Origin: Fusobacterium sp. JB019
Lineage (GTDB): Bacteria > Fusobacteriota > Fusobacteriia > Fusobacteriales > Fusobacteriaceae
Direction of reading: 5' to 3'
DNA length: 64,000 nucleotides
NCBI GenBank assembly: GCA_030673965.1
Contig: JAUTCN010000002.1
Coordinates: forward strand, 434,001-498,000
The translations under genes and the position numbers were made by a program. The notes under the pieces are model-generated. The model did not search any database and was not told the origin of the DNA. It saw only the letters and a list, made by a program, of their open reading frames with translations. Shown one piece after another: positions 1 through 64,000 of this stretch; the first letter of the stretch is position 1; each line of letters begins with the position of its first letter.

Positions 1-2703
1 TTTGATTAGTCTCAAAGTATCTGAATTACCACTTGTCTCATCTACTATAAAATCTGAGTTGAAATTATTAATAATTATTTCTACAACTTTATCACTAAAA
101 TTTTCAGGTATATAAAATAATCCATGTAATATAATTTCATTAAAAATATTATAATTTTTTCCTAAATATTCTTGATAATATTCAAAAAAATATTTAGGTG
201 AACTCTTAATTAGTGAAATATTAGCTTTTTTTATAATTTCAACACAAATACGATTAATATTTTTTCTATTATGTCTATTCCTCCATTCAAAAAAAGCATT
301 TTCTTTTGGAATATATTTCACTAATTTTTCTAGTACAAACTTTCCATCTTTTATCTCTATATTCTCTAGAGAATCTAAACATTTATCTTCATACCTATAT
401 TCACTTCCTAAATTAACTTTACAATTCATCCAATATGATAATATTTTTATTGCCCTTTCTTCTTTTTTAAAAAATAAGCCTTTATCTATATAGACTATTT
501 TTAAAAAATCAGAATCATACTCATAAAATTTTTCTCTTAATTCAAACATTTTATCAGTATCTTCAGATGGATAAGGAGATAAACATCTATAAAATTCCTT
601 GCTGTCCTCTTTATTTTCAAATGCATGCTTAGAAATAAAATCAATATACTCTTCATCGTAATCTCTAGAAATACTATAAAGTAATTTAAACACTGTCTCT
701 TTTTTAGAACTATCTCCAATCCATTTATCTAAAATTTTATTTTTTATTAAAACATTTATATATTTTTTATTTCCAGAAATAACATCTTTTAATATATAGT
801 TTTCTATACTTTTATTTTCACAATTTTCTAAAATATATTTTTCTATAATGTAATTTGGATTTTTAATCTGATTTAAAAGTTCATAAAATAAAAATTTAAT
901 ATAAAATCTAATGCTTTCAGATTCAAGCATCTTTTTTCCTATCTCTAAAAATTCTCTTTGATTATCTTCCAAAATATTTTGTAAAAGCATTTGCATTTGA
1001 TATCGCCTATTTGGTGTTTGTCTAGTTTTGCCTCCTATAATATTTTCAATATCTATTCCATTATCATAATCATCTAGCATATTTTTATAAATAAAATAAT
1101 CTAAAATTGATTGATGGACAAAAGAAATTTTATCATTTTTACTTACAACTAACATCCCATTTGAAACCAAAAGGTTTAAAACACTTTGGTTTGTATCCAA
1201 CCTTCTCTTAGAAATTTCTGAATATCCTTTTTCATCAAATTTTTCTGATATTTTTTTTATTTCTCCTCTTATTAATTCTTCTCCTATTTGACAAGAAGAA
1301 CCTTTTTTTATAATTTCTTCAAACCATCCATACATTAATTTACTAGTAGTTGAATAATCAGTATTTTCTTTTTTTAGATCAAATTGTTGCCATATGTACA
1401 AATTACTAGGTATACTTAATACTTTTTTTGTTTTCAATGATAATTTATTATAGCTACTCGTTCCCATAATATTTTTCAAAATTTCTTCTTTCAGTTCTTT
1501 TATTTCAATTTTTTTCCAACAATTATCATTTAAGTTAAAAAGCTTGTTTATTCCAGTATCTTTTTCTAAATCATAAGTTCTACATACAAAAATTAATATT
1601 ATTTTATGTTCTCTTTTTTTATTTATATTATTTAATTCTATAATAAATTCTTTACAAACTCTTAAAGACTCACTTGAATTAGCTTTCGTCCATCTAAAAG
1701 CATCTAATTGATCTAATATTACAATTCCTTTTTTGTCTTTCATTATTTTATCAGCACAATAAGATATTGGCCCTTCCAGTGATAACTCCTCTCCCCAATA
1801 AAATATATTTTTTTTAGGTATATATTTATCTAATTTTATTGCGACATAAGGTATCTCCTTTTTCTCACAATAATCTATTATTTCATAAGTACATCCACTT
1901 TTCCCAAACCCAGCTCTACCATGAATTATTATTGAGTTTTCTTTTTCTATCTCTTCTATACATTTTTGTGTTTCTTCTCTCTTAATAAAACCATCCTTCA
2001 AACAAGTAAAATCACTTATATATTCCTCATTAAGTCTTTCAAATCTTTCAATTATTTTTTTGTTTTCTTTATTTTCTGAAAATTTAAATACATTCAAATT
2101 ATTTTTTATTAAGATACTATTTATATCATTTAAATTATAAACTTTAAACTGATTAAAACCTTTAATTACTTCATAAATAACACCAACTAAAAATATTTTT
2201 TCGTATTTTTTTAAAAATAATCCACTTCCAGATAGTCCCGAACAATTATCAATAATAGACTTTTCTATAGATTCTATATTTGTTGTTGGTTCTAATCTAT
2301 TATCATCACCGTAATTACAATTTATTTTAATTGCTTGACCTCCTAAACTTTTAGGATAGCCCTTAAAAAATACTTTTTCTTCTGTTTGTGTTATTTCTAA
2401 ATATTCAAAAATTGGAATCTCCTGATTTTCAATTTCCAAAAATATAATAACTAAATCCAATTCAGCATCATCTTTATCATATATTACTTGGCTAGGATTT
2501 ATTTTTATTCCTAATGGTTTTATTATAATTTCATTAAATATTTCTTCATATTTATCACCTAGTAACACATGTTTAGCAGTCAATATAAAATATTTTCTCT
2601 CTTCTGAGTTATAACAAATAACTCCACTACCTTCTCTTTTTTTATCTACTTCTAATTTAACTACTACTTTATCTAAATCATTTAATTGTAATTGTGTATG
2701 CAT
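1..2703 (-). CDS. Trypsin-like protease fused to STAND/NACHT-type NTPase (3' end beyond window)
   Basis: The minus strand is open for 901 codons from ATG at 2703 to the window edge, so the C-terminus is missing. Residues 1-200 look like a trypsin-fold peptidase: His45 in TAKHV, Asp83 in ELDLVII and Ser158 in SGLSGSG form a plausible catalytic triad. A P-loop follows (GRAGFGKS, residues 262-269), then a Walker B strand (GIVILDQLD, Asp331) and a VCRTYD motif typical of STAND NTPases. The remaining ~450 residues are helical, repeat-like and unassigned; in STAND proteins this part senses the trigger. The start lies 26 nt inside the MBL gene upstream, so the two are translationally coupled. STAND NTPases with N-terminal protease effectors are known in antiphage AVAST systems. 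A defence role is inference from architecture and neighbours. Confidence 0.8.
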   Translation of the reverse strand, partial: MHTQLQLNDLDKVVVKLEVDKKREGSGVICYNSEERKYFILTAKHVLLGDKYEEIFNEIIIKPLGIKINPSQVIYDKDDAELDLVIIFLEIENQEIPIFEYLEITQTEEKVFFKGYPKSLGGQAIKINCNYGDDNRLEPTTNIESIEKSIIDNCSGLSGSGLFLKKYEKIFLVGVIYEVIKGFNQFKVYNLNDINSILIKNNLNVFKFSENKENKKIIERFERLNEEYISDFTCLKDGFIKREETQKCIEEIEKENSIIIHGRAGFGKSGCTYEIIDYCEKKEIPYVAIKLDKYIPKKNIFYWGEELSLEGPISYCADKIMKDKKGIVILDQLDAFRWTKANSSESLRVCKEFIIELNNINKKREHKIILIFVCRTYDLEKDTGINKLFNLNDNCWKKIEIKELKEEILKNIMGTSSYNKLSLKTKKVLSIPSNLYIWQQFDLKKENTDYSTTSKLMYGWFEEIIKKGSSCQIGEELIRGEIKKISEKFDEKGYSEISKRRLDTNQSVLNLLVSNGMLVVSKNDKISFVHQSILDYFIYKNMLDDYDNGIDIENIIGGKTRQTPNRRYQMQMLLQNILEDNQREFLEIGKKMLESESIRFYIKFLFYELLNQIKNPNYIIEKYILENCENKSIENYILKDVISGNKKYINVLIKNKILDKWIGDSSKKETVFKLLYSISRDYDEEYIDFISKHAFENKEDSKEFYRCLSPYPSEDTDKMFELREKFYEYDSDFLKIVYIDKGLFFKKEERAIKILSYWMNCKVNLGSEYRYEDKCLDSLENIEIKDGKFVLEKLVKYIPKENAFFEWRNRHNRKNINRICVEIIKKANISLIKSSPKYFFEYYQEYLGKNYNIFNEIILHGLFYIPENFSDKVVEIIINNFNSDFIVDETSGNSDTLRLIK

Positions 2704-3709
2704 GTTCTCCCCCTTCTGGAAAAAGACATTTAAAATTATATTTTTTCTTTTCTTCTTCTGAAAATATCCCCTTTAATACTTCATTATTATAATTAAAAAT
2801 AAAACTTATCGTTTTTTCTATATTCCTTTCCTTATTTAATAATATTCTTGATAAAGCCATTTTTGTTGGGTTATTATTATGATCTCCATTTGTAGAAATA
2901 ATAAAACTATAGCACTCTATAATTTCTAATAATTCTTTACTTAAATTATTTTCACTTCCATGGTGAGGAAGTTTAAAATAATCTAACTTTAATTTATTAT
3001 CTTTAGAATATCCCAAATCTTTTAAAGAACTATACATAATTTTTGCAGAAGCATCTCCTGAAAATAAAAAATTCCTATTATTAATTGAAATAATGAAAGC
3101 TAAACTTGATAAATTTTCGATAGTTAAATTTTCTTTAAAAGTTTCATTATATAATTCTTCAATATCACAAGAATAATCATTATTTTTTGAAGCTATTTTT
3201 TTAGAAACCTCTTCTTCTTTTTTCATTCCTAATAAAAAATTTTTAAGAATTTCCCTATTTGGAGAAAGTATTAAGAAAGATATGTTATTTCTCTCTATAT
3301 TTTTTTTATTAAAAAAATATAATTTATCATTAAATTTATCATTTTTAATTAAGTAATCTTTTAATTTAAGTCCTTGTGAAAAACTTATCTTTTCACTAAA
3401 ATCTAGAAAAGTATCATTGGTATAACAATTAAACCAAACCTCTTTTACTATTTTATCAAATTTTTCATTATCATTTTCTATAAAATTTAATAATCCCCCT
3501 ATATGATCTTGATCCACATGAGTAATAATGAAAATATCTATCTCCCCATTATTATCACTAATTTTTTTTATTTCAGGCTTAACTCCTCTTATATATGTCC
3601 CTTTAAAACCTGAATCTATAAAAATATTAGTAATTTTATCATCTTCTATTACCTTCAATAAAAATGCATCACCATAATTAACTTGTAAAGCTTTAATAAT
3701 TATTTCCGT
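2678..3709 (-). CDS. MBL-fold hydrolase, partner of the trypsin-STAND gene
   Basis: This is a metallo-beta-lactamase-fold protein with the metal-binding signature THVDQDH, a later SGDAS (bridging Asp) and a LPHHGS motif, as in the ComEC-like/RNase Z-like hydrolase group. The first conventional-type start in frame is TTG at 3658. The reading frame continues 17 codons upstream through the residues IIIKALQVNYGDAFLL, which match the usual first beta-strand of the family. It then reaches ACG at 3709-3707, placed 7 nt after a GGGGG ribosome site; an in-frame TAA lies seven codons before that ACG. The coordinates given assume this non-standard start. The 3' end overlaps the STAND gene by 26 nt. No signal peptide is seen. 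Substrate unknown; the pairing resembles AVAST-type loci that carry an MBL gene beside a STAND NTPase. Confidence 0.75.
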   Translation of the reverse strand, partial: TEIIIKALQVNYGDAFLLKVIEDDKITNIFIDSGFKGTYIRGVKPEIKKISDNNGEIDIFIITHVDQDHIGGLLNFIENDNEKFDKIVKEVWFNCYTNDTFLDFSEKISFSQGLKLKDYLIKNDKFNDKLYFFNKKNIERNNISFLILSPNREILKNFLLGMKKEEEVSKKIASKNNDYSCDIEELYNETFKENLTIENLSSLAFIISINNRNFLFSGDASAKIMYSSLKDLGYSKDNKLKLDYFKLPHHGSENNLSKELLEIIECYSFIISTNGDHNNNPTKMALSRILLNKERNIEKTISFIFNYNNEVLKGIFSEEEKKKYNFKCLFPEGGEHAYTITIK

Positions 3710-3868
3710 ATAATTTCCCCCTTTATCTTATTTCAATAACTTTAAATTCTTTTATTTAATGATACCCCAATATTTTATAATAGTAAATATTTCTGTAATT
3801 AAAAATACATTAATATTCTATACCATAAGAATACCAATGTATTTTTCAAATAAAATTGACTTAAATAA

Positions 3869-6211
3869 TTATTTTAAATATTTTCCTATTATTGACTCTT
3901 CACAACATTCTATTTTTTCTAAAGTTCCGTTAGCAATTAATTTCCCTCCATCAGCAGAACTCCCTGGACCTAATTCAATTATATTGTCAGATAGTTTTAT
4001 GAGTTCTATATCATGAGTTGCTATAACTATAGTATCCCCTGTTTTTTTTAATTTTAAAAATAACTTATACAATTTTTCAATATCATATAAATGTAAACCA
4101 CTACTAGGTTCATCCAACATATAAATCACTTTATCTTTTCTTAATTTGCCTAATTCTGATACCAGTTTTATTCTTTGAGATTCTCCACCTGACAAAGAAT
4201 TCGAAGGTTGACCTAATTTTATGTAACCCATCCCTAAATCATCCATCATTTTCAAAACTTCATAAATTTTTTTATTTGATTTAAAAAAATTTATACCTTC
4301 TTTTATTGTCATATCTAAAATTTCTGCTATATCTTTATTTTTAAATTTAATAGATAATGCTTCCTTATTGAACCTTTTTCCTTTACAAACTTCACATTTT
4401 TCATAAATATCTTCCATAAAATCTAAACTATACTTTATAACTCCATTTCCTTTACAAAACTCACATCTTCCTCCCTCAATGTTAAAACTAAAAAAACTAT
4501 TTTTATATTTCTTTCCATTTTTATCTTCACATTTTGAAAATAATTTTCTTATTTCGTCATAAATATTTAAATAAGTGGAAACTATTGACCTTGAATTTCT
4601 ACTTATAGGAGTTTGTTCAACTTTTACAACTTTATAATTTATAAAATCCTTATCTTTAAGTTCATATTTTCTTTTTTTTAATGCCCCTTCTAATAATTCT
4701 AAAAGTGTACTTTTACCGCTTCCTGAAACTCCTACAAGAGCATTTATTTGATTATCTTTTAAAAAAAGTGTCATATCTTTTATATTATTTCCCTTTAAAT
4801 TTTTAAAAATAATTTTTTGATAAGCACTCTTAGTTTTATCTTTTATTTTTAAAGAAATACCATTTCTATAATTAAATGTAGCAGATTTTTCTATATTTTT
4901 AAATTTATTTAATGGACCATTATACAAAACTTCGCCTCCGTAAATTCCAGCTTTTGGACCAATATCTATAATATAATCTGCTTTATTTATAAAATAATTA
5001 TTGTGTTCCACTATAATTATAGTATTATTATTTTCTTTAATTTTCAATATATTTTTAATAACTAAATCTATATCTTTAGGATGAAGTCCTGAAGAAGGTT
5101 CATCAAAAATAAATAACATGTTTGAAACAGAATCATTTATAGCGCTTGCTAATCTTATCCTTTGATATTCACCTCCAGATAAACTTATTGTACGTCTATT
5201 TATTGAAATATATTCTAAATTACATTTAATAATATTTTTAATTTTTATTAACATAATATTAATTATTTCTTTTACTAAAATATTTTCTTTTTTTACTTTA
5301 TTTAACCAAATTTTTAATTCTTTAAAAGTTAAATTTTCAACTTCTGAATAATTCAATTCACATATTCTATCCTCAAGATTTTCTTTTCTTATTCCAGACC
5401 CATTACATTCTTTACAATTTTTTTCCAAAAAATATTCTTTATTTATTCCCTCTTTTATTTGTGAAGCGCTATGTTTTTCTTTGTATTTCAACAATTCTTC
5501 TAACACCCCTAAAAAAGTTACTTTTCTTTTTTTTATTTTTCCTTTTGAGCTTCTAAATTTCAATTCTATTCTATCTTTTATTTTTCCTTTCATCAAAAAA
5601 TTATACTCTTTTTCTGAAAAATCTTTAATTTTCTTGCCTATATTTAAATAACCCATCTCACAGATTTTAATTAAGGTTTGATCAAATAAATCTTTTTCCT
5701 TTTTACGCTTCCAGAATAAAACAGCTCCCTCATCTATACTTTTTTCAAAATCAATAATTTTAGTTAAATCAATATCATATATTATTCCTAATCCATTACA
5801 TTCTTTACATGCTCCATAAGGTGTATTTGGTGAAAACTGTGAAGATAAAACATCTTTTCCTTTTGATTTTAAGATAATTACAAAAATTTGCCTTAACATT
5901 TCTGAAATTTTAGTTAAAGTTCCAACCGTAGATCTAACATTATTATTTACCTTAATCTGTTTCATTGATACTGATGGTAAAATTTTATCACAATGAAAAT
6001 CATTAAAATAATTTATTTTCTGACCTAATGAAGATAATTCTGGAAACATTAAATCTAAATATGTATTTCGACTTAAAGCATAAATCGAGTCAAATACTAA
6101 AGAGCTTTTTCCGCTTCCTGAAACTCCTGTTATAACTGTAATTTTATTTTCTGGAAAAGTTATATCTATATTTTTTAAATTATTTATATTTAAGCCATAA
6201 TAATTTATCAT
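3869..6211 (-). CDS. UvrA-like ABC ATPase, probable self-immunity protein of the RiPP cluster
   Basis: A 780-aa tandem ABC protein of the UvrA family. The first half has Walker A GVSGSGKSS (about residue 29), CxxC zinc-finger pairs (CKECNGLG, CKECNGSG), signature LSGGEYQRI and Walker B FIFDEPSSG. The second half has GVSGSGKSTL, CEFCKGNG/CEVCKGKR, LSGGESQRI and YMLDEPSSG. Housekeeping UvrA is about 940 aa; the shortfall falls between the first P-loop and first signature, consistent with loss of the UvrB-binding region. Such UvrA2/DrrC-type paralogues confer resistance to DNA-binding drugs in some antibiotic clusters. The gene begins 20 nt after the second MccB-like gene and is last of the four-gene operon. 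An immunity role, and hence a DNA-targeting product, is inference from context. Confidence 0.82.
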   Translation of the reverse strand: MINYYGLNINNLKNIDITFPENKITVITGVSGSGKSSLVFDSIYALSRNTYLDLMFPELSSLGQKINYFNDFHCDKILPSVSMKQIKVNNNVRSTVGTLTKISEMLRQIFVIILKSKGKDVLSSQFSPNTPYGACKECNGLGIIYDIDLTKIIDFEKSIDEGAVLFWKRKKEKDLFDQTLIKICEMGYLNIGKKIKDFSEKEYNFLMKGKIKDRIELKFRSSKGKIKKRKVTFLGVLEELLKYKEKHSASQIKEGINKEYFLEKNCKECNGSGIRKENLEDRICELNYSEVENLTFKELKIWLNKVKKENILVKEIINIMLIKIKNIIKCNLEYISINRRTISLSGGEYQRIRLASAINDSVSNMLFIFDEPSSGLHPKDIDLVIKNILKIKENNNTIIIVEHNNYFINKADYIIDIGPKAGIYGGEVLYNGPLNKFKNIEKSATFNYRNGISLKIKDKTKSAYQKIIFKNLKGNNIKDMTLFLKDNQINALVGVSGSGKSTLLELLEGALKKRKYELKDKDFINYKVVKVEQTPISRNSRSIVSTYLNIYDEIRKLFSKCEDKNGKKYKNSFFSFNIEGGRCEFCKGNGVIKYSLDFMEDIYEKCEVCKGKRFNKEALSIKFKNKDIAEILDMTIKEGINFFKSNKKIYEVLKMMDDLGMGYIKLGQPSNSLSGGESQRIKLVSELGKLRKDKVIYMLDEPSSGLHLYDIEKLYKLFLKLKKTGDTIVIATHDIELIKLSDNIIELGPGSSADGGKLIANGTLEKIECCEESIIGKYLK

Positions 6212-6231
6212 CTTTCCTCCCTATAAAACAC

Positions 6232-7326
6232 TTACTTATTTTTTTTATATTTTCCTTTTTTTCCACACCATTCACAATTATCTAGTTTTTTATACTCTTT
6301 ATATTTAACATCCATATCATAGATATTAAACTCTCCTCTTCTATTTATATTTGTAGGAGTTATTGTTTTAGTTAAAACTTTAATCGCTTCTAAGGAAGAA
6401 AAACTCGATGAAATAGAGCACATTGGCCCTAAACTCCCAATTTTTCTACCAGCAATAGCTAATTTTTTCATATTTGCAATATCTAAATCATTTTGTTCTT
6501 TGAGTTGTTTCTCAAAACATTTAACACAGGCGGTTTTATAAGGAATTATTGTTTGCCCTATTAACGAAACATGTAAATTATATCCACCAGCTATTATATG
6601 AGGTATATTTTTTTTCATGCAATATTCTCCTATCCAAATAGCAGTTTGATCTACCGTTGGTTTATCTGCACAATCAATAATCAAATCTAATTTTTCTCCA
6701 TCAAAAAAATTTAAAGTTTCTTCACATAACATTTTTTTGACTATTGAAATATTAGCTTTTTCATTAATGTCTAATAATCTTTTTTTCAAAACCTCTACTT
6801 TAAATTTTCCAATATCTTCTTCTATATATCCCCATTGTCTATGTAAATTTGAAATTTCAATTTTATCATTGTCCATTAAAATTAAATTCTCTACTCCTGA
6901 TTGAATCAAATTTGCTGCAATCCAACTTCCCACTGCTCCTATCCCTATTACTAGTACTTTAGATTTTTTTATATTGTTCCAAGCCATTTGAACTTTCTCT
7001 TCACTAGAAAAATAATCTTCTAACATTGAAAAAACTCTAGAATAAATTTCTCTATCTTTAGTTTTTTTTATCTCTAAATCATCAACTATTATACTATTAG
7101 TTTTTAAAAATTTTAAAAATTTTAAAAACTTTTTTTTAGTATAATTATTCATTTTATATTTATCTGCTATTTCATCAACTGTACTTTCTCCATCTAATGA
7201 ACAAATTAGTTTAGAAACTTTTTCATCTATTTTTACAATTAAACTTTTCCTAATATTACCTTTAAAAAATTCAATTTGACCTTCATTTACTACAACTCCT
7301 ACAGAACTTCTAATTCTAGGCTTCAT
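6232..7326 (-). CDS. MccB-like E1 adenylating enzyme with N-terminal RRE domain
   Basis: A 364-aa ThiF/E1-superfamily protein matching MccB in layout. Residues 1-85 form a PqqD-like RiPP recognition element (LDGESTVDEIADKY). The E1 core follows with the nucleotide-binding loop GIGAVG (128-133), DND at 152-154, NLHRQ with the Arg finger R163, and Asp221 for Mg. Two CxxC pairs (C267/C270 and C351/C354) should bind structural zinc. All E1 catalytic residues appear present, so ATP-dependent adenylation of a peptide carboxylate is expected; MccB uses this to build the P-N bond of microcin C and PaaA acts in pantocin synthesis. The start overlaps the upstream E1 gene by 11 nt (ATGAAGCCTAG). It is the more canonical of the two E1 copies. 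Confidence 0.85.
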   Translation of the reverse strand: MKPRIRSSVGVVVNEGQIEFFKGNIRKSLIVKIDEKVSKLICSLDGESTVDEIADKYKMNNYTKKKFLKFLKFLKTNSIIVDDLEIKKTKDREIYSRVFSMLEDYFSSEEKVQMAWNNIKKSKVLVIGIGAVGSWIAANLIQSGVENLILMDNDKIEISNLHRQWGYIEEDIGKFKVEVLKKRLLDINEKANISIVKKMLCEETLNFFDGEKLDLIIDCADKPTVDQTAIWIGEYCMKKNIPHIIAGGYNLHVSLIGQTIIPYKTACVKCFEKQLKEQNDLDIANMKKLAIAGRKIGSLGPMCSISSSFSSLEAIKVLTKTITPTNINRRGEFNIYDMDVKYKEYKKLDNCEWCGKKGKYKKNK

Positions 7327-8407
7327 CTAATATTCCTCCACACACTAAACATTTTGGATCTTTTTTCACATCTAAATACTTTATTTTGTAAGTATCTATA
7401 TCCATTTCTCCTCTTGTTAAATAATTATTTTTTTCTACCTTAACCCCACAAATAAATTTTATAATTTGAACTGCTGCATAACTTGATGAAAATAAACTTT
7501 GGGAAGCAAAACCACCATATTTGATAAACTCATTTCTAATTTTTTTTTGTTCAGGTTTCCAATCTTTAAGTGCTTTTTCAAAATAATTCATATAACAACT
7601 AACACAAGGAGTTTTCCCAGGAATTATTAATTCTCCTGTACTCATATTATGTATGTTAAATCCACCTGCTATATAATGGGGCTTTCTTAACTCTACACAT
7701 TTTTTTGATATTTTTAACGATGTATATCCAATATATGGCTCATCTGCTGTATTAATCACAAAAGTAGAAGATTTTATTAATTCATCAATATTTTTATTTG
7801 GTATTAATTTTTCAAATAAAATTTTTACTTTTGCTTTTGAGTTAATCTTTTGTATTTCTTCTTTTAAAGCCTGAACTTTACTTTTTCCAACATGACTTTT
7901 TCTGTAATACATATGTCTGCATTTATCTGATTCTTTAACTTTTTTAAAATCTAAAATAATAAAATTTTCTACTCCTGCCATAGCTAACAATAATGCTATA
8001 TCTCCCCCCATTGCACCTACACCAAAAATAACTATTTTAGAATCCTCTATTTTTTTTTGATTATTTATTCCTGCGCACTCTCCTATATTAAATTCACTTA
8101 AATAGTTAATTTGTCTTTCATATCTTTTATCAACAATAATATTATGCTTTTTTTCAACCACTACATTAATTGAAACTAAAAATTTCATAATTTTATTAAC
8201 TGTTTCAACACTTATTTCAGAATTATTTTCTTGATTATAAACTTCAGCTATTTCCTTACTATCTTTTTCTCCATCAATTAGTTTAATTAAATTTATAGTT
8301 TTTTCATTTACTTTGTATTCCATTAATCTTCTCGTATTAATAAAATAAAAAAGTAAGATATTATCTTGTATTGTATAAATATCTATACTATCTTTGATTT
8401 TAAACAT
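7316..8407 (-). CDS. Divergent MccB-like E1 protein with N-terminal RRE domain
   Basis: A 363-aa paralogue of the next gene: RRE-like residues 1-85 (IDGEKDSKEIAEVY), E1 core with GVGAMG (129-134), Asp222, and CxxC pairs C268/C271 and C353/C356. The active-site loop is altered. The second Asp of the DxD motif is Lys (DFK, 153-155), and the usual N-x-x-R-Q is D-K-C-R-H (161-165), keeping only the Arg. This suggests weak, altered or lost adenylation. By analogy with heterodimeric E1s in which one half is inactive, it may pair with the canonical copy; that is inference. It starts 65 nt after the precursor gene, behind a perfect hairpin, with ribosome site GGAG. Confidence 0.82.
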   Translation of the reverse strand: MFKIKDSIDIYTIQDNILLFYFINTRRLMEYKVNEKTINLIKLIDGEKDSKEIAEVYNQENNSEISVETVNKIMKFLVSINVVVEKKHNIIVDKRYERQINYLSEFNIGECAGINNQKKIEDSKIVIFGVGAMGGDIALLLAMAGVENFIILDFKKVKESDKCRHMYYRKSHVGKSKVQALKEEIQKINSKAKVKILFEKLIPNKNIDELIKSSTFVINTADEPYIGYTSLKISKKCVELRKPHYIAGGFNIHNMSTGELIIPGKTPCVSCYMNYFEKALKDWKPEQKKIRNEFIKYGGFASQSLFSSSYAAVQIIKFICGVKVEKNNYLTRGEMDIDTYKIKYLDVKKDPKCLVCGGILDEA

Positions 8408-8432
8408 TTTATTTTCTCCTAATTATAATACT

Positions 8433-8461
8433 GAGAAGCTTTATTAATTATAAAGCTTCTC
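8433..8461 (-). promoter_or_regulatory. Perfect 11-bp hairpin between precursor and E1 genes
   Basis: GAGAAGCTTTA and TAAAGCTTCTC flank a 7-nt loop exactly between the precursor stop and the first E1 start. No long U-run follows, so it is more likely a leaky attenuator or an mRNA-stabilising stem than a full terminator. Such an element would allow more precursor than enzyme to be made, a common arrangement in RiPP operons. Confidence 0.7.
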
Positions 8462-8472
8462 TTAATAAATTT

Positions 8473-8667
8473 TTAATATTGAATTACTCCAGCGTTAATT
8501 TCTAAAAATTCTCCCCATTGTTCTTCAGAAATATCTATGTTATTTCTTGTACAAACTCTAGTACAACAAGCTGAACGTCCTTCATTAGAACAACCCGCAC
8601 TATACGCTCCCATAACATGTTCTTCTTCAACAACTTCAAATTCAAAATCATCAATCTTAAAATTCAT
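8473..8667 (-). CDS. Putative Cys-rich RiPP precursor peptide
   Basis: A 64-aa peptide with ribosome site GGAGG 7 nt before ATG. Residues 1-19 are acidic and hydrophobic (IDDFEFEVVEEE), a plausible leader. The middle carries four cysteines (C26, C34, C35, C39) among Ser, Thr, Gly and Arg residues (CSNEGRSACCTRVCTRNN). The C-terminal tail (44-64) is acidic and ends in Tyr. It is first in an operon with two RRE-E1 enzymes and a UvrA-like protein, which is why it is called a precursor; no close family was recognised. Unlike the microcin C7 precursor it does not end in Asn, so an MccB-style C-terminal nucleotide conjugate would require trimming at N42/N43. A small metal-binding protein is the alternative. 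Confidence 0.68.
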   Translation of the reverse strand: MNFKIDDFEFEVVEEEHVMGAYSAGCSNEGRSACCTRVCTRNNIDISEEQWGEFLEINAGVIQY

Positions 8668-8709
8668 AAAATACCTCCATTTGTATAATTTAAAAGCTAA
8701 ACTTCTTAT

Positions 8710-8738
8710 GTTATAGCACCAACATGTTTAAAAGTCAA
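8710..8738 (-). promoter_or_regulatory. Promoter of the RiPP operon
   Basis: On the minus strand TTGACT (8738-8733), a 17-nt spacer and TATAAC (8715-8710) lie about 40 nt upstream of the precursor start. Near-consensus sigma70-type elements. Confidence 0.75.
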
Positions 8739-8878
8739 TATTTCTTTAAAGTTATAACTTCTATTTTTATAAAAATTTTTAATTTAAAAAATAAAAAGCG
8801 TTTTCATTCTCTTCATTGTAATTAAACAGGTATTTTTTTGCTATATTTGCTCCTTCTAATTTAAATAACAAATATATC

Positions 8879-8907
8879 TTGAATTAGGAAATGGATAGTT
8901 ATATAAT
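8879..8907 (+). promoter_or_regulatory. Promoter of the hsdR-M-S / DUF262 operon
   Basis: TTGAAT (8879-8884), 17-nt spacer, TATAAT (8902-8907), about 65 nt before hsdR. The same layout, preceded by the same ATC, recurs before the patatin gene at 18,079. The rest of the divergent 8,668-8,973 gap holds the opposing RiPP promoter and no other gene. Confidence 0.78.
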
Positions 8908-8973
8908 AAAGTGATTAGCCTTTTATTTTATAAAAGGTTGCATCAATAAAATAATTGTACAAAGGGAGAATTT

Positions 8974-11760
8974 ATGAGCATAGAAAGTGAAGCTACTTTA
9001 GAAAATAAACTAATAGAGCAGTTATCTAATAATGGCTATAGTAAAGTCACTATTACTAATGAATTTGATCTTCATGAAAACTTTAAAAAACAATTAGAAA
9101 AATATAATGAAATTTTCCTTACAGATAGAGAATTTGATAAAGTCTTAATTCACCTTCAAGGAGATAGTATCTTTGAAAAAGCTAAAAAATTAAGAAGACC
9201 TTTTCCTCTTCAAAGAGATGATGGAGATATGTCATATATTGAATTTTTTAATCAGGAAGATTTTTCTAAAAATATCTTCCAAGTGACAAATCAAGTTACT
9301 ATGGAAGGAACATATAAAAATAGATATGATGTTACTATCCTTATAAATGGAATTCCCATGGTTCAAATTGAACTAAAAAAGAGAGGTATTGAATTAAAGC
9401 AAGCTTTCAACCAAATAAATAGGTACCAAGATCATTCTTATAAAGGCCTTTTTAATTACATTCAAATATTTGTAATTAGTAATGGAGTCAATACTAAATA
9501 TTATTCAAATAATAAAGATCAATCCTTTAAACAAACTTTTTATTGGACTGATGAAAATAATAAAAAAATAAGTAACTTAAAAGATTTTACAAATATATTT
9601 TTAGATAAAGAGCATTTAAATATAATGATATCTAAATATATTGTATTACATGAAACTTGTAAAATTCTTATGGTCCTTAGGCCTTATCAATATTATGCAG
9701 TGGAAAGAATATTAGATACTGTTCATAATTCTCCTAATAGCAACGGATATATTTGGCACACTACTGGAAGTGGTAAAACTCTTACTTCTTTTAAAGCTAG
9801 TCAAATATTAATAACTAAAGAAGAAATAGATAAGGTTATATTTGTCGTTGATAGAAAAGATTTAGATAACCAAACAATGGAAGAATTTAATAGCTTTTCA
9901 AAAGGAAGTATCGATGGAACAGACAGTACTAAATCTCTAGTTTCTCAACTTACAGATAACACTACTCCTTTGGTTATAACTACTATACAAAAGCTTAATA
10001 ATGCTATTAGCAAACATCATTTAGAAACTAAAATGAAAAGTGTTAAAGATAAGAGATTAATTTTCATATTTGATGAATGCCATAGAAGTCAATTTGGAGA
10101 TACTCATAAAAAAATAAATAATTTTTTCACATCAAAACAATTCTTTGGTTTTACTGGAACACCTATATTTGCTGTAAATGCAATTCATCATAAAACTACA
10201 GCAGATCTATTTGAAAAACCCTTACATAAATATACTATTAAAGATGCTATTGCTGATGATAATGTCCTTGGTTTTTCTGTAGAGTATTATAATACTTTTA
10301 AAAGTAAAAAATTACAAGATGAAAATGGAGATGATCGTTATTTAGATGATATTAAAGTAGAAGGCATTAATACTAAAGAAGTTTTTGAAGCTCAAGAAAG
10401 GCTTGAAAATATAGTCGATTTCATAATTTCTAATCATTGTAGGAAGACAAGGGACAAGGAATTTAATAGTATTTTTGCTGTAAATTCCATTGAAACACTT
10501 TTAAAATATTATGATATATTTAAGTCTAAAGATCATGATTTAAATATAGCTACTATATTCACCTATGCAGATAATGAAGATAATAAAAATGCAAATGGTA
10601 TAGCAGAAGAAAAAACAAATAAACATACTAGAGAACGTTTAGATGAAATAGTAAATGACTATAATAAAACATTTGGAACTAATCATAATCTAAATAAAGA
10701 TAATGGTTTTAATGCTTATTTTGTAGATCTTTCTAAAAAAGTTAAAGAGAAAAAAATAGATATCCTTCTAGTTGTAAATATGTTTTTAACTGGATTTGAT
10801 AGTCCACGTTCAAATACTCTATATGTTGATAAAAATTTAAAATATCATAACTTAATTCAAGCTTTTTCAAGAACAAATAGATTACTTAACGAAACAAAAA
10901 GTTATGGAAATATAGTTTGTTTTAGAAATTTAAAGAAAAATACAGATGAAGCAATAGAGCTGTATTCTAATCTTGATGCAAAAGAAACTGTCTTAATGAA
11001 AGACTACAGAGAGTATGTTAAAGATTTCAATAAGTATGTAGATGATTTAATAACTCTTGCTCCTGATGTTAATGATATAAACGATTTAAATTCTGAAGAT
11101 GATAAATATAGATTTATTGAAATATATAGAAATCTTTTAAGAGTTTTAAATAAACTTACTACTTTTAGTAAATTTTCATATGATGATCTTAATATGACTG
11201 AACAAACATTCAATGACTATAAAAGTAAATATCTTGATCTTCATTATGAAGTAAATAAACAAAAAGAAAAAGTTAGTATCTTAAATGATATCGATTTTGA
11301 AATTGAATTAACAAGAAAAGATTATGTTAATGTTTCATATATAATTTCACTTATTAAAAATTTAAATTCTGAAGATGAAGGATTCTTAAAAGATAAAGAA
11401 TTTATTCTTAAAACTATTGAAAGCAATCCTGAATTAAGAAGTAAAAAAGAATTAATAGAACAATTCATTGAAGAAAATAGAGTAAATATAGTTGCAGGTA
11501 ATAAATTTGACATAGAAGAAAAATTAAAATTATTTTTACAAAAAGAAAAAGAAAGACAAATTTCAGAGTTTATAGCTTTAGAAAATTTAAGAGAAGAATC
11601 AGCAAAGAAAATTATATCTGATTATGAATTTAGTAGTAAATTCAATGTTGGTGAAATAAAAAAATCTTTCCTTGGAAAGGTTGGATTAAAAGAAAAAAGA
11701 GAAAAAATAAATAACGTTAAACATAAAATAGAAGAAATAATGAATACATTCAATTGGTAA
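8974..11760 (+). CDS. hsdR: Type I restriction enzyme, R subunit (HsdR)
   Basis: The 928-aa motor and nuclease subunit of a type I restriction-modification complex, which translocates DNA and cleaves far from the recognition site. The N-terminal nuclease core shows the PD-(D/E)XK end VQIELKKRG and the QxxxY-like FNQINRYQ. SF2 helicase motifs follow: HTTGSGKT (motif I), IFDECHRSQFG (motif II), GFTGTPIF (motif III) and LTGFDSPRSN (motif V region). The C-terminal ~250 residues are helical and charged, as expected for the domain contacting the methylase. Ribosome site GGGAG precedes ATG. hsdM follows after 14 nt. Length is somewhat below the ~1000-aa average but every core motif is present. Confidence 0.95.
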   Translation: MSIESEATLENKLIEQLSNNGYSKVTITNEFDLHENFKKQLEKYNEIFLTDREFDKVLIHLQGDSIFEKAKKLRRPFPLQRDDGDMSYIEFFNQEDFSKNIFQVTNQVTMEGTYKNRYDVTILINGIPMVQIELKKRGIELKQAFNQINRYQDHSYKGLFNYIQIFVISNGVNTKYYSNNKDQSFKQTFYWTDENNKKISNLKDFTNIFLDKEHLNIMISKYIVLHETCKILMVLRPYQYYAVERILDTVHNSPNSNGYIWHTTGSGKTLTSFKASQILITKEEIDKVIFVVDRKDLDNQTMEEFNSFSKGSIDGTDSTKSLVSQLTDNTTPLVITTIQKLNNAISKHHLETKMKSVKDKRLIFIFDECHRSQFGDTHKKINNFFTSKQFFGFTGTPIFAVNAIHHKTTADLFEKPLHKYTIKDAIADDNVLGFSVEYYNTFKSKKLQDENGDDRYLDDIKVEGINTKEVFEAQERLENIVDFIISNHCRKTRDKEFNSIFAVNSIETLLKYYDIFKSKDHDLNIATIFTYADNEDNKNANGIAEEKTNKHTRERLDEIVNDYNKTFGTNHNLNKDNGFNAYFVDLSKKVKEKKIDILLVVNMFLTGFDSPRSNTLYVDKNLKYHNLIQAFSRTNRLLNETKSYGNIVCFRNLKKNTDEAIELYSNLDAKETVLMKDYREYVKDFNKYVDDLITLAPDVNDINDLNSEDDKYRFIEIYRNLLRVLNKLTTFSKFSYDDLNMTEQTFNDYKSKYLDLHYEVNKQKEKVSILNDIDFEIELTRKDYVNVSYIISLIKNLNSEDEGFLKDKEFILKTIESNPELRSKKELIEQFIEENRVNIVAGNKFDIEEKLKLFLQKEKERQISEFIALENLREESAKKIISDYEFSSKFNVGEIKKSFLGKVGLKEKREKINNVKHKIEEIMNTFNW

Positions 11761-11774
11761 AAGGAGAATATTAA

Positions 11775-13316
11775 ATGTCGGAACATAAACAAGAACTGGA
11801 AAAAAAGCTATGGGCAATAGCTAATGAATTAAGAGGAAGTATGGGGGCAGATGAATTTAGAGACTATATTCTAGGTTTAATCTTTTATAAATTCCTTAGT
11901 GAAAAAATAGAAAAAGCTGCTGCTGAAGAATTAAAAGATGAAAATTTAACATTTTTAGAAGCAGTTAGCGATGAAGAAACAAAAAAAGAATTATCAGAAC
12001 TTGTTATAGATGAACTAGGTTATTTCATAGAACCAAAATATTTATTCCATAATCTAGCATCAAGAGCTAGACAAAAAGAATTTATAATAGAAGATCTTGG
12101 TAAAGGACTAAAATATATTGAAGAATCTGCTCTTGGGCATGAAAGTGAAGAAGATTTTACTGGTCTATTTGTAGATATTGACTTAAATTCTCCTAGATTA
12201 GGAAAAAATTCTGATGAAAAAAATAAATTAATATCAGAAGTTATAAAACATTTAGCTGATATCAACTTTATGTATGAAGATACTGAAATAGATGTACTTG
12301 GAGATGCTTATGAATATTTAATCGGAGAATTTGCAAGTGGTGCTGGTAAGAAAGCTGGAGAGTTCTATACTCCTCAACAAGTATCTAAGATTCTTGCTAA
12401 ATTAGTTACAGTAAATAAAAATAAAATAAAAAGTGCTTATGATCCTACTTGTGGTTCTGGTTCTCTATTACTTAGAATTTCTAAAGAAGCAGAAGTAGCT
12501 GATTTTTACGGACAAGAAAAAAACAATACAACTTATAACCTCGCTAGAATGAATATGATATTACATAATGTTAATTTTAATAATTTTAATATTATGCAAG
12601 GAGATACCTTAGAAGATCCTCAACATTTAAATAAAAGATTTGAAGCAGTTGTGGCTAATCCACCTTTTTCTGCTAAATGGAGTGCAAATCAAACTTTCTT
12701 ATCTGATGAAAGATTTGCTGACTATGGAAAATTAGCACCTAAAACAAAGGCTGATTTTGCTTTTGTTCAACATATGCTTTACCAATTAGATGACAATGGT
12801 ACTATGGCAACTGTACTTCCTCATGGAGTTCTTTTTAGAGGGGCAGCTGAAGGAGTTATTAGAAAATATTTAATTAAAGATAAAAATTATTTAGATGCTG
12901 TTATAGGATTACCTGCTAATATATTTTATGGAACATCTATCCCTACATGTATATTAGTATTAAAAAAGCAAAGAACAAATCCAGATGACATCTTATTTAT
13001 AGATGCTAGCAATCTTTTTGAAAAACAAAAAAATCAAAATATTTTAAAAGACGAGCATGTAAATAAAATAATAGAAACTTACAAAAATAGAGAAGACATG
13101 GATAAATTTTCTCATAAGGCTACAATGAAAGAAATAATAGAAAATGATTATAACTTAAATATCCCTAGATATGTGGATACTTTTGAAGAAGAAGAACCTA
13201 TTGATTTAGATATGGTTGTAAATGAAATCTTAAAAATAGATGAAGATATGAAAGAAATAGATGCAGAAATAAAAAAATATTGTGATGAGCTTAAAATAAA
13301 AGCTCCATTAGTGTAG
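11775..13316 (+). CDS. hsdM: Type I DNA methyltransferase, M subunit (HsdM)
   Basis: A 513-aa N6-adenine methyltransferase subunit. The N-terminal helical HsdM_N region (RGSMGADEFRDYILGLIFYKFLS) is followed by the SAM-binding motif YDPTCGSGSLLLRIS and the catalytic NPPF in VVANPPFSAKW. Ribosome site AAGGAG sits 8 nt before ATG. The stop abuts hsdS. With HsdS it methylates the host sites and with HsdR restricts unmodified DNA. No truncation seen. Confidence 0.96.
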   Translation: MSEHKQELEKKLWAIANELRGSMGADEFRDYILGLIFYKFLSEKIEKAAAEELKDENLTFLEAVSDEETKKELSELVIDELGYFIEPKYLFHNLASRARQKEFIIEDLGKGLKYIEESALGHESEEDFTGLFVDIDLNSPRLGKNSDEKNKLISEVIKHLADINFMYEDTEIDVLGDAYEYLIGEFASGAGKKAGEFYTPQQVSKILAKLVTVNKNKIKSAYDPTCGSGSLLLRISKEAEVADFYGQEKNNTTYNLARMNMILHNVNFNNFNIMQGDTLEDPQHLNKRFEAVVANPPFSAKWSANQTFLSDERFADYGKLAPKTKADFAFVQHMLYQLDDNGTMATVLPHGVLFRGAAEGVIRKYLIKDKNYLDAVIGLPANIFYGTSIPTCILVLKKQRTNPDDILFIDASNLFEKQKNQNILKDEHVNKIIETYKNREDMDKFSHKATMKEIIENDYNLNIPRYVDTFEEEEPIDLDMVVNEILKIDEDMKEIDAEIKKYCDELKIKAPLV

Positions 13317-13325
13317 GTGGTAGTT

Positions 13326-14540
13326 ATGGAAAAAAGACTAGTACCTAAGTTAAGGTTTCCTGAATTTAAAGATAATTGGGAAGAAAAAAGATTAAGAGAA
13401 ATATCTACAAATGTAAGTTATGGAATGAACTCCGCTTCAACCACTTTTGATGGAACTAATAAATATATTCGAATTACTGATATCAATGAACAAAATAATT
13501 TATTTACTCCTAATCCTTTAACATCTCCAGTAGAAATTGTTGATTCTAAATTCAAATTAAAAGAAAATGATCTCCTTTTTGCTAGAACTGGAGCAAGTAC
13601 AGGAAAAAGTTATCTCTATAAAAAAGATGATGGAAATTTATTCTTTGCTGGATTTTTAATTAAATTTTCAATTCTAAGTACATATAATTCTAAATTTATT
13701 TTCTATAACACATTAAGAAGTTCTTATAAAAAATGGGTTAAAATTATGTCTACTCGTTCTGGACAACCTGGAATAAATGCTGAAGAATATAAAACTTTAA
13801 AAGTTTATATTCCCAATATAAAAGAACAAAAAAAAATTGCTGATTTTTTATCTGCAGTTGATTCTAAAATTGAAAAATTAGAAAGAAAAAAAGAACTTTT
13901 AGAAGATTATAAAAAGGGAATGATGCAAAAGATTTTCAGCCAAGAAATTAGGTTTAAAGATAATTCTGGAAATGATTATCCTGAGTGGGAAGAAAAAAAG
14001 TTAGGTGAAATTTTAAGATTAAATTTAAGACCTGTTCCAAAACCTTTAACTCCTTATGGAGCTTTAGGAATTAGAAGTCACGCTAAAGGAACAATGCATA
14101 AAAAAATTGAAAATCCAAATGAGATTTCTATGGATACTCTATATAAAGTAAAAGAAAATGATTTTATTGTTAGTATTACTTTTGCTTGGGAACATGCTGT
14201 TGCTATTTGTAAAAAAGAAGATAATGGAAGACTTGTTTCTCATAGATTTCCAACATATACTGCTAACTTTAATCTAAATATTAACTATTTTAAACATTAT
14301 ATAAAAAGAAAGCAATTTAAGTTTTCCTTATCTATGATTTCTCCCGGTGGAGCTGGAAGGAATAGAGTTATGAGTAAAAAAGATTTTTCTAATATAAAAT
14401 GTATGCTCCCTTCTCTACTGGAACAAGAAAAAATTGCTGAATTTTTATCTGCAATTGATTCCAAAATTAAAAAATTAGAAACTTTAATTGAAAATAATAA
14501 AAAATTTAAAAAAGGATTATTACAACAAATATTTATATAA
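13326..14540 (+). CDS. hsdS: Type I restriction specificity subunit (HsdS)
   Basis: This protein has two target-recognition domains, each followed by a conserved helical spacer: EQKKIADFLSAVDSKIEKLE around residue 170 and EQEKIAEFLSAIDSKIKKLE near the C-terminus. The repeats start from LVPKLRFPEF and NDYPEWEEKKLGEIL. It sets the bipartite DNA sequence recognised by the complex. A GTG directly after the hsdM stop is in frame, but ATG at 13,326 lies a proper distance after AGGTGG and is preferred. The two half-domains differ, so an asymmetric target is expected; the actual sequence cannot be read from the protein. Confidence 0.93.
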   Translation: MEKRLVPKLRFPEFKDNWEEKRLREISTNVSYGMNSASTTFDGTNKYIRITDINEQNNLFTPNPLTSPVEIVDSKFKLKENDLLFARTGASTGKSYLYKKDDGNLFFAGFLIKFSILSTYNSKFIFYNTLRSSYKKWVKIMSTRSGQPGINAEEYKTLKVYIPNIKEQKKIADFLSAVDSKIEKLERKKELLEDYKKGMMQKIFSQEIRFKDNSGNDYPEWEEKKLGEILRLNLRPVPKPLTPYGALGIRSHAKGTMHKKIENPNEISMDTLYKVKENDFIVSITFAWEHAVAICKKEDNGRLVSHRFPTYTANFNLNINYFKHYIKRKQFKFSLSMISPGGAGRNRVMSKKDFSNIKCMLPSLLEQEKIAEFLSAIDSKIKKLETLIENNKKFKKGLLQQIFI

Positions 14541-14552
14541 AAGGAGAGTTTT

Positions 14553-16214
14553 ATGAAAAAAGATATTTTAGAAGAATTAACTATATTTCTTGAAGTTTAC
14601 AAATGTATTGATTTAGAAAATCAAGATAAATTTTTAATTTTTGAAAAATTAAAGAAAAAATTAAAAGAATCTAATCCTGAAATTTCAGATATTTTAGAAA
14701 TAAAAAATGAAGATGAAATTAGATTAAAATTAATGGGACTTATTTTATCTAGAGTATTACCATTTTTTAAAAACGAAAAAAACTTATTAGATGAAGAAAC
14801 TATAAATGATTTAATTATTCTCTCAAAAAATAGGAATGCTGAAAAAAATTTTTATGACAAATTGAATAAAATTTATGAGCACTTAAGCTTCGAAAAAAAA
14901 AGAAGAAATTTAAATTATCATATCTCGAAACAAGTTAATTATTCTGAGATTAATTATTCTGTTAGTTATTTAATTCAAGAATTTTCTAGTGGTAGGATGA
15001 AAATGCCTAAATATCAAAGAGATTATGTATGGACAATTGACCAAGCAAGTGAACTCATTTTATCATTATTACGAGGAATTCCCATTCCTAAACTTTATGG
15101 GTATAACGACTATGATGAAACCTTAAATAAAAATATAAAATTAATAATTGATGGTCAACAAAGAATAACTAGTATTTTAATGTGGTTTTATGGTATCTTT
15201 CCAAAATTTAAAATAAGAACTATTAATTATAGTGAATATATGAGTGAAATTGTTAAGCTATGTAATTATTATTATTATCCCGATTCTTATAGACAAGAAG
15301 CAAATAGAAAGCAAAGTGAAGAAGAACGTTTAGATATGTTAGAGCAAATTGAAAATGCAAAACAAACTTTAGAATCTAAATATAAATTAAATCTAAATGC
15401 TAGTTTTTTAGCTAATATAGCTGGTGAAAATAGTGAATTTGAAAAAACTGATATTAGTTATCGGAGTTCTAAATCAATTTTAACTCCTAAAGAAAAACAA
15501 GATCTTCTAGATAAAGAACTTGGTTTTGTTATTGTTAAAGGTGAAAAAACCAGTGAAACCGTTGATATATTCAGGTTATATAATAGTGCTGGTACTCAAT
15601 TATCAGAACAAGAAATTAGAAATGGAATTTATTATAGAAATGAATTATACAAATTAATCAATCAATTCAACGAAGAAACTGGAAGGCAACCAAAAACTAA
15701 CAAAATTATTCATAAAAATTGGAATAATATAAAACCAAGAGATACTTATAAAAATGATGTAAAACAATTATTTCATATGCTTGCCTGTGTTCATGATTTG
15801 AAAAAATATAACACATCCGATTTTGAAAATTTACTTAATTCAAATAAAAATATTGATATTTTAACTGAAAAAAGAGAAGAATTAATTAATAATTATTCAG
15901 CAGTTATTTCTAATGAAAATAAAAATTCTTTAAAATTACGTTCCGAATTTGAAACAATTACTAATTTCTTTGAATTAAAATTTAATAATAAAAATATTCC
16001 AAAAAATATTAAAGCTTATACTGCTTTATTTATAATACTAAAGAAACTTGAACTTTTAAATAAAGATCTTGATTATAAAAAAATCACTATTCCTTGTGAA
16101 ATTATTTGTTGTAAAAACGAAAATTCTAAAAAAAGCTATATTTCTTTCGAATATTTAAGAAAAATCTATAAAATTTTAAAATTAAAAGGAGTTTTAAATG
16201 AATTTAAAAAATAA
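14553..16214 (+). CDS. DUF262 (GmrS/ParB-like) domain protein of a three-gene module
   Basis: A 553-aa protein. Residues 1-125 are a helical N-terminal extension. Residues 135-210 carry the DUF262 core: KYQRDYVW (153-160), RGIPIPKLY and LIIDGQQRITSIL (near 197-209). Further on are FRLYNSAGTQLSEQEIRNG and helical C-terminal sequence. DUF262 has a ParB/sulfiredoxin-like nucleotide-binding fold and forms the GmrS half of the type IV GmrSD enzyme, where its partner GmrD carries an HNH (DUF1524) nuclease. No DUF1524 domain is seen here; an HNH protein is instead encoded two genes on. It starts 12 nt after hsdS and overlaps the ATPase gene by 17 nt. A role in restriction is inference from family and context. 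Confidence 0.83.
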   Translation: MKKDILEELTIFLEVYKCIDLENQDKFLIFEKLKKKLKESNPEISDILEIKNEDEIRLKLMGLILSRVLPFFKNEKNLLDEETINDLIILSKNRNAEKNFYDKLNKIYEHLSFEKKRRNLNYHISKQVNYSEINYSVSYLIQEFSSGRMKMPKYQRDYVWTIDQASELILSLLRGIPIPKLYGYNDYDETLNKNIKLIIDGQQRITSILMWFYGIFPKFKIRTINYSEYMSEIVKLCNYYYYPDSYRQEANRKQSEEERLDMLEQIENAKQTLESKYKLNLNASFLANIAGENSEFEKTDISYRSSKSILTPKEKQDLLDKELGFVIVKGEKTSETVDIFRLYNSAGTQLSEQEIRNGIYYRNELYKLINQFNEETGRQPKTNKIIHKNWNNIKPRDTYKNDVKQLFHMLACVHDLKKYNTSDFENLLNSNKNIDILTEKREELINNYSAVISNENKNSLKLRSEFETITNFFELKFNNKNIPKNIKAYTALFIILKKLELLNKDLDYKKITIPCEIICCKNENSKKSYISFEYLRKIYKILKLKGVLNEFKK

Positions 16215-17256
16215 TGACTTGATAGAAGAAATTAAAAATATTGATAAAAATAATAATATAAAAGGAGCTGTATTAGTTGGTAAAAATAATTCTGGAAAAA
16301 CTTACAAATTAAATAATCTTTTTTTAGAATTATATAAAAATCAGGAAGAAACTTATCTACCATTTGATCTAAAAAAAAATTTAGAGCAAGAATTTAAAAT
16401 AGATAGTGTTATTTATTTTAGCAAAGCCATTATTACAGGCGGAATTAGTTCTAATTCTGGTAAATCTATTTTAGAAAATTTAGACGGCGATTTAGAAATT
16501 AATTTAAAAAATGATACTTTAATTAATACTTCTATTTCTCAAATTTTATTTAGCACTTTAAAATATGATTCAGAATATTATTACAGTAATCTTATAAAAA
16601 AATATTTAAATCTTAATTTAAAATATTCTTCAGAACAAAATGAATTATTAATTACCACCGATGCTGAAGAATCTAATTTAAAAACAGATGAAAACTATTT
16701 TCTTAAATCTAGTGGATATCTTTCTCTTATAAGAATAATTGTTTTAATAGATTTCTTTATGAAAAAAAATTGTGAAACTTTAAAATGGATTTTAATTGAT
16801 GAACCTGATGCTTTTTTAGATTCTGAAAATAGAACTATTTTTTTAAATATTTTACAAGAAATTCTTTCTAATTATAGTTGTCGTGCTAAAATTATTATTT
16901 CATCACATAATTCAGAAACTCTATTCTCTTTACCCAACAATTATTATATTTATCAATTAATTAATAAAAATTATTATAAAAAATATTACTCTCAAGACTT
17001 TTTTAACAAACCTAAATTAGAAGAAATTTTATTTAGTCAAAATAATAATTTGCTCAAACTTAGTTCTAATATGAACACTCTTATTAATTGTTATAAAAAT
17101 TCATTAATAGGAACTAAATATAGAAGATTAACTGATGAAAAAGAACTGATTTTTCTACTTAATATAGAAAAAAATACAAAAGAAACTATTAAAAAACCTT
17201 TAACCATAAAAGAACAAATTATTTTAAATTCTATTCTAGGAGGAAATTATGACTAA
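16198..17256 (+). CDS. PtuA-like ABC/SMC-type ATPase
   Basis: A compact 352-aa ATPase: Walker A GKNNSGKT (28-35), a signature-like KSSGYLSLIRI (about 170-180), Walker B WILIDEPDAF (D201/E202) and switch His237 in ISSHNSET. The middle is short, without a long coiled coil. This is the OLD/AAA_15-like group found as PtuA in Septu and in retron effector pairs. It overlaps both neighbours (17 nt upstream, 8 nt downstream), so all three proteins are probably made in fixed ratio. Pairing with an HNH protein directly downstream is the Septu layout. Confidence 0.83.
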   Translation: MNLKNNDLIEEIKNIDKNNNIKGAVLVGKNNSGKTYKLNNLFLELYKNQEETYLPFDLKKNLEQEFKIDSVIYFSKAIITGGISSNSGKSILENLDGDLEINLKNDTLINTSISQILFSTLKYDSEYYYSNLIKKYLNLNLKYSSEQNELLITTDAEESNLKTDENYFLKSSGYLSLIRIIVLIDFFMKKNCETLKWILIDEPDAFLDSENRTIFLNILQEILSNYSCRAKIIISSHNSETLFSLPNNYYIYQLINKNYYKKYYSQDFFNKPKLEEILFSQNNNLLKLSSNMNTLINCYKNSLIGTKYRRLTDEKELIFLLNIEKNTKETIKKPLTIKEQIILNSILGGNYD

Positions 17257-18028
17257 TTTTAATTTGACTTTAAATATTTATGATTACTCTAAATATTTAA
17301 ATGTTTTAAAAAATTATTCTTGTAATTTTGATTACTATCCCTCTAATCCTACACAAAAAGCAAACTCGTTTATTAAAGATTTATTAAATCTTTCTAATAA
17401 TAGATGCTATATTTGTGGCCACAATTTAGAAAGTAATCATAGTAATGGAATCTATTTTGAAAAAGAACATTTAATTAATAAAACTATTGAAAACAAAATT
17501 AATCCTATTTTAAAAAGATGTAAAAAAAATATTGTTCCAATTTGCAAAATTTGTAACTCTCAAAAGATAACTGTGCATATGAGTCCTCAATTAAAAAAAC
17601 AATTAATAACCTTAAATGACCTATGTAAAAAAAACGATAAAGACAATTTTTTTGAAGAATGTTTTGAAATTTTTAAAAATGAAAATTTTGATTTTAGAAA
17701 CTCTTCTAATAATAATTTACTAAAAAAAATTCAATTTAATTTTTTATTAAAAACTTTTTATGGTGATTATAGATATATCAATCAATTCGATTTTAATTCA
17801 AGAACAAAAAATATTTTCAATGATATAATTAAACTAACTTATAATATGACTTTTAATTTTAATAATAATCTGGAATTAAAAAACCATATTTTAATGTTTT
17901 CAAAAAGTGCAATAGAAGATGATTTTATAGAATGGTTATTTAATAAAAAAATAATTACAAATAACTGTAATCCAAAAAAAATAAACAACTTATTAGAAAC
18001 AATGACCCTTTTAGAATATATCTACTAG
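17249..18028 (+). CDS. PtuB-like HNH endonuclease
   Basis: A 259-aa HNH-type protein. CYIC (C53/C56) and CKIC-N (C99/C102/N103) form the zinc knuckles around KEHLIN (E73/H74) and NIVPI, giving a plausible betabetaalpha-metal nuclease. The remaining ~150 residues are helical. The domain sits near residue 50 as in other PtuB-type proteins. It is the last gene of the hsdR-led block and overlaps the ATPase gene by 8 nt. Likely DNA or RNA cleavage triggered through the ATPase; the trigger is unknown. Confidence 0.8.
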   Translation: MTNFNLTLNIYDYSKYLNVLKNYSCNFDYYPSNPTQKANSFIKDLLNLSNNRCYICGHNLESNHSNGIYFEKEHLINKTIENKINPILKRCKKNIVPICKICNSQKITVHMSPQLKKQLITLNDLCKKNDKDNFFEECFEIFKNENFDFRNSSNNNLLKKIQFNFLLKTFYGDYRYINQFDFNSRTKNIFNDIIKLTYNMTFNFNNNLELKNHILMFSKSAIEDDFIEWLFNKKIITNNCNPKKINNLLETMTLLEYIY

Positions 18029-18078
18029 CTCTCATTTTATAAATGGGGACTTTCTTCATAATTAAACATTTTCACATC

Positions 18079-18107
18079 TTGAATTAATTGATATATAGGA
18101 ATATAAT
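18079..18107 (+). promoter_or_regulatory. Promoter of the patatin gene
   Basis: TTGAAT (18,079-18,084), 17-nt spacer, TATAAT (18,102-18,107), about 40 nt before the gene, which therefore has its own transcript. Confidence 0.75.
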
Positions 18108-18148
18108 GAAAGATAAGATTAAGTTTAGTTATTAATAAAGGAGGAGAT

Positions 18149-19126
18149 ATGACTAATTATAATATTAAAAATCTAGTATTTGAAGGTGGAGGAGTTAAAG
18201 GAATTGCTTACGGTGGAGCACTATCTGAATTAAACAAATTAAATATTTTATCTAATATTGAAAGAGTTGCTGGAACTTCAACTGGTGCTATTACAGCAGT
18301 ATTGTTAGCAGTTGGTTATAATCATACTGAAATATCAGATATTGTTGCAAATGTTAATTTTAATAATTTTGCAGATGATAGTTTCGGAGTATTACATGAT
18401 CTTAAAAGATTTATATCTGATTTTGGTTGGTATAAGGGAGACTTTTTTAAAGACTGGATTGGAAAATTAATTTTTAAAAAGAAGGGAAAAGAAAATCTTA
18501 CATTTAAAGAACTACACAATTCTAAAAACTCACTTGATTTATACTTAGTTGCAACTAATCTTTCAAAACAAACATCAAAAATATTTTCCTATGAACATAC
18601 TCCTGATATTGAAATAAGAGATGCAGCTAGAATGTCTATGAGTATTCCTCTTTATTTTAAATGTGTGAAATACGGAGAAAATGAAGATGTTATGGTTGAT
18701 GGAGGGGTTGCTTGGAACTATCCTTTAAATATTTTTGACAATGAAAAATATCTTTCTGATTTTAGAAATGGAGAAAAAGTTCAATATAATAAATCTAATG
18801 GTTATATATTTAATAATGAAACTTTAGGTTTTAGACTTGACTCAAAAGAAGAAATTGATTTTAATGAATCTAATTGGGAAACTGCACCTAAAAATATAGA
18901 TAGTATTTCAAGTTATGCAATTTCTTTAGTAGAATTTATAAATTCCATGGCTAATAAAAAACATTTACATAAAAATGATTGGAATAGAACCATCTTTATA
19001 GATACACTTGATGTTCATACAACTGATTTTAATATTTCAAAAGATAAAATCAATAATTTAATTGATAGCGGTAAAACTGGAGTTGAAAAATATTTTAATT
19101 GGAGAAACAATAAACAAACTGCTTAA
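18149..19126 (+). CDS. Patatin-like phospholipase
   Basis: A 325-aa patatin-family lipid acyl hydrolase. The oxyanion loop FEGGGVKGIAYGG is at residues 10-22, the nucleophile elbow GTSTG follows, and the catalytic Asp lies in MVDGGVAWNYPL. There is no signal peptide or membrane segment, so it acts from the cytosol on membranes. Ribosome site AAGGAGGAG precedes ATG, with a strong terminator at 19,145. Patatins serve as membrane-degrading effectors in several antiphage systems (CBASS CapV for example). No nucleotide cyclase is visible beside it, so a defence role rests on position only; a general lipase or toxin is possible. Confidence 0.88.
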   Translation: MTNYNIKNLVFEGGGVKGIAYGGALSELNKLNILSNIERVAGTSTGAITAVLLAVGYNHTEISDIVANVNFNNFADDSFGVLHDLKRFISDFGWYKGDFFKDWIGKLIFKKKGKENLTFKELHNSKNSLDLYLVATNLSKQTSKIFSYEHTPDIEIRDAARMSMSIPLYFKCVKYGENEDVMVDGGVAWNYPLNIFDNEKYLSDFRNGEKVQYNKSNGYIFNNETLGFRLDSKEEIDFNESNWETAPKNIDSISSYAISLVEFINSMANKKHLHKNDWNRTIFIDTLDVHTTDFNISKDKINNLIDSGKTGVEKYFNWRNNKQTA

Positions 19127-19144
19127 GAATAATAATATAATATT

Positions 19145-19180
19145 AAGTGTTAGTATTAAAAAATACTAACACTTTTATTT
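19145..19180 (+). terminator. Terminator after the patatin gene
   Basis: Perfect 13-bp stem (AAGTGTTAGTATT / AATACTAACACTT) with a 4-nt loop and T-rich tail. Confidence 0.85.
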
Positions 19181-19199
19181 TAAAATCTATCCTTCCCAC

Positions 19200-19227
19200 T
19201 TGAATTCTATGATATATGTTATATACT
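19200..19227 (+). promoter_or_regulatory. Putative promoter of the YeeE/YedE operon
   Basis: TTGAAT (19,200-19,205), 16-nt spacer, TATACT (19,222-19,227). It leaves a leader of about 95 nt before the first gene. Confidence 0.5.
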
Positions 19228-19325
19228 TAAGGTAAAGAGTAATGCCAAATATTTTTTTGACATACATCAAACAATGAAATTTCAACAGTGTAATTTAATG
19301 ATAAGTGAAACAAGGAGGTTTTATA

Positions 19326-19571
19326 ATGGGATTAGTAAATGTAATTAAATCTTTTTTAGGTTGGTCTTGTGTTATTAATATTCTTTTTCTTTTACTTTCA
19401 ACGCTTATGGTAACGGTATTTCAAAAACCTATTTCAAAAATTCATTCAAAATTATTTGATTTAGATGAGAAAGCTTTACATTTAGAATATTTTAAATTTT
19501 TAGCTTTTTATAAAATGATCGTAATAATTTTTAATATTGTTCCTTACTTAGTACTTTTAATAATGTCTTAA
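19326..19571 (+). CDS. Small two-TM membrane protein of the YeeE/YedE operon
   Basis: An 81-aa protein with two hydrophobic segments (roughly residues 10-32 and 58-80) and a charged middle. ATG at 19,326 is preferred over an in-frame upstream start because AAGGAGG lies 7 nt before it. It resembles the DUF6868-type small membrane proteins seen beside YeeE/YedE genes. Function unknown; an accessory subunit of the transporter encoded downstream is plausible. Confidence 0.7.
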   Translation: MGLVNVIKSFLGWSCVINILFLLLSTLMVTVFQKPISKIHSKLFDLDEKALHLEYFKFLAFYKMIVIIFNIVPYLVLLIMS

Positions 19572-19609
19572 CAATATAAATTTTTAATTATTTAATATGA
19601 GGAGGTAAT

Positions 19610-20203
19610 ATGAAAACTTTTATAAAAGAACGTCAATGGAGTTGGTTTAAAGGTGGAATAATTTTAGGTCTTATCTTTGTTATTGCTGTAGCTTTAGTAA
19701 AACCAATTGGTGTTTCTACACAATTTGTAATATTTGATGGTGTAACTTGGAACTCGTTTCATGAATTAGTTGTTAAAGATGCAGGAGCTAAAAGTGGCTT
19801 TGCTAGCTTTAATGCATATATAAATAAAAGCGGAGGAAAATATGCTAAAAGTATTGCTAACCCGTTAAATTATAGTTATATATTTGTATTTGCAATGATA
19901 CTTGGTGGTTTTGTTGCTAGTAGATTAAAAAGTAAAACACATAAAGAAGAAGATAAATCCATTCCTAAAGTTTGGGAAGATAAATTTGGAAAATCACATG
20001 TAAAAAGATATTTAGCTTCATTTTTAGGAGGAATTTTTGTATTATTTGGTGCTAGACTTGCTGGAGGATGCACAAGTGGACACATGATGAGCGGAATGAT
20101 GCAAACATCCCTTAGTGGTTATTTATTTACTTTTGGAACTTTTATTGTAGCTATTCCTGTAGCTATAATTTTATACAAAGGAGGTAAAAAAGAATGGCTA
20201 TAA
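19610..20203 (+). CDS. YeeE/YedE-family transporter, first half
   Basis: A 197-aa inner-membrane protein with four to five hydrophobic segments and the family's conserved Cys motif AGGCTSGHMMSG near residue 155. YeeE/YedE (TsuA-type) proteins carry thiosulfate or other sulfur species through a path lined by conserved cysteines. The two halves found in one chain in TsuA are encoded here as two adjacent genes. It overlaps the second half by 10 nt. Whether thiosulfate is the substrate cannot be decided from sequence. Confidence 0.82.
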   Translation: MKTFIKERQWSWFKGGIILGLIFVIAVALVKPIGVSTQFVIFDGVTWNSFHELVVKDAGAKSGFASFNAYINKSGGKYAKSIANPLNYSYIFVFAMILGGFVASRLKSKTHKEEDKSIPKVWEDKFGKSHVKRYLASFLGGIFVLFGARLAGGCTSGHMMSGMMQTSLSGYLFTFGTFIVAIPVAIILYKGGKKEWL

Positions 20204-20742
20204 TACTTGCGATTGTAATAGGATTTTCATTTGGATTTATTCTTCAAAAAGTTGGAGCTTCAAATCCACAAAAAATTATAAATATGCTTAGACTAAAAGA
20301 TTTTCATTTAATGAAAGTAATTCTTCTTGCTATTGGAGTTAGTAATATATTATTATTTTTCCTTATGTTATTTGAAATTGTAGATCCATCACATATAAGT
20401 GTAAAATCATCTTATGTTGGAGTTATAATAGGAGGAGGTATCATGGGACTTGGCTGGGCTATTTCTGGTTTTTGTCCAGGAACAGGTTTAGTTGCCCTTG
20501 GAGAAGGTAGAAAAGATGCTATTTTCTTTGTCTTAGGAGGATTAGTTGGAGCATTAGCTATGATTCTTTCCTATGAAAAGATTAAAGATACATTCTTATT
20601 TTCTGATTTAGGAGGAAAAATGACTTTAGCTGTTACTAATGCTAAGGGAGTAGTTCCTTTCTTTTCTAGTATTCCTGGTATATTTGTTGCAGGAGTTATA
20701 GGTTTAATCTTTATAGTTGTTGCCTTTATACTACCTGAATAA
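20194..20742 (+). CDS. YeeE/YedE-family transporter, second half
   Basis: A 182-aa membrane protein complementing the previous gene. Conserved Cys motif SGFCPGTGLVALGEG sits near residue 92, with about five hydrophobic segments. The 10-nt overlap with the first half supports assembly of the two products into one transporter. Confidence 0.82.
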   Translation: MAIILAIVIGFSFGFILQKVGASNPQKIINMLRLKDFHLMKVILLAIGVSNILLFFLMLFEIVDPSHISVKSSYVGVIIGGGIMGLGWAISGFCPGTGLVALGEGRKDAIFFVLGGLVGALAMILSYEKIKDTFLFSDLGGKMTLAVTNAKGVVPFFSSIPGIFVAGVIGLIFIVVAFILPE

Positions 20743-20774
20743 AATATTAATTTTATTTAAAAGGAGAGAATTTT

Positions 20775-21179
20775 ATGAAAAAAATTTTAATATTTTTATT
20801 AACTCTAACTTGTTTTACATTAAGTTATCCTCAGACAAAAGCATTAAATCATCCTTTAAGCTTAGCTCCTACTCAAACTAAATTTATTCATCCTTTAGAT
20901 TTTAATGGAAGTAAAGGAGAAAAAGATAAAGTTATCAGCTATATAGAAGAATTAGTTGAAAATCAAATGGCTCTTATTGGTATGGAATCAAATATTGTAA
21001 GCAGAGAAATGGAAGAAGCTGAACTTGTTGCTTTTAAAAAATTAACAAAGGCTAAAGATAGAAAACTTTTAAATAATCTAATATCTCAACTTCGCTATAC
21101 AGGAAATATAAGTTATGTAGTATTAGAACAAATGTATGACTATGAAATTTCTGCTAGTGATAAAAAATTAGAATGGTAA
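20775..21179 (+). CDS. Exported protein of unknown function
   Basis: A 134-aa protein with a clear signal peptide (MKKILIFLLTLTCF..., cleavage likely after QTKA near residue 23). The rest is soluble, charged and mostly helical, without cysteines in the mature part. It is last in the YeeE/YedE operon with its own GGAG ribosome site, and is followed by a terminator. A periplasmic partner of the transporter is possible; no family was recognised. Confidence 0.65.
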   Translation: MKKILIFLLTLTCFTLSYPQTKALNHPLSLAPTQTKFIHPLDFNGSKGEKDKVISYIEELVENQMALIGMESNIVSREMEEAELVAFKKLTKAKDRKLLNNLISQLRYTGNISYVVLEQMYDYEISASDKKLEW

Positions 21180-21183
21180 AATT

Positions 21184-21219
21184 TAAAGAGCATATCAGAA
21201 ATGATACGCTCTTTTTTTT
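21184..21219 (+). terminator. Terminator of the YeeE/YedE operon
   Basis: 13-bp stem with one G-U pair (AAAGAGCATATCA / TGATACGCTCTTT) followed by eight T. Confidence 0.85.
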
Positions 21220-21412
21220 AACTGAACAATATATTAAGCCACAATACGTGAGTCCATGTTAACTTACCTTCTTGTGCTAATTTAAATATAAAATAACTTA
21301 TTGGAATAAATATTATTATAGAAAGTAAATATAGAAATTCTACCAAAGTAAATCTTCTCCAAAAAGCTAATTTATTATATAACCTTTTCTTAATTCTTTT
21401 GAAAACTTTAAT
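21218..21412 (-). CDS. Possible small membrane protein with non-standard start
   Basis: The minus-strand frame encodes about 64 residues: a basic N-terminus (IKVFKRIKKRLYNK), a strongly hydrophobic segment (FLYLLSIIIFIPISYFIF) and a short tail ending NILFS. A good GGGGG ribosome site lies 6 nt before ATT at 21,412, and an in-frame TGA lies just upstream, so no ATG/GTG start is available; the next TTG would remove the basic part. Either ATT is used as start or this is a decayed gene. It sits downstream of the thioesterase terminator. Confidence 0.35.
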   Translation of the reverse strand: MKVFKRIKKRLYNKLAFWRRFTLVEFLYLLSIIIFIPISYFIFKLAQEGKLTWTHVLWLNILFS

Positions 21413-21458
21413 CTTGTTCCCCCTTCAAAACTTTAATTTCAAAAATAAATACCAATCA

Positions 21459-21487
21459 AAAAGTGGTAGATATTTTCTACCACTTTT
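21459..21487 (-). terminator. Terminator of the thioesterase gene
   Basis: Perfect 12-bp stem (AAAAGTGGTAGA / TCTACCACTTTT) with a 5-nt loop and a T-run on the minus strand. Confidence 0.85.
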
Positions 21488-21514
21488 AATATTCTAGTTT
21501 TTGTATATTTTAAA

Positions 21515-21910
21515 TTATTTAGGTATTTGCATTGGGTTTCCGTTTTCGTCAACCGCTACATATACTAAAGTTGCCTCAGTTACTTTTACATGATCTTTCT
21601 CATATTTATTTCTTTGAGCAACTACCACTACTTTTACAGTAATAGATGTATTACCTACTTTTTCTATTTTTCCATAGCATGTTATTAAATCTCCTACATA
21701 TACAGGTTCTTTAAATATAAAATCAGTTACTTTTACAGTTACAATTCTACTTTGAGTTCTTTGTGCTGCTACCACGGCACCTGCTTGGTCGACCTGTGAC
21801 ATAATCCATCCTCCAAAAATATCTCCTGAGGGGTTAGTGTCTGCTGGCATTGCTATTAAACGTAAAGCTGGCTCCATTTCGTGTTGAAATCCTGTGTACT
21901 CTTTACTCAT
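21515..21910 (-). CDS. Acyl-CoA thioesterase, hotdog fold (YciA-like)
   Basis: A 131-aa single-hotdog thioesterase hydrolysing acyl-CoA to free acid and CoA. The YciA signature is clear: LRLIAMPADTNPSGDIFGGWIMSQVDQAG with catalytic Asp and Gly-Gly, followed by FKEPVYVGDLI. The length is usual for the group. ATG has a GGAGGAG ribosome site. It is monocistronic between its own terminator and the MFS gene. Confidence 0.9.
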   Translation of the reverse strand: MSKEYTGFQHEMEPALRLIAMPADTNPSGDIFGGWIMSQVDQAGAVVAAQRTQSRIVTVKVTDFIFKEPVYVGDLITCYGKIEKVGNTSITVKVVVVAQRNKYEKDHVKVTEATLVYVAVDENGNPMQIPK

Positions 21911-22019
21911 ATTATCTCCTCCTATATAATTTTTAAAATTTATTATTTTTAAAGAATGTTACTGATGTTATCTATATACATTATAGCCTTATTCTAGGTA
22001 TATTGTCAATTTAAACTTT

Positions 22020-23234
22020 TTACTTTTCTAACTTTACTTTATAAGCTATAAAGATATTTCCAAAGGAAATAAGAGCTGCAAAATAAAATATATATTGAGG
22101 CCCAAAAACATTCCAAACTAGTCCACTTAAAATAGCGCAACTAATAGAAATAAAATGATCCATACTCATTCCAAGAGAAAGTGTTGGAACAATTTCATCT
22201 GGACTAACTGCTATATTTTTTAAATATACAGTTCTAATAAAACTCATCTGTGTTGATAATTTATCAAGAATAACCATAAAGTAACCTAGTAATACTGGCC
22301 ACCCTATTGTTGATAATTTCCCTGTAACATAACCAGTTGTAAGCAATCCAAATAAGAAATAAACTCCTACAAATGAAATCCCGTCAGCATATAATAATTT
22401 TTTCACGCCAAATTTATCTAATAATTTTCCTAACATTGGAATAAAGAAAATTCCAATAAATGCTCCTGCAATTGAAAGTAATGCTAGAGTATCTGCTTTT
22501 TTACCTAATATAGAAATTAATACCCACGGTCCATAAACTAACATAATTTGTTTTTGAACACCGAACAAAATAACAAGTATATAATAAAATTTATATTCTT
22601 TTCTAAAAATAAATTTCGTCTTTTTATGATGCATTACTGGATGATTCAATGTTTTATCTAATACAATTAATAATCCCAAAACTACTAATAAAAATAAACC
22701 TGCTAATATAAATGGCCATTTAATTATTGTTACAAAACTAAAAATATTTAATTTAAAACAAACAAATACAAGCATTGAAGATAACATCAAGAAAGCGACA
22801 GATGTTCCTTTAAATTGTCCCATACGCATACCTAATTTATCTGGATCCACAAGAGACATTCCAATACCGTCAACAAGAGGCATAAATAAATGAGAACCTA
22901 AAGAATTTATAAATAAGAAAATAAGCATTATTGAAAAGGATGGAGTAAATAATCCTAAATAAATAATTCCAACAATACTAAGTATTTGAGCACACATAGA
23001 CACCCTTATATCATTTAATGATACTAAAAGTGAAATAATAATTACAGCAAGTACACCTGGGGTTTCCCTTGGAAATTCAATAATTCCCCTTTGAAATGCA
23101 GTTATATTATATGCATCTTTAAAATAATTTGAAAATATCTCCATACTCATACCCTTAGCTAAAGCTGTAAAGGCTAAAATATAGAAATATATTTTTACTT
23201 CTTTTTTCATTTTCTTAAATTCTATCCATTTCAT
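22020..23234 (-). CDS. Major facilitator superfamily transporter
   Basis: A 404-aa membrane carrier with about 12 hydrophobic helices and a central loop rich in basic residues near 200 (HPVMHHKKTKFIFRK). The cytosolic loop GKLLDKFGVKKLLYADG after the seventh helix resembles the MFS A-motif. Substrate not recognisable. Separated from the ABC operon upstream by a terminator at 23,353. Confidence 0.82.
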   Translation of the reverse strand: MKWIEFKKMKKEVKIYFYILAFTALAKGMSMEIFSNYFKDAYNITAFQRGIIEFPRETPGVLAVIIISLLVSLNDIRVSMCAQILSIVGIIYLGLFTPSFSIMLIFLFINSLGSHLFMPLVDGIGMSLVDPDKLGMRMGQFKGTSVAFLMLSSMLVFVCFKLNIFSFVTIIKWPFILAGLFLLVVLGLLIVLDKTLNHPVMHHKKTKFIFRKEYKFYYILVILFGVQKQIMLVYGPWVLISILGKKADTLALLSIAGAFIGIFFIPMLGKLLDKFGVKKLLYADGISFVGVYFLFGLLTTGYVTGKLSTIGWPVLLGYFMVILDKLSTQMSFIRTVYLKNIAVSPDEIVPTLSLGMSMDHFISISCAILSGLVWNVFGPQYIFYFAALISFGNIFIAYKVKLEK

Positions 23235-23352
23235 AATCCCTCTTTTCTGTATTATAATGTTGATTTGGTGATATAATACAATTTTTATAAAATAAAGTAA
23301 GTATACCTTATATTAAGACAAATTACAATAAAAAAATTTGATGAAATAAAAA

Positions 23353-23376
23353 AAGTGATAGAAATTTCTACCACTT
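23353..23376 (-). terminator. Terminator overlapping the permease stop codon
   Basis: 12-bp stem (AAGTGATAGAAA / TTTCTACCACTT, one G-T mismatch) with a T-run on the minus strand. The permease stop at 23,368-23,370 lies inside the stem. Confidence 0.75.
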
Positions 23377-25038
23377 ATATTTATTCTTTAAAACACTAGA
23401 TATGAAACTTAAGATAAGTATGAATACTATTGTCAAAACACCGTAAGCCATAGCTAGTCCTATTTCATATTCAAAAACTGCATTTACCATGGCAATTGAA
23501 ATTGGCTTATTTGCTACAGTATATAAATATGCAGAACTTGTATATTCTCCAACACATCTTATAAATCCAAGAACTACTCCTGAAACTATACCTGGCATAA
23601 TAATAGGAAGTGTTATCTTTCTAAAAGTATAAATCCAAGAAGCACCTAAACTTTTAGAAGCATCTTCATAAGCATCATTTAAATTATACATAGAAATATT
23701 TGTACTCCTAAAAATAAGAGGTAATATTCCTATGAAATAAGATAGGGGAAGCAAGATATATGTTCCCACAAGAATTTTATTCAAAGAAAAAATACTTGTC
23801 TTATTAAATGTATTAATTAAGTTTATTGCTATAGCACTTGCTGGAAGAGCCCATGGAAGCATAACTAAACTTTCTATTAAAAACTTAAATTTACTTTTAG
23901 TTTTAACAATTAGATATGAACATGGAACTGCTACAACAACTCCTAATAATCCTGCCATAACAGACATATTTATACTATTTATAAATGGCTTTAATGTATT
24001 TGATCTTGTAAAGATTTTTATATAATTACTCAAAGAAAAATCCTTTGGGAAAATTTCAACTAACCATGTTCCAGATGTAACAAAGGACAAGATAAAAATA
24101 GTTATCACTGGAAGAATAATGAAGAAAATTAAAAGAAATGTACATGTAATAAAAAGTTTTCTAACTATAGAATTTTCTATTATAATTTCTTTTATCTCAA
24201 CACTTTTTACCTGTGCAGGAAAACTACTTTTTTTCTCATAATATCTACATACAAAAAGAAATACAAATGCTATTAGTGTCAGTAGAATAACTTCCACAGA
24301 GGCAATATCCATATGATTGTTTGATTTTGCAAATAATATCTGAGTTGTTAACACACGAAATTTTCCACCAATTAAGCTTGGAGCTGAAAAAGATCCTATC
24401 CCTCCTATAAATGTCATTATACTAGATCCAAGTAGAGCTGGTTTAATAACTGGGAAAATAATTGAAAAGAATATCTTAGAATTCTTAGCTCCTAAATTTT
24501 TAGCAGCTTCAATAGTGGAATAATCTATATGCTTAATAGCTACAGAAACATTTATAAAAAAATAAATATACTGAGTATAAGCATGTACAAATAATATCCC
24601 CCAAAATCCTGCAAATTTAAATGGAATCTTATCCAAATGAAAAATCATTTCAATAGATTTTGTTATAATTCCACTCTCACCATAAAGCTGTATAAATGCT
24701 ATTACTATTATTACACCAGGAACCATAACAGGGGTAAATAAAAGTTTACTAACTATATTCTTACACGGAAATTTGAAATATCCAATAAAAAAAGCTAGAG
24801 AAGTTCCTATAAGTCCGCAAACAATAACCGTAGAAAATCCAAGTAAAATAGTATTTATAATAAAAGCTCTATTTGTTTTTAACAATAAAAAGTTTTTATA
24901 ATGAGAAAGGCTAAAACTATCTCCTTCTAAAAAACTTAAGTTTAATGTCTTTAAAGTTGGAATTAAAATATATCCAACTAAAAAAACTAATAATATAATC
25001 GCAATTAAATTTTCATATCTTTTATTTGATTTATTCAT
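23368..25038 (-). CDS. ABC transporter permease, fused two-domain (iron/phosphonate type)
   Basis: A 556-aa protein with about 12 membrane segments and two binding-protein-dependent permease domains. Each has the EAA-type loop: IEAAKNLGAKNSKIFFSIIFP near 180 and YEDASKSLGASWIYTFRKITLP near 445. Fused permeases of this kind occur in FbpB/ThiP/AfuB and 2-aminoethylphosphonate importers. It starts 8 nt after the ATPase gene. Together with the binding lipoprotein it imports a small anion, iron chelate or phosphorus compound; the substrate is not settled. Confidence 0.9.
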   Translation of the reverse strand: MNKSNKRYENLIAIILLVFLVGYILIPTLKTLNLSFLEGDSFSLSHYKNFLLLKTNRAFIINTILLGFSTVIVCGLIGTSLAFFIGYFKFPCKNIVSKLLFTPVMVPGVIIVIAFIQLYGESGIITKSIEMIFHLDKIPFKFAGFWGILFVHAYTQYIYFFINVSVAIKHIDYSTIEAAKNLGAKNSKIFFSIIFPVIKPALLGSSIMTFIGGIGSFSAPSLIGGKFRVLTTQILFAKSNNHMDIASVEVILLTLIAFVFLFVCRYYEKKSSFPAQVKSVEIKEIIIENSIVRKLFITCTFLLIFFIILPVITIFILSFVTSGTWLVEIFPKDFSLSNYIKIFTRSNTLKPFINSINMSVMAGLLGVVVAVPCSYLIVKTKSKFKFLIESLVMLPWALPASAIAINLINTFNKTSIFSLNKILVGTYILLPLSYFIGILPLIFRSTNISMYNLNDAYEDASKSLGASWIYTFRKITLPIIMPGIVSGVVLGFIRCVGEYTSSAYLYTVANKPISIAMVNAVFEYEIGLAMAYGVLTIVFILILSFISSVLKNKYKW

Positions 25039-25046
25039 TTAATCAC

Positions 25047-26102
25047 CTAATCCCTAAGAAGCTTTATTGCATTTTTAGGAATTTCAATATAAACTTCTTT
25101 GGAAACTAAAAATTCATTATAATTATCTAAACTATTAATCTTAGTTACTATTATCTTAATATCCTTTACATTAACAGTATATTTAATAATATTTCCATTA
25201 AATTGAATATTTTCAATAACTCCCTTAAATTCATTTTCACTCATAGCTTTCTTTGTTCTTATCTTTATATGCTCAGGACGAATGGATATAAATGATTCCA
25301 TTGAATATTTTTCTTTTAATTCTAAATTAAAATCATCCTTTAAGCATATATTTTTAAAATTACTATAAGTTTTATCTATCTTGAAAAGATTAGTTTCTCC
25401 TACAAAATTAGCAACAAAAGAATTTACAGGACTTAAATAAATCTCATTTGGAGTCCCAACTTGAACACATTCACCATTATTAAATATAGCAATTTTATGT
25501 GATATTGTAAGAGCTTCCTCTTGATCATGAGTTACAAAAATAGTTGTTATTCCTAATTTTTCTTGAAGAGCTCTAATATCATGTCTCATTTTTATTCTAA
25601 GTTCAGCATCTAAATTGCATAAAGGTTCATCTAGCAATAATATTTTTGGTTCAGTCACAAGAGATCTTGCAAGGGCAACTCTTTGCTGTTCCCCTCCAGA
25701 TAATTCTGATATTTTTCTGTCCCCATAATTATTTAGCTTAACTAAATCTAAATATTCATCTACCTTCCTACCTATATCTTTTTTAGAAATCTTTTGCACT
25801 TGCAAACCATATGCAATATTCTCATATACAGTCATATGAGGAAATAAGGCATAATTTTGAAATACCATTCCTACTCCTCTTTTTTCAGGAGAAACAGCTG
25901 TGATATCCTTATCCCCAAGTAAAATATTTCCACTATCTAATTTTAAAAAACCTGCAATTGCTCTAAGTATCGTTGTCTTCCCGCAACCTGATGGACCTAA
26001 AAAAGTAAATAAACTTCCCTCTTCAATATCAAGACTCACATTTTTAACAACTGTCTTTTCATCAAATTTCTTAGTTATATTTTTAATAATCACATTATTC
26101 AT
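25047..26102 (-). CDS. ABC transporter ATPase (PotA/FbpC type)
   Basis: A 351-aa ATPase: Walker A GPSGCGKTT, Q-loop VFQNYALFPHMT, signature LSGGEQQRVALARSL, Walker B ILLLDEPL and switch VTHDQEEAL. A C-terminal TOBE-like regulatory domain (about residues 270-350) is present. It energises the permease downstream. It is preceded by a terminator hairpin at 26,157 that separates it from the binding-protein gene. Confidence 0.92.
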   Translation of the reverse strand: MNNVIIKNITKKFDEKTVVKNVSLDIEEGSLFTFLGPSGCGKTTILRAIAGFLKLDSGNILLGDKDITAVSPEKRGVGMVFQNYALFPHMTVYENIAYGLQVQKISKKDIGRKVDEYLDLVKLNNYGDRKISELSGGEQQRVALARSLVTEPKILLLDEPLCNLDAELRIKMRHDIRALQEKLGITTIFVTHDQEEALTISHKIAIFNNGECVQVGTPNEIYLSPVNSFVANFVGETNLFKIDKTYSNFKNICLKDDFNLELKEKYSMESFISIRPEHIKIRTKKAMSENEFKGVIENIQFNGNIIKYTVNVKDIKIIVTKINSLDNYNEFLVSKEVYIEIPKNAIKLLRD

Positions 26103-26156
26103 ATAATACTTGTATGATAAACATTATCTAATATTATCACACATCCTCCTTTATAT

Positions 26157-26179
26157 AAAAAAAGGGCAATAGCCCTTTT
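26157..26179 (-). terminator. Intra-operon terminator after the binding-protein gene
   Basis: 8-bp stem AAAAGGGC / GCCCTTTT with a 4-nt loop and a T-run on the minus strand. It lies between binding protein and ATPase, so readthrough or a separate promoter must supply ATPase and permease. This favours excess binding protein. Confidence 0.75.
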
Positions 26180-26193
26180 AATTATTATTACTC

Positions 26194-27234
26194 TTAGTCG
26201 TTGTTACTTTTAATTTCTGAATCCCATTTTTGCATCCAGTCAGATTGATTTTCAGATAATACTTTCCAATCAACATCCATTGCTTTAAATTTAATTTCTT
26301 GCATCCATTTTGGAGAAGTTGCAATAGCTGCATCTAAAGTTGGCATACGATTAAATTCCACTGCAAGTTTAGATTGAATTTTTGCACTTCCAGCAAATTC
26401 TAAGAATTTAGCTGCTGCATCTTTATGCTTAGCATTTTTTATTACTGCAATAGCATCTGTAATTACAGGTGAACCACTTTCTGCATTTATTATTTCTAAA
26501 GGAAGACCTTTTTCTTTATTTACAATTATAGAACTTAAAACAGCAAAACTTAAAGAAGCTTCTTTTCTTCCAACAGCTTGGAATTGTAATGATCCACTTC
26601 CATAATATTGTTTTGTATTAGCATCTAAAGCTTTCATAAATTCCCAACCTTCAGATAATTTTCCTTCTTTTTCATATTGATATAATAGACTTGAATATGT
26701 TGCTTTAGCTGAAGATGATCTTGCATCTCTAAACACTAATTGATTTTTATATTCAGGCTTTATTAAATCGCTCCAGTCTTTTGGTGCTTCTCCCTTACTT
26801 AACATTTCACTATTGTAAAACATTACTACTGGAGTTTGAATTGTTCCGTACCATGTACCATTTGGATCTTTAAATAAAGGATTTAAATCCTCTGCCCAAG
26901 ATGGAGTTGTTTTTTCAAAAACATCTTTTTTTGATAAGTCAATGAATAATGATGAAGCTCCACCATACATGATATCTGCTTGAGGTGCATCTTTTTCAGC
27001 TAATACTCTATCAGCTAATGCTCCCTTTAAATTTATATAATCTACTTCTATTCCAGTTTCTTTTTCAAATTCAGAAGCTACAGCCTCTATTAAATTCTCT
27101 GGATGAGTAGAGTAGATAACTAATTTCTCATCTTGAACCTTTTGTTTTGCAACCTCTTTTGATTCTTTTGAACCACAAGCTGTTAAAGTAAAGATTAAAC
27201 TTGCAACTAATATTTTTCCTAGTATTTTTTTCAT
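26194..27234 (-). CDS. ABC transporter substrate-binding lipoprotein
   Basis: A 346-aa lipoprotein: basic N-terminus, hydrophobic core and lipobox LTAC (Cys near residue 20). The mature part has the fold of iron(III)/2-aminoethylphosphonate binding proteins (LVIYSTHPENLIEAVASEFE at the start, then DIMYGGASSLF and WYGTIQTPVVMFYN). ATG at 27,234 is preferred over an in-frame start 33 nt upstream because AAGGAG lies 8 nt before it. The gene follows the PHP gene by 37 nt. Confidence 0.9.
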   Translation of the reverse strand: MKKILGKILVASLIFTLTACGSKESKEVAKQKVQDEKLVIYSTHPENLIEAVASEFEKETGIEVDYINLKGALADRVLAEKDAPQADIMYGGASSLFIDLSKKDVFEKTTPSWAEDLNPLFKDPNGTWYGTIQTPVVMFYNSEMLSKGEAPKDWSDLIKPEYKNQLVFRDARSSSAKATYSSLLYQYEKEGKLSEGWEFMKALDANTKQYYGSGSLQFQAVGRKEASLSFAVLSSIIVNKEKGLPLEIINAESGSPVITDAIAVIKNAKHKDAAAKFLEFAGSAKIQSKLAVEFNRMPTLDAAIATSPKWMQEIKFKAMDVDWKVLSENQSDWMQKWDSEIKSNND

Positions 27235-27271
27235 TGATACACTCCTTATTATTTTAATTTTATACAATTTT

Positions 27272-27895
27272 TTAAACGTTTATTTCCATATATTTTCCAT
27301 CTTTATATATGGCTGGCCTTACTCTTTTATTCTTAAGAGCTTTTATTAAATCTTCTTCTGTTTCAATGTTATCTAAAAATTTTGTACAAAATTTCCCTAT
27401 TGCATCATTAGTATGACAATCACTAGCTGCTGTTGTTGATAAACCTAATTCTACAGCATGCTTATAGGCATTTAAATTATTATAGTCTTTTGTACTCCCA
27501 TTAAAAGTTTCTATACCAGCAAGACCTTTTAAGTCCCTTAACTGTTTACCACAACCTCTGTTATTTTCTCTAAAAGGATGGGCAGCAATAGTAACTCCCC
27601 CCTTAGAATTAACTAAATCTATTAATTCTTGGGCATAAAGCTTTTCTTTTGGAAGATCATCTAATCCGAAAACTAGTATATCTCCTTCATGCGTTAGGAT
27701 TTCAGCTCCTACAAAGACCTTAAAATTATGTTCTTTCCCATAATTTTTTACGCATTCTTTTGCTCTGTTTGTATCATGGTCTGTGATACATATTCCGTCA
27801 AGTCCCATAGCTTTGGCTTTGCTAACAATTTCCGCAATTCCAATGAAGCTATCATCTGAACCTTCTGCACAATGCATATGTGTGTCTATAAACAT
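27272..27895 (-). CDS. PHP-domain phosphoesterase
   Basis: A 207-aa PHP metallohydrolase: DTHMHCAEGSDD (motif I), ITDHDTNRA (motif II), AAHPFRE (motif III) and AASDCHT (motif IV), all metal ligands in place. It is shorter than TrpH/YciV (~280 aa). First gene of the ABC operon, so it may process the imported compound, for example a phosphate ester. That link is inference. Confidence 0.85.
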   Translation of the reverse strand: MFIDTHMHCAEGSDDSFIGIAEIVSKAKAMGLDGICITDHDTNRAKECVKNYGKEHNFKVFVGAEILTHEGDILVFGLDDLPKEKLYAQELIDLVNSKGGVTIAAHPFRENNRGCGKQLRDLKGLAGIETFNGSTKDYNNLNAYKHAVELGLSTTAASDCHTNDAIGKFCTKFLDNIETEEDLIKALKNKRVRPAIYKDGKYMEINV

Positions 27896-27942
27896 TCTAT
27901 CTCCTTCTTTCTAAATATTTTCATATAAGCTAATTACAGAAT

Positions 27943-27967
27943 AAAAGCTCCCACAAAATGAGAGCTT
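27943..27967 (-). promoter_or_regulatory. Leader hairpin of the PHP-ABC operon
   Basis: GAGCTT / AAGCTC with additional weak pairs, followed on the minus strand by TTTTATT, about 50 nt before the PHP start. It could be an attenuator or the end of an upstream transcript; no known riboswitch was recognised. Confidence 0.35.
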
Positions 27968-28087
27968 CAAATAAACTAACTTATAAGTTTACAGGATAAA
28001 TTATATCAGTTACCCTTATAAAAGTCAATAATTAAGAGAAGTTAATATTCTCAAAATAGATTTTATATAAACTGAATTTAATTTTTA

Positions 28088-28096
28088 TGCTATAAT
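28088..28096 (+). promoter_or_regulatory. Extended -10 promoter of the Tsx-like gene
   Basis: TGC followed by TATAAT, 39 nt before the start codon. No good -35 is seen, as usual for extended -10 promoters. Confidence 0.55.
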
Positions 28097-28134
28097 AATC
28101 TAGCAATACATTATATTTTTACGGGGAGAAAAAA

Positions 28135-28962
28135 TTGAAGAAAAAACTGTTAATTATTATTATGCTATGCTTTGGTCAACTGGCAATGGCAAAATACGAA
28201 CCATGGAATTATAATATGGTTCAAGTAAGTTTATTTAGCGGAAATAATGCTGCTGATGGAACTAGAGGAAGTGTTGACGATATTTATGCTGAGATGGAAG
28301 GATTTCATAGACATGATTTATTAGATTTATATTGGTTCAATGATTTTTTTGATATCTCAAACTCTGGAAGCAGTGATATGCACGGAGTAAAACCTAGTAT
28401 TTATGGAGAGTTTAATCCACGTATCTCTTTAGATGGACTTTTAGGAAAAGATCTTTCTATTGGAAGATTCAATGAATGGTTCCTTTCGTATCAATTTGAT
28501 TATGATAATGGAGACTATAAAGGTGGACTTAGACGTCATCAAATAGGAATAGGAAGTTACTTTGATTTAGAAAAATTTGATTATGTTAGAGTAAACTTAT
28601 TTGCAAGATATGCAACAAAATCATATGGTAAACCAAATGAAAATAAATGGGATGGTTATTTATTTAACGTAGCTTATATGGCTCCTTTATACACATTTGA
28701 AAATGGATGGGTACTTTCATATAGTGGATGGATAGATTATGTTTTCGGTGCTAAAGAATCTGAAAAATATAATAATAGTTGGAATAATACTTCTGGAACT
28801 GATAATTCTCTTCAATGGTTTAATCAACTTAAACTACAAATAGATAATTTTGGTGTTTCAGCTTCAGTAAAAGTTAACCATAGTTTCACTGAAGTAAATA
28901 ATAGTCCTTCTAATTCTAGTGATTCTACTCAGTATATTTTAGGAGTTCATTATAAATTCTAA
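28135..28962 (+). CDS. Tsx-like outer-membrane channel protein
   Basis: A 275-aa outer-membrane beta-barrel of the nucleoside-specific channel (Tsx) family. A signal peptide (LLIIIMLCFGQLAMA) is followed by alternating hydrophobic strands rich in Trp, Tyr and Gly (VQVSLFSGNN, LLDLYWFNDFFDI, WFLSYQFDYDNGDY) and a terminal strand ending YILGVHYKF, the C-terminal Phe needed for barrel assembly. The start is TTG at 28,135 with GGGAGA upstream. It is direct evidence for a diderm envelope. The substrate could be nucleosides or other small solutes. Confidence 0.85.
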   Translation: MKKKLLIIIMLCFGQLAMAKYEPWNYNMVQVSLFSGNNAADGTRGSVDDIYAEMEGFHRHDLLDLYWFNDFFDISNSGSSDMHGVKPSIYGEFNPRISLDGLLGKDLSIGRFNEWFLSYQFDYDNGDYKGGLRRHQIGIGSYFDLEKFDYVRVNLFARYATKSYGKPNENKWDGYLFNVAYMAPLYTFENGWVLSYSGWIDYVFGAKESEKYNNSWNNTSGTDNSLQWFNQLKLQIDNFGVSASVKVNHSFTEVNNSPSNSSDSTQYILGVHYKF

Positions 28963-28971
28963 CCATTACAT

Positions 28972-29003
28972 AAAAAGAAGTTACAAAGGTAACTTCTTTT
29001 TTT
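28972..29003. terminator. Bidirectional terminator
   Basis: 12-bp stem AAAAGAAGTTAC / GTAACTTCTTTT between the convergent porin and exporter genes, with A- and T-runs on the two sides. Confidence 0.85.
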
Positions 29004-29022
29004 TATTTCTATTTTTTTTATT

Positions 29023-30183
29023 TTAATATCCCAAGAGATAAAAAATTCCTCCTGCTATTACTGCTGGTACAAGTGAATATAATGTTACCCATAGAGCTGA
29101 TTTCTTATTAATAGCAAGAAGCGGGAAAAGAGCATCTCCGTCATTACATATGGCATTAGCTATTAAAGCTGAAAAAGGTAGAGCCCCTGTCACATAAAGA
29201 GTTGCAAGTACAATCTGAGGACCGCATCCTGGAATAAGACCTATAAGTACTGCTACTATCACAACAAGAAATCCATTTTTATTCATTAGATTTATTAAAA
29301 CTTCTTCTCCTCCAAGAATTTCAAGACCAACTTCATATAATAAGAAGGCCATAAATATCCAAGTAATTACAAAGGCTGTTTCTCCAGCATTATGTACCAA
29401 AGTTTCTTTTAAAGATTCTAATTTACTTTCAGTCTCACCGATATTATCATCTTTTATAATTTTTTTAGAAATAATTGTATAAGCTATAGAAAAAAATGTT
29501 CCAAGTGCTCCTATAACTCTAAGATTTTTAATTGGAAAAGCAGTGTCTAAATCTATTTGCATAAGATCCATAACTCCCAAAGCAAATCCTAAAACTGCAA
29601 ACACCCAAAATATTTTATATCCTTGATTATGTCTAAATAAATAAAAAATTCCTTCTAAACTATTTTTATGTTTGCTTTCTTTTTTTGCATTTAATTCAAG
29701 CTCTGTAGGTTCATCTTCAAATTCTTTATGAAGTTTTTTTAATTCTTCTTTAGAACTTATTTTTTCTATTAAATTAATACCAACATTAAAAAAATCTATT
29801 AGATAACCTGTTATTATAGCTACTATAAAAGATATTATTGAAACAACTAAAAATATTTTAGGAGAATATACAATTATTACAAAGGCAGCGTCTCCCATGG
29901 TAGCAATAACTGTTGCTATTACCGTACCAAAACTTACTTTCCCTAAAAGATAAAGAGGCATTACCATTATAGCTCCTCCGCATCCTGGAGTAAGTCCCAA
30001 AAGAGCTCCAAGAACCACTTGCAATTTTTTTCTTTCTTCTATAGTTTTAACCAATTGCCCTTCTGTCTTATAATTAATATATCCAAATAATAGTAGAGTT
30101 ATTCCTACAAAACTTCCAACAGCTATAAATGTATCAGCTGCTGCACCGTATACTATGCTAAAAAAATTGTTTAATAAACTCAT
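29023..30183 (-). CDS. Putative 10-TM metal/metalloid exporter (ArsP_2 / DUF2899 family)
   Basis: A 386-aa membrane protein with two homologous halves. Each contains a PGCG motif inside a membrane segment (LTPGCGGAIMVMPLYLLG and LIPGCGPQIVLATLYVTG), followed by MGDAAFVI and NDGDALFPL, and the halves are joined by a charged loop. This is the family described as putative 10-TM heavy-metal exporter, sometimes annotated as a manganese transporter. It lies 14 nt after the permease gene, so it is in one operon with a NitT/TauT-type importer. Substrate unknown. Confidence 0.78.
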   Translation of the reverse strand: MSLLNNFFSIVYGAAADTFIAVGSFVGITLLLFGYINYKTEGQLVKTIEERKKLQVVLGALLGLTPGCGGAIMVMPLYLLGKVSFGTVIATVIATMGDAAFVIIVYSPKIFLVVSIISFIVAIITGYLIDFFNVGINLIEKISSKEELKKLHKEFEDEPTELELNAKKESKHKNSLEGIFYLFRHNQGYKIFWVFAVLGFALGVMDLMQIDLDTAFPIKNLRVIGALGTFFSIAYTIISKKIIKDDNIGETESKLESLKETLVHNAGETAFVITWIFMAFLLYEVGLEILGGEEVLINLMNKNGFLVVIVAVLIGLIPGCGPQIVLATLYVTGALPFSALIANAICNDGDALFPLLAINKKSALWVTLYSLVPAVIAGGIFYLLGY

Positions 30184-30197
30184 ACCTTCTCACCCCT

Positions 30198-30944
30198 TTA
30201 AAATCTTTTAGTAATATTACTTAATATAATTTCAAAAGAACCTCCTATTATTAAAGCAACTAAACACCATGCAAAAACTCCAGGAGTGTTTAAAGCTGTC
30301 TTTTCAATTTGAAGAAAACTTCCAATAGAATTAGGAAGCTCACTTAATACTTCTGCTGCTATAATAATTTTTAAATTTATAGATAAAGCGTTATTAATTC
30401 CTGCTAAAATAAATGGTTTCATAGATGGAATATAAATATCTTTGATTAAATCAAATGAACTAATCTCATATATTTTAGACATCTCAAGTAAATTCTTATC
30501 AACTGATTTTATTCCCTTTAGATTATTTTCATATAAAATAGGAAAGATAATTAAAAAACCTACAAATATAGTGGCATATCTTGATTTTAACCATATAAGA
30601 GCAAGCAATATAACCCCCATAGTTGGAATTACTTTTATTATAGTTACTACTGGTTTTAAAAGATAATAAATCACATTATTAAAGCCTGCAAGTAAACTAA
30701 GTGTCATCGCTAACATAAAAGATATAAAAAATCCAAGTAAAACTCTTTTAATTGTCCCAAGAACTGTAACTATAAAATAAGGTGATTTTATAATAGAAAC
30801 TAACTCACGAAAAGTTTCTTCAGGAGAAGGAACTATTATACTTTTATTTATTACTACCGCTAAAACTTTCCATATTATAAGTAAAGATAAAATAGATAGC
30901 ACTGTATAAATTTTTTCTTTATTTTTCATAATAGAATTTATCAT
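30198..30944 (-). CDS. ABC transporter permease (NitT/TauT type)
   Basis: A permease of about 248 aa with six membrane segments and the EAA loop LLEMSKIYEISSFDLIKDIYIP. ATG at 30,944 has GGAGGT 10 nt upstream; ATG at 30,929 is the other candidate. Both lie inside the 3' end of the binding-protein gene, so translation is coupled. Confidence 0.87.
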   Translation of the reverse strand: MINSIMKNKEKIYTVLSILSLLIIWKVLAVVINKSIIVPSPEETFRELVSIIKSPYFIVTVLGTIKRVLLGFFISFMLAMTLSLLAGFNNVIYYLLKPVVTIIKVIPTMGVILLALIWLKSRYATIFVGFLIIFPILYENNLKGIKSVDKNLLEMSKIYEISSFDLIKDIYIPSMKPFILAGINNALSINLKIIIAAEVLSELPNSIGSFLQIEKTALNTPGVFAWCLVALIIGGSFEIILSNITKRF

Positions 30945-31860
30945 CTGGCAACTTACCTCCAACTAATTTTGGATTAAATTCTAAAAGAACTTTAAAATAT
31001 TCTTCTAGCTCTTTTTTAGAATCTTTTGCACTTTTAAACATTAAATTACTTCTTTTAATTGATGAAGCAATCATTTTCCCTTGATTTTTTTTACTAAACT
31101 TTGAATTAATTTCTCCTGCTTTAATAGGGTTAGCATTAACCCATCCTATACTTTCTTTATAGTTTTCAACAAATTTATCTAAAAATTCCTTATGATTATT
31201 TGCTAAGTCAGCTTGTACAACCATAACTCCTTGAGGAATATCTGCCTTTGAAGCTTTTTTCCATTCATCTTGAATATTAAAAATAATATGAGTATCTTTT
31301 TTCTTCATTAATACTGATGAAAGAACAGGTTCAGGTATGATTGCTGTATCAATTTTTCCTGCTAAAAATAACTGGGCTACTTCAGGAGAACTATTTGTAT
31401 AGCTTATCTTTATATCTTTTCCTACTTCTAAGCCATTCGCCTTTACAAGATATCTTAAAATAGCATCAGGAGTTAAGTTTCTTCCAATGGAAACAACTTC
31501 CTTTCCTTTTAAATCATCCCAAGTCTTAATAGATTCATCTCTTGAAACTAAATATAATACTCCCCAGATTGATGTTGAAACTAATCTAATATCAATTCCC
31601 TTATTATATAAATTACTTGCTAAATTTGAAGGGATAATAGCTATATCAGCTTCCTTTGATATTATTTTAGATGCAAGTACATCTGATGCATTTAATATTT
31701 CATATTCTATATCTTTATTTAAAATTCTTTTATTTTCATCCATTGTTTTTAATAAAGTCATAGCTGGTGCCCCTGCTGGTGAAACAACTTTTATTTTATC
31801 ATTTCCAAAGATAGTTAATGATAATAATGTAAAGATCAACGCAATTATATTTTTTTTCAT
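30919..31860 (-). CDS. ABC transporter substrate-binding protein (NitT/TauT, NMT1-like)
   Basis: A 313-aa exported protein: signal peptide MKKNIIALIFTLLSLTIFG, then VVSPAGAPAMTLL, KEADIAIIPSNLASNLY and DTAIIPEPVLSSVLM, as in NMT1/SsuA-type binding proteins. There is no lipobox Cys, so it should be free in the periplasm. Candidate ligands in the family include sulfonates, nitrate, thiamine precursors and metal complexes. Confidence 0.88.
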   Translation of the reverse strand: MKKNIIALIFTLLSLTIFGNDKIKVVSPAGAPAMTLLKTMDENKRILNKDIEYEILNASDVLASKIISKEADIAIIPSNLASNLYNKGIDIRLVSTSIWGVLYLVSRDESIKTWDDLKGKEVVSIGRNLTPDAILRYLVKANGLEVGKDIKISYTNSSPEVAQLFLAGKIDTAIIPEPVLSSVLMKKKDTHIIFNIQDEWKKASKADIPQGVMVVQADLANNHKEFLDKFVENYKESIGWVNANPIKAGEINSKFSKKNQGKMIASSIKRSNLMFKSAKDSKKELEEYFKVLLEFNPKLVGGKLPDDKFYYEK

Positions 31861-31905
31861 TTCTTCTCCTTTTGTAAGTTCAAATTATTAAAATTTTATT
31901 ATGTA

Positions 31906-32592
31906 TTAAATCAATAAATCTATTACCTTGTTTCTTGTATCTATTAATATTTTTTCTGTTAACTTTCTTTTATCTTGAGGGATATCAATTTTTATCTCTT
32001 CAAGTAAAACTGTTGGTTTTTTAGATAAAACAAGTAATTTATTTCCAAGCATCAATGCTTGATCAATATTATGAGTTACCATTAAAATAGAATTTTCACT
32101 TTCCTGCCAAACTTTTATTAATTTTTTAATCATTTGAAGAGAAAGAGTATAATCAAGAGATTTAAAAGGTTCATCCATAATAAGAAGTGGCGCTTTAAAA
32201 TTAAATGCCCTTGCAATGGAACATCTTTGTCTCATTCCTCCGCTTAATTCTCTTGGATAATTATTTTCAAATCCTTCTAATCCAATTTCTTTCATTAATT
32301 TTAATATATCTTTTTTCTCTGAATTTTTATTAACAAACTGAATATTTTCATATGCTGTTTTCCATTCAAGTAATCTATCTTCTTGAAAGACATATGAAAT
32401 TTTACTCACATTATTTTCAATTGTTCCTAAATATTCTTTGTTTAAACCTGCTATTATATTAAGTAAAGTTGATTTCCCGCATCCTGAAGGTCCAAGTATG
32501 CATACAATCTCTTTTTTACCAATTTCAAAAGATATATCATCAATAACTTTTAAATCATCAAAACTTTTAGAAATATTTTTAATCTTTATCAT
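31906..32592 (-). CDS. ABC transporter ATPase (NitT/TauT type)
   Basis: A 228-aa ATPase with GPSGCGKST, VFQEDRLLEWKT, LSGGMRQRCSIARAF, LLIMDEPFKSLDY and VTHNIDQAL. The Q-loop WKT and short C-terminus fit the SsuB/TauB/ThiZ group. First gene of an ATPase, binding protein, permease, exporter operon. Confidence 0.92.
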   Translation of the reverse strand: MIKIKNISKSFDDLKVIDDISFEIGKKEIVCILGPSGCGKSTLLNIIAGLNKEYLGTIENNVSKISYVFQEDRLLEWKTAYENIQFVNKNSEKKDILKLMKEIGLEGFENNYPRELSGGMRQRCSIARAFNFKAPLLIMDEPFKSLDYTLSLQMIKKLIKVWQESENSILMVTHNIDQALMLGNKLLVLSKKPTVLLEEIKIDIPQDKRKLTEKILIDTRNKVIDLLI

Positions 32593-32611
32593 GATTTTCC
32601 TTTCTGTTTTT

Positions 32612-32694
32612 ATACTAATATTAATATTACTGTCTACTTAATGATATAATATCCCTAAAAATTTTGCAATACTAATTATTTTAATATTAGTATT
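32612..32694 (-). promoter_or_regulatory. Operator-flanked promoter of the NitT/TauT operon
   Basis: On the minus strand TTGCAA (32,669-32,664), 17-nt spacer and TATCAT (32,646-32,641). The -35 overlaps a perfect 9-bp inverted repeat (AATACTAAT 32,668-32,676 and ATTAGTATT 32,686-32,694). A further copy of the core (ATACTAATATTAATATT, 32,612-32,628), containing the 12-bp palindrome AATATTAATATT, lies downstream of the -10. The arrangement suggests a repressor binding on both sides of the promoter. The repressor is not encoded nearby. Confidence 0.65.
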
Positions 32695-32710
32695 AATTTT
32701 CTATGAATAC

Positions 32711-32740
32711 AAAAAAGGCTAGAAAAATATTCTAGCCTTT
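32711..32740. terminator. Terminator downstream of the ABC-F gene
   Basis: 11-bp perfect stem AAAGGCTAGAA / TTCTAGCCTTT with a T-run on the minus strand. Confidence 0.85.
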
Positions 32741-32752
32741 ACTCTTTAATTT

Positions 32753-34360
32753 TTAACCTCTTTGTTTTTCTCTAAACAATCTATCTCTAATGTCAAACAT
32801 TTCAAAATCAATCATTCTTAATAATTCTTTATCATGAGTTACTAGTACAACTGCACCATCATATTCTTTTAACATATTTGCAATTGTAGTTCTTGAATAA
32901 CTATCCATATAAGTAGAAGGTTCATCTATTATAAGTAAATGAGTTTCAGATAAGATATTAGTAAATATTTCAAGTCTCTTCTTCTCTCCACCACTTAGCA
33001 TAAATAATTTTTTACTTTTAAACTCTTCTTCATAGTTGAAAAGAGAATCAATAGCTTCATCAATAAAATCTTGATTTAAACCAGTCTTATCTTGGATATA
33101 TTCTCCAATTCTCATATTTTCATCTTCTAAGATATTTTCTTGACCTATATAAGCAATCTTTGCCTTAGGATTTACTTCAATAGTTCCTGTAGTAGGTGTT
33201 TCTTCACCTAAAATCATCTTTAATAAAGTTGACTTCCCGCTTCCATTTTCTCCTACAATACACATTTTTGTATCTTTTAATATGTCAAAATTAACATTTT
33301 TATATAATACTTTCTCAGGAAATTCTTTAGAAACATTTTTAACTGAAACCATTACATCCCCAATATATTTATTCATTATAAAAAATCTTTCAGTTCTATA
33401 ATCATAATCATGTTTTGATTCTTTAGAATGTATAATTTTTCCTTTTTCTAATTCTTCTAATTCTTTTTCCATTCTTCTTAAGATTACAGCATGAGAACGT
33501 TTATCCTCAACTCTTTCTAATAATATTTCTTTTCTTCTAATTCTTTCACGCATTTCTTCTATTTCAGCATCTTTTTCTTTATTTTCTTTTTTTTCTTCCT
33601 TCAATTGAAGCTTTTTATCTTTTTGATAAGTTCTATAATCTCCTTCAAATGTAGTTACTCTATAATTATCTACATCAAAGAATTTATTTGAAAATGATCT
33701 AATAAAATCAACATTATGAGAAATAACTAAAAATGCTTTAGGACTTTTATTAATAAAGTTAGCTAACCAATTAGTTTTCTTTTTGTCAAAATATGATAAT
33801 GGCTCATCTAACATTACAAGATCAGATTCTTTGAATAAAGCTATTGCAATTCTTACATACTGCTTTTCCCCACCACTTAAATCTTTAAATTTTCTACCTA
33901 AAGTATTCCCTAATTCAAATACATCTATAAATTCAGATTGTAAATGAAGATAATCGTATGCTCCTAAACTTTCAAATATATCTGAAGCTTTTTGAAATTC
34001 TTCCATTACTTTTTCATCATTTTCTGCTTCTCCAGTAAACTTAGTAGAAACTTCTTCCACATAAGCCTGAGCTTTTATTATATGTTCAAATGGTGAATCT
34101 AATAATTCTTTTACTGATTTATCTAAATCTACTTGTCCAAATTGATCAAAGTAAGAAATTTTTGTTCCCTCTTCAATTATTATTTCTCCATCAGTTGGAT
34201 ATTCATCTTCATTTATTAATTTTACTAAAGTTGTTTTCCCACTTCCGTTATTACCAACAATAGCAATCTTTTCTCCTTCATTTATCTCTAAATTAACATC
34301 TTCATATAATTTTTGAGTGAAATGTGATTTTGCTACATTTTTAAATTCAATAATATTCAT
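32753..34360 (-). CDS. ABC-F family ATPase
   Basis: A 535-aa soluble tandem ATPase without membrane segments: GNNGSGKTTL, LSGGEKQYVRIAIAL and MLDEPLSYFDKK in the first domain; GENGSGKSTL, LSGGEKKRLEIFTNIL and IIDEPSTYMDSYS in the second. A charged coiled-coil linker (about 240-320) follows the first domain, the P-site-tRNA interaction region of ABC-F proteins. These act on the ribosome; some give antibiotic resistance. No leader peptide or attenuator typical of inducible resistance genes is obvious upstream, so the role stays open. Confidence 0.9.
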   Translation of the reverse strand: MNIIEFKNVAKSHFTQKLYEDVNLEINEGEKIAIVGNNGSGKTTLVKLINEDEYPTDGEIIIEEGTKISYFDQFGQVDLDKSVKELLDSPFEHIIKAQAYVEEVSTKFTGEAENDEKVMEEFQKASDIFESLGAYDYLHLQSEFIDVFELGNTLGRKFKDLSGGEKQYVRIAIALFKESDLVMLDEPLSYFDKKKTNWLANFINKSPKAFLVISHNVDFIRSFSNKFFDVDNYRVTTFEGDYRTYQKDKKLQLKEEKKENKEKDAEIEEMRERIRRKEILLERVEDKRSHAVILRRMEKELEELEKGKIIHSKESKHDYDYRTERFFIMNKYIGDVMVSVKNVSKEFPEKVLYKNVNFDILKDTKMCIVGENGSGKSTLLKMILGEETPTTGTIEVNPKAKIAYIGQENILEDENMRIGEYIQDKTGLNQDFIDEAIDSLFNYEEEFKSKKLFMLSGGEKKRLEIFTNILSETHLLIIDEPSTYMDSYSRTTIANMLKEYDGAVVLVTHDKELLRMIDFEMFDIRDRLFREKQRG

Positions 34361-34493
34361 TTATCTTCTCCTGTTTTTTTCGATTCTCTTGTAAATAACT
34401 CAAGCAATATAATAACATATATTTCACAAAATCCAAAATTAAACTGCAAAAAAAATTTATTAAATCATATTTAAAATAGACTATTTTTTAATT

Positions 34494-34525
34494 AAAAAAA
34501 TCTACCAATTAAGATAGACTTTTTT
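34494..34525. terminator. Weak terminator after the DUF4143 gene
   Basis: 6-bp stem TCTACC / GATAGA (with one G-U pair on the RNA) flanked by A- and T-runs. It may serve either strand. Confidence 0.45.
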
Positions 34526-34551
34526 GATTTATATATCTTTACTAATTCCCC

Positions 34552-35898
34552 CTAAAGAAACATAGCCATATAAATTGGTAAATGAACTACATTTTCTTTT
34601 ATTAACACATCTTTTTGATATAAAATATATGATGTTCCTATTCTTTCTTTAAATTTATTTCTAAACTTATCAAGAGAAGAATGTTTTCTATAAGAAGCAG
34701 ACTTTACTTCTATAGGAGATATTTTCTTAAAATTATTTTTATCTTTTATAATAAAATCTAATTCCATATTATTATTCTTGTTTTTATCATATTTTGAATA
34801 AAAAAATAGACTGTTACCATTTGTTTTTAGTATTTGAGCAACAACATTTTCCATAAGCATTCCTTCATTAATATTTAGTTTATTAAAAAGAACTGCTTTA
34901 TATAAATCATTGTCTGTATAACTTCCATCCATAAAAGTTTGAGTTACAAGTAATCCAGTATCCATCAAGTAACATTTTCTTGTAGAAAAATCACAATTTA
35001 AACTAAGTCCAAGATTTGGATCTGTTGAGTTATAACAAGAATTAGAAATCATAGCATCATTTAACCACATAAAAGCATCTTCATATTCCCTATATCTTGC
35101 TTTCTTTGATATAGAACTTAATTTATATTTTTTTTCTTTTCTTGATAGTTGACTAGGAATTTCATCAAAAATAGATATTACTTTATTCTCATATCCCTTA
35201 GCAAATTTAGCAATATCATTTCTGTACAAAGTTAGTATATCTCTTTTAATTTCATCTACTTTTGCAAAATCTTTTGTTTCTATATATTCATTTACAGCTT
35301 GAGGCATTCCTCCAACTAAGATATACTGTCTAAAATCATTCATTATCTTTCTATGAAGTCCTTGTCCTAAAGGTTTTTTCTCTTCAAAACATAATTTTAT
35401 AAGAGGAATTGTTCCTGTATCTCCTAAAGCCCATAAAAATTCTTCAAAATCAAGAGGATACATTTGAAGATGTTTTTCTTCTGATGGTAATATAATATTT
35501 TCTGTATTTCTCTTTAAAGAAAGTAGAGAACCAGTTTCAACATAATCATATCTTCCATCTTTTACTAAATATTTAATAAGTTGTCTTGCCTTAGGATATT
35601 GCTGTACTTCATCAAAAATAATTAGACTTTCCCTTTGAAACAATTGTACTCCATAAAATGCAGATAATTTCAGAAAAAATAAATCTAGATTTGTACTTTC
35701 ATTTTCAAATATATCTATTATTTCTTTAGCTATATTTCCAAAATCTATGATTAGATAACTTTTATATTCATTTTTCCCAAACTCTTCACATAAAAAACTT
35801 TTCCCAATTCTTCTAGCTCCATCTATAAGCAATGCTGTTTTTCCTTGAGATTTTTCTTTCCATTCAACTAGGGAATTATATAGTTTTCTTCTTAACAT
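34552..35898 (-). CDS. AAA ATPase with DUF4143 domain
   Basis: An AAA_14/DUF4143 protein of about 448 aa. The N-terminal P-loop is modified (LLIDGARRIGKSFLCEEFG), Walker B is LIIFDEVQQYP, then ETGSLLSLKR (sensor-like) and YPLDFEEFLWALGD. The C-terminal DUF4143 part has MLMENVVAQILK and LDFIIKDKNN...PIEVKSASYRK, a nuclease-like D-xn-ExK arrangement. ATG at 35,898, with GAGGAGG upstream, is preferred over the in-frame start 36 nt earlier. These proteins are common in Fusobacteria and other gut anaerobes; function is unknown. The promoter lies in a 33-bp-period repeat block. Confidence 0.85.
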   Translation of the reverse strand: MLRRKLYNSLVEWKEKSQGKTALLIDGARRIGKSFLCEEFGKNEYKSYLIIDFGNIAKEIIDIFENESTNLDLFFLKLSAFYGVQLFQRESLIIFDEVQQYPKARQLIKYLVKDGRYDYVETGSLLSLKRNTENIILPSEEKHLQMYPLDFEEFLWALGDTGTIPLIKLCFEEKKPLGQGLHRKIMNDFRQYILVGGMPQAVNEYIETKDFAKVDEIKRDILTLYRNDIAKFAKGYENKVISIFDEIPSQLSRKEKKYKLSSISKKARYREYEDAFMWLNDAMISNSCYNSTDPNLGLSLNCDFSTRKCYLMDTGLLVTQTFMDGSYTDNDLYKAVLFNKLNINEGMLMENVVAQILKTNGNSLFFYSKYDKNKNNNMELDFIIKDKNNFKKISPIEVKSASYRKHSSLDKFRNKFKERIGTSYILYQKDVLIKENVVHLPIYMAMFL

Positions 35899-35930
35899 TT
35901 GTTCCTCCTCTTTATAATTATTTTTTAAAA

Positions 35931-36062
35931 TCACGTTTCCTTAAGTTTATTATACCATATTTATCACGTTTCCTTAAGTTTATTTTCTCTCGTTTATCAC
36001 GTTTTCCCATGTTCTTTAAGCTCGAATTATCACGTTTCCTTAAGTTTTGATAAAAATAATAA
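35931..36062 (-). repeat. Four repeats at exact 33-bp period upstream of the DUF4143 gene
   Basis: The motif TCACGTTTCCTTAAGTTT starts at 35,931, 35,964 and 36,030; a degenerate copy (TCACGTTTTCCCATGTTC) starts at 35,997. Spacing is 33 nt each time, about three helical turns. On the minus strand a TATAAT (35,954-35,949) lies between the two gene-proximal copies. Read in frame on the minus strand the units give an 11-residue repeat around NLRKRD that stops before the gene. It may be an operator array, or the tail of a decayed repeat-coding gene. Confidence 0.7.
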
Positions 36063-36087
36063 GATAGGAATTTTTTCCTTTTTAAGA

Positions 36088-36696
36088 ATGCAATTTTTTA
36101 AAATAAAAAGCGGAAATGAGAATAGTAAATTTTTAATTTTTACTCATGATTTACCAACTGTATTAAACTTGAAAAAAATATTTAAAGAATTCTATAGTGA
36201 TAATCATATAGAAACTATGTTTTATGAAATGGAATTAAATGGTAACTTAAAAAAATAGATAAGAGTAGGTCTGAATACAATATTCTTTTAGATAAAATTT
36301 TTAAATTTGCAAATGAAGAATCCTTTGAAGATGAGGTAACGATAGGAAATTCAATAAGAAGAGTTTTAGAAGCCTATTCAACATTTTTATATAGAAAAAG
36401 TATCGGTTGATGAAGACATTTTATCAAATTTAAAAGAATCACATAGAGAATATTTTAAAAATTCAATGTATAAATTATTTTTACATGGTGAAAGTCATTT
36501 TGAAGAATTAATAAAAAATGATTTAGAGATGACATTTTATGAAGAAATATCACTTGAAGAAAAAATAAAAATTTCAAAAGATATAATTTCGTTTATGTAT
36601 CTTCTTAATAAAAATCATATTTTATCTTATTTGAAAGATAAAAATGAAATAATAGATAAATGGTGTTTAGAAATTGAAGAGACTTTTAATGATTAA
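36088..36696 (+). pseudogene. Remnant of an AAA (AAA_13/PrrC-like) ATPase
   Basis: Fragments in two or more frames resemble the C-terminal third of an AAA_13-type ATPase. One piece (36,088 to about 36,258) contains FLIFTHDLPTVLNL, the usual switch-His region, and ends in a stop. A second piece contains NSIRRVLEAYSTFLYRK. The last (36,466-36,696, 76 codons) contains HGESHFEELIKND and a helical end. The Walker A half is absent. Broken by stops and frameshifts; part of the decayed element. Confidence 0.65.
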
Positions 36697-36715
36697 ATAA
36701 GAAAATAGATTAAAA

Positions 36716-37126
36716 AAGAGGTAGTAGGAGAGCTTGGAATTACTTTAGATGGATTAAAAGATATAAAGGTAACAGAAAAAGTTCAAGGAGGATCTATTCC
36801 AGGAGATGATAAGTTTGTTAATAGACTAAATAAAATTTTAGAGATGGAAAAGGAAATAGATAAATTAAAAGATTTTAAATTTGAGTTAAGTGAACCTATA
36901 GATAAAGTAGAAAATGTATTGGAAAGAACTTTGTTGAGATATAGATATATTTTAGGAGTTGCCTGGGAAAAAGTTTCAGAAAAAATAGGGTATTTATTCT
37001 TTAAGACAAGTTATTAGAATTTATAGAAAAGCTTTAATATATGTCATTAAATGTTATATTGTGTCCTTGAAGGACTATATTAAAATATGCCATAGTGTAA
37101 AATATAAAAAATATTTAAATTTGTAA
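36716..37126 (+). pseudogene. Frameshifted phage-type transcription regulator (RinA/DUF1492-like)
   Basis: The frame carries EMEKEIDKLKDFKFEL and LERTLLRYRYILGVAWEKVSEKIGY, a sigma-like HTH pattern of phage late regulators. It runs into a stop at about 37,017, whereas the +1 frame continues YSLRQVIRIYRKAL, the expected end of the HTH. No start codon is present at the 5' side. A prophage relic. Confidence 0.6.
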
Positions 37127-37184
37127 CCTTTTTTAGTATAATATATTATGTAACTATAAAAATTATTCTAAGGGGGAGAGTATA

Positions 37185-37502
37185 GTGAAAGAAAAAATAA
37201 TTTTAGAGATTAAGAAGAGAGAAATGGAAAAATTAGAAGCAAATAATAAAAAAGAAGATTGCATAAAAACTTTAAAAGATATTCCAATGGGGACTGATGT
37301 AGATGAGCTTTGTCAATTGGTTGCTAAAAGAGAAAGGGATGGGATAAAATTTTATAATAAAACGTGGATTTGTGATATGAGAGGATTTGGAGGTCCAACA
37401 GAAAGAGACTCTAAATATGAATTAATAGATATTGCAACCTTTAATGAAGAGGAGTTAAATGAAATTTTAGAAATAGTTAAATCTAGTAAATATATTATAT
37501 AA
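37185..37502 (+). CDS. Hypothetical 105-aa protein
   Basis: An intact small gene with a GTG start 8 nt after AGGGGGAG and a terminator directly after the stop. The product is charged and helical at the N-terminus, with a central WICDMRGFGGPTERDSKY patch and an acidic C-terminal helix. No family recognised. The gap before it (37,127-37,184) holds a TATAAT near 37,140. Confidence 0.6.
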   Translation: MKEKIILEIKKREMEKLEANNKKEDCIKTLKDIPMGTDVDELCQLVAKRERDGIKFYNKTWICDMRGFGGPTERDSKYELIDIATFNEEELNEILEIVKSSKYII

Positions 37503-37529
37503 AAAGAACTAAATATAGTTCTTTTTTTT
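37501..37529 (+). terminator. Terminator of the 105-aa protein gene
   Basis: 10- to 11-bp stem AAAAAGAACTA / TAGTTCTTTTT with a short loop and T-run. From here to 37,668 no other gene is seen. Confidence 0.8.
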
Positions 37530-37668
37530 ATTTATTATAAATATAAAAAATATCGACATTTAGATAAAAAATCAGTATTATTTCAATATATTGAAAAAAA
37601 TGAAAGAAAAATATATTGAAAGATAAAAGAAGAAAAAAATAATTCGAAAAAAACAAAAAGGAGAAGAA

Positions 37669-38079
37669 ATGCTTTTACTAAAAATAATTGAGGATTCATT
37701 TAACAATGAAAAATTAAAGAATATTAGAATAAAAAAAAATCTATCTTTAGCAGAAGTTGCAGAAAAAATTGATATATAAGAAGCAACACTATATAGATAT
37801 GAAACTGGAATAACTAAAAAAATCCCAATAAAAAAAGTTAAAAAATTAGCAGAAATCTATGATGTTAATTATACTTATTTTTATGGTTTAACATCTATAC
37901 CATTGGCAACAACACTAATAGGAGTAATTGTTAGTTTTTTAAATGGGATATCATTAGATAATATTTATATAAGAAGTCAAATAGGTGGATTAATAGGATC
38001 TTCAAGTTATGGAGTTTTAAAAAAATATTTTGAAAAAAATAAAAGTGAAAATCCAAAAGAAATTTTGTATAGAGAGTGA
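37669..38079 (+). pseudogene. CI/Cro-type HTH repressor with internal stop
   Basis: 136 codons from ATG (ribosome site AGGAG) to TGA, interrupted by TAA at 37,777-37,779 inside the HTH (NLSLAEVAEKIDI, stop, EATLYRYETGITKK). After the stop the frame continues through LAEIYDVNYTYFYGL and a hydrophobic segment. A single base change explains the stop, so decay is recent. Confidence 0.75.
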
Positions 38080-38081
38080 AG

Positions 38082-38263
38082 ATGAGAAAGGAGAGTATGA
38101 AGCTTTTAAAAGTATGAATCATTCATTTTTAAAAACAAAACAAGTTTTTTCTAAAGATGAAATGGAAGAAAGTGAAGCCTTTTTACTTTCTTCTTACTTT
38201 GCACACAAGGTAAAAAGAGAGTCAAAGATAATAGATGCAGATGTAGAATTTAACAAAAAATAA
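38082..38263 (+). other. Possible small ORF of the decayed element
   Basis: An open frame ending in TAA at 38,261-38,263 encodes about 55 charged residues (SMNHSFLKTKQVFSKDEMEE...DADVEF). No good start with ribosome site is visible in this frame, and it overlaps the end of the repressor relic further upstream. May be a truncated small phage gene. Confidence 0.3.
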
Positions 38264-38277
38264 AGAGAGGATTAAAT

Positions 38278-38454
38278 ATGGAAGGAAAGGTAAAGTTTTT
38301 ATCGGCAAAGGAGGTTGCAGATATGGAAAAGATATCGGAAACATCAGCTTATAGACTAATAAAAAAATTAAATGAGGAGTTAGAGAAGAAGGGGAAAATA
38401 ACTATTAAAGTGAAAATTAGTAAAAGATATTTTGAAGAAAAAACATGTATATAG
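38278..38454 (+). CDS. Small HTH protein, excisionase-like
   Basis: 58 aa with AGAGAGG upstream of ATG. FLSAKEVADMEKISETSAYRLIKKLN is a winged-helix/MerR-like DNA-binding pattern as in excisionases, followed by KISKRYFEE. It ends 9 nt before the integrase relic, the usual Xis-Int order. Apparently intact. Confidence 0.6.
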   Translation: MEGKVKFLSAKEVADMEKISETSAYRLIKKLNEELEKKGKITIKVKISKRYFEEKTCI

Positions 38455-38463
38455 GGAGTGAAT

Positions 38464-39508
38464 ATGTCAGTATATAAAGGAGAAAATGGAAAGTACTATG
38501 TCTCATTTTATTATATGAGATGGAATGGAAAAAGAGTAAGAAAGAAAAAAGAAGGGTTTAAAACTAAGAAAGAAGCAATGCTTTATGAAAGAGATTTTTT
38601 GAAGGTAAAATAGAATTAACATTTGACAAGTTACTTGAAAAATATTTAGAAGATTCTAAAGCTAGAGTAAAGCCTACAACATATGAAAATAATGAATTTA
38701 TTATTAATAAGAATATAAGACCTTATTTTAAAGTTTTAAAAATAAAAAATATATAAGCAACAACTATTAGACCTTGACAAAATACTTTGTTATTAAGTGA
38801 AAAAAATTATAGCCAAACATACTTAAAAACAATTAATAATCGTTTAAGTGCTATTTTTAATTATGCTGTACAATTTCATAAATTAGAAAAGAATCCATGT
38901 AAATTAAGTGGTAGTATGGGAAAAAAGAATGCCAATAGCATGAAGTTTTGGAAAAAAGATGAATATGATATTTTTATAAAAGGAATAGAAGATAAAATAA
39001 TGTCTAAAGTAATATACGATATACTTTTTTATACAGGTATAAGAGTTGGAGAATTGTTGGCACTTACTTTAAATGATTTTAACTTTGAAACTAAAGTAAT
39101 GTCAGTAACTAAAACTTATGCTAAATTGAAAGGTGGAAAAGATTTAATTCAAGAGCCTAAAATACCAAAAAGTAGAAGAGAAATAGTTATACCAGGAATT
39201 TTATGTGATGAAGTAAAAAAAATTTGCTGAGCTAAGATATGATTATAAACCAAATGAAAGATTATTTGTAGCAACAAAGCATTATTTACATCATGAAATG
39301 GATAGAGGAAGCAAAAATACGGGTATAAAAAGGATAAGAATACATGATATAAGACATTCTCACGCCTCTTTGCTTATTATCTCCAATAGCTATAGCAGAG
39401 CGTCTAGGACACGATGATATTCAAACAACATTACAAACATATTCACACTTATATCCAAACAAACAAGAAGAAATTGCTAAGAAATTAGAAAAATATATGA
39501 CAAAATAA
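38464..39508 (+). pseudogene. Tyrosine integrase, multiply broken
   Basis: The N-terminal arm-binding domain (YKGENGKYYVSFYYMRWNGKR) is followed by a frameshift near 38,600 and stops near 38,755. The catalytic domain is readable in pieces: ILFYTGIRVGELLALTLNDF (first Arg), IRIHDIRHSHASLL (H-x-x-R) and ERLGHDDIQTTLQTYSH (His and Tyr nucleophile). Further frame changes occur near 39,226 and 39,375. It lies directly at the 3' end of guaA, transcribed toward it. Confidence 0.85.
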
Positions 39509-39536
39509 AAGGATGGTATATGGTACGAAATGGAAT

Positions 39537-39576
39537 AAAAAAAACGCATAACCCTTTGAAAACAAAGGATTACACG
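39537..39576 (-). terminator. Terminator of guaA
   Basis: 14-bp stem on the minus strand with several G-U pairs (CGTGTAATCCTTTG / CAAAGGGTTATGCG), TTTT loop and eight T after the stem. Confidence 0.8.
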
Positions 39577-39588
39577 CCTTGGCCGGTA

Positions 39589-41127
39589 TTATTCCCACTC
39601 GATAGTTGCTGGTGGTTTAGATGAAATATCATAAGTTAATCTATTGATTCCTTTTACCTCATTTATAATTCTATTAGAAACTAATTCTAAGAATTCAAAT
39701 GGAAGTCTTGACCAAGTAGCAGTCATGAAGTCAATAGTGTTTGCAGATCTAAGAACTGCAGTATATTCATAAGTTCTAACATCTCCCATAACTCCAACAG
39801 ATTTTACAGGTAAAAGAACTACAAATGCTTGACTTACTTTTGTATATAAGTCTGCTCTTCTTAATTCTTCAATGAATATAGCGTCAGCTTCTCTTAAGAT
39901 ATCAGCTTTCTCTTTATCCACATCTCCTAAAATTCTGATTCCAAGTCCTGGACCTGGGAATGGATGTCTGTCGATCATATGATCTGGTATTCCAAGTTCT
40001 CTTCCAACTTTTCTTACCTCATCTTTAAATAATTCTCTTAGTGGCTCAAGAAGAGTGAAGTCCATATCTTCAGGAAGTCCTCCAACATTATGATGAGATT
40101 TGATTGTCATAGAAGGTCCTTTTACAGATTGTGATTCTATTACATCAGGATATATTGTTCCTTGTGCTAAGAAATCAACATCTTTTAATTTAGAAGCTTC
40201 TTCATTAAATACTTCAATGAATTCATTTCCAATTATTTTTCTTTTCTTCTCAGGATCAGCAACTCCTGCTAATTTTGTTAAGAATCTAGCTTCAGCATCA
40301 ACACATTTGATGTTCATATGGAAATGTTCTGAATATACTTCCATAACTGTTTTTGCTTCGTCTTTTCTTAAAAGTCCAGTATCAACGAAGATACAAATTA
40401 ATTGATCTCCAATTGCTTTATGGATTAAAGTTGCAGCAACAGAAGAGTCAACTCCTCCAGAAAGTCCTAGTAACACTTTCTTGTCTCCAACTTTTTCTTT
40501 TATGTTTTTAATAGTTTCATCTATATAGTTTGCCATACTCCAGTTTTTAGTACATTTTGCAATGTTAAAAACAAAGTTTCTATAGATTTCTTTTCCATAT
40601 TCAGAGTGAGTAACTTCTGGATGGAATTGAACACAATAGATATTTTTTTCTTCATTATAACAAGTAGCTATACAAGAATCAGTATGTGCTATTTGTCTGA
40701 AACCAGGTGCTAATTCAACAACATGGTCTTGGTGACTCATCCATACTTGAGAATCATTAGGAATTCCTTCAAATAATGGACTTGCGTCATCATCTATTAA
40801 AAGATGAGCTTTCCCAAATTCTTGTTTGTCAGCAGCTTCTACTTTTCCACCTAAAAGATGAGTAGTTAGTTGCATTCCATAACAAATACCAAATATAGGA
40901 ACACCTAAGTTATATATTTCTTTATCAATCATGAATGCATCTTCTAAATAAACAGAAGCTGGTCCACCTGATAAGATAATTCCTTTAGGTTCTCTTTCCT
41001 TAATTTTTTCAATTGGTTCAAAATAGGGAACGATTTCTGCGTAAACCCCCATCTCTCTTATTCTTCTAGCGATTAATTGGTTATATTGAGAACCAAAGTC
41101 TAGAATAATAATACTATTTTTTTTCAT
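39589..41127 (-). CDS. guaA: GMP synthase (glutamine-hydrolysing)
   Basis: A 512-aa enzyme converting XMP to GMP with glutamine and ATP. The N-terminal class I amidotransferase has GICYGMQL (nucleophile Cys) and [11 protein letters not shown] (His/Glu). The ATP pyrophosphatase loop is [12 protein letters not shown]. The C-terminal dimerisation domain ends with the conserved KPPATIEWE. Full length. The 3' end is a known integration site for genomic islands; a broken integrase abuts it. Confidence 0.98.
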
Positions 41128-41176
41128 AATCCCTCCGTGTCGTAAATAAATTTATAAAAGTTTAGTTAACTAGCTT

Positions 41177-41581
41177 TTAGAATGGAAACTCATCATCATC
41201 AACTGGTGCAGATGGTGCACTTGATGGTGCTGGTTTGTCATATGTTTTTTGTTCTGCAGGTGCATGAGATCCTGCTCCTGATTTTGATTCTAAAAATTCG
41301 ATATTTGAAACTACAACATCATAAGATGTTCTTTTTTCTCCGTTTACTTCGTATCTATTCATTTGTAAAGCACCTTGAACTCCGACTTTTCTACCTTTTC
41401 TCAAATACTCTCCAATAAGTTCTGCAGTTTTACCAAATGCTACACAATTTATAAAATCAGCTTCACCTCTTTGAAATGTTCTGTCAACAGCTATAGAAAA
41501 TCTTGAGTAAGCCTTACCGCTTTGACCGTATTTTAATTCAGGGTCTCTTGTTAATCTTCCTGTTAATACAACTAAATTCAT
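41177..41581 (-). CDS. ssb: Single-stranded DNA-binding protein
   Basis: A 134-aa OB-fold protein: MNLVVLTGRLTRDPELKYG, FSIAVDRTF, FINCVAFGKTAELIGEYLRKG, a Pro/Ala-rich linker and the acidic tip DDDEFPF that recruits repair and replication proteins. ATG at 41,581 is 7 nt after GGAGG; an in-frame start 15 nt earlier is less likely. Confidence 0.96.
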   Translation of the reverse strand: MNLVVLTGRLTRDPELKYGQSGKAYSRFSIAVDRTFQRGEADFINCVAFGKTAELIGEYLRKGRKVGVQGALQMNRYEVNGEKRTSYDVVVSNIEFLESKSGAGSHAPAEQKTYDKPAPSSAPSAPVDDDEFPF

Positions 41582-41630
41582 TTTAAAACCTCCCAAGTTT
41601 ATAATTTAATTTTGATTATTTACTCATTCA

Positions 41631-41659
41631 ATTATAGCAAAAAATACACATAAAAACAA
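41631..41659 (-). promoter_or_regulatory. Promoter of ssb
   Basis: On the minus strand TTGTTT (41,659-41,654), 17-nt spacer, TATAAT (41,636-41,631). Confidence 0.65.
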
Positions 41660-41690
41660 GAAATATACTTGAATTATAATTTAAATAACA

Positions 41691-41719
41691 TTCAATTATA
41701 ATGCTATATATGGTATAAT
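41691..41719 (+). promoter_or_regulatory. Promoter of polA
   Basis: TTCAAT (41,691-41,696), 17-nt spacer, TATAAT (41,714-41,719), about 30 nt before the start codon. Confidence 0.65.
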
Positions 41720-41747
41720 TAGGAGCAAATTAAAATTTGGAGGCTTA

Positions 41748-44546
41748 ATGATGAAGAAAATAGTATTATTAGATACAAGTGCAATAATGTATAGAGCATT
41801 TTATGCAAATATGAATTTTAGAACAAAGAATGAACCAACTGGGGCAGTGTATGGTTTTACCAATACTCTACTTAGTGTTATCAAACAATTTTCTCCAGAT
41901 TTTATCGGTGCAGCTAAAGACGTAAAAAGAGCAACTCTTAAAAGAAGTGAAATTTATGAAGAGTATAAACAAGATAGACAGGCAATGCCTGAAGATTTAG
42001 TAACTCAAATTCCTAGAATTGATGAAGTTTTAGACTCATTTGGAATAGGAAGATACAAAATAAATGGATATGAAGCTGATGATGTCCTTGGAACTATTAG
42101 TAAGAAATTTTCTCACGAAGGTTATGAAGTTTTCATAATTACTGGGGATAAAGATTTGGCTCAGTTAGTTGACAAAAATATAAACATCTGTCTTATGGGT
42201 AAGGGAGAAAATGGAGGATTCAAAATCATTTCAAATGATGAAGAAGTTATAGAACATCTTGGAGTTCCTGCTAGTAAAATACCTGATCTATTTGGACTTA
42301 TTGGAGATAAAAGTGATGGAATACCTGGTGTAAGAAAAGTAGGACCAAAGAAAGCTATTCCAATGCTAAAAAAATATGGTGACTTAGAAGGTATATATGA
42401 AAACGTTGATCATCTAAGAGAACTTCCAGGAATAGGACCTGGATTAATAAAAAATATAGTTGAAGATAAGGAACTTGCTTTCCTAAGTAGAAAACTTGCA
42501 GTTATCAAAAAAGATATTGATCTTGATATAAAAATAGAAGATCTTGAATTTCATATAGATAGCGAAAGATTACTTGCTTTATTTAAAGAGCTTGGATTTA
42601 GAGCCCTTATTAAAAGAATGAACTTAAATGAAGTTGTTGAAAAAATGAAAGAAGCTAAAGAAAACAATCCAGTTTCTGAAAACTCTAAAACTACTGAAGT
42701 TAAAAATGACGAAATTGATGTTATATCTAAAAAAACTATTGAAGAAAATTCTTCTCAACTTGGACTTTTCTTTGGAAGTCCTGAAGCTAAGAAAGAGACA
42801 ATTGAAAAAATTTCTAAAATAGTTTCTACTAAGGAAGATTTGAATGAATTAATAAAAGATTTAAAAACTGAGGAAAAAATATTCTTCTATCAAGAAGGAC
42901 CTGGTATGTCCCTTGTTACAAAAAAAGGAAACTATTATATTCCTCTTTTCCATAATTTAAAATTAGGAGAAGCTTATAGTAATTTAGATAGAAAATATTT
43001 AGAAGAAATATTTAATTTAGATAAGAAATTTGTAACTTATGATTTTAAAAATATATTAAAAAATATATATAAATTACCTGTAAGTAAAATGGACCTTGAT
43101 GAAATGCTTGCATATCATTTAATAACTTCTCAAACTAGAGTTGGTATTGAAGCTATTGCAATGAGAGAAGGTATTGAAGGTATATATAAATATAATGAAG
43201 TATTTAAAAAAGAAATTCCAGAAAATATTGGAATTCCTGATTTTGCTGATTTTTTAAACAAAAGAGTTAACCTTATTAAGGAAGTATATAAAGATTTAAT
43301 AGAAGACTTAAAGGATAAAAATTTACTTGAAGTTTTACATGATATTGAGATGCCTTTAATAGAAGTTCTTAATAATATGGAAGAAAATGGTATCCTTATT
43401 AATAAAGAATATTTTTCTAAAATGTCTAGTGAAGTTGGAACTTTATTAGATAGTACTGAAAAGAAAGTATATGAAATTGCTGGAGAAGAATTTAATTTAA
43501 ATTCTCCAAAACAACTAGCTGAAGTTTTATTCTTCAAGCTAAACATAGATCCTGTTAAGAAAACTAAAACTGGTTACTCAACTAACAGTGAAGTTTTAGA
43601 AGTCCTAAATGACAGGGGAGAAGAAATTGCAAAACATATATTAGAATATAGAAAATTTTCTAAATTAAAATCTACTTATCTAGATGCTCTACCAAAAGCA
43701 GCAGATAAAAACAATGTTATTCATACAACATTTAATCAAACAGGAACAGCAACTGGAAGATTATCTTCATCTGATCCAAACTTACAAAATATTCCTGTTA
43801 AAACAGAAGATGGAATTGAGATAAGAGAAGGATTTATTGCTGATTCAGGTTATAAATTACTTGGAATAGATTATTCTCAAATAGAATTAAGAGTTTTAAC
43901 TGAAATTTCAAAGGATGAAAATCTAATTGAAGCATACAAGGATGATCAAGATTTACATAGTCTAACAGCTAGAAGAATATTTGATTTAAGTGATGAAGAA
44001 GAAGTTACTCCAAAACAAAGATCAATGGCTAAAATTGTAAACTTTAGTATTATCTATGGTAAAACTCCATTTGGTCTTTCAAAGGAATTAAAAATAACTA
44101 GAGCAGAAGCTACTTCATATATAGAAAGATATTTCCAAGAATATCCAAAGGTTAAAAAATTAGAAGAAGAAATAATTGAAAATGCCACTAAAACTGGTTA
44201 TTCTGAAACATATTTTAAAAGAAGAAGAGATATTGAAGGAATAAATTCTAAAAATAAAAACCTTAGAAATCAAGCAGATAGAATGGCTGTAAATACAGTT
44301 ATCCAGGGTACTGCTGCTGAGATAATTAAAAAAGTTATGATTGAAGTATATAACGAAATTAAAAATAATGAAGATATAAAAATGTTACTACAAGTACACG
44401 ATGAGCTTATTTTCCAAGTAAAAGAAGATAAAATTGAAAATTATAAAACTATTATAGAAAACATTATGGAAAATACTGTACATTTTGATAATGTAAGGTT
44501 GAAAGTTAATGGTGCCATTGGTGAAAATTGGGCAGAAACTAAATAG
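41748..44546 (+). CDS. polA: DNA polymerase I
   Basis: A 932-aa family A polymerase. The 5' nuclease domain (1-290) has LLDTSAIMYRAFYA, YEADDVLG, ITGDKDLAQLV and GDKSDGIPGV. The middle 3'-5' exonuclease-like domain lacks the DxE of Exo I (FFYQEGPGMSL at that place) and is probably inactive. The polymerase domain has motif A LLGIDYSQIELR, motif B RSMAKIVNFSIIYG and motif C QVHDELIF. Two ATGs in tandem at 41,748; either may be used. First gene of a run with whiA, ribF, scpA and murJ. Confidence 0.97.
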   Translation: MMKKIVLLDTSAIMYRAFYANMNFRTKNEPTGAVYGFTNTLLSVIKQFSPDFIGAAKDVKRATLKRSEIYEEYKQDRQAMPEDLVTQIPRIDEVLDSFGIGRYKINGYEADDVLGTISKKFSHEGYEVFIITGDKDLAQLVDKNINICLMGKGENGGFKIISNDEEVIEHLGVPASKIPDLFGLIGDKSDGIPGVRKVGPKKAIPMLKKYGDLEGIYENVDHLRELPGIGPGLIKNIVEDKELAFLSRKLAVIKKDIDLDIKIEDLEFHIDSERLLALFKELGFRALIKRMNLNEVVEKMKEAKENNPVSENSKTTEVKNDEIDVISKKTIEENSSQLGLFFGSPEAKKETIEKISKIVSTKEDLNELIKDLKTEEKIFFYQEGPGMSLVTKKGNYYIPLFHNLKLGEAYSNLDRKYLEEIFNLDKKFVTYDFKNILKNIYKLPVSKMDLDEMLAYHLITSQTRVGIEAIAMREGIEGIYKYNEVFKKEIPENIGIPDFADFLNKRVNLIKEVYKDLIEDLKDKNLLEVLHDIEMPLIEVLNNMEENGILINKEYFSKMSSEVGTLLDSTEKKVYEIAGEEFNLNSPKQLAEVLFFKLNIDPVKKTKTGYSTNSEVLEVLNDRGEEIAKHILEYRKFSKLKSTYLDALPKAADKNNVIHTTFNQTGTATGRLSSSDPNLQNIPVKTEDGIEIREGFIADSGYKLLGIDYSQIELRVLTEISKDENLIEAYKDDQDLHSLTARRIFDLSDEEEVTPKQRSMAKIVNFSIIYGKTPFGLSKELKITRAEATSYIERYFQEYPKVKKLEEEIIENATKTGYSETYFKRRRDIEGINSKNKNLRNQADRMAVNTVIQGTAAEIIKKVMIEVYNEIKNNEDIKMLLQVHDELIFQVKEDKIENYKTIIENIMENTVHFDNVRLKVNGAIGENWAETK

Positions 44547-44567
44547 TTTCAGAAAGGAGAATTGCAA

Positions 44568-45470
44568 ATGTCCTATACCTATAAAGTTAAAAATGAGATA
44601 ATTAAAAAGTCTAATTACACAACAAAAGAAAAAGTAGCAGAATTACGTGGAATTTTAGAGGTAAAAAATGCTATACTTAAAGATAGAATAGAGTTAAAAT
44701 TAGAAAGTATAGAACTTGCTAACAGAGTTTACAGAATTTTAAAGGAAGTTACAAATTTAAAAATAAACGTTAAATACCTTGTAAGTATGCATTTTGGAGA
44801 ACATAAAACATATGTCATTACAATTGAAAAGCAAAATGGTTTTAAAGATCTTTTGAATATACTTGAAACTTGTAATGAAGATAAGCTTATAGAAGATGAA
44901 GAAAAAAGAGTTGGTTTCATAAGAGGACTGTTTCTTATGACTGGATATATTAAATCTCCTGAAAAGGAATACGCTCTTGATTTCTTTATTGATAATATAG
45001 AAATTGCTGAAGAATTATTTAGAGTTTTTGAAAAATTACATAAAAAAGTATTTATAACAGATAAAAGAAAAAAGAAACTTGTTTATTTTAGAAATTCTGA
45101 AGATATCCTAGATGTACTTGTTATGCTTGGAGCTATTAAAGAATTTTATAAATATGAAGAAACTACCATGATGAAGGATTTAAAAAACAAAACAATTAGA
45201 GAAATGAATTGGGAAGTTGCAAATGAAACAAAATCCTTAAATACTGGTTTAAAACAAATAAGAATGGTTAATTATATTGGAGCAAACTTAGGACTTAACA
45301 ACTTAACTCCTGTACTTGAGGAAGTAGCTTTCTTAAGACTTGAAAATCCTGAGGCTTCTTTACAAGAATTAGCACAAATGATTGGAATATCAAAATCAGG
45401 TATCAGAAACAGGTTCAGACGTATTGAAACAATTTACAATGAACTACTAAAAGAAACTGAAAAGGAGTAA
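44568..45470 (+). CDS. whiA: DNA-binding protein WhiA
   Basis: A 300-aa protein with two degenerate LAGLIDADG-like repeats (FIRGLFLMTGYIKSPEKEY) and a C-terminal sigma4-like HTH (SLQELAQMIGISKSGIRNRFRRIE). WhiA controls division and chromosome segregation genes in Gram-positives. ATG at 44,568 follows AAAGGAG; TTG six nt earlier is in frame but less likely. Confidence 0.92.
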   Translation: MSYTYKVKNEIIKKSNYTTKEKVAELRGILEVKNAILKDRIELKLESIELANRVYRILKEVTNLKINVKYLVSMHFGEHKTYVITIEKQNGFKDLLNILETCNEDKLIEDEEKRVGFIRGLFLMTGYIKSPEKEYALDFFIDNIEIAEELFRVFEKLHKKVFITDKRKKKLVYFRNSEDILDVLVMLGAIKEFYKYEETTMMKDLKNKTIREMNWEVANETKSLNTGLKQIRMVNYIGANLGLNNLTPVLEEVAFLRLENPEASLQELAQMIGISKSGIRNRFRRIETIYNELLKETEKE

Positions 45471-45479
45471 AATTTTTAC

Positions 45480-46409
45480 ATGAAGGTAATAAAAGATATA
45501 TTAAAATGCGATGAAAAATTAAATAATAGTTATGTTGCCCTTGGAACTTTTGATGGTATTCATAGGGGACATAGAGAACTTATACAAGGAGCTGTTGATA
45601 AAGCTAGAGAAAATAACGGTATTTCTGTTGTTTACACTTTTTTAAATCATCCCTTGGAAGTAATTTTTCCAGATAAGAAACCTAAAATGATTAACACTAC
45701 TAAGGAAAAATTATTTATTTTAGAGGAAATCGGTGTTGACTATGTTGTTTTACAAACCTTTGATGATGATTTTGCAAATATCACCAAGGAAGATTTTATT
45801 GACAAAATATTACTTGAAAAATTAGGAGCTAAAGAAATTTTTGTTGGATTTAACTATACTTTTGGTCAAAAGGGAAAAGGAAACACTGAGTTTTTACAAG
45901 AGTATACTAGATGCAAAGATTTAAAAATAAATATTATTCCCCCTGTTGAATGTAGAGGGAAGGTTCTTAGTTCAACTGTTATTAGAAAACTTATACTTGA
46001 AGGTAAGATGGAAAAAGCTAATCTTTTCCTAGGAAGACCTCTTTTAATTTCTGGTATTGTTGAACATGGTAAGAAACTTGGAAGAATGTTAGGATACCCA
46101 ACTGCTAATCTTAAAATAATGAATAAAATTTATCCTCCATTTGGAATATATGGTGGAACTGTTACAATTGAAGGAGATGATAATGTCCATATAGCTGTTA
46201 TTAATATAGGACAAAATCCAACTTTAAAGCCTGGTGAACTAAGTGTTGAAGTTCATATTCTTGATTTCCAAGGAGACTTATATGGAAAAAGAATATATGT
46301 TGATTTAGAAAAACATTTACGTGATGAAAAGAAGTTTGACTCTATAGAAGACTTAATAAAAGGAATTGGAAATGATGTTAAAAGATGGAGAGAAATCAAA
46401 GGAAAATAA
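45480..46409 (+). CDS. ribF: Bifunctional riboflavin kinase / FAD synthetase
   Basis: A 309-aa enzyme making FMN and FAD from riboflavin and ATP. The N-terminal nucleotidyltransferase has GTFDGIHRGHREL and FVGFNYTFGQKGKGN, with SSTVIRK; the C-terminal kinase has GRMLGYPTANL and NIGQNPT. AAAGGAG overlaps the whiA stop region. Supplies flavin for the NuoF-type subunits and others. Confidence 0.95.
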   Translation: MKVIKDILKCDEKLNNSYVALGTFDGIHRGHRELIQGAVDKARENNGISVVYTFLNHPLEVIFPDKKPKMINTTKEKLFILEEIGVDYVVLQTFDDDFANITKEDFIDKILLEKLGAKEIFVGFNYTFGQKGKGNTEFLQEYTRCKDLKINIIPPVECRGKVLSSTVIRKLILEGKMEKANLFLGRPLLISGIVEHGKKLGRMLGYPTANLKIMNKIYPPFGIYGGTVTIEGDDNVHIAVINIGQNPTLKPGELSVEVHILDFQGDLYGKRIYVDLEKHLRDEKKFDSIEDLIKGIGNDVKRWREIKGK

Positions 46410-47094
46410 AGATGAAATAGTTTTCAAATTAGATAATTTTGAAGGGCCACTGGAACTTTTAATTTATTTAATAGAGAAAAAGAAAGTTAAAATTTCAGAG
46501 GTTAAAATTTCTCAAATTATAGATGAATATCTAGAGATAATGGAAGATCTTAAGAATCAATCCTTAGATATTAAAGTTGAATTTTTAATTATGGCAACTG
46601 AGCTTTTAGAAATTAAAGCAAAATCAATCCTTAGTATTGATAAGGAAAAAGATTCTGAAAAAGAACTTAAGAGAAAACTAGAAGAATATAAATTATTTAA
46701 ACAAGTTACTACTGAAGTAAGAAAAATTGAAAATGAATTTAATATTTCTTATTCCAAAAAAGATGGAAAACAAATTAAAAAAGTTGAATCTAAGGAATAT
46801 GATTTAAATAAGCTTACCCTTGAGGATGTATATAAAACTTATAAAAAATTTATTGATAAGCAAGAGAAAGAATTTATTGAGATAAAATATGAAAAAACAT
46901 ATTCCATAGAAGATGAAAAGGAAAAAATACTTATAAGCATCTACGAAGAAGAGAAATCCTTAGAAACTTTATTTGAGATTTCAGAAAGTAGAATGCATTT
47001 AGTATATATTTTCCTGGCATTACTTGATTTTTATAAAGAAGGAGTAATTGATATAATTTCAATAGAAGAAACTATATTTATAAAAAGATTTTAG
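46372..47094 (+). CDS. scpA: Segregation and condensation protein A
   Basis: A kleisin of about 240 aa. N-terminal FEGPLELLIYLIEKKKVKI and FLIMATELLEIKAKSIL bind Smc; a charged middle and C-terminal winged-helix (VYIFLALLDFYKEGVI) follow. It starts at one of two tandem ATGs (46,372 or 46,375) and overlaps ribF by about 38 nt. No scpB follows directly. Confidence 0.92.
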   Translation: MMLKDGEKSKENKDEIVFKLDNFEGPLELLIYLIEKKKVKISEVKISQIIDEYLEIMEDLKNQSLDIKVEFLIMATELLEIKAKSILSIDKEKDSEKELKRKLEEYKLFKQVTTEVRKIENEFNISYSKKDGKQIKKVESKEYDLNKLTLEDVYKTYKKFIDKQEKEFIEIKYEKTYSIEDEKEKILISIYEEEKSLETLFEISESRMHLVYIFLALLDFYKEGVIDIISIEETIFIKRF

Positions 47095-47115
47095 ACCTGT
47101 GGTCTTGGAGGATGT

Positions 47116-48576
47116 ATGTTTAAGAGTGGATTTTTTATGATGATAATAACTTTAGTTAGTCGTGTGTTAGGACTTGCTAGAAGTGTTGTTATAGCATATT
47201 ATTTTGGAGCATCTGCAAGTACAGATGCTTTTTTTAGTGCCTTTAAAATAAGTAATTTTTTTAGGCAACTACTTGGGGAGGGAGCTCTTGGAACATCTTT
47301 CATTCCCCTATATAATGAAAAGGTTAAAGTTCAAGGGGAAGAAGAGGGAAGAAAATTTATATTTTCAATTATGAATATCGTTCTAATCTTTTCTATTATT
47401 GTTGCCCTTTGTACAGCTATATTTTCTAAGGAAATAATAGGTTTTATTGTTGGAGGATTCTCTTATGAAACTCAAATGATAGCATCTTATTTACTTAGAA
47501 TAATGTCATCTTATTTTATATTTATAGCCCTAGCTGGTATGATTGGAGCAATATTAAATAATTTTAAATGCTTTGCATTACCTGCATCAACATCTATATT
47601 TTTTAATTTAGCAATACTAGGGTCTGCTATTTTATTTGGTAGAAAATATGGTATACAGGCCATGGCTTATGGTATTTTATTAGGTGGGGCAATACAGTTA
47701 TTAATTCTTCTTCCTACTTTTTTAAAAAAAGTTAGAGGATATGAATTTAAGATAATATTTAAAGATGAATATTTAAAAAAATTATTATTCTTAATTCTTC
47801 CAATGTTAGTTGGAATATTTGCAAGACAGATAAATACAATGGTTGACCAATTCTTTGCATCTTATTTACAAAGTGGAGGAGTTTCAGCCTTAGAAAACGC
47901 AACTAGATTATATTCTTTACCTATTGGGGTTTTTGGAATATCAATCTCAACTGTTATTTATCCAACTCTTTCAAAAAAAATAGTTAATAATGATTTTAAA
48001 GCTGTGGAAGATAATATATTAAAGGGATTAAATATTTTAATGTTCTTTGTTATTCCTTCTATGGGAGTATTTTGTTTTTATTCAAAGGAAGTTGTTACTT
48101 TATTATTTGGATATGGGAAGTTTGGAAGTGAAGCTATAAATGTAACAGGTAGCGCTCTACTTTTCTATTCGTTAGGACTATATTTTTATACGGCAATACA
48201 TCTATTAACTAGATCTTTTTATGGAATGAAAAACAGTAAAGATCCTGTTAAATTCTCAGTTATTTCTATAATTGTTAATATTATATTAAACGCATTGTTG
48301 ATTGGTCCTTTAAAATATAAAGGTCTTGCATTATCAACTTCAATTGCTGCTATGTGTAATTTTGGTTTATTATTCTATTATTTTAGAAAAAAATATATTA
48401 AGTTAAATTGTAAACCATTATTTAAGTTTAAAATAAAAGTCTTAGCAGCTACTATAATTAGTATTTTAGGAAGTTTCTATATAGATAACATTATTATTAA
48501 GTTAGTTATATTCTCACTTATTTATTTATCTTTATGGGCTTATCCTATCTATAAAAAGAAATTAGAGGTATTTTAA
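47116..48576 (+). CDS. murJ: Lipid II flippase MurJ
   Basis: A 486-aa membrane protein with about 13-14 helices. N-terminal VSRVLGLARSVVIAYYFGAS, RQLLGEGALGTSFIPLYNE and GISISTVIYPTLS are hallmarks of MurJ/MVF. It moves lipid II across the inner membrane for peptidoglycan. The stop abuts the methyltransferase start. Confidence 0.94.
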   Translation: MFKSGFFMMIITLVSRVLGLARSVVIAYYFGASASTDAFFSAFKISNFFRQLLGEGALGTSFIPLYNEKVKVQGEEEGRKFIFSIMNIVLIFSIIVALCTAIFSKEIIGFIVGGFSYETQMIASYLLRIMSSYFIFIALAGMIGAILNNFKCFALPASTSIFFNLAILGSAILFGRKYGIQAMAYGILLGGAIQLLILLPTFLKKVRGYEFKIIFKDEYLKKLLFLILPMLVGIFARQINTMVDQFFASYLQSGGVSALENATRLYSLPIGVFGISISTVIYPTLSKKIVNNDFKAVEDNILKGLNILMFFVIPSMGVFCFYSKEVVTLLFGYGKFGSEAINVTGSALLFYSLGLYFYTAIHLLTRSFYGMKNSKDPVKFSVISIIVNIILNALLIGPLKYKGLALSTSIAAMCNFGLLFYYFRKKYIKLNCKPLFKFKIKVLAATIISILGSFYIDNIIIKLVIFSLIYLSLWAYPIYKKKLEVF

Positions 48577-50118
48577 ATGGGAAAAAACAATTACAAAGTT
48601 TATACACCTTCTAAGTATGCTGAAATTATAATTAATTCAGCTTTAAAAAATTATTTTCAAGATGTATACACAAAGAAAAAATTAGACAAATTAAGGGTCG
48701 TAGATTTATCTTGTGGCACAGGAAACTTACTTTGCCTCATGCTAGAAAAATTAATTCAATTATCTTACGAGATTAATGGAAAATATTCATACAATCCTAA
48801 ATGGTTAAAAGGCTATGATTTAGATAAAAATGCTGGAGAAAAATATGATAATAATATACAAAAAATACTTAAGCATTACGGCTTAAATGGTCATACTTCA
48901 TTTGAAAATAGTGATGGATTGTTAATAGAAAATCATGGAAAATATGATATCGTTCTTGGTAATCCTCCTTATATTGGAGAAAAAAATAATAAGGAACTAT
49001 TTGATAAAATTAAAGGCACTGATTTTGGAGAAAAATACTATGAATCTAGAATGGATTACTTTTATTTTTTCATAGAAAAAGCAATTGAAATATTAAAACC
49101 AAATGGAATCCTTTCATATATTACTACTAACTATTGGCTAAAGGCAGACAGTGGTAAAACCCTCAGATATTATCTTCGTAAAAAAGGAAAATTTCTTGAA
49201 ATTAATAACTTCAATATGTCTGTATTTGAAGAAGCTCCTGGACAACATAATATTATATTTTTGTGGAAGAAAATCACTGATGAGTTTATTTATAATCACG
49301 AAGAATTTAAAGTTACTGTCACTTTAGAAAATGTTGATTTTATAATGAATGAAAAAGATTTATATAGTCCTACTGGAAGAATTAGATTAATAAAAGAAAA
49401 TGATTTAAAATTTAATAAAAGAATTTATGGTAAATCAAATTATAAATTAAAAGAACTTTTTTCTATTAATCAAGGTATTATTTCTGGCTGTGATAAAGCT
49501 TTTGTTTTAAAAGAATATGACGAAAGATTTAAAGATTATTTAAAACCTTTATATAAAAATAAAGATATTTTAAAATATTCATATAACGAAGAAAATAAAT
49601 ATTGGGTACTTTATATTGATAGTGATAAAAAAATTGATAGTTATCTTAGAAGTCACCTTCTTAATTACCGAGAAAAACTAGAAAAAAGAAGAGAAGTTAA
49701 AACTGGTAGAATAAGTTGGTATGAACTTCAATGGGCTAGAAAAGAGCATATATTCTTAGATGAAAAGATAATAGTTAGACAAAGATGTAAGACTAATTTA
49801 TTTGCTTACTCAAATAAAGCTTTTTATGGAAGTGCTGATATTTATTATCTTACTCCAAAGGAAAAGTCTTTAAACATTTTTTATGTTCTAGGATATTTAA
49901 ATTCTAATATTTTCTATAAATGGTATAAATTAAATGGTAAATCAAAGGGTTACAATCTTGAGTTTTATGCAACTCCTTTAAAAGAAATACCTATTTATTA
50001 TCCTGAAAATGATTTAGAAACTAAATATGTTGAAAAACTTGTAAAAGAACAAATTAAAATTTATTCTGATGAAAGACAAAACAAAATAGATCTATATTTT
50101 AGAAATCTATTTAAATAA
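48577..50118 (+). CDS. Orphan adenine-specific DNA methyltransferase (TaqI/Eco57I-like)
   Basis: A 513-aa N6-adenine methyltransferase: SAM motif VVDLSCGTGNLLCLMLE, catalytic VLGNPPYIGEKN, then a TaqI-like C-terminal specificity region (KELFSINQGIISGCDKAF, WYELQWARKE, YLNSNIFYKWYK). No endonuclease gene is adjacent. ATG directly follows the murJ stop (TAAATG), so it is translated from the same mRNA. Either a solitary epigenetic methylase or a fused type IIG-like enzyme; no nuclease motif was seen. Confidence 0.88.
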   Translation: MGKNNYKVYTPSKYAEIIINSALKNYFQDVYTKKKLDKLRVVDLSCGTGNLLCLMLEKLIQLSYEINGKYSYNPKWLKGYDLDKNAGEKYDNNIQKILKHYGLNGHTSFENSDGLLIENHGKYDIVLGNPPYIGEKNNKELFDKIKGTDFGEKYYESRMDYFYFFIEKAIEILKPNGILSYITTNYWLKADSGKTLRYYLRKKGKFLEINNFNMSVFEEAPGQHNIIFLWKKITDEFIYNHEEFKVTVTLENVDFIMNEKDLYSPTGRIRLIKENDLKFNKRIYGKSNYKLKELFSINQGIISGCDKAFVLKEYDERFKDYLKPLYKNKDILKYSYNEENKYWVLYIDSDKKIDSYLRSHLLNYREKLEKRREVKTGRISWYELQWARKEHIFLDEKIIVRQRCKTNLFAYSNKAFYGSADIYYLTPKEKSLNIFYVLGYLNSNIFYKWYKLNGKSKGYNLEFYATPLKEIPIYYPENDLETKYVEKLVKEQIKIYSDERQNKIDLYFRNLFK

Positions 50119-50131
50119 AAGAGGTGAAAAT

Positions 50132-51514
50132 ATGATTTTTAAAGAAGCATTTATGAATTATCCTATTATAATTCTTCTAATTGATCCTGAAGATGGAAAA
50201 ATCATTGCTGCAAATAATAAAGCAGCTGAAGTTTATGAATATCCCCTTGAAAAATTAAATACTATGAACATCATGGATTTAAATAAATTTAATCCTAAAA
50301 AAATAAAAGAAGAAATGGAAAATGCTAGGAGTAAAAATAAAAATTACTTCCATTTTCCACATATTACTTCAAGTGGTAAGATTATCCTCATGGATGTTCA
50401 AAGCTTACCAACTATAATTAATAACAAACAATTTTTAGTTTCTTTTATTTATCCTTGTAAAAGTAAAGAATATTTAAATAATTCTGTAATGAGATTTATT
50501 CGTGAAGCTAAAACTCTTGCCAAGGTTAGAAATAATTTCTTTTCAAATATGAGTCATAATATGAGAACTCCAATGAACGCTGTTATCAATTATGCAAAAT
50601 TTGGAATGGATGAAAGTAAAAATGAAAAAGAAGCAACATACTTTAAGCAAATTTACACTAGTGGTAATTATTTGCTTAAAATTTTAAATGAGAATCTAGA
50701 AAAAGAAAATACCAAAACTCATGTTTTAAAAAAAGAAATAATTAGCTTAAAAGAAATATTTCTTAACATTTTAACTATTACAACTCCTAAAGCTAAATCT
50801 AAAAAAATTAACCTTATCACCAATCTTGAAAAATTTCAAAAAAAAGATGAAAAAATATTTTGTAACAAAACGAGAATCAGTCAATTAATTATAAACAGTT
50901 TAAACAATGCTATTAAGTACAGTGAAATAAATCAAAATCTGATTTTAGATATTAATTTATTAAAATTAGATTCAAATAAATACTCTTTAGAATATACAAT
51001 TATATGTACTGATTCAAATGAAGAAAAAATTACTTCTATTTCTAAAATACCAGTTGAACTAATTAAAGAAATAGAAAATCTAAAGATACCAGATAAATAT
51101 AAAAGTGAAGGCTCTAAAAATTATGATACTTCTCTTAAAATATTAGTTTGCGAAGATAATGAAATAAACTTTAAAATTATACACAAACTTTTAAGTTCAA
51201 AGGGACATAATGTTGATATTGCTGAAAATGGCCTAATTGGTTTAAATAAAGTTAAATCTAAAAAATATGATTTAATAATCATGGATATTAAAATGCCTAT
51301 AATGGACGGACTAGAAGCCAGTAAAGAAATTAGAAAATTTAATAAACATATTCCTATAATAGCTTTATCTGCAAATTCTTATGAAAAAGACATTCAAAAA
51401 TCATTAGAAGTAGGAATGAATATTCATTTATCTAAACCAATTGAACCAAAAAAATTATTTGAAACTTTAAAAATTTTAGCTCTGAAAAAAACAACTCCAT
51501 CTATTTCTTTATGA
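50132..51514 (+). CDS. Hybrid histidine kinase with degenerate ATPase domain
   Basis: A 460-aa cytosolic protein without membrane segments. An N-terminal PAS domain (1-105) is followed by the phospho-acceptor helix FFSNMSHNMRTPMNAVINY and a shortened ATPase region. The N-box is recognisable (INSLNNAIKYSE), but the G1 (DxGxG), F and G2 boxes are missing. A C-terminal receiver domain (LVCEDNEINFKII, IIMDIKMPIMDG, ALSANSY, LSKPIEP) is complete. Phosphate may therefore come from another kinase, or the protein acts as a scaffold. It follows the methyltransferase by 13 nt. Target unknown. Confidence 0.85.
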   Translation: MIFKEAFMNYPIIILLIDPEDGKIIAANNKAAEVYEYPLEKLNTMNIMDLNKFNPKKIKEEMENARSKNKNYFHFPHITSSGKIILMDVQSLPTIINNKQFLVSFIYPCKSKEYLNNSVMRFIREAKTLAKVRNNFFSNMSHNMRTPMNAVINYAKFGMDESKNEKEATYFKQIYTSGNYLLKILNENLEKENTKTHVLKKEIISLKEIFLNILTITTPKAKSKKINLITNLEKFQKKDEKIFCNKTRISQLIINSLNNAIKYSEINQNLILDINLLKLDSNKYSLEYTIICTDSNEEKITSISKIPVELIKEIENLKIPDKYKSEGSKNYDTSLKILVCEDNEINFKIIHKLLSSKGHNVDIAENGLIGLNKVKSKKYDLIIMDIKMPIMDGLEASKEIRKFNKHIPIIALSANSYEKDIQKSLEVGMNIHLSKPIEPKKLFETLKILALKKTTPSISL

Positions 51515-51534
51515 GGGTTAAAGCAAAAAAACTA

Positions 51535-51628
51535 AATACCTTAAAACCTTTTATTTTAAATAAAGATTACATTTTTTTAAACTAAATATATATTCTAAAA
51601 GTCAAAAGGTTATAGGGTATTTTTTTTG
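51535..51628 (+). promoter_or_regulatory. Long-range hairpin with T-run before hcp
   Basis: AATACC..AACCTTTT (51,535-51,552) pairs imperfectly with AAAAGGTT..GGGTATT (51,604-51,621), followed by TTTTTTT. The loop is about 51 nt. It could terminate the upstream operon, or act as an attenuator in the hcp leader. Confidence 0.4.
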
Positions 51629-51657
51629 GTTAAAGTAAGATTGATAGGAGGGAATTA

Positions 51658-53295
51658 ATGGAAGAAAAAATGTTTTGTTGGCAATGTCAAGAAACTGCAA
51701 GAAACACTGGATGTACTGTTAGAGGTGTGTGTGGTAAAAATGACACGGTAGCTAGAATTCAAGATTTATTAATTTACACTACAAAGGGACTTTCTGAAGT
51801 AACAACTAGACTAAGAGCTGAGGGAGAAAAAATTTCAAAGGAAACCAATCGTTTAGTAACTCTTAATCTTTTTACAACTATCACCAACGCAAATTTTGAC
51901 GAAGAGGCCCTAAAGGATCGAATAGAAAAAACTATCGCTTTAAGAGATGAATTAATTAAAAAATTAAAGGATAAGACTGGACTTTCAAAAGCTGCTTTAT
52001 TTAATGATAAAAGAGAGAATTTTGAAATTTTCCATGAAGGAGTTGGAGTACTTGCAACTGAAAATGAAGATATTAGAAGTCTTAGAGAACTAATTACTTA
52101 TGGATTAAAAGGAATCTCAGCTTATGCTAAACATGCTGATGTTTTACTTGAAAATAATGAAGAACTTGATACCTTTATTCAAAGTGCTTTAGCAAAAACT
52201 TTAGATGATAATTTAGTTGTCGCTGATCTTGTTAATTTAACTTTAGAAACAGGAAAATACGGGGTAGAAGCTATGGCTTTACTTGATAAAGCTAATACTG
52301 GTACATATGGAAATCCTGAAATAACTGAAGTTAATATAGGGGTTAGAAAAAATCCTGGAATACTTGTATCTGGACATGATTTAAGAGATTTAGAAATGTT
52401 ATTTGAACAAACAAAAGGAACTGGAGTAGATATCTATACTCACTCTGAGATGTTACCTGCTCATTACTATCCAAAATTTAAAAAATATGATAATTTTGTT
52501 GGAAACTATGGAAACGCTTGGTGGAAACAAAAAGAAGAGTTTGAATCATTTAATGGTCCTATCCTTATGACAACAAACTGTATTGTTCCTCCTAAGGATT
52601 CATATAAAGATAAAATATTTACAACAGGTTCTGCTGGGTTCCCTGGATGTAAACATATTCCTGGAGAAGTCGGAGAAATTAAAGATTTTTCTGAAATAAT
52701 TGAAATGGCTAAAAATTGTCCTCCTCCAAAAGAAATAGAAACTGGAAAAATTGTAGGAGGTTTTGCGCATAATCAAGTTATTGCTCTTGCTGATAAAGTT
52801 GTAGAAGCTGTGAAATCAGGAGCTATTAAGAAATTTGTAGTTATGGCTGGTTGTGATGGAAGACAAAAAGGTAGAGATTATTATACTGAATTTGCAAAAG
52901 CTCTTCCTAAAGATACTATTATCTTAACTGCTGGTTGCGCTAAATATAGATATAATAAATTAGATTTAGGAGATATTGGAGGAATTCCTAGAGTTCTAGA
53001 TGCAGGACAATGTAATGACTCTTATTCTCTAGCTGTAATTGCTTTAAAATTAAAAGAAGTCTTTGGATTAGAAGATATTAATGAATTACCAATCATATAT
53101 AACATAGCTTGGTATGAACAAAAAGCTGTAATCGTATTACTTGCTTTACTTTACTTAGGAGTTAAGAATATTCATTTAGGACCAACACTACCTGCATTTT
53201 TATCACCAAATGTTGCCAATGTTTTAATTGAAAACTTTAAAATTGCTGGAATAGGAACTGTTGAAGAAGATATGAAAATATTCTTTAATAATTAG
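51658..53295 (+). CDS. hcp: Hydroxylamine reductase (hybrid-cluster protein)
   Basis: A 545-aa anaerobic iron-sulfur protein handling nitric oxide and hydroxylamine. The N-terminal cysteines [20 protein letters not shown] bind the [4Fe-4S] cluster. Hybrid-cluster ligands are seen in [34 protein letters not shown] and [15 protein letters not shown] before ATG. A ferredoxin gene follows 61 nt downstream, a probable electron donor. Confidence 0.96.
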
Positions 53296-53356
53296 AAACT
53301 AACTCACCATGAATTAGTGATTTTATATTTATTTATTAAGTTTAGGAGGGATGTTT

Positions 53357-53530
53357 ATGCATGTAATCAATGAAAGTGAATGTATTGGATGTGGAGCTTG
53401 TGCTGGTGTATGCCCTGTGGACGCAATTGCGCCTACTGAAGAAGGGAAATATAGAATAAGTGACACTTGTATTAATTGTGGAGCTTGTGTAGAAACTTGT
53501 CCTGTAGATGCAATTTCTCCAGGAGATTAA
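53357..53530 (+). CDS. 2[4Fe-4S] ferredoxin
   Basis: A 57-aa ferredoxin with two CxxCxxCxxxCP motifs (CIGCGACAGVCP and CINCGACVETCP). ATG at 53,357 is 6-7 nt from AGGAGGG; the earlier ATG at 53,351 is too close. It could pass electrons between the hydrogenases or oxidoreductases and Hcp. Confidence 0.93.
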   Translation: MHVINESECIGCGACAGVCPVDAIAPTEEGKYRISDTCINCGACVETCPVDAISPGD

Positions 53531-53556
53531 TAATTCTTAACCTTAAACTTATTATT

Positions 53557-53587
53557 AAAAAAGGGGCTGTAAAACAGCTCCTTTTTT
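53557..53587. terminator. Bidirectional terminator
   Basis: 14-bp stem AAAAAAGGGGCTGT / ACAGCTCCTTTTTT (one G-U) with an AAA loop, between the convergent ferredoxin and TldE genes. Confidence 0.88.
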
Positions 53588-53602
53588 AATATAATTTATT
53601 TT

Positions 53603-54946
53603 CTAATCACTTTCAATATTTAAACCTTTTATTAAAAGAGAAGGACAACCAATTCCAGAAGAATCAAATTTAAAGTCATTTCCTAATTTTTTAATATTAT
53701 TTAATAGTTCATAAAAGTTTCCAGCTATTGTTATTTGATTTAAACCTTTATCTAACTTTCCATCTTTAATATAAAAACCTTCTCCTGCTAATGAAAAATC
53801 ACCTGATATAGAATTTAATCCTGAATGTAATCCTGCAAAACTAGTTATATAAACTCCGTTTCCAATCTCTTTAAATAAATCTTCAAGAGAAGTTTCACCA
53901 TTTTTCAAATAAAGATTATAGCATGATGTTCCTATAGTCCCTTTATAACCACCTTTACTGGCATTTCCTGTGGATTTTACTCCGTCTTTTTTAGCAGTTT
54001 TTAAATTATATAAATAAGTTTTTAATACTCCGTCCTTTATTATTTCTTTATATTCAGTAGGTACTCCCTCTGCATCAAAAGATGAATTAGAATACCCATC
54101 TTTTAAAAATGGATCATCTATTAAGGTTATATTTTCATTTGCAATAACTTCATTTAATTTTCCTTTTAATTTTGATATTCCCTTTTGAACAGATTCAGCA
54201 TAAAAATTTCCAAGCATGCTTCCTAGTAAAGAAGCAAAAGTTAAGTTTTCTACAACACATAAATCATTATCTAAAGATACATTAATTACATCTAATTTTG
54301 AAATTGCTTTTTTTACAACTTCATCTCCAAGTTTCTTATAATCAAAGTCAGAAAATCTTTTACCAATTTTAAAATCATAGGCTGTTTTAATTTTATCTTT
54401 TTCCATAACAGAAATTGAAAGAACTGTATAGGCAAAATTTCCCTCATCTCTTAAATCAATTCCCTTTGAATTTTTTATAACTCTTTCACCTTTTCCTATT
54501 ACAAATGTGCAGTTATTTATATTCTTTATTCTCTTATCCAAAGATTTAACATAACTTTCCATTTTAAATAAAAAATCTTTCATATCATCAACAGTAATAT
54601 CTTCTAATTCTTTACTATAAGTTTCTGTCTCTTTATATTCACATTTTTCACCGAATATTATTTGTTCATCTGTATTTTCTATTATAGAAGCATTTTCCTT
54701 AGCTTCATTAATTAAAAACATTATATCTTCTTCTTCAAAACTTTCACTATATGAATAACCCATTTTATCCTGAAACTTTCCTCTAAAAGAAATTCCTTGA
54801 TTGGTATTATCTGAGAAAGAATCAATCTTACTATCAAAAACTTTAACAGTAGTATTTTCACCAGACATATAGTAAACTTCAAATTCCTCTATCTTAAGTT
54901 CTTTAGCTTTTTTAAAAAGTTTTTCTATAAATATATTTTTATTCAT
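53603..54946 (-). CDS. TldE/PmbA-family protein
   Basis: A 447-aa PmbA/TldE-like protein (NTNQGISFRGKFQDKMGYSYSE near the N-terminus; TGNASKGG, ISGDFSLAGEGFYIKDG and NQITIAGNFYELLNNI near the end). TldD/TldE form a heterodimeric protease that processes some modified peptides; TldE lacks the HExxxH metal site and none is seen here. No tldD copy lies beside it. Given the RiPP cluster 45 kb away a maturation role could be imagined, but nothing links them. Confidence 0.88.
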   Translation of the reverse strand: MNKNIFIEKLFKKAKELKIEEFEVYYMSGENTTVKVFDSKIDSFSDNTNQGISFRGKFQDKMGYSYSESFEEEDIMFLINEAKENASIIENTDEQIIFGEKCEYKETETYSKELEDITVDDMKDFLFKMESYVKSLDKRIKNINNCTFVIGKGERVIKNSKGIDLRDEGNFAYTVLSISVMEKDKIKTAYDFKIGKRFSDFDYKKLGDEVVKKAISKLDVINVSLDNDLCVVENLTFASLLGSMLGNFYAESVQKGISKLKGKLNEVIANENITLIDDPFLKDGYSNSSFDAEGVPTEYKEIIKDGVLKTYLYNLKTAKKDGVKSTGNASKGGYKGTIGTSCYNLYLKNGETSLEDLFKEIGNGVYITSFAGLHSGLNSISGDFSLAGEGFYIKDGKLDKGLNQITIAGNFYELLNNIKKLGNDFKFDSSGIGCPSLLIKGLNIESD

Positions 54947-55395
54947 TATTCCTCCTAACTACAGTATAGTATAATTATATCATGAATTTAAAAATAAAAT
55001 TATAGCATTTTTTTACCAATTTTTAAAAAAAGCAACGTATTTTTAATAAGATTTTAATTTGTTCACTATAAATTAATATTTTTAATTCATACTTGATAAA
55101 TTTTTAATCAAATACCCCTCTTTTTCACAAGAAATTTTTTTTATATTTTTTGTTTTCTTTTAACTTAAATCCTCATAAATTCTTGTACATCAAACATTAA
55201 AACAAAGAAGCTTTAATTATTAAAATTATATATGTTAAAACTGTTAACTTTTTACCTTTTTAAAGAATAGTTTTTCATCTGTTAAGTAATATTTAAATTT
55301 TTATGTTTATCTTTTTCAATTTTCATAGTATAATAGGAAATATGGATATGGTTTATTAATTTTTTAAAATTTAGTTTAAAATTTAGGAGGAAGTA
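54947..55395. other. Intergenic region between tldE-like and hydrogenase genes
   Basis: 449 nt of very AT-rich sequence without a gene. Minus-strand TATAAT near 54,974 probably serves the tldE-like gene; plus-strand TATAAT at 55,329-55,334 probably serves the hydrogenase, with a poor -35. GTTAA-N5-TTAAC near 55,232-55,246 resembles a Rex half-site pair but with one extra base in the spacer. Confidence 0.45.
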
Positions 55396-57345
55396 ATGTT
55401 TGAAAATAATCTTTTTAGCGGTAATAAACAAGTTATCATACAGAGTTCTGTAGGTTCTGTGTTTTCTTCTACAGCTGAAAAAGAATTAAAAGCAGCTATT
55501 AAAAAGGGAGATAATGCTATTGCTATTTCAGGAAGAGTAGTTAATCCCGGGGTTTACGAGATATCAGATGGTTTCTCTCTAAAGGATGTAATTGATTTAG
55601 CTGGGGGTATATCAGGTAAGAAAAAATTCAAAGCAGCTCAATTTGGGCTACCATTTGGAGGTTTCATTACTGAAGAGTTTTTAAATACTCCAATAGATAA
55701 CAAATTATTTAGTAAAAACAACAATAGAAGTATTATAATATTATCAGAAGAAGACTGTATTATATCTTTTTCTAAATTCTATATTGAGTTTTTATTAGGT
55801 AAAATGCAACAAAGAGGATATTTAGGATATTCTAGAGTTCAATATGAAATAGAAAGAACTTGGAGAGTTTTAGAAAGAATCTCAATGGGTAAAGCAAACA
55901 TGAGAGATGTTTTCCTATTAAGACAACTTTCAGAAGCTATCAAGCATACTTTAAATCAAGAAAGTAATTTAGTTCTTGAATCAATTGATAAATTTTATGA
56001 TGAATATAAAAGTCATATAGAAAGAGGAACTTGCCCAGCTGGACAATGTATCCAACTTTTAAAATTTAAAATCACAAGTAAATGTATTGGTTGTACAGCT
56101 TGTGCGAGAGTTTGTCCAGTTAACTGTATTTCTGGAGAATTAAAGAAAAAACATAGAATTGATAATGATAAATGTACTCACTGTGGTCAATGTGTTGTTG
56201 CTTGTCCAGTTGGTGCAATTTTCGAAGGAGATCATACAATTCAATTATTAAGACATATTGCTACACCTAATAAGGTTGTAGTTGCACAAATAGCTCCAGC
56301 TGTAAGAGTTGCCATTGGTGAAGCTTTTGGTTATGAACCTGGAGAAAACTTAGAAAGAAAATTAGTTGCTGCACTTAAGAAAATAGGTGTTGACTATGTA
56401 TTCGATACAAGTTGGGCAGCTGATCTTACTATAATGGAAGAAGCTACTGAATTCCAACACAGATTAGAAAAATTCTATAATGGAGAAGAAGTTAAACTTC
56501 CAATTCTAACTTCTTGTTGTCCTGCATGGATTAAATTCTTTGAGCAAAGTTATCCTGATATGCTAGATGTTCCATCATCTGTAAAATCACCTATGGAAAT
56601 TTTCTCAACTGTAACAAAGGATTTATGGGCTAAAAATTTAGGTTTAACTAGAGAACAAGTTTCTGTAGTTGCTATAATGCCTTGTTTAGCTAAAAAATAT
56701 GAAGCTTCAAGAGATGAATTTTCTAGAGGAGATAACTATGACACAGATTTTGTTATCACAACAAGAGAGTTAATAAAAATCTTTAAACAGTCAAATATAG
56801 ATTTAAATGATATGGAAGATGAAGAATTCGATGATCCATTAGGAGAATATTCAGGAGCTGGAATCATCTTTGGAAGAACTGGAGGAGTTATCGAAGCAAC
56901 AACAAGAACAACCGTTGAGATGATTACCGGTAAAAGATTAGATGATATAGAATTCCACGAACTTAGAGGATGGGAAGGATTCAGAACTGCTGAAGTTAAG
57001 CTTGGACATGTTGAGCTTAGAGTAGGTATTGCCCACGGATTAGAAGAAGCCGCTAAAATGCTAGATAAAATAAGAGCTGGAGAAGAATTCTTCCACGCTA
57101 TTGAAATCATGGCATGTAAAGGTGGATGTATTGGTGGAGGTGGACAACCAAAAGCCAGAAAGAAAATGGAAGTTCTTAAAAAAAGAGCTGAAGGGTTAAA
57201 TAGTATTGATAAGGCCAAAGTAATTAGAAGATCTCATGAAAATGAATCTGTTAAAGCTATTTATAGAGATTACTTAGACCACCCAATGAGTAGAAAAGCT
57301 CATGAATTATTACATACTAAATATTTCCCAAAATTAAAATACTAA
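55396..57345 (+). CDS. [FeFe] hydrogenase with HydB-like N-terminal module
   Basis: A 649-aa enzyme producing or oxidising H2 through the H-cluster. Order: SLBB-like domain (about 45-105, ISGRVVNPGVYEIS), helical region (130-210), two [4Fe-4S] motifs (CIGCTACARVCP, CTHCGQCVVACP), then L1 TSCCPAWIKFF, L2 MPCLAKKYEASRDE and L3 EIMACKGGCIGGGGQP. The N-terminal half aligns by eye with the C-terminal half of the HydB subunit at 61,612, but the four cysteines of the NuoF-type cluster are absent and no FMN/NADH domain is present. Single gene with its own terminator. Confidence 0.95.
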   Translation: MFENNLFSGNKQVIIQSSVGSVFSSTAEKELKAAIKKGDNAIAISGRVVNPGVYEISDGFSLKDVIDLAGGISGKKKFKAAQFGLPFGGFITEEFLNTPIDNKLFSKNNNRSIIILSEEDCIISFSKFYIEFLLGKMQQRGYLGYSRVQYEIERTWRVLERISMGKANMRDVFLLRQLSEAIKHTLNQESNLVLESIDKFYDEYKSHIERGTCPAGQCIQLLKFKITSKCIGCTACARVCPVNCISGELKKKHRIDNDKCTHCGQCVVACPVGAIFEGDHTIQLLRHIATPNKVVVAQIAPAVRVAIGEAFGYEPGENLERKLVAALKKIGVDYVFDTSWAADLTIMEEATEFQHRLEKFYNGEEVKLPILTSCCPAWIKFFEQSYPDMLDVPSSVKSPMEIFSTVTKDLWAKNLGLTREQVSVVAIMPCLAKKYEASRDEFSRGDNYDTDFVITTRELIKIFKQSNIDLNDMEDEEFDDPLGEYSGAGIIFGRTGGVIEATTRTTVEMITGKRLDDIEFHELRGWEGFRTAEVKLGHVELRVGIAHGLEEAAKMLDKIRAGEEFFHAIEIMACKGGCIGGGGQPKARKKMEVLKKRAEGLNSIDKAKVIRRSHENESVKAIYRDYLDHPMSRKAHELLHTKYFPKLKY

Positions 57346-57370
57346 AATTGCCTAAAAAACTTACCCTAAA

Positions 57371-57400
57371 AAACCGCTATATTTTATATAGCGGTTTTTT
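57371..57400 (+). terminator. Terminator of the hydrogenase gene
   Basis: Perfect 12-bp stem AAACCGCTATAT / ATATAGCGGTTT, 3-nt loop, T-run. Confidence 0.9.
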
Positions 57401-57461
57401 TTATTCTTCTATTATGATATAATTTTTTTATAAGATTATTATATAAAGGAAGGGTTGTACT

Positions 57462-58226
57462 ATGGAATTATATATATATGCAGGAGATAAAATACTTAGA
57501 AAGGATGATGAAAATGAACTTATTGTTCCTTCAGAAAAAGAATTTACAATTGATCAAGATTTTGAGTTTAAACCATTTAAACTAAACGATAAAAAAGCTG
57601 GATATTTAGTTGAAGTAGATGAAAAATATGATATCCCTGAGGGCTTTAAATTTGAAGATATTAAAAAATGTAGACGTTTTCATAAAAACGAAGTTTATTC
57701 TAGAGTGATTCAAGCTAAGGCTATTTTAAATTGGGATAGAACTCATAGATATTGCGGAATTTGTGGAGAAAAATTACCTCCAATGAATGAAGATAAATCA
57801 AAAGTTTGTCCTAAATGTAAAAAACTATTATTTCCTGAAATAGCTTGTGCTATTATTGTGGGAATAACTAAAGGAGATAAATTGCTTCTTGCTCACAATA
57901 CTAATTTTTTAAAGGATAGATATAGTATCCTTGCTGGCTTTGTAGAATTAGGGGAAACTCTTGAAGATGCAGTTAGAAGAGAAATAAAAGAAGAGGTCAA
58001 CATTAATGTTAAAAACATTAAATATTTTGGTTCTCAATCTTGGCCTTTTCCTAGTTCTATGATGTTTGGATTTACTGCTGAATATGAAAGCGGTGAAATT
58101 GATCCTGATGGAATAGAAATTGAAAAAGGAAATTGGTTCTCAAAGGACAATGTTCCAAATATTCCTCCTTATGGAAGTATCTCTAGAGAAATCATTGATT
58201 ACTGCTTAAATAAAAATGAAAAATAA
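57462..58226 (+). CDS. nudC: NAD+ diphosphatase NudC
   Basis: A 254-aa Nudix hydrolase cleaving NAD(H), and in bacteria also NAD-capped RNA. Zinc ribbon CGICGEKL...CPKC (about 98-117), Nudix box GFVELGETLEDAVRREIKEE and the NudC-specific SQSWPFPSSMM are all present. Ribosome site GGAAGGG; monocistronic between two terminators. Confidence 0.94.
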   Translation: MELYIYAGDKILRKDDENELIVPSEKEFTIDQDFEFKPFKLNDKKAGYLVEVDEKYDIPEGFKFEDIKKCRRFHKNEVYSRVIQAKAILNWDRTHRYCGICGEKLPPMNEDKSKVCPKCKKLLFPEIACAIIVGITKGDKLLLAHNTNFLKDRYSILAGFVELGETLEDAVRREIKEEVNINVKNIKYFGSQSWPFPSSMMFGFTAEYESGEIDPDGIEIEKGNWFSKDNVPNIPPYGSISREIIDYCLNKNEK

Positions 58227-58232
58227 TATAGT

Positions 58233-58262
58233 AAAAAGGATTGCTTACGCAATCCTTTTTTT
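58233..58262. terminator. Bidirectional terminator after nudC
   Basis: 12-bp perfect stem AAAAAGGATTGC / GCAATCCTTTTT with TTAC loop, between convergent nudC and symporter genes. Confidence 0.88.
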
Positions 58263-58310
58263 AGGGTAATATATCTCTCTATCTAATCAAGATAAAATCT
58301 TTATTATCTA

Positions 58311-59705
58311 TTAATCTTCCCAACATTCAGCATGTTTTAATCCAGGGATTGAACTTGCTTTGAATACAGGATCTAAACCTTGTTTCTTTTGTTCTTGGTA
58401 ATCTTTTATTACAGCGAAAGCAATTTTAGAAAGTAATAAGATAGTAACTAAGTTCATTATTGCCATTAATCCCATGAATAAATCTGCAAGATCCCAAACA
58501 ATTTGAATTTTAGCAACACAACCAAACATAACCATTCCAACAACTAATACTCTGTAAGCCATTAACCAACCTTTATTATCAGAATTTATAAATTCAATAT
58601 TTGTTTCACCATAATAGTAATTTCCTATTACTGAAGAGAAGGCAAACATTAGAATACAAACTGCTATAAAGATAGCTCCCCATGACCCAACTTGTGCTAC
58701 TATTGAATCTTGAGTTAATTGAATTCCGTTAGCATTTCCATTATTATAGAATCCTGAAATTAATATTATGAAAGCTGTAGCAGAACATATTACAATTGTA
58801 TCTGTAAATATTCCAAGAGCATGAATAAGTCCTTGCTTAACTGGATGTGAAACATTTGGTGCTGCTGCTGCATTTGGAGCACTACCCATTCCAGCTTCGT
58901 TAGAGAATAATCCTCTTTTTATACCTTGCATTATTACAACTCCAAATAATCCACCTGCTGCTTGTTTTAGTCCAAAAGCACTAGTTACAATCATCTTTAA
59001 TATTGAAGGAATCATTGTAATATTTTTTCCTATTATGAATAAAGCAACTATAATATAAGCAACTGCCATAACTGGTACTAATATTTCAGAAACACGAGCT
59101 ATTCTTTTAACTCCACCAAAAATGATAATTGCTGTTGCTGCTGTTAAAACTAATCCAACATGAACTCTACTAATATTAAATGCTTTTTCAAATGCAAATG
59201 AAATAGTATTAGCTTGAACTGAGTTAAATATTAATCCGTAAGTAATTGAAATTAAGATTGAGAAAGTAACTCCCATCCATCTTTTTCCTAAAGCTTTTTC
59301 CATGTAGTAAGCAGGTCCCCCTCTAAAGTGGTCTCCTTCTTTAATTTTAAATACTTGAGCTAAAGTACACTCAACTAAACTTGAACTAGCTCCTATTAAA
59401 GCAACAACCCACATCCAGAAAACTGCTCCAGGTCCACCTATTGCAATAGCTATTGCAACTCCTGCTAAGTTACCTGTACCAACACTTGATGCTATTGAGA
59501 TACAAAAAGCTTGGAAAGAAGAAACTCCGCCTTTTTCATCATTTGAACCACTGCTTAAAACTCTAAACATTTCTTTTATCATTCTAATTTGAATAAATCC
59601 TGTTTTAAGAGTAAAAAATCCACCTGCTAATAATAGTAACGCTATTAAAATATAAGACCATAAGTATGTATTAATCGTCCCCACAAAACTCCCTAAAAAA
59701 TTCAT
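58311..59705 (-). CDS. AGCS-family amino acid:cation symporter
   Basis: A 464-aa membrane carrier of the alanine/glycine/glutamine:cation symporter family: SIASSVGTGNLAGVAIAIA, FRGGPAYYMEKALGKRWMG and KRGLFSNEAGMGSAPNAAA. About 11 helices. It lies 54 nt downstream of glutaminase on the same strand, so glutamine is the likely substrate, driven by Na+. Confidence 0.92.
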   Translation of the reverse strand: MNFLGSFVGTINTYLWSYILIALLLLAGGFFTLKTGFIQIRMIKEMFRVLSSGSNDEKGGVSSFQAFCISIASSVGTGNLAGVAIAIAIGGPGAVFWMWVVALIGASSSLVECTLAQVFKIKEGDHFRGGPAYYMEKALGKRWMGVTFSILISITYGLIFNSVQANTISFAFEKAFNISRVHVGLVLTAATAIIIFGGVKRIARVSEILVPVMAVAYIIVALFIIGKNITMIPSILKMIVTSAFGLKQAAGGLFGVVIMQGIKRGLFSNEAGMGSAPNAAAAPNVSHPVKQGLIHALGIFTDTIVICSATAFIILISGFYNNGNANGIQLTQDSIVAQVGSWGAIFIAVCILMFAFSSVIGNYYYGETNIEFINSDNKGWLMAYRVLVVGMVMFGCVAKIQIVWDLADLFMGLMAIMNLVTILLLSKIAFAVIKDYQEQKKQGLDPVFKASSIPGLKHAECWED

Positions 59706-59759
59706 GTAATTCCCCCTTTAATTTCTTGTTATATATATATTTGTGTAAAAAATTTATTA

Positions 59760-60674
59760 TTAGAATATTGTTAAATCTAGCTCCTTAGATAAATATTCAA
59801 GTAATGCAACCCCTGCTATTGAATTTCCTTTATGATCAAGTGAAGGTCCAAATACCCCTATTCCCATTTTTCCTGGAACCACTGAAAGTATTCCTCCTCC
59901 TACACCACTTTTTGAAGGTATTCCAACTCTAAGAGCAAATTCTCCTGAACTATCATACATTCCACAAGTTACCATAAGTGTTTTTACTATTGTTGCTATT
60001 CTAGGAGTAATTATTTCTTCTCCTGTGCTTAATTTTCCATTGTTTGCTATAAATAATGCAATTTTACTTAAAGTTTTAGCAGTTACTTCTATTGAACATT
60101 GTTTAAAATAAACATCTAAAGCATCTTCAACATTTCCTTCTATAACTCCTTCACCTTTCATAAAATATGCCATTGCTCTATTTCTATTTCCTGTATCAGA
60201 TTCTCCGCAATATATTTTATAATTAACATCTAAAGTATCATCCTCAGCTATTTTTCTTATAAAATTTAATAATCTGTTAAACTTGTCTCTAGCATCTCTT
60301 CCTTTTATCATTGAACTAATCACTATAGCCCCTGCATTTATTAAAGGGTTATAGGGTTTTTTTACTGTTGATGTTTCTAATTTCTTAATAGAATTAAATG
60401 CATCCCCTGTAGGTTCCATTCCTACTTTTGAAAAAACATAATCTTCTCCATTATCTAGTATAGCTAGCATTAATGAAACTATTTTAGAAATACTTTGAAT
60501 AGTGAATTTTTCTTCATAATCTCCTGCTTTATATTCCATACCATCAACTGTCATAACATAAATTCCTAAAGCTTCCTTTCTTGCTTTATCTAATTCTGGA
60601 ATATATGATGCTACTTTTCCATTCTTAGTATGATGACGGTTGTTTTCAATTAAAATTTTTAGTAAATCTTGCAT
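59760..60674 (-). CDS. glsA: Glutaminase
   Basis: A 304-aa serine-dependent beta-lactamase-like glutaminase hydrolysing glutamine to glutamate and ammonia. FTIQSISKIVSL (catalytic S-x-x-K), KPYNPLINAGAI, YFMKGEGVIEG and GIPSKSGVGGGIL are family motifs. First gene of the two-gene glutamine-use operon; GGGAGG precedes ATG. Confidence 0.95.
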   Translation of the reverse strand: MQDLLKILIENNRHHTKNGKVASYIPELDKARKEALGIYVMTVDGMEYKAGDYEEKFTIQSISKIVSLMLAILDNGEDYVFSKVGMEPTGDAFNSIKKLETSTVKKPYNPLINAGAIVISSMIKGRDARDKFNRLLNFIRKIAEDDTLDVNYKIYCGESDTGNRNRAMAYFMKGEGVIEGNVEDALDVYFKQCSIEVTAKTLSKIALFIANNGKLSTGEEIITPRIATIVKTLMVTCGMYDSSGEFALRVGIPSKSGVGGGILSVVPGKMGIGVFGPSLDHKGNSIAGVALLEYLSKELDLTIF

Positions 60675-61096
60675 CGTGCCTCCCTCTGAAACATATATTA
60701 TTTAAATAATAGCCTAACTTTATAATTTACAAGAAATATGTATCTTTTATATACATTTTAATCCGAAAAAGTCTAAAACCAAGCTAATTTAGTATCCACT
60801 CTTAAAGCATACCCTATTTAAAACAGTATGTCAACATTTTTCACCTATTAATATCATTTATGGATAAACAAATTTTATATGGAAAACCATTCATTATATA
60901 TATATTTAAATTAATAAAATTTATAATTTTAGAATCAATAAAATAACATATACAGAATATATAGAGTGTTATATATTTTGTATATAATCTTTCTTTGTGG
61001 ACACCAACTTTCAAAAAGTGTATAATATTATATCGGATATTACTTTTTTGATATTTAAAAGTTTGAAAACGCACAAACGTAAGAAGGGGGACTAAA
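60675..61096. promoter_or_regulatory. Divergent promoter region of glsA and the bifurcating hydrogenase operon
   Basis: 422 nt without a gene. Toward the hydrogenase operon, TGGACA (60,998-61,003), 17-nt spacer and TATAAT (61,021-61,026) form a good promoter about 70 nt before the first gene. Toward glsA only weak elements are seen (TATTAT near 60,700). An inverted repeat ATGTAT / ATACAT lies at 60,738-60,756 and could be an operator. Confidence 0.6.
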
Positions 61097-61582
61097 ATGA
61101 TTTGTAAGGATAATATAGGGTTTAAAGAATTAGAAAAATACATTTCTTCTTTTGAAGATAAAAAAGGTTCTTTAATAATAATTCTTCACAAGGCTCAAGA
61201 AATTTTTGGATATATACCTGAAGAGGTACAAGAATTTGTAGCAGATAAAGTTAATATGCCCATTGCAAAGGTATATGGAGTAGTTAGTTTTTATAACTTT
61301 TTTTCCATGAAACCCAAAGGAAAATATCAAATATCTGTTTGTACTGGTACAGCTTGCTATGTTAGAGGAGCAGATAAAGTTTTAGAAGCAATAAAAAAAG
61401 AATTAAAAATAGAAGTTGGTGAGGTTACAAAGGATGGAGTTTTCTCTCTTGATTGTTTAAGATGTGTAGGAGCTTGCGGATTAGCTCCAGTTGTTATTAT
61501 AGGAAAAGAAGTCCACGGAAAAGTTAAACCAGATGAAATTAAGAAAATTTTAGTTTCATATCTTGCTAAAGAAAAAAAATAA
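61097..61582 (+). CDS. Bifurcating hydrogenase subunit, NuoE-like (HydC/HndA)
   Basis: A 161-aa thioredoxin-fold [2Fe-2S] protein: VYGVVSFYNFFSMKPKGKY, CTGTACYVRG (first Cys pair) and CLRCVGACGLAPVV (second pair). It works with the NuoF-like subunit in NADH oxidation. Ribosome site AAGGGGG. First of the operon. Confidence 0.94.
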   Translation: MICKDNIGFKELEKYISSFEDKKGSLIIILHKAQEIFGYIPEEVQEFVADKVNMPIAKVYGVVSFYNFFSMKPKGKYQISVCTGTACYVRGADKVLEAIKKELKIEVGEVTKDGVFSLDCLRCVGACGLAPVVIIGKEVHGKVKPDEIKKILVSYLAKEKK

Positions 61583-61611
61583 TATTTATATTTAACATTT
61601 AGGGAGGAAAA

Positions 61612-63396
61612 ATGGAAAAGAAAAAAATATTAGTCTGTGGTGGAACTGGATGTTTATCATCAAAAAGTCACCTTATCAAGAAAAATTTAGAAAAATATAT
61701 CACTGAAAACAAATTAACCAAAGAAGTAGAAGTTGTTCTTACAGGATGCTTTGGTTTCTGTGAAAAAGGACCAATCGTTAAGATAATACCTGAAAACACT
61801 TTTTATGTGGAAGTTAAACCTAGTGATGCAGAAGATATAATAAAACTAGATATAATGAAGGGAATGAAAATACCTAGAATACTATACAAAAACCCTAAAA
61901 CAAAAGAAGTCATATACGATTCAAAGGATATGGAATTTTACCAAAAACAAGAAAGAAGAGCATTAAAAAATTGCGGATTAATAAATCCTGAAAGTATTAA
62001 AGATTTTATTTTACATGACGGATATAGAGCAATTGAAAAAGTTATAACATCAATGGGAGCTGAAGATGTTGTTAATATGATTATTGATTCTGGCCTTAGA
62101 GGAAGAGGTGGAGGAGGTTTTCCAACTGGTGTAAAATGGAAAATTGCATTTGCCAATGATTCAGAAGAAAAATATATAGTTTGTAATGCTGATGAAGGAG
62201 ATCCTGGAGCATTTATGGATAGATCTATTCTTGAAGGAGATCCTCATTCAATAATAGAAGGAATGATGGTTGCAGGTTATGCTATTGGAGCTGATAAAGG
62301 TCTTGTATATATCAGAGCCGAATATCCTCTAGCAATTGAAAGATTAACTAAAGCAATTGAAAGCGCCAGAAAAGCTGGATATTTAGGAGAAAAAATTCTT
62401 GGAACTGACTTCAATTTTGATATAGAATTAAAGTTTGGAGCTGGAGCATTTGTTTGCGGAGAAGAAACTGCTCTTATTCAATCAATGGAAGGAAAAAGAG
62501 GAGAACCTGTTTCAAAACCTCCTTATCCTGCTGAAAAAGGATATATGGATAAACCTACCATAGTTAATAATGTAGAAACTTTAGTAAATATTCCTGGAAT
62601 TATATTAAACGGAGTTGATTGGTTCAGAGAAGTAGGAACTCAAAATTCTCCTGGAACTAAAGTATTTGCCCTTGCTGGAAAAATAAATAATGTTGGTCTT
62701 GTTGAAGTTCCCATGGGAACAACTTTAAGAGAAATTATTTTTGAAATCGGAGGAGGTATAAAAAATAATAAAAAATTTAAAGCTGTCCAAACTGGAGGAC
62801 CTTCTGGAGGATGCTTAACAGAAAGAGATTTAGATACATTAATAGATTTTGATACATTAAATGAAAAAGGTTCTATCATGGGATCTGGAGGAATGATAGT
62901 CATGGATGAAGATGACTGTATGGTAGGAATAGCAAAATTTTTCCTTGAATTTACTTTAGATGAGTCTTGTGGTAAATGCACTCCATGTAGAATTGGAAAT
63001 ACTAGATTATATGAATTATTAGACGGAATTACAAAGGGGAAGGGAACATTACAAGACTTAGATTATTTAAAAGAATTATCTGAAGCTATTAAAGATACTT
63101 CTTTATGTGGTTTAGGGCAATCCTCCCCTAATCCAGTTCTATCAACTTTAAAACAATTTGCAGATGAATATCTGGAACATGTTCAAGATAAAAAATGTCG
63201 TGCTGGTGTATGTGAAGATATAGTAACTTATGTTATAAATAATAATTGTATCGGATGTACAGCTTGTTCTAGAATTTGTCCTGCAAATGCAATTAAAGGA
63301 GAAATCAGAGAAAAACATGAAATCGACAATGAAATATGTATTAAATGTGGAGCTTGTTATGATATCTGTAAATTCCAAGCAATTGATAAAATATAA
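61612..63396 (+). CDS. Bifurcating hydrogenase subunit, NuoF-like (HydB/HndC)
   Basis: A 594-aa flavoprotein. The N-terminal thioredoxin-like [2Fe-2S] domain has CGGTGCLSSKS and TGCFGFCEKGP. FMN/NADH domain: LRGRGGGGFPTGVKW, CNADEGDPGAFMDR and GAGAFVCGEETALIQS. Then an SLBB domain, the NuoF cluster CGKCTPCRIGNTRL, and a C-terminal pair CIGCTACSRICP and CIKCGACYDIC. The FMN centre is where NADH oxidation is coupled to ferredoxin in HydABC enzymes. GGAGG before ATG; 29 nt after HydC. Confidence 0.95.
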   Translation: MEKKKILVCGGTGCLSSKSHLIKKNLEKYITENKLTKEVEVVLTGCFGFCEKGPIVKIIPENTFYVEVKPSDAEDIIKLDIMKGMKIPRILYKNPKTKEVIYDSKDMEFYQKQERRALKNCGLINPESIKDFILHDGYRAIEKVITSMGAEDVVNMIIDSGLRGRGGGGFPTGVKWKIAFANDSEEKYIVCNADEGDPGAFMDRSILEGDPHSIIEGMMVAGYAIGADKGLVYIRAEYPLAIERLTKAIESARKAGYLGEKILGTDFNFDIELKFGAGAFVCGEETALIQSMEGKRGEPVSKPPYPAEKGYMDKPTIVNNVETLVNIPGIILNGVDWFREVGTQNSPGTKVFALAGKINNVGLVEVPMGTTLREIIFEIGGGIKNNKKFKAVQTGGPSGGCLTERDLDTLIDFDTLNEKGSIMGSGGMIVMDEDDCMVGIAKFFLEFTLDESCGKCTPCRIGNTRLYELLDGITKGKGTLQDLDYLKELSEAIKDTSLCGLGQSSPNPVLSTLKQFADEYLEHVQDKKCRAGVCEDIVTYVINNNCIGCTACSRICPANAIKGEIREKHEIDNEICIKCGACYDICKFQAIDKI

Positions 63397-63419
63397 TTCT
63401 AGGAGGGTAGGTTAAAATT

Positions 63420-64000
63420 ATGAGAATGATAAGATTAAAGATAGATGATAAAGTTGTAATAGCTCCTGAAGGAACTACTATATTAAATGCAGCTTTAAGT
63501 GCAGGAATCGAAATACCTCATTTATGTTATATGGAAATGGAAGAGGTTGGATATAAAAATGATTGTGCCTCTTGTAGAATTTGTGTGGTTGAAGTAAAGG
63601 GGATGAATAGACTTTTACCATCTTGCAAAACTCCAATTGCAGAGGGAATGGAAGTTGTAACTAATTCACTTAAAGTAATGCAAAAAAGAAGAATAGTCCT
63701 TGAACTAATTCTTTCTAATCACCCTAAGGATTGTTTAATTTGTGGTAAAAATGGAAATTGTGAACTTCAAAAATTAGCAATTGAATTTGGACTTAGAGAA
63801 ATGAGATTTAAGGGGAAAGAAGCAAAACACGATAAACAAGTTTCTGTTGCAATTACAAGAGATATCACAAAATGTATTATGTGTAGAAGATGCGAAACAA
63901 TGTGTGAAGAAGTTCAAAACTGTGGTATATTAACAGGAATAGATAGGGGATTTAATGTAATTGTAAACACTGCTTTTAACAGAAATTTAATTGATACTGA
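63420..64000 (+). CDS. Bifurcating [FeFe] hydrogenase catalytic subunit, N-terminal part (HydA/HndD)
   Basis: 193 codons open to the right window edge. The N-terminal NuoG-like [2Fe-2S] domain has GIEIPHLCY, CASCRICVVEV and LLPSCKTP. It is followed by the His/Cys [4Fe-4S] motif (NHPKDCLICGKNGNCELQ) and the first ferredoxin-type cluster CIMCRRCETMC. ATG follows GGAGGG. The H-cluster domain should lie beyond the window; formate dehydrogenase or NuoG is the alternative if it does not. Confidence 0.85.
   Translation, partial: MRMIRLKIDDKVVIAPEGTTILNAALSAGIEIPHLCYMEMEEVGYKNDCASCRICVVEVKGMNRLLPSCKTPIAEGMEVVTNSLKVMQKRRIVLELILSNHPKDCLICGKNGNCELQKLAIEFGLREMRFKGKEAKHDKQVSVAITRDITKCIMCRRCETMCEEVQNCGILTGIDRGFNVIVNTAFNRNLIDT

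Follow-up and report, generated by a model that had tools for sequence, protein, structure and literature searches.

A conserved pair of ThiF enzymes, one with a changed ATP site, in a probable peptide-modifying gene cassette of Fusobacterium sp. JB019

A 64,000-nucleotide stretch of Fusobacterium sp. JB019 DNA (contig JAUTCN010000002.1; hereafter the window) harbors two neighboring genes for ThiF-type E1 enzymes, only one of which has a canonical ATP site. Why are both copies kept, and what could the altered one contribute? The two ORFs, E1-A (7316-8407, 363 aa) and E1-B (6232-7326, 364 aa), are located on the minus strand and overlap by 11 nt. Both encode a ThiF domain (Pfam E-values of 8.5e-36 and 4.3e-46) preceded by an RRE-like domain, and E. 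coli MccB is the best Protein Data Bank relative of E1-A and likewise of E1-B. The gene order precursor peptide, E1-A, E1-B, and UvrA-like protein is common to five loci from three phyla: the window, Macrococcus equipercicus, plasmids of Moraxella osloensis and Acinetobacter johnsonii, and genome G066, which belongs to a different family of the same order as the window.

ATP sites, phylogeny, and predicted folds of E1-A and E1-B

The first-pass annotation had described E1-B as canonical, and this was confirmed by the residues read: P-loop GIGAVG, D152-N-D154, N160-L-H-R163-Q164, K176, D221, and the zinc cysteines C267/C270/C351/C354. E1-A had been reported to carry DFK and DxxRH at the matching places but to keep the P-loop, Asp222, and the zinc cysteines. 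This reading also proved correct, the corresponding residues being P-loop GVGAMG, D153-F-K155, D161-K-C-R164-H165, K177, D222, and C268/C271/C353/C356. All five E1-A orthologues contain [DS]xxRH. Each of the 44 further ThiF proteins in the collection shows NxxRQ; these are the five E1-B and 39 others, among them MccB of E. coli, an enzyme of the pantocin type from Vibrio, and one of the GRC type. DxxRH occurred in none of these 44 sequences, and within this set it was rejected as an accepted active variant, the outcome that would have spoken against the annotation.

The intact ATP site of ThiF enzymes from RiPP pathways (GxGxxG, DxD, NxxRQ, K, D) was complete in five of five E1-B proteins. In E1-A, Asn and Gln of this site were lost from all five orthologues, the third Asp from four, where it is replaced by Lys, and a P-loop Gly from one, as the last Gly is changed to Thr in Moraxella (GCGAVT). 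The third Asp is kept by Macrococcus E1-A, all E1-B, and all 15 single ThiF enzymes. Nine ATP-contact columns were examined; E1-B retains 9/9 in each orthologue and 6/9 are invariant in E1-A. The description of the E1-A site as degraded therefore holds for Asn, Gln, and usually the third Asp. It does not extend to Arg164, Lys177, and Asp222, which are invariant in five of five orthologues together with D153, the equivalent of MoeB Asp62. Unlike yeast Tcd1, E1-A retains the Arg that binds phosphate (MoeB Arg73). Furthermore, an invariant motif specific for E1-A, DEPYIGxTSxK, surrounds D222 in the pocket, and a GELI motif is also present. Because the four residues are invariant and E1-A possesses a pocket motif of its own, it is a conserved, specialized protein with a changed ATP site and not a decaying copy; probably, it serves as a non-adenylating partner. 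The pocket motif is as conserved as that of E1-B and suggests a function of its own.

A phylogenetic tree was calculated with 15 single ThiF enzymes. E1-A and E1-B each formed one clade, the two clades were mutual sisters, and their split from the single enzymes was supported by 92/82. Since E1-A is one clade, [DS]xxRH represents one evolutionary change retained over long branches rather than five independent changes; the difference in motifs between the two copies is more than chance. Host groupings (Moraxella with Acinetobacter, the window with Macrococcus) were mirrored in both clades, and pairwise distances of E1-A and E1-B correlated with r = 0.77. The stem branch of E1-A (0.82) was longer than that of E1-B (0.48), which, together with the loss of some catalytic residues, would also be expected if E1-A were a redundant, decaying duplicate without any role. 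This reading is highly improbable: the E1-A ORF is intact in five loci from three phyla, the alignment contains 66 invariant columns and a complete zinc site, and E1-A is always accompanied by E1-B. A single ThiF enzyme encoded on a Lactiplantibacillus plasmid (locus L051, 1957-3039) shares the motif GGYxxHxxLIGxTIIP with E1-B and may represent a one-enzyme ancestral state.

Structures were predicted with AF2, plasmid-derived rows being left out. The E1-B model (from seven related sequences, pLDDT 81) showed an MccB-like fold, with TM-scores mostly of 0.71-0.76 to full-length MccB and a Foldseek E-value of 1.3e-20. MccB was also closest to the E1-A model (pLDDT 67), which has the order of elements seen in E1-B. 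Both proteins thus combine an N-terminal RRE-like and a C-terminal ThiF domain, with the RRE part of E1-A modeled at low confidence (pLDDT about 40-70). In profile comparisons, the two N-terminal domains matched each other (E = 6e-13). Weaker matches (E = 3e-5 to 5e-5) were obtained to the corresponding domains of a group of other ThiF enzymes, but none by sequence to the N-terminal domain of MccB itself.

These domains bear on the suggested division of labor between leader binding and adenylation. Leader binding by E1-A alone is not indicated, as an RRE-like domain is found in both proteins and is conserved to a similar degree (35% vs 32% mean identity). E1-A might nevertheless act mainly as a leader-binding docking protein in the style of YcaO pathways, leaving catalysis to E1-B homodimers. 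ThiF domains of YcaO clusters are docking domains only (PMC12150305), and E1-A has kept its RRE-like domain. E1-B could function as a homodimer, since its site is complete and it retains both the position of an Arg finger (R97) and an RRE-like domain. Yet a docking role for E1-A is quite unlikely, because neither a YcaO cyclodehydratase, as used in YcaO/TOMM azole pathways, nor another catalyst was seen in any of the five cassettes, E1-B does not lack an RRE-like domain, and pure docking would not need the strongly conserved pocket motif of E1-A. An asymmetry of the Arg finger was considered as proof of a heterodimer and dropped, as both E1 copies keep the Arg; this finger is inessential in MoeB/ThiF (PMC13139853).

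Precursor peptide, hairpin, and distribution of the cassette

Upstream of the enzymes lies the gene for a precursor peptide of 64 aa (8473-8667, minus strand), equipped with a good ribosome-binding site. The peptide consists of a leader with the motif FEVV, a presumed core YSAGCSNEGRSACCTRVCTR, and a C-terminal part EEQWGEFLEINAGVIQY. A conserved precursor gene precedes the enzymes in all five loci, and its products comprise 62-67 aa and invariably end in Gln-Tyr. Alignment of the five precursors revealed 20 invariant residues including C26, C34, C35, C39, W51, E56, and the C-terminal GVxQY. The invariant elements are the Phe of the FEVV-like leader motif, S-x-x-C-S, R-S-x-C-C-T-R-x-C-T, W, L-E, and G-V-x-Q-Y; accordingly, E56 and the C-terminal Y64 are two invariant candidate carboxylates. 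A degenerate DNA pattern for CCTRxCT was found in two of 98 genomes of the phylum, which are exactly the two holders of the E1 pair. A match of the precursor to a Streptomyces plasmid (E = 1) was rejected as chance, no ThiF gene being adjacent.

The gap between the precursor gene and E1-A contains a predicted RNA hairpin with a 12-bp stem (8433-8461, minus strand; -15.9 kcal/mol, z = -4.2 compared to shuffled sequences). Hairpins of unrelated sequence separate the precursor gene from the next gene in five of five loci, with z-values from -3.4 to -4.8 in four and of -0.8 in Macrococcus; a search of Rfam gave no match. The predicted hairpin is a probable attenuator or processing site providing more precursor than enzyme, and the order precursor, hairpin, enzymes would correspond to the usual layout of RiPP operons with precursor in excess. 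In Macrococcus only, an additional RadC/JAB-like ORF (5112-5588 of that locus) is inserted between precursor and E1-A; it could encode a precursor peptidase.

Across the five loci, the ORFs for E1-A and E1-B overlap by 8-23 nt in four and lie 2 nt apart in one, an arrangement that would suit subunits produced in a 1:1 ratio. E1-A was never found without E1-B in 98 + 108 + 399 genomes and a plasmid search. The suggested pattern of an inactive half supporting an active one is partly supported, in so far as the pair is conserved and co-inherited, combines a canonical with an altered site, and is encoded by abutting or overlapping ORFs. All six genomes of the same genus examined lacked the pair, and its presence is thus patchy. 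Scanning of genome contigs with E1-B identified one locus, that of Macrococcus; the same scan with E1-A alone gave no match, nor did viral contigs scanned with the E1-A, E1-B, and precursor alignments. ThiF proteins of two further genomes (G113 and G292) were rejected as pairs, each being single. The 15-kb contig of the G066 cassette is probably a plasmid, as judged from ParA and replication-type genes.

UvrA-like protein and neighboring defense genes

The last gene of the cassette (3869-6211, minus strand) encodes a UvrA-like protein of 780 aa. It matched UvrA of NCBIfam with an E-value of 1.9e-201, and the main match begins at position 265 of the model. Alignment to the 944-aa UvrA of the same genome revealed a gap at the UvrB-binding region, which is lost from the UvrA-like proteins of all five loci (706-780 aa). 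Protection against a DNA intercalator is known for Ecm16, a UvrA-like protein that likewise has no UvrB-binding domain (PMC10192343). By analogy, the cassette protein is a probable self-immunity factor, and its shortened form suggests that the product is linked to DNA. Identity of the window protein to ordinary UvrA was 39%; among each other, the UvrA-like proteins shared 28-35%, except for those of Moraxella and Acinetobacter with 52%. Apart from this last pair, distances among the UvrA-like proteins are similar to those from ordinary UvrA, which suggests either an old divergence or repeated recruitment of the immunity gene.

Genes for phage defense adjoin four of the five cassettes. To the left of the window cassette (1-3658, minus strand), a gene for an MBL-fold hydrolase (PADLOC LmuA, E = 2e-77; NCBIfam Avs1a, E = 4e-49) precedes a large ORF that matches LmuA weakly and extends past the window edge; apparently, this is an Avs1/Lamassu-like defense system. 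To the right (8974-18028, plus strand), genes resembling type I restriction-modification systems apparently form a defense island adjoining the RiPP cassette. After these genes, ORFs resembling DUF262, ATPase, and HNH proteins were noticed by eye, and a patatin-like phospholipase, possibly an effector, is encoded near the defense genes (18149-19126, plus strand; Pfam E = 1.7e-34). BREX is located beside the Acinetobacter cassette, and an IetA/IetS anti-phage pair (1533-4824) shares the contig with the G066 cassette. The Macrococcus locus contains a P-loop protein (PADLOC candidate PDC-M26A) and a PD-(D/E)XK protein, both McrBC-like by a weak assignment.

These neighbors may reflect mobile islands only. 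An exporter or protease gene was found in none of the five cassettes, and this, together with the defense neighbors, leaves open an intracellular defensive role. A DNA-directed peptide kept in the cell would then serve in phage defense or as a poison for abortive infection, with the UvrA-like protein as antidote. This idea, based on the lack of exporter and protease, an immunity protein of the kind associated with DNA-binding drugs, the mobile location, and defense genes at 4/5 loci, is considered unlikely. The cassette is probably a small mobile gene set of one precursor, two sister E1s, and one immunity protein, devoted to a modified peptide and immunity against it.

Proposed mechanism and comparison with known systems

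We propose that the five loci represent a minimal RiPP cassette whose two enzymes, E1-A and E1-B, are obligate partners in a heterodimer built like the MccB dimer, with a probability of about one half for the proposal as a whole. The leader of the precursor would be bound by the RRE of one subunit and the C-terminal part would enter the active site of the partner. There, E1-B would use ATP to adenylate a carboxylate of the precursor, either that of the invariant C-terminal Tyr or that of Glu56. The adenylate would then be attacked by a side chain from the conserved Ser/Cys/Thr-rich core, leading to ring closure. E1-A would not adenylate but hold the peptide and shape the site of E1-B. Owing to the hairpin, more precursor than enzyme would be made, and the producer would be shielded by the UvrA-like protein, probably at the DNA.

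MccB-type enzymes are dimers with an RRE working in trans (PMC12250964, PMC12150305). In MccB, both monomers clamp the peptide, one with its N-terminal domain and the other with C-terminal residues and its crossover loop (PMC12250964). In models of IndF, the leader rests on the RRE of one subunit and the C-terminus of the peptide enters the site of the other (PMC12150305). A heterodimer with E1-B adenylating and E1-A assisting fits the data because the paralogues are co-made and co-inherited, one site is canonical, and peptides are shared in this way by MccB and IndF.

E1-A may still use ATP, as Arg164, Lys177, Asp222, and Asp153 are kept. The first three correspond to MoeB Arg73, Lys86, and Asp130, positions that do matter: Tcd2 is impaired when any of these equivalents is mutated (PMC13139853), EnfB requires Asp225, and its Arg167 and Lys180 were named essential for ATP binding (PMC12250964). 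The retained Arg, Lys, and Asp make it a serious alternative that both proteins are active, together or as separate homodimers, and act sequentially on different carboxylates of one precursor. They might address Glu56 and the C-terminal Tyr, or E1-B might activate and E1-A catalyze a second, altered ATP-dependent step. Such a scheme, already raised by the annotation, would explain why E1-A keeps both key Asp, most of the P-loop, and an invariant pocket motif, and why the precursor offers two invariant carboxylates; moreover, MccB alone carries out two ATP-dependent steps (PMC12250964). However, Asn and Gln of NxxRQ, universal among the 44 other ThiF proteins, are gone from every E1-A, and the variable third Asp and P-loop Gly indicate an ATP site less constrained than that of E1-B. 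Two reactions are less likely, and the heterodimer with a single adenylating subunit is preferred.

The closest relative of both E1s, MccB of the E. coli microcin C7 system, likewise combines RRE and ThiF domains with zinc cysteines and an upstream precursor gene. It is a single enzyme forming homodimers, in contrast to the two paralogues described here, and its cluster encodes an exporter and a 7-aa precursor ending in Asn; the cassettes lack an exporter, and their precursors of 62-67 aa end in Tyr, the microcin C trait being absent from 5/5. Pantocin A is defined by a Glu-Glu-Asn core, and no conserved EEN was found in the five precursors. Among IndF, EnfB, GrcB, and PaaA, which also carry RRE and ThiF domains and activate a carboxylate of their precursor, the first two target a conserved C-terminus, to which GVxQY may be analogous. 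The clusters of all four encode one ThiF enzyme, and pairing with a divergent second copy or a UvrA-like gene, as in the cassette, is not described in the literature consulted. The UvrA-like protein itself resembles Ecm16/DrrC, which are 700-870 aa long, encoded in biosynthetic clusters, and devoid of the UvrB-binding domain, but are known from actinomycetes, where the pathways lead to DNA-binding drugs; here, the context is a RiPP. In the main texts of the open literature, neither a RiPP pathway with paired ThiF enzymes nor a combination of ThiF with UvrA-like genes was found to be described; on this basis the cassette is provisionally regarded as an undescribed variant of the MccB/PaaA/GrcB/EnfB/IndF kind.

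Ubiquitin-like conjugation (Bil, E1-E2 defense) was rejected, as genes for an E2 and a ubiquitin-like protein were not seen and the RadC/JAB-like ORF is confined to Macrococcus. Pairs of ThiF-type proteins are known from other pathways. Yeast Tcd1-Tcd2, involved in ct6A synthesis, is a heterodimer of two ThiF paralogues with a proposed inactive half, Tcd1, and an active one, Tcd2 (PMC13139853). The similarity lies in the impaired ATP site of one paralogue; Tcd1-Tcd2 differ by their tRNA substrate and lack of an RRE, and Tcd1 has lost the catalytic Arg kept by E1-A and has a Glu in its P-loop. SAE1-SAE2 and NAE1-NAE2 also comprise an inactive and an active adenylation half of common origin, as the sister proteins E1-A and E1-B may do; the eukaryotic pairs act on ubiquitin-like proteins by means of a catalytic Cys domain, and the cassette contains neither such a domain nor a ubiquitin-like protein or E2. 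If E1-A and E1-B form an obligate heterodimer, the cassette would add a family of ThiF RiPPs whose Cys-rich precursor is new and whose immunity gene, of the UvrA type, points to a DNA target by its presence. Leader holding and adenylation, the separate tasks of the two halves of an MccB-type dimer, could then be dissected with natural parts, and bacteria would have a counterpart of the split active/inactive E1s that modifies peptides.
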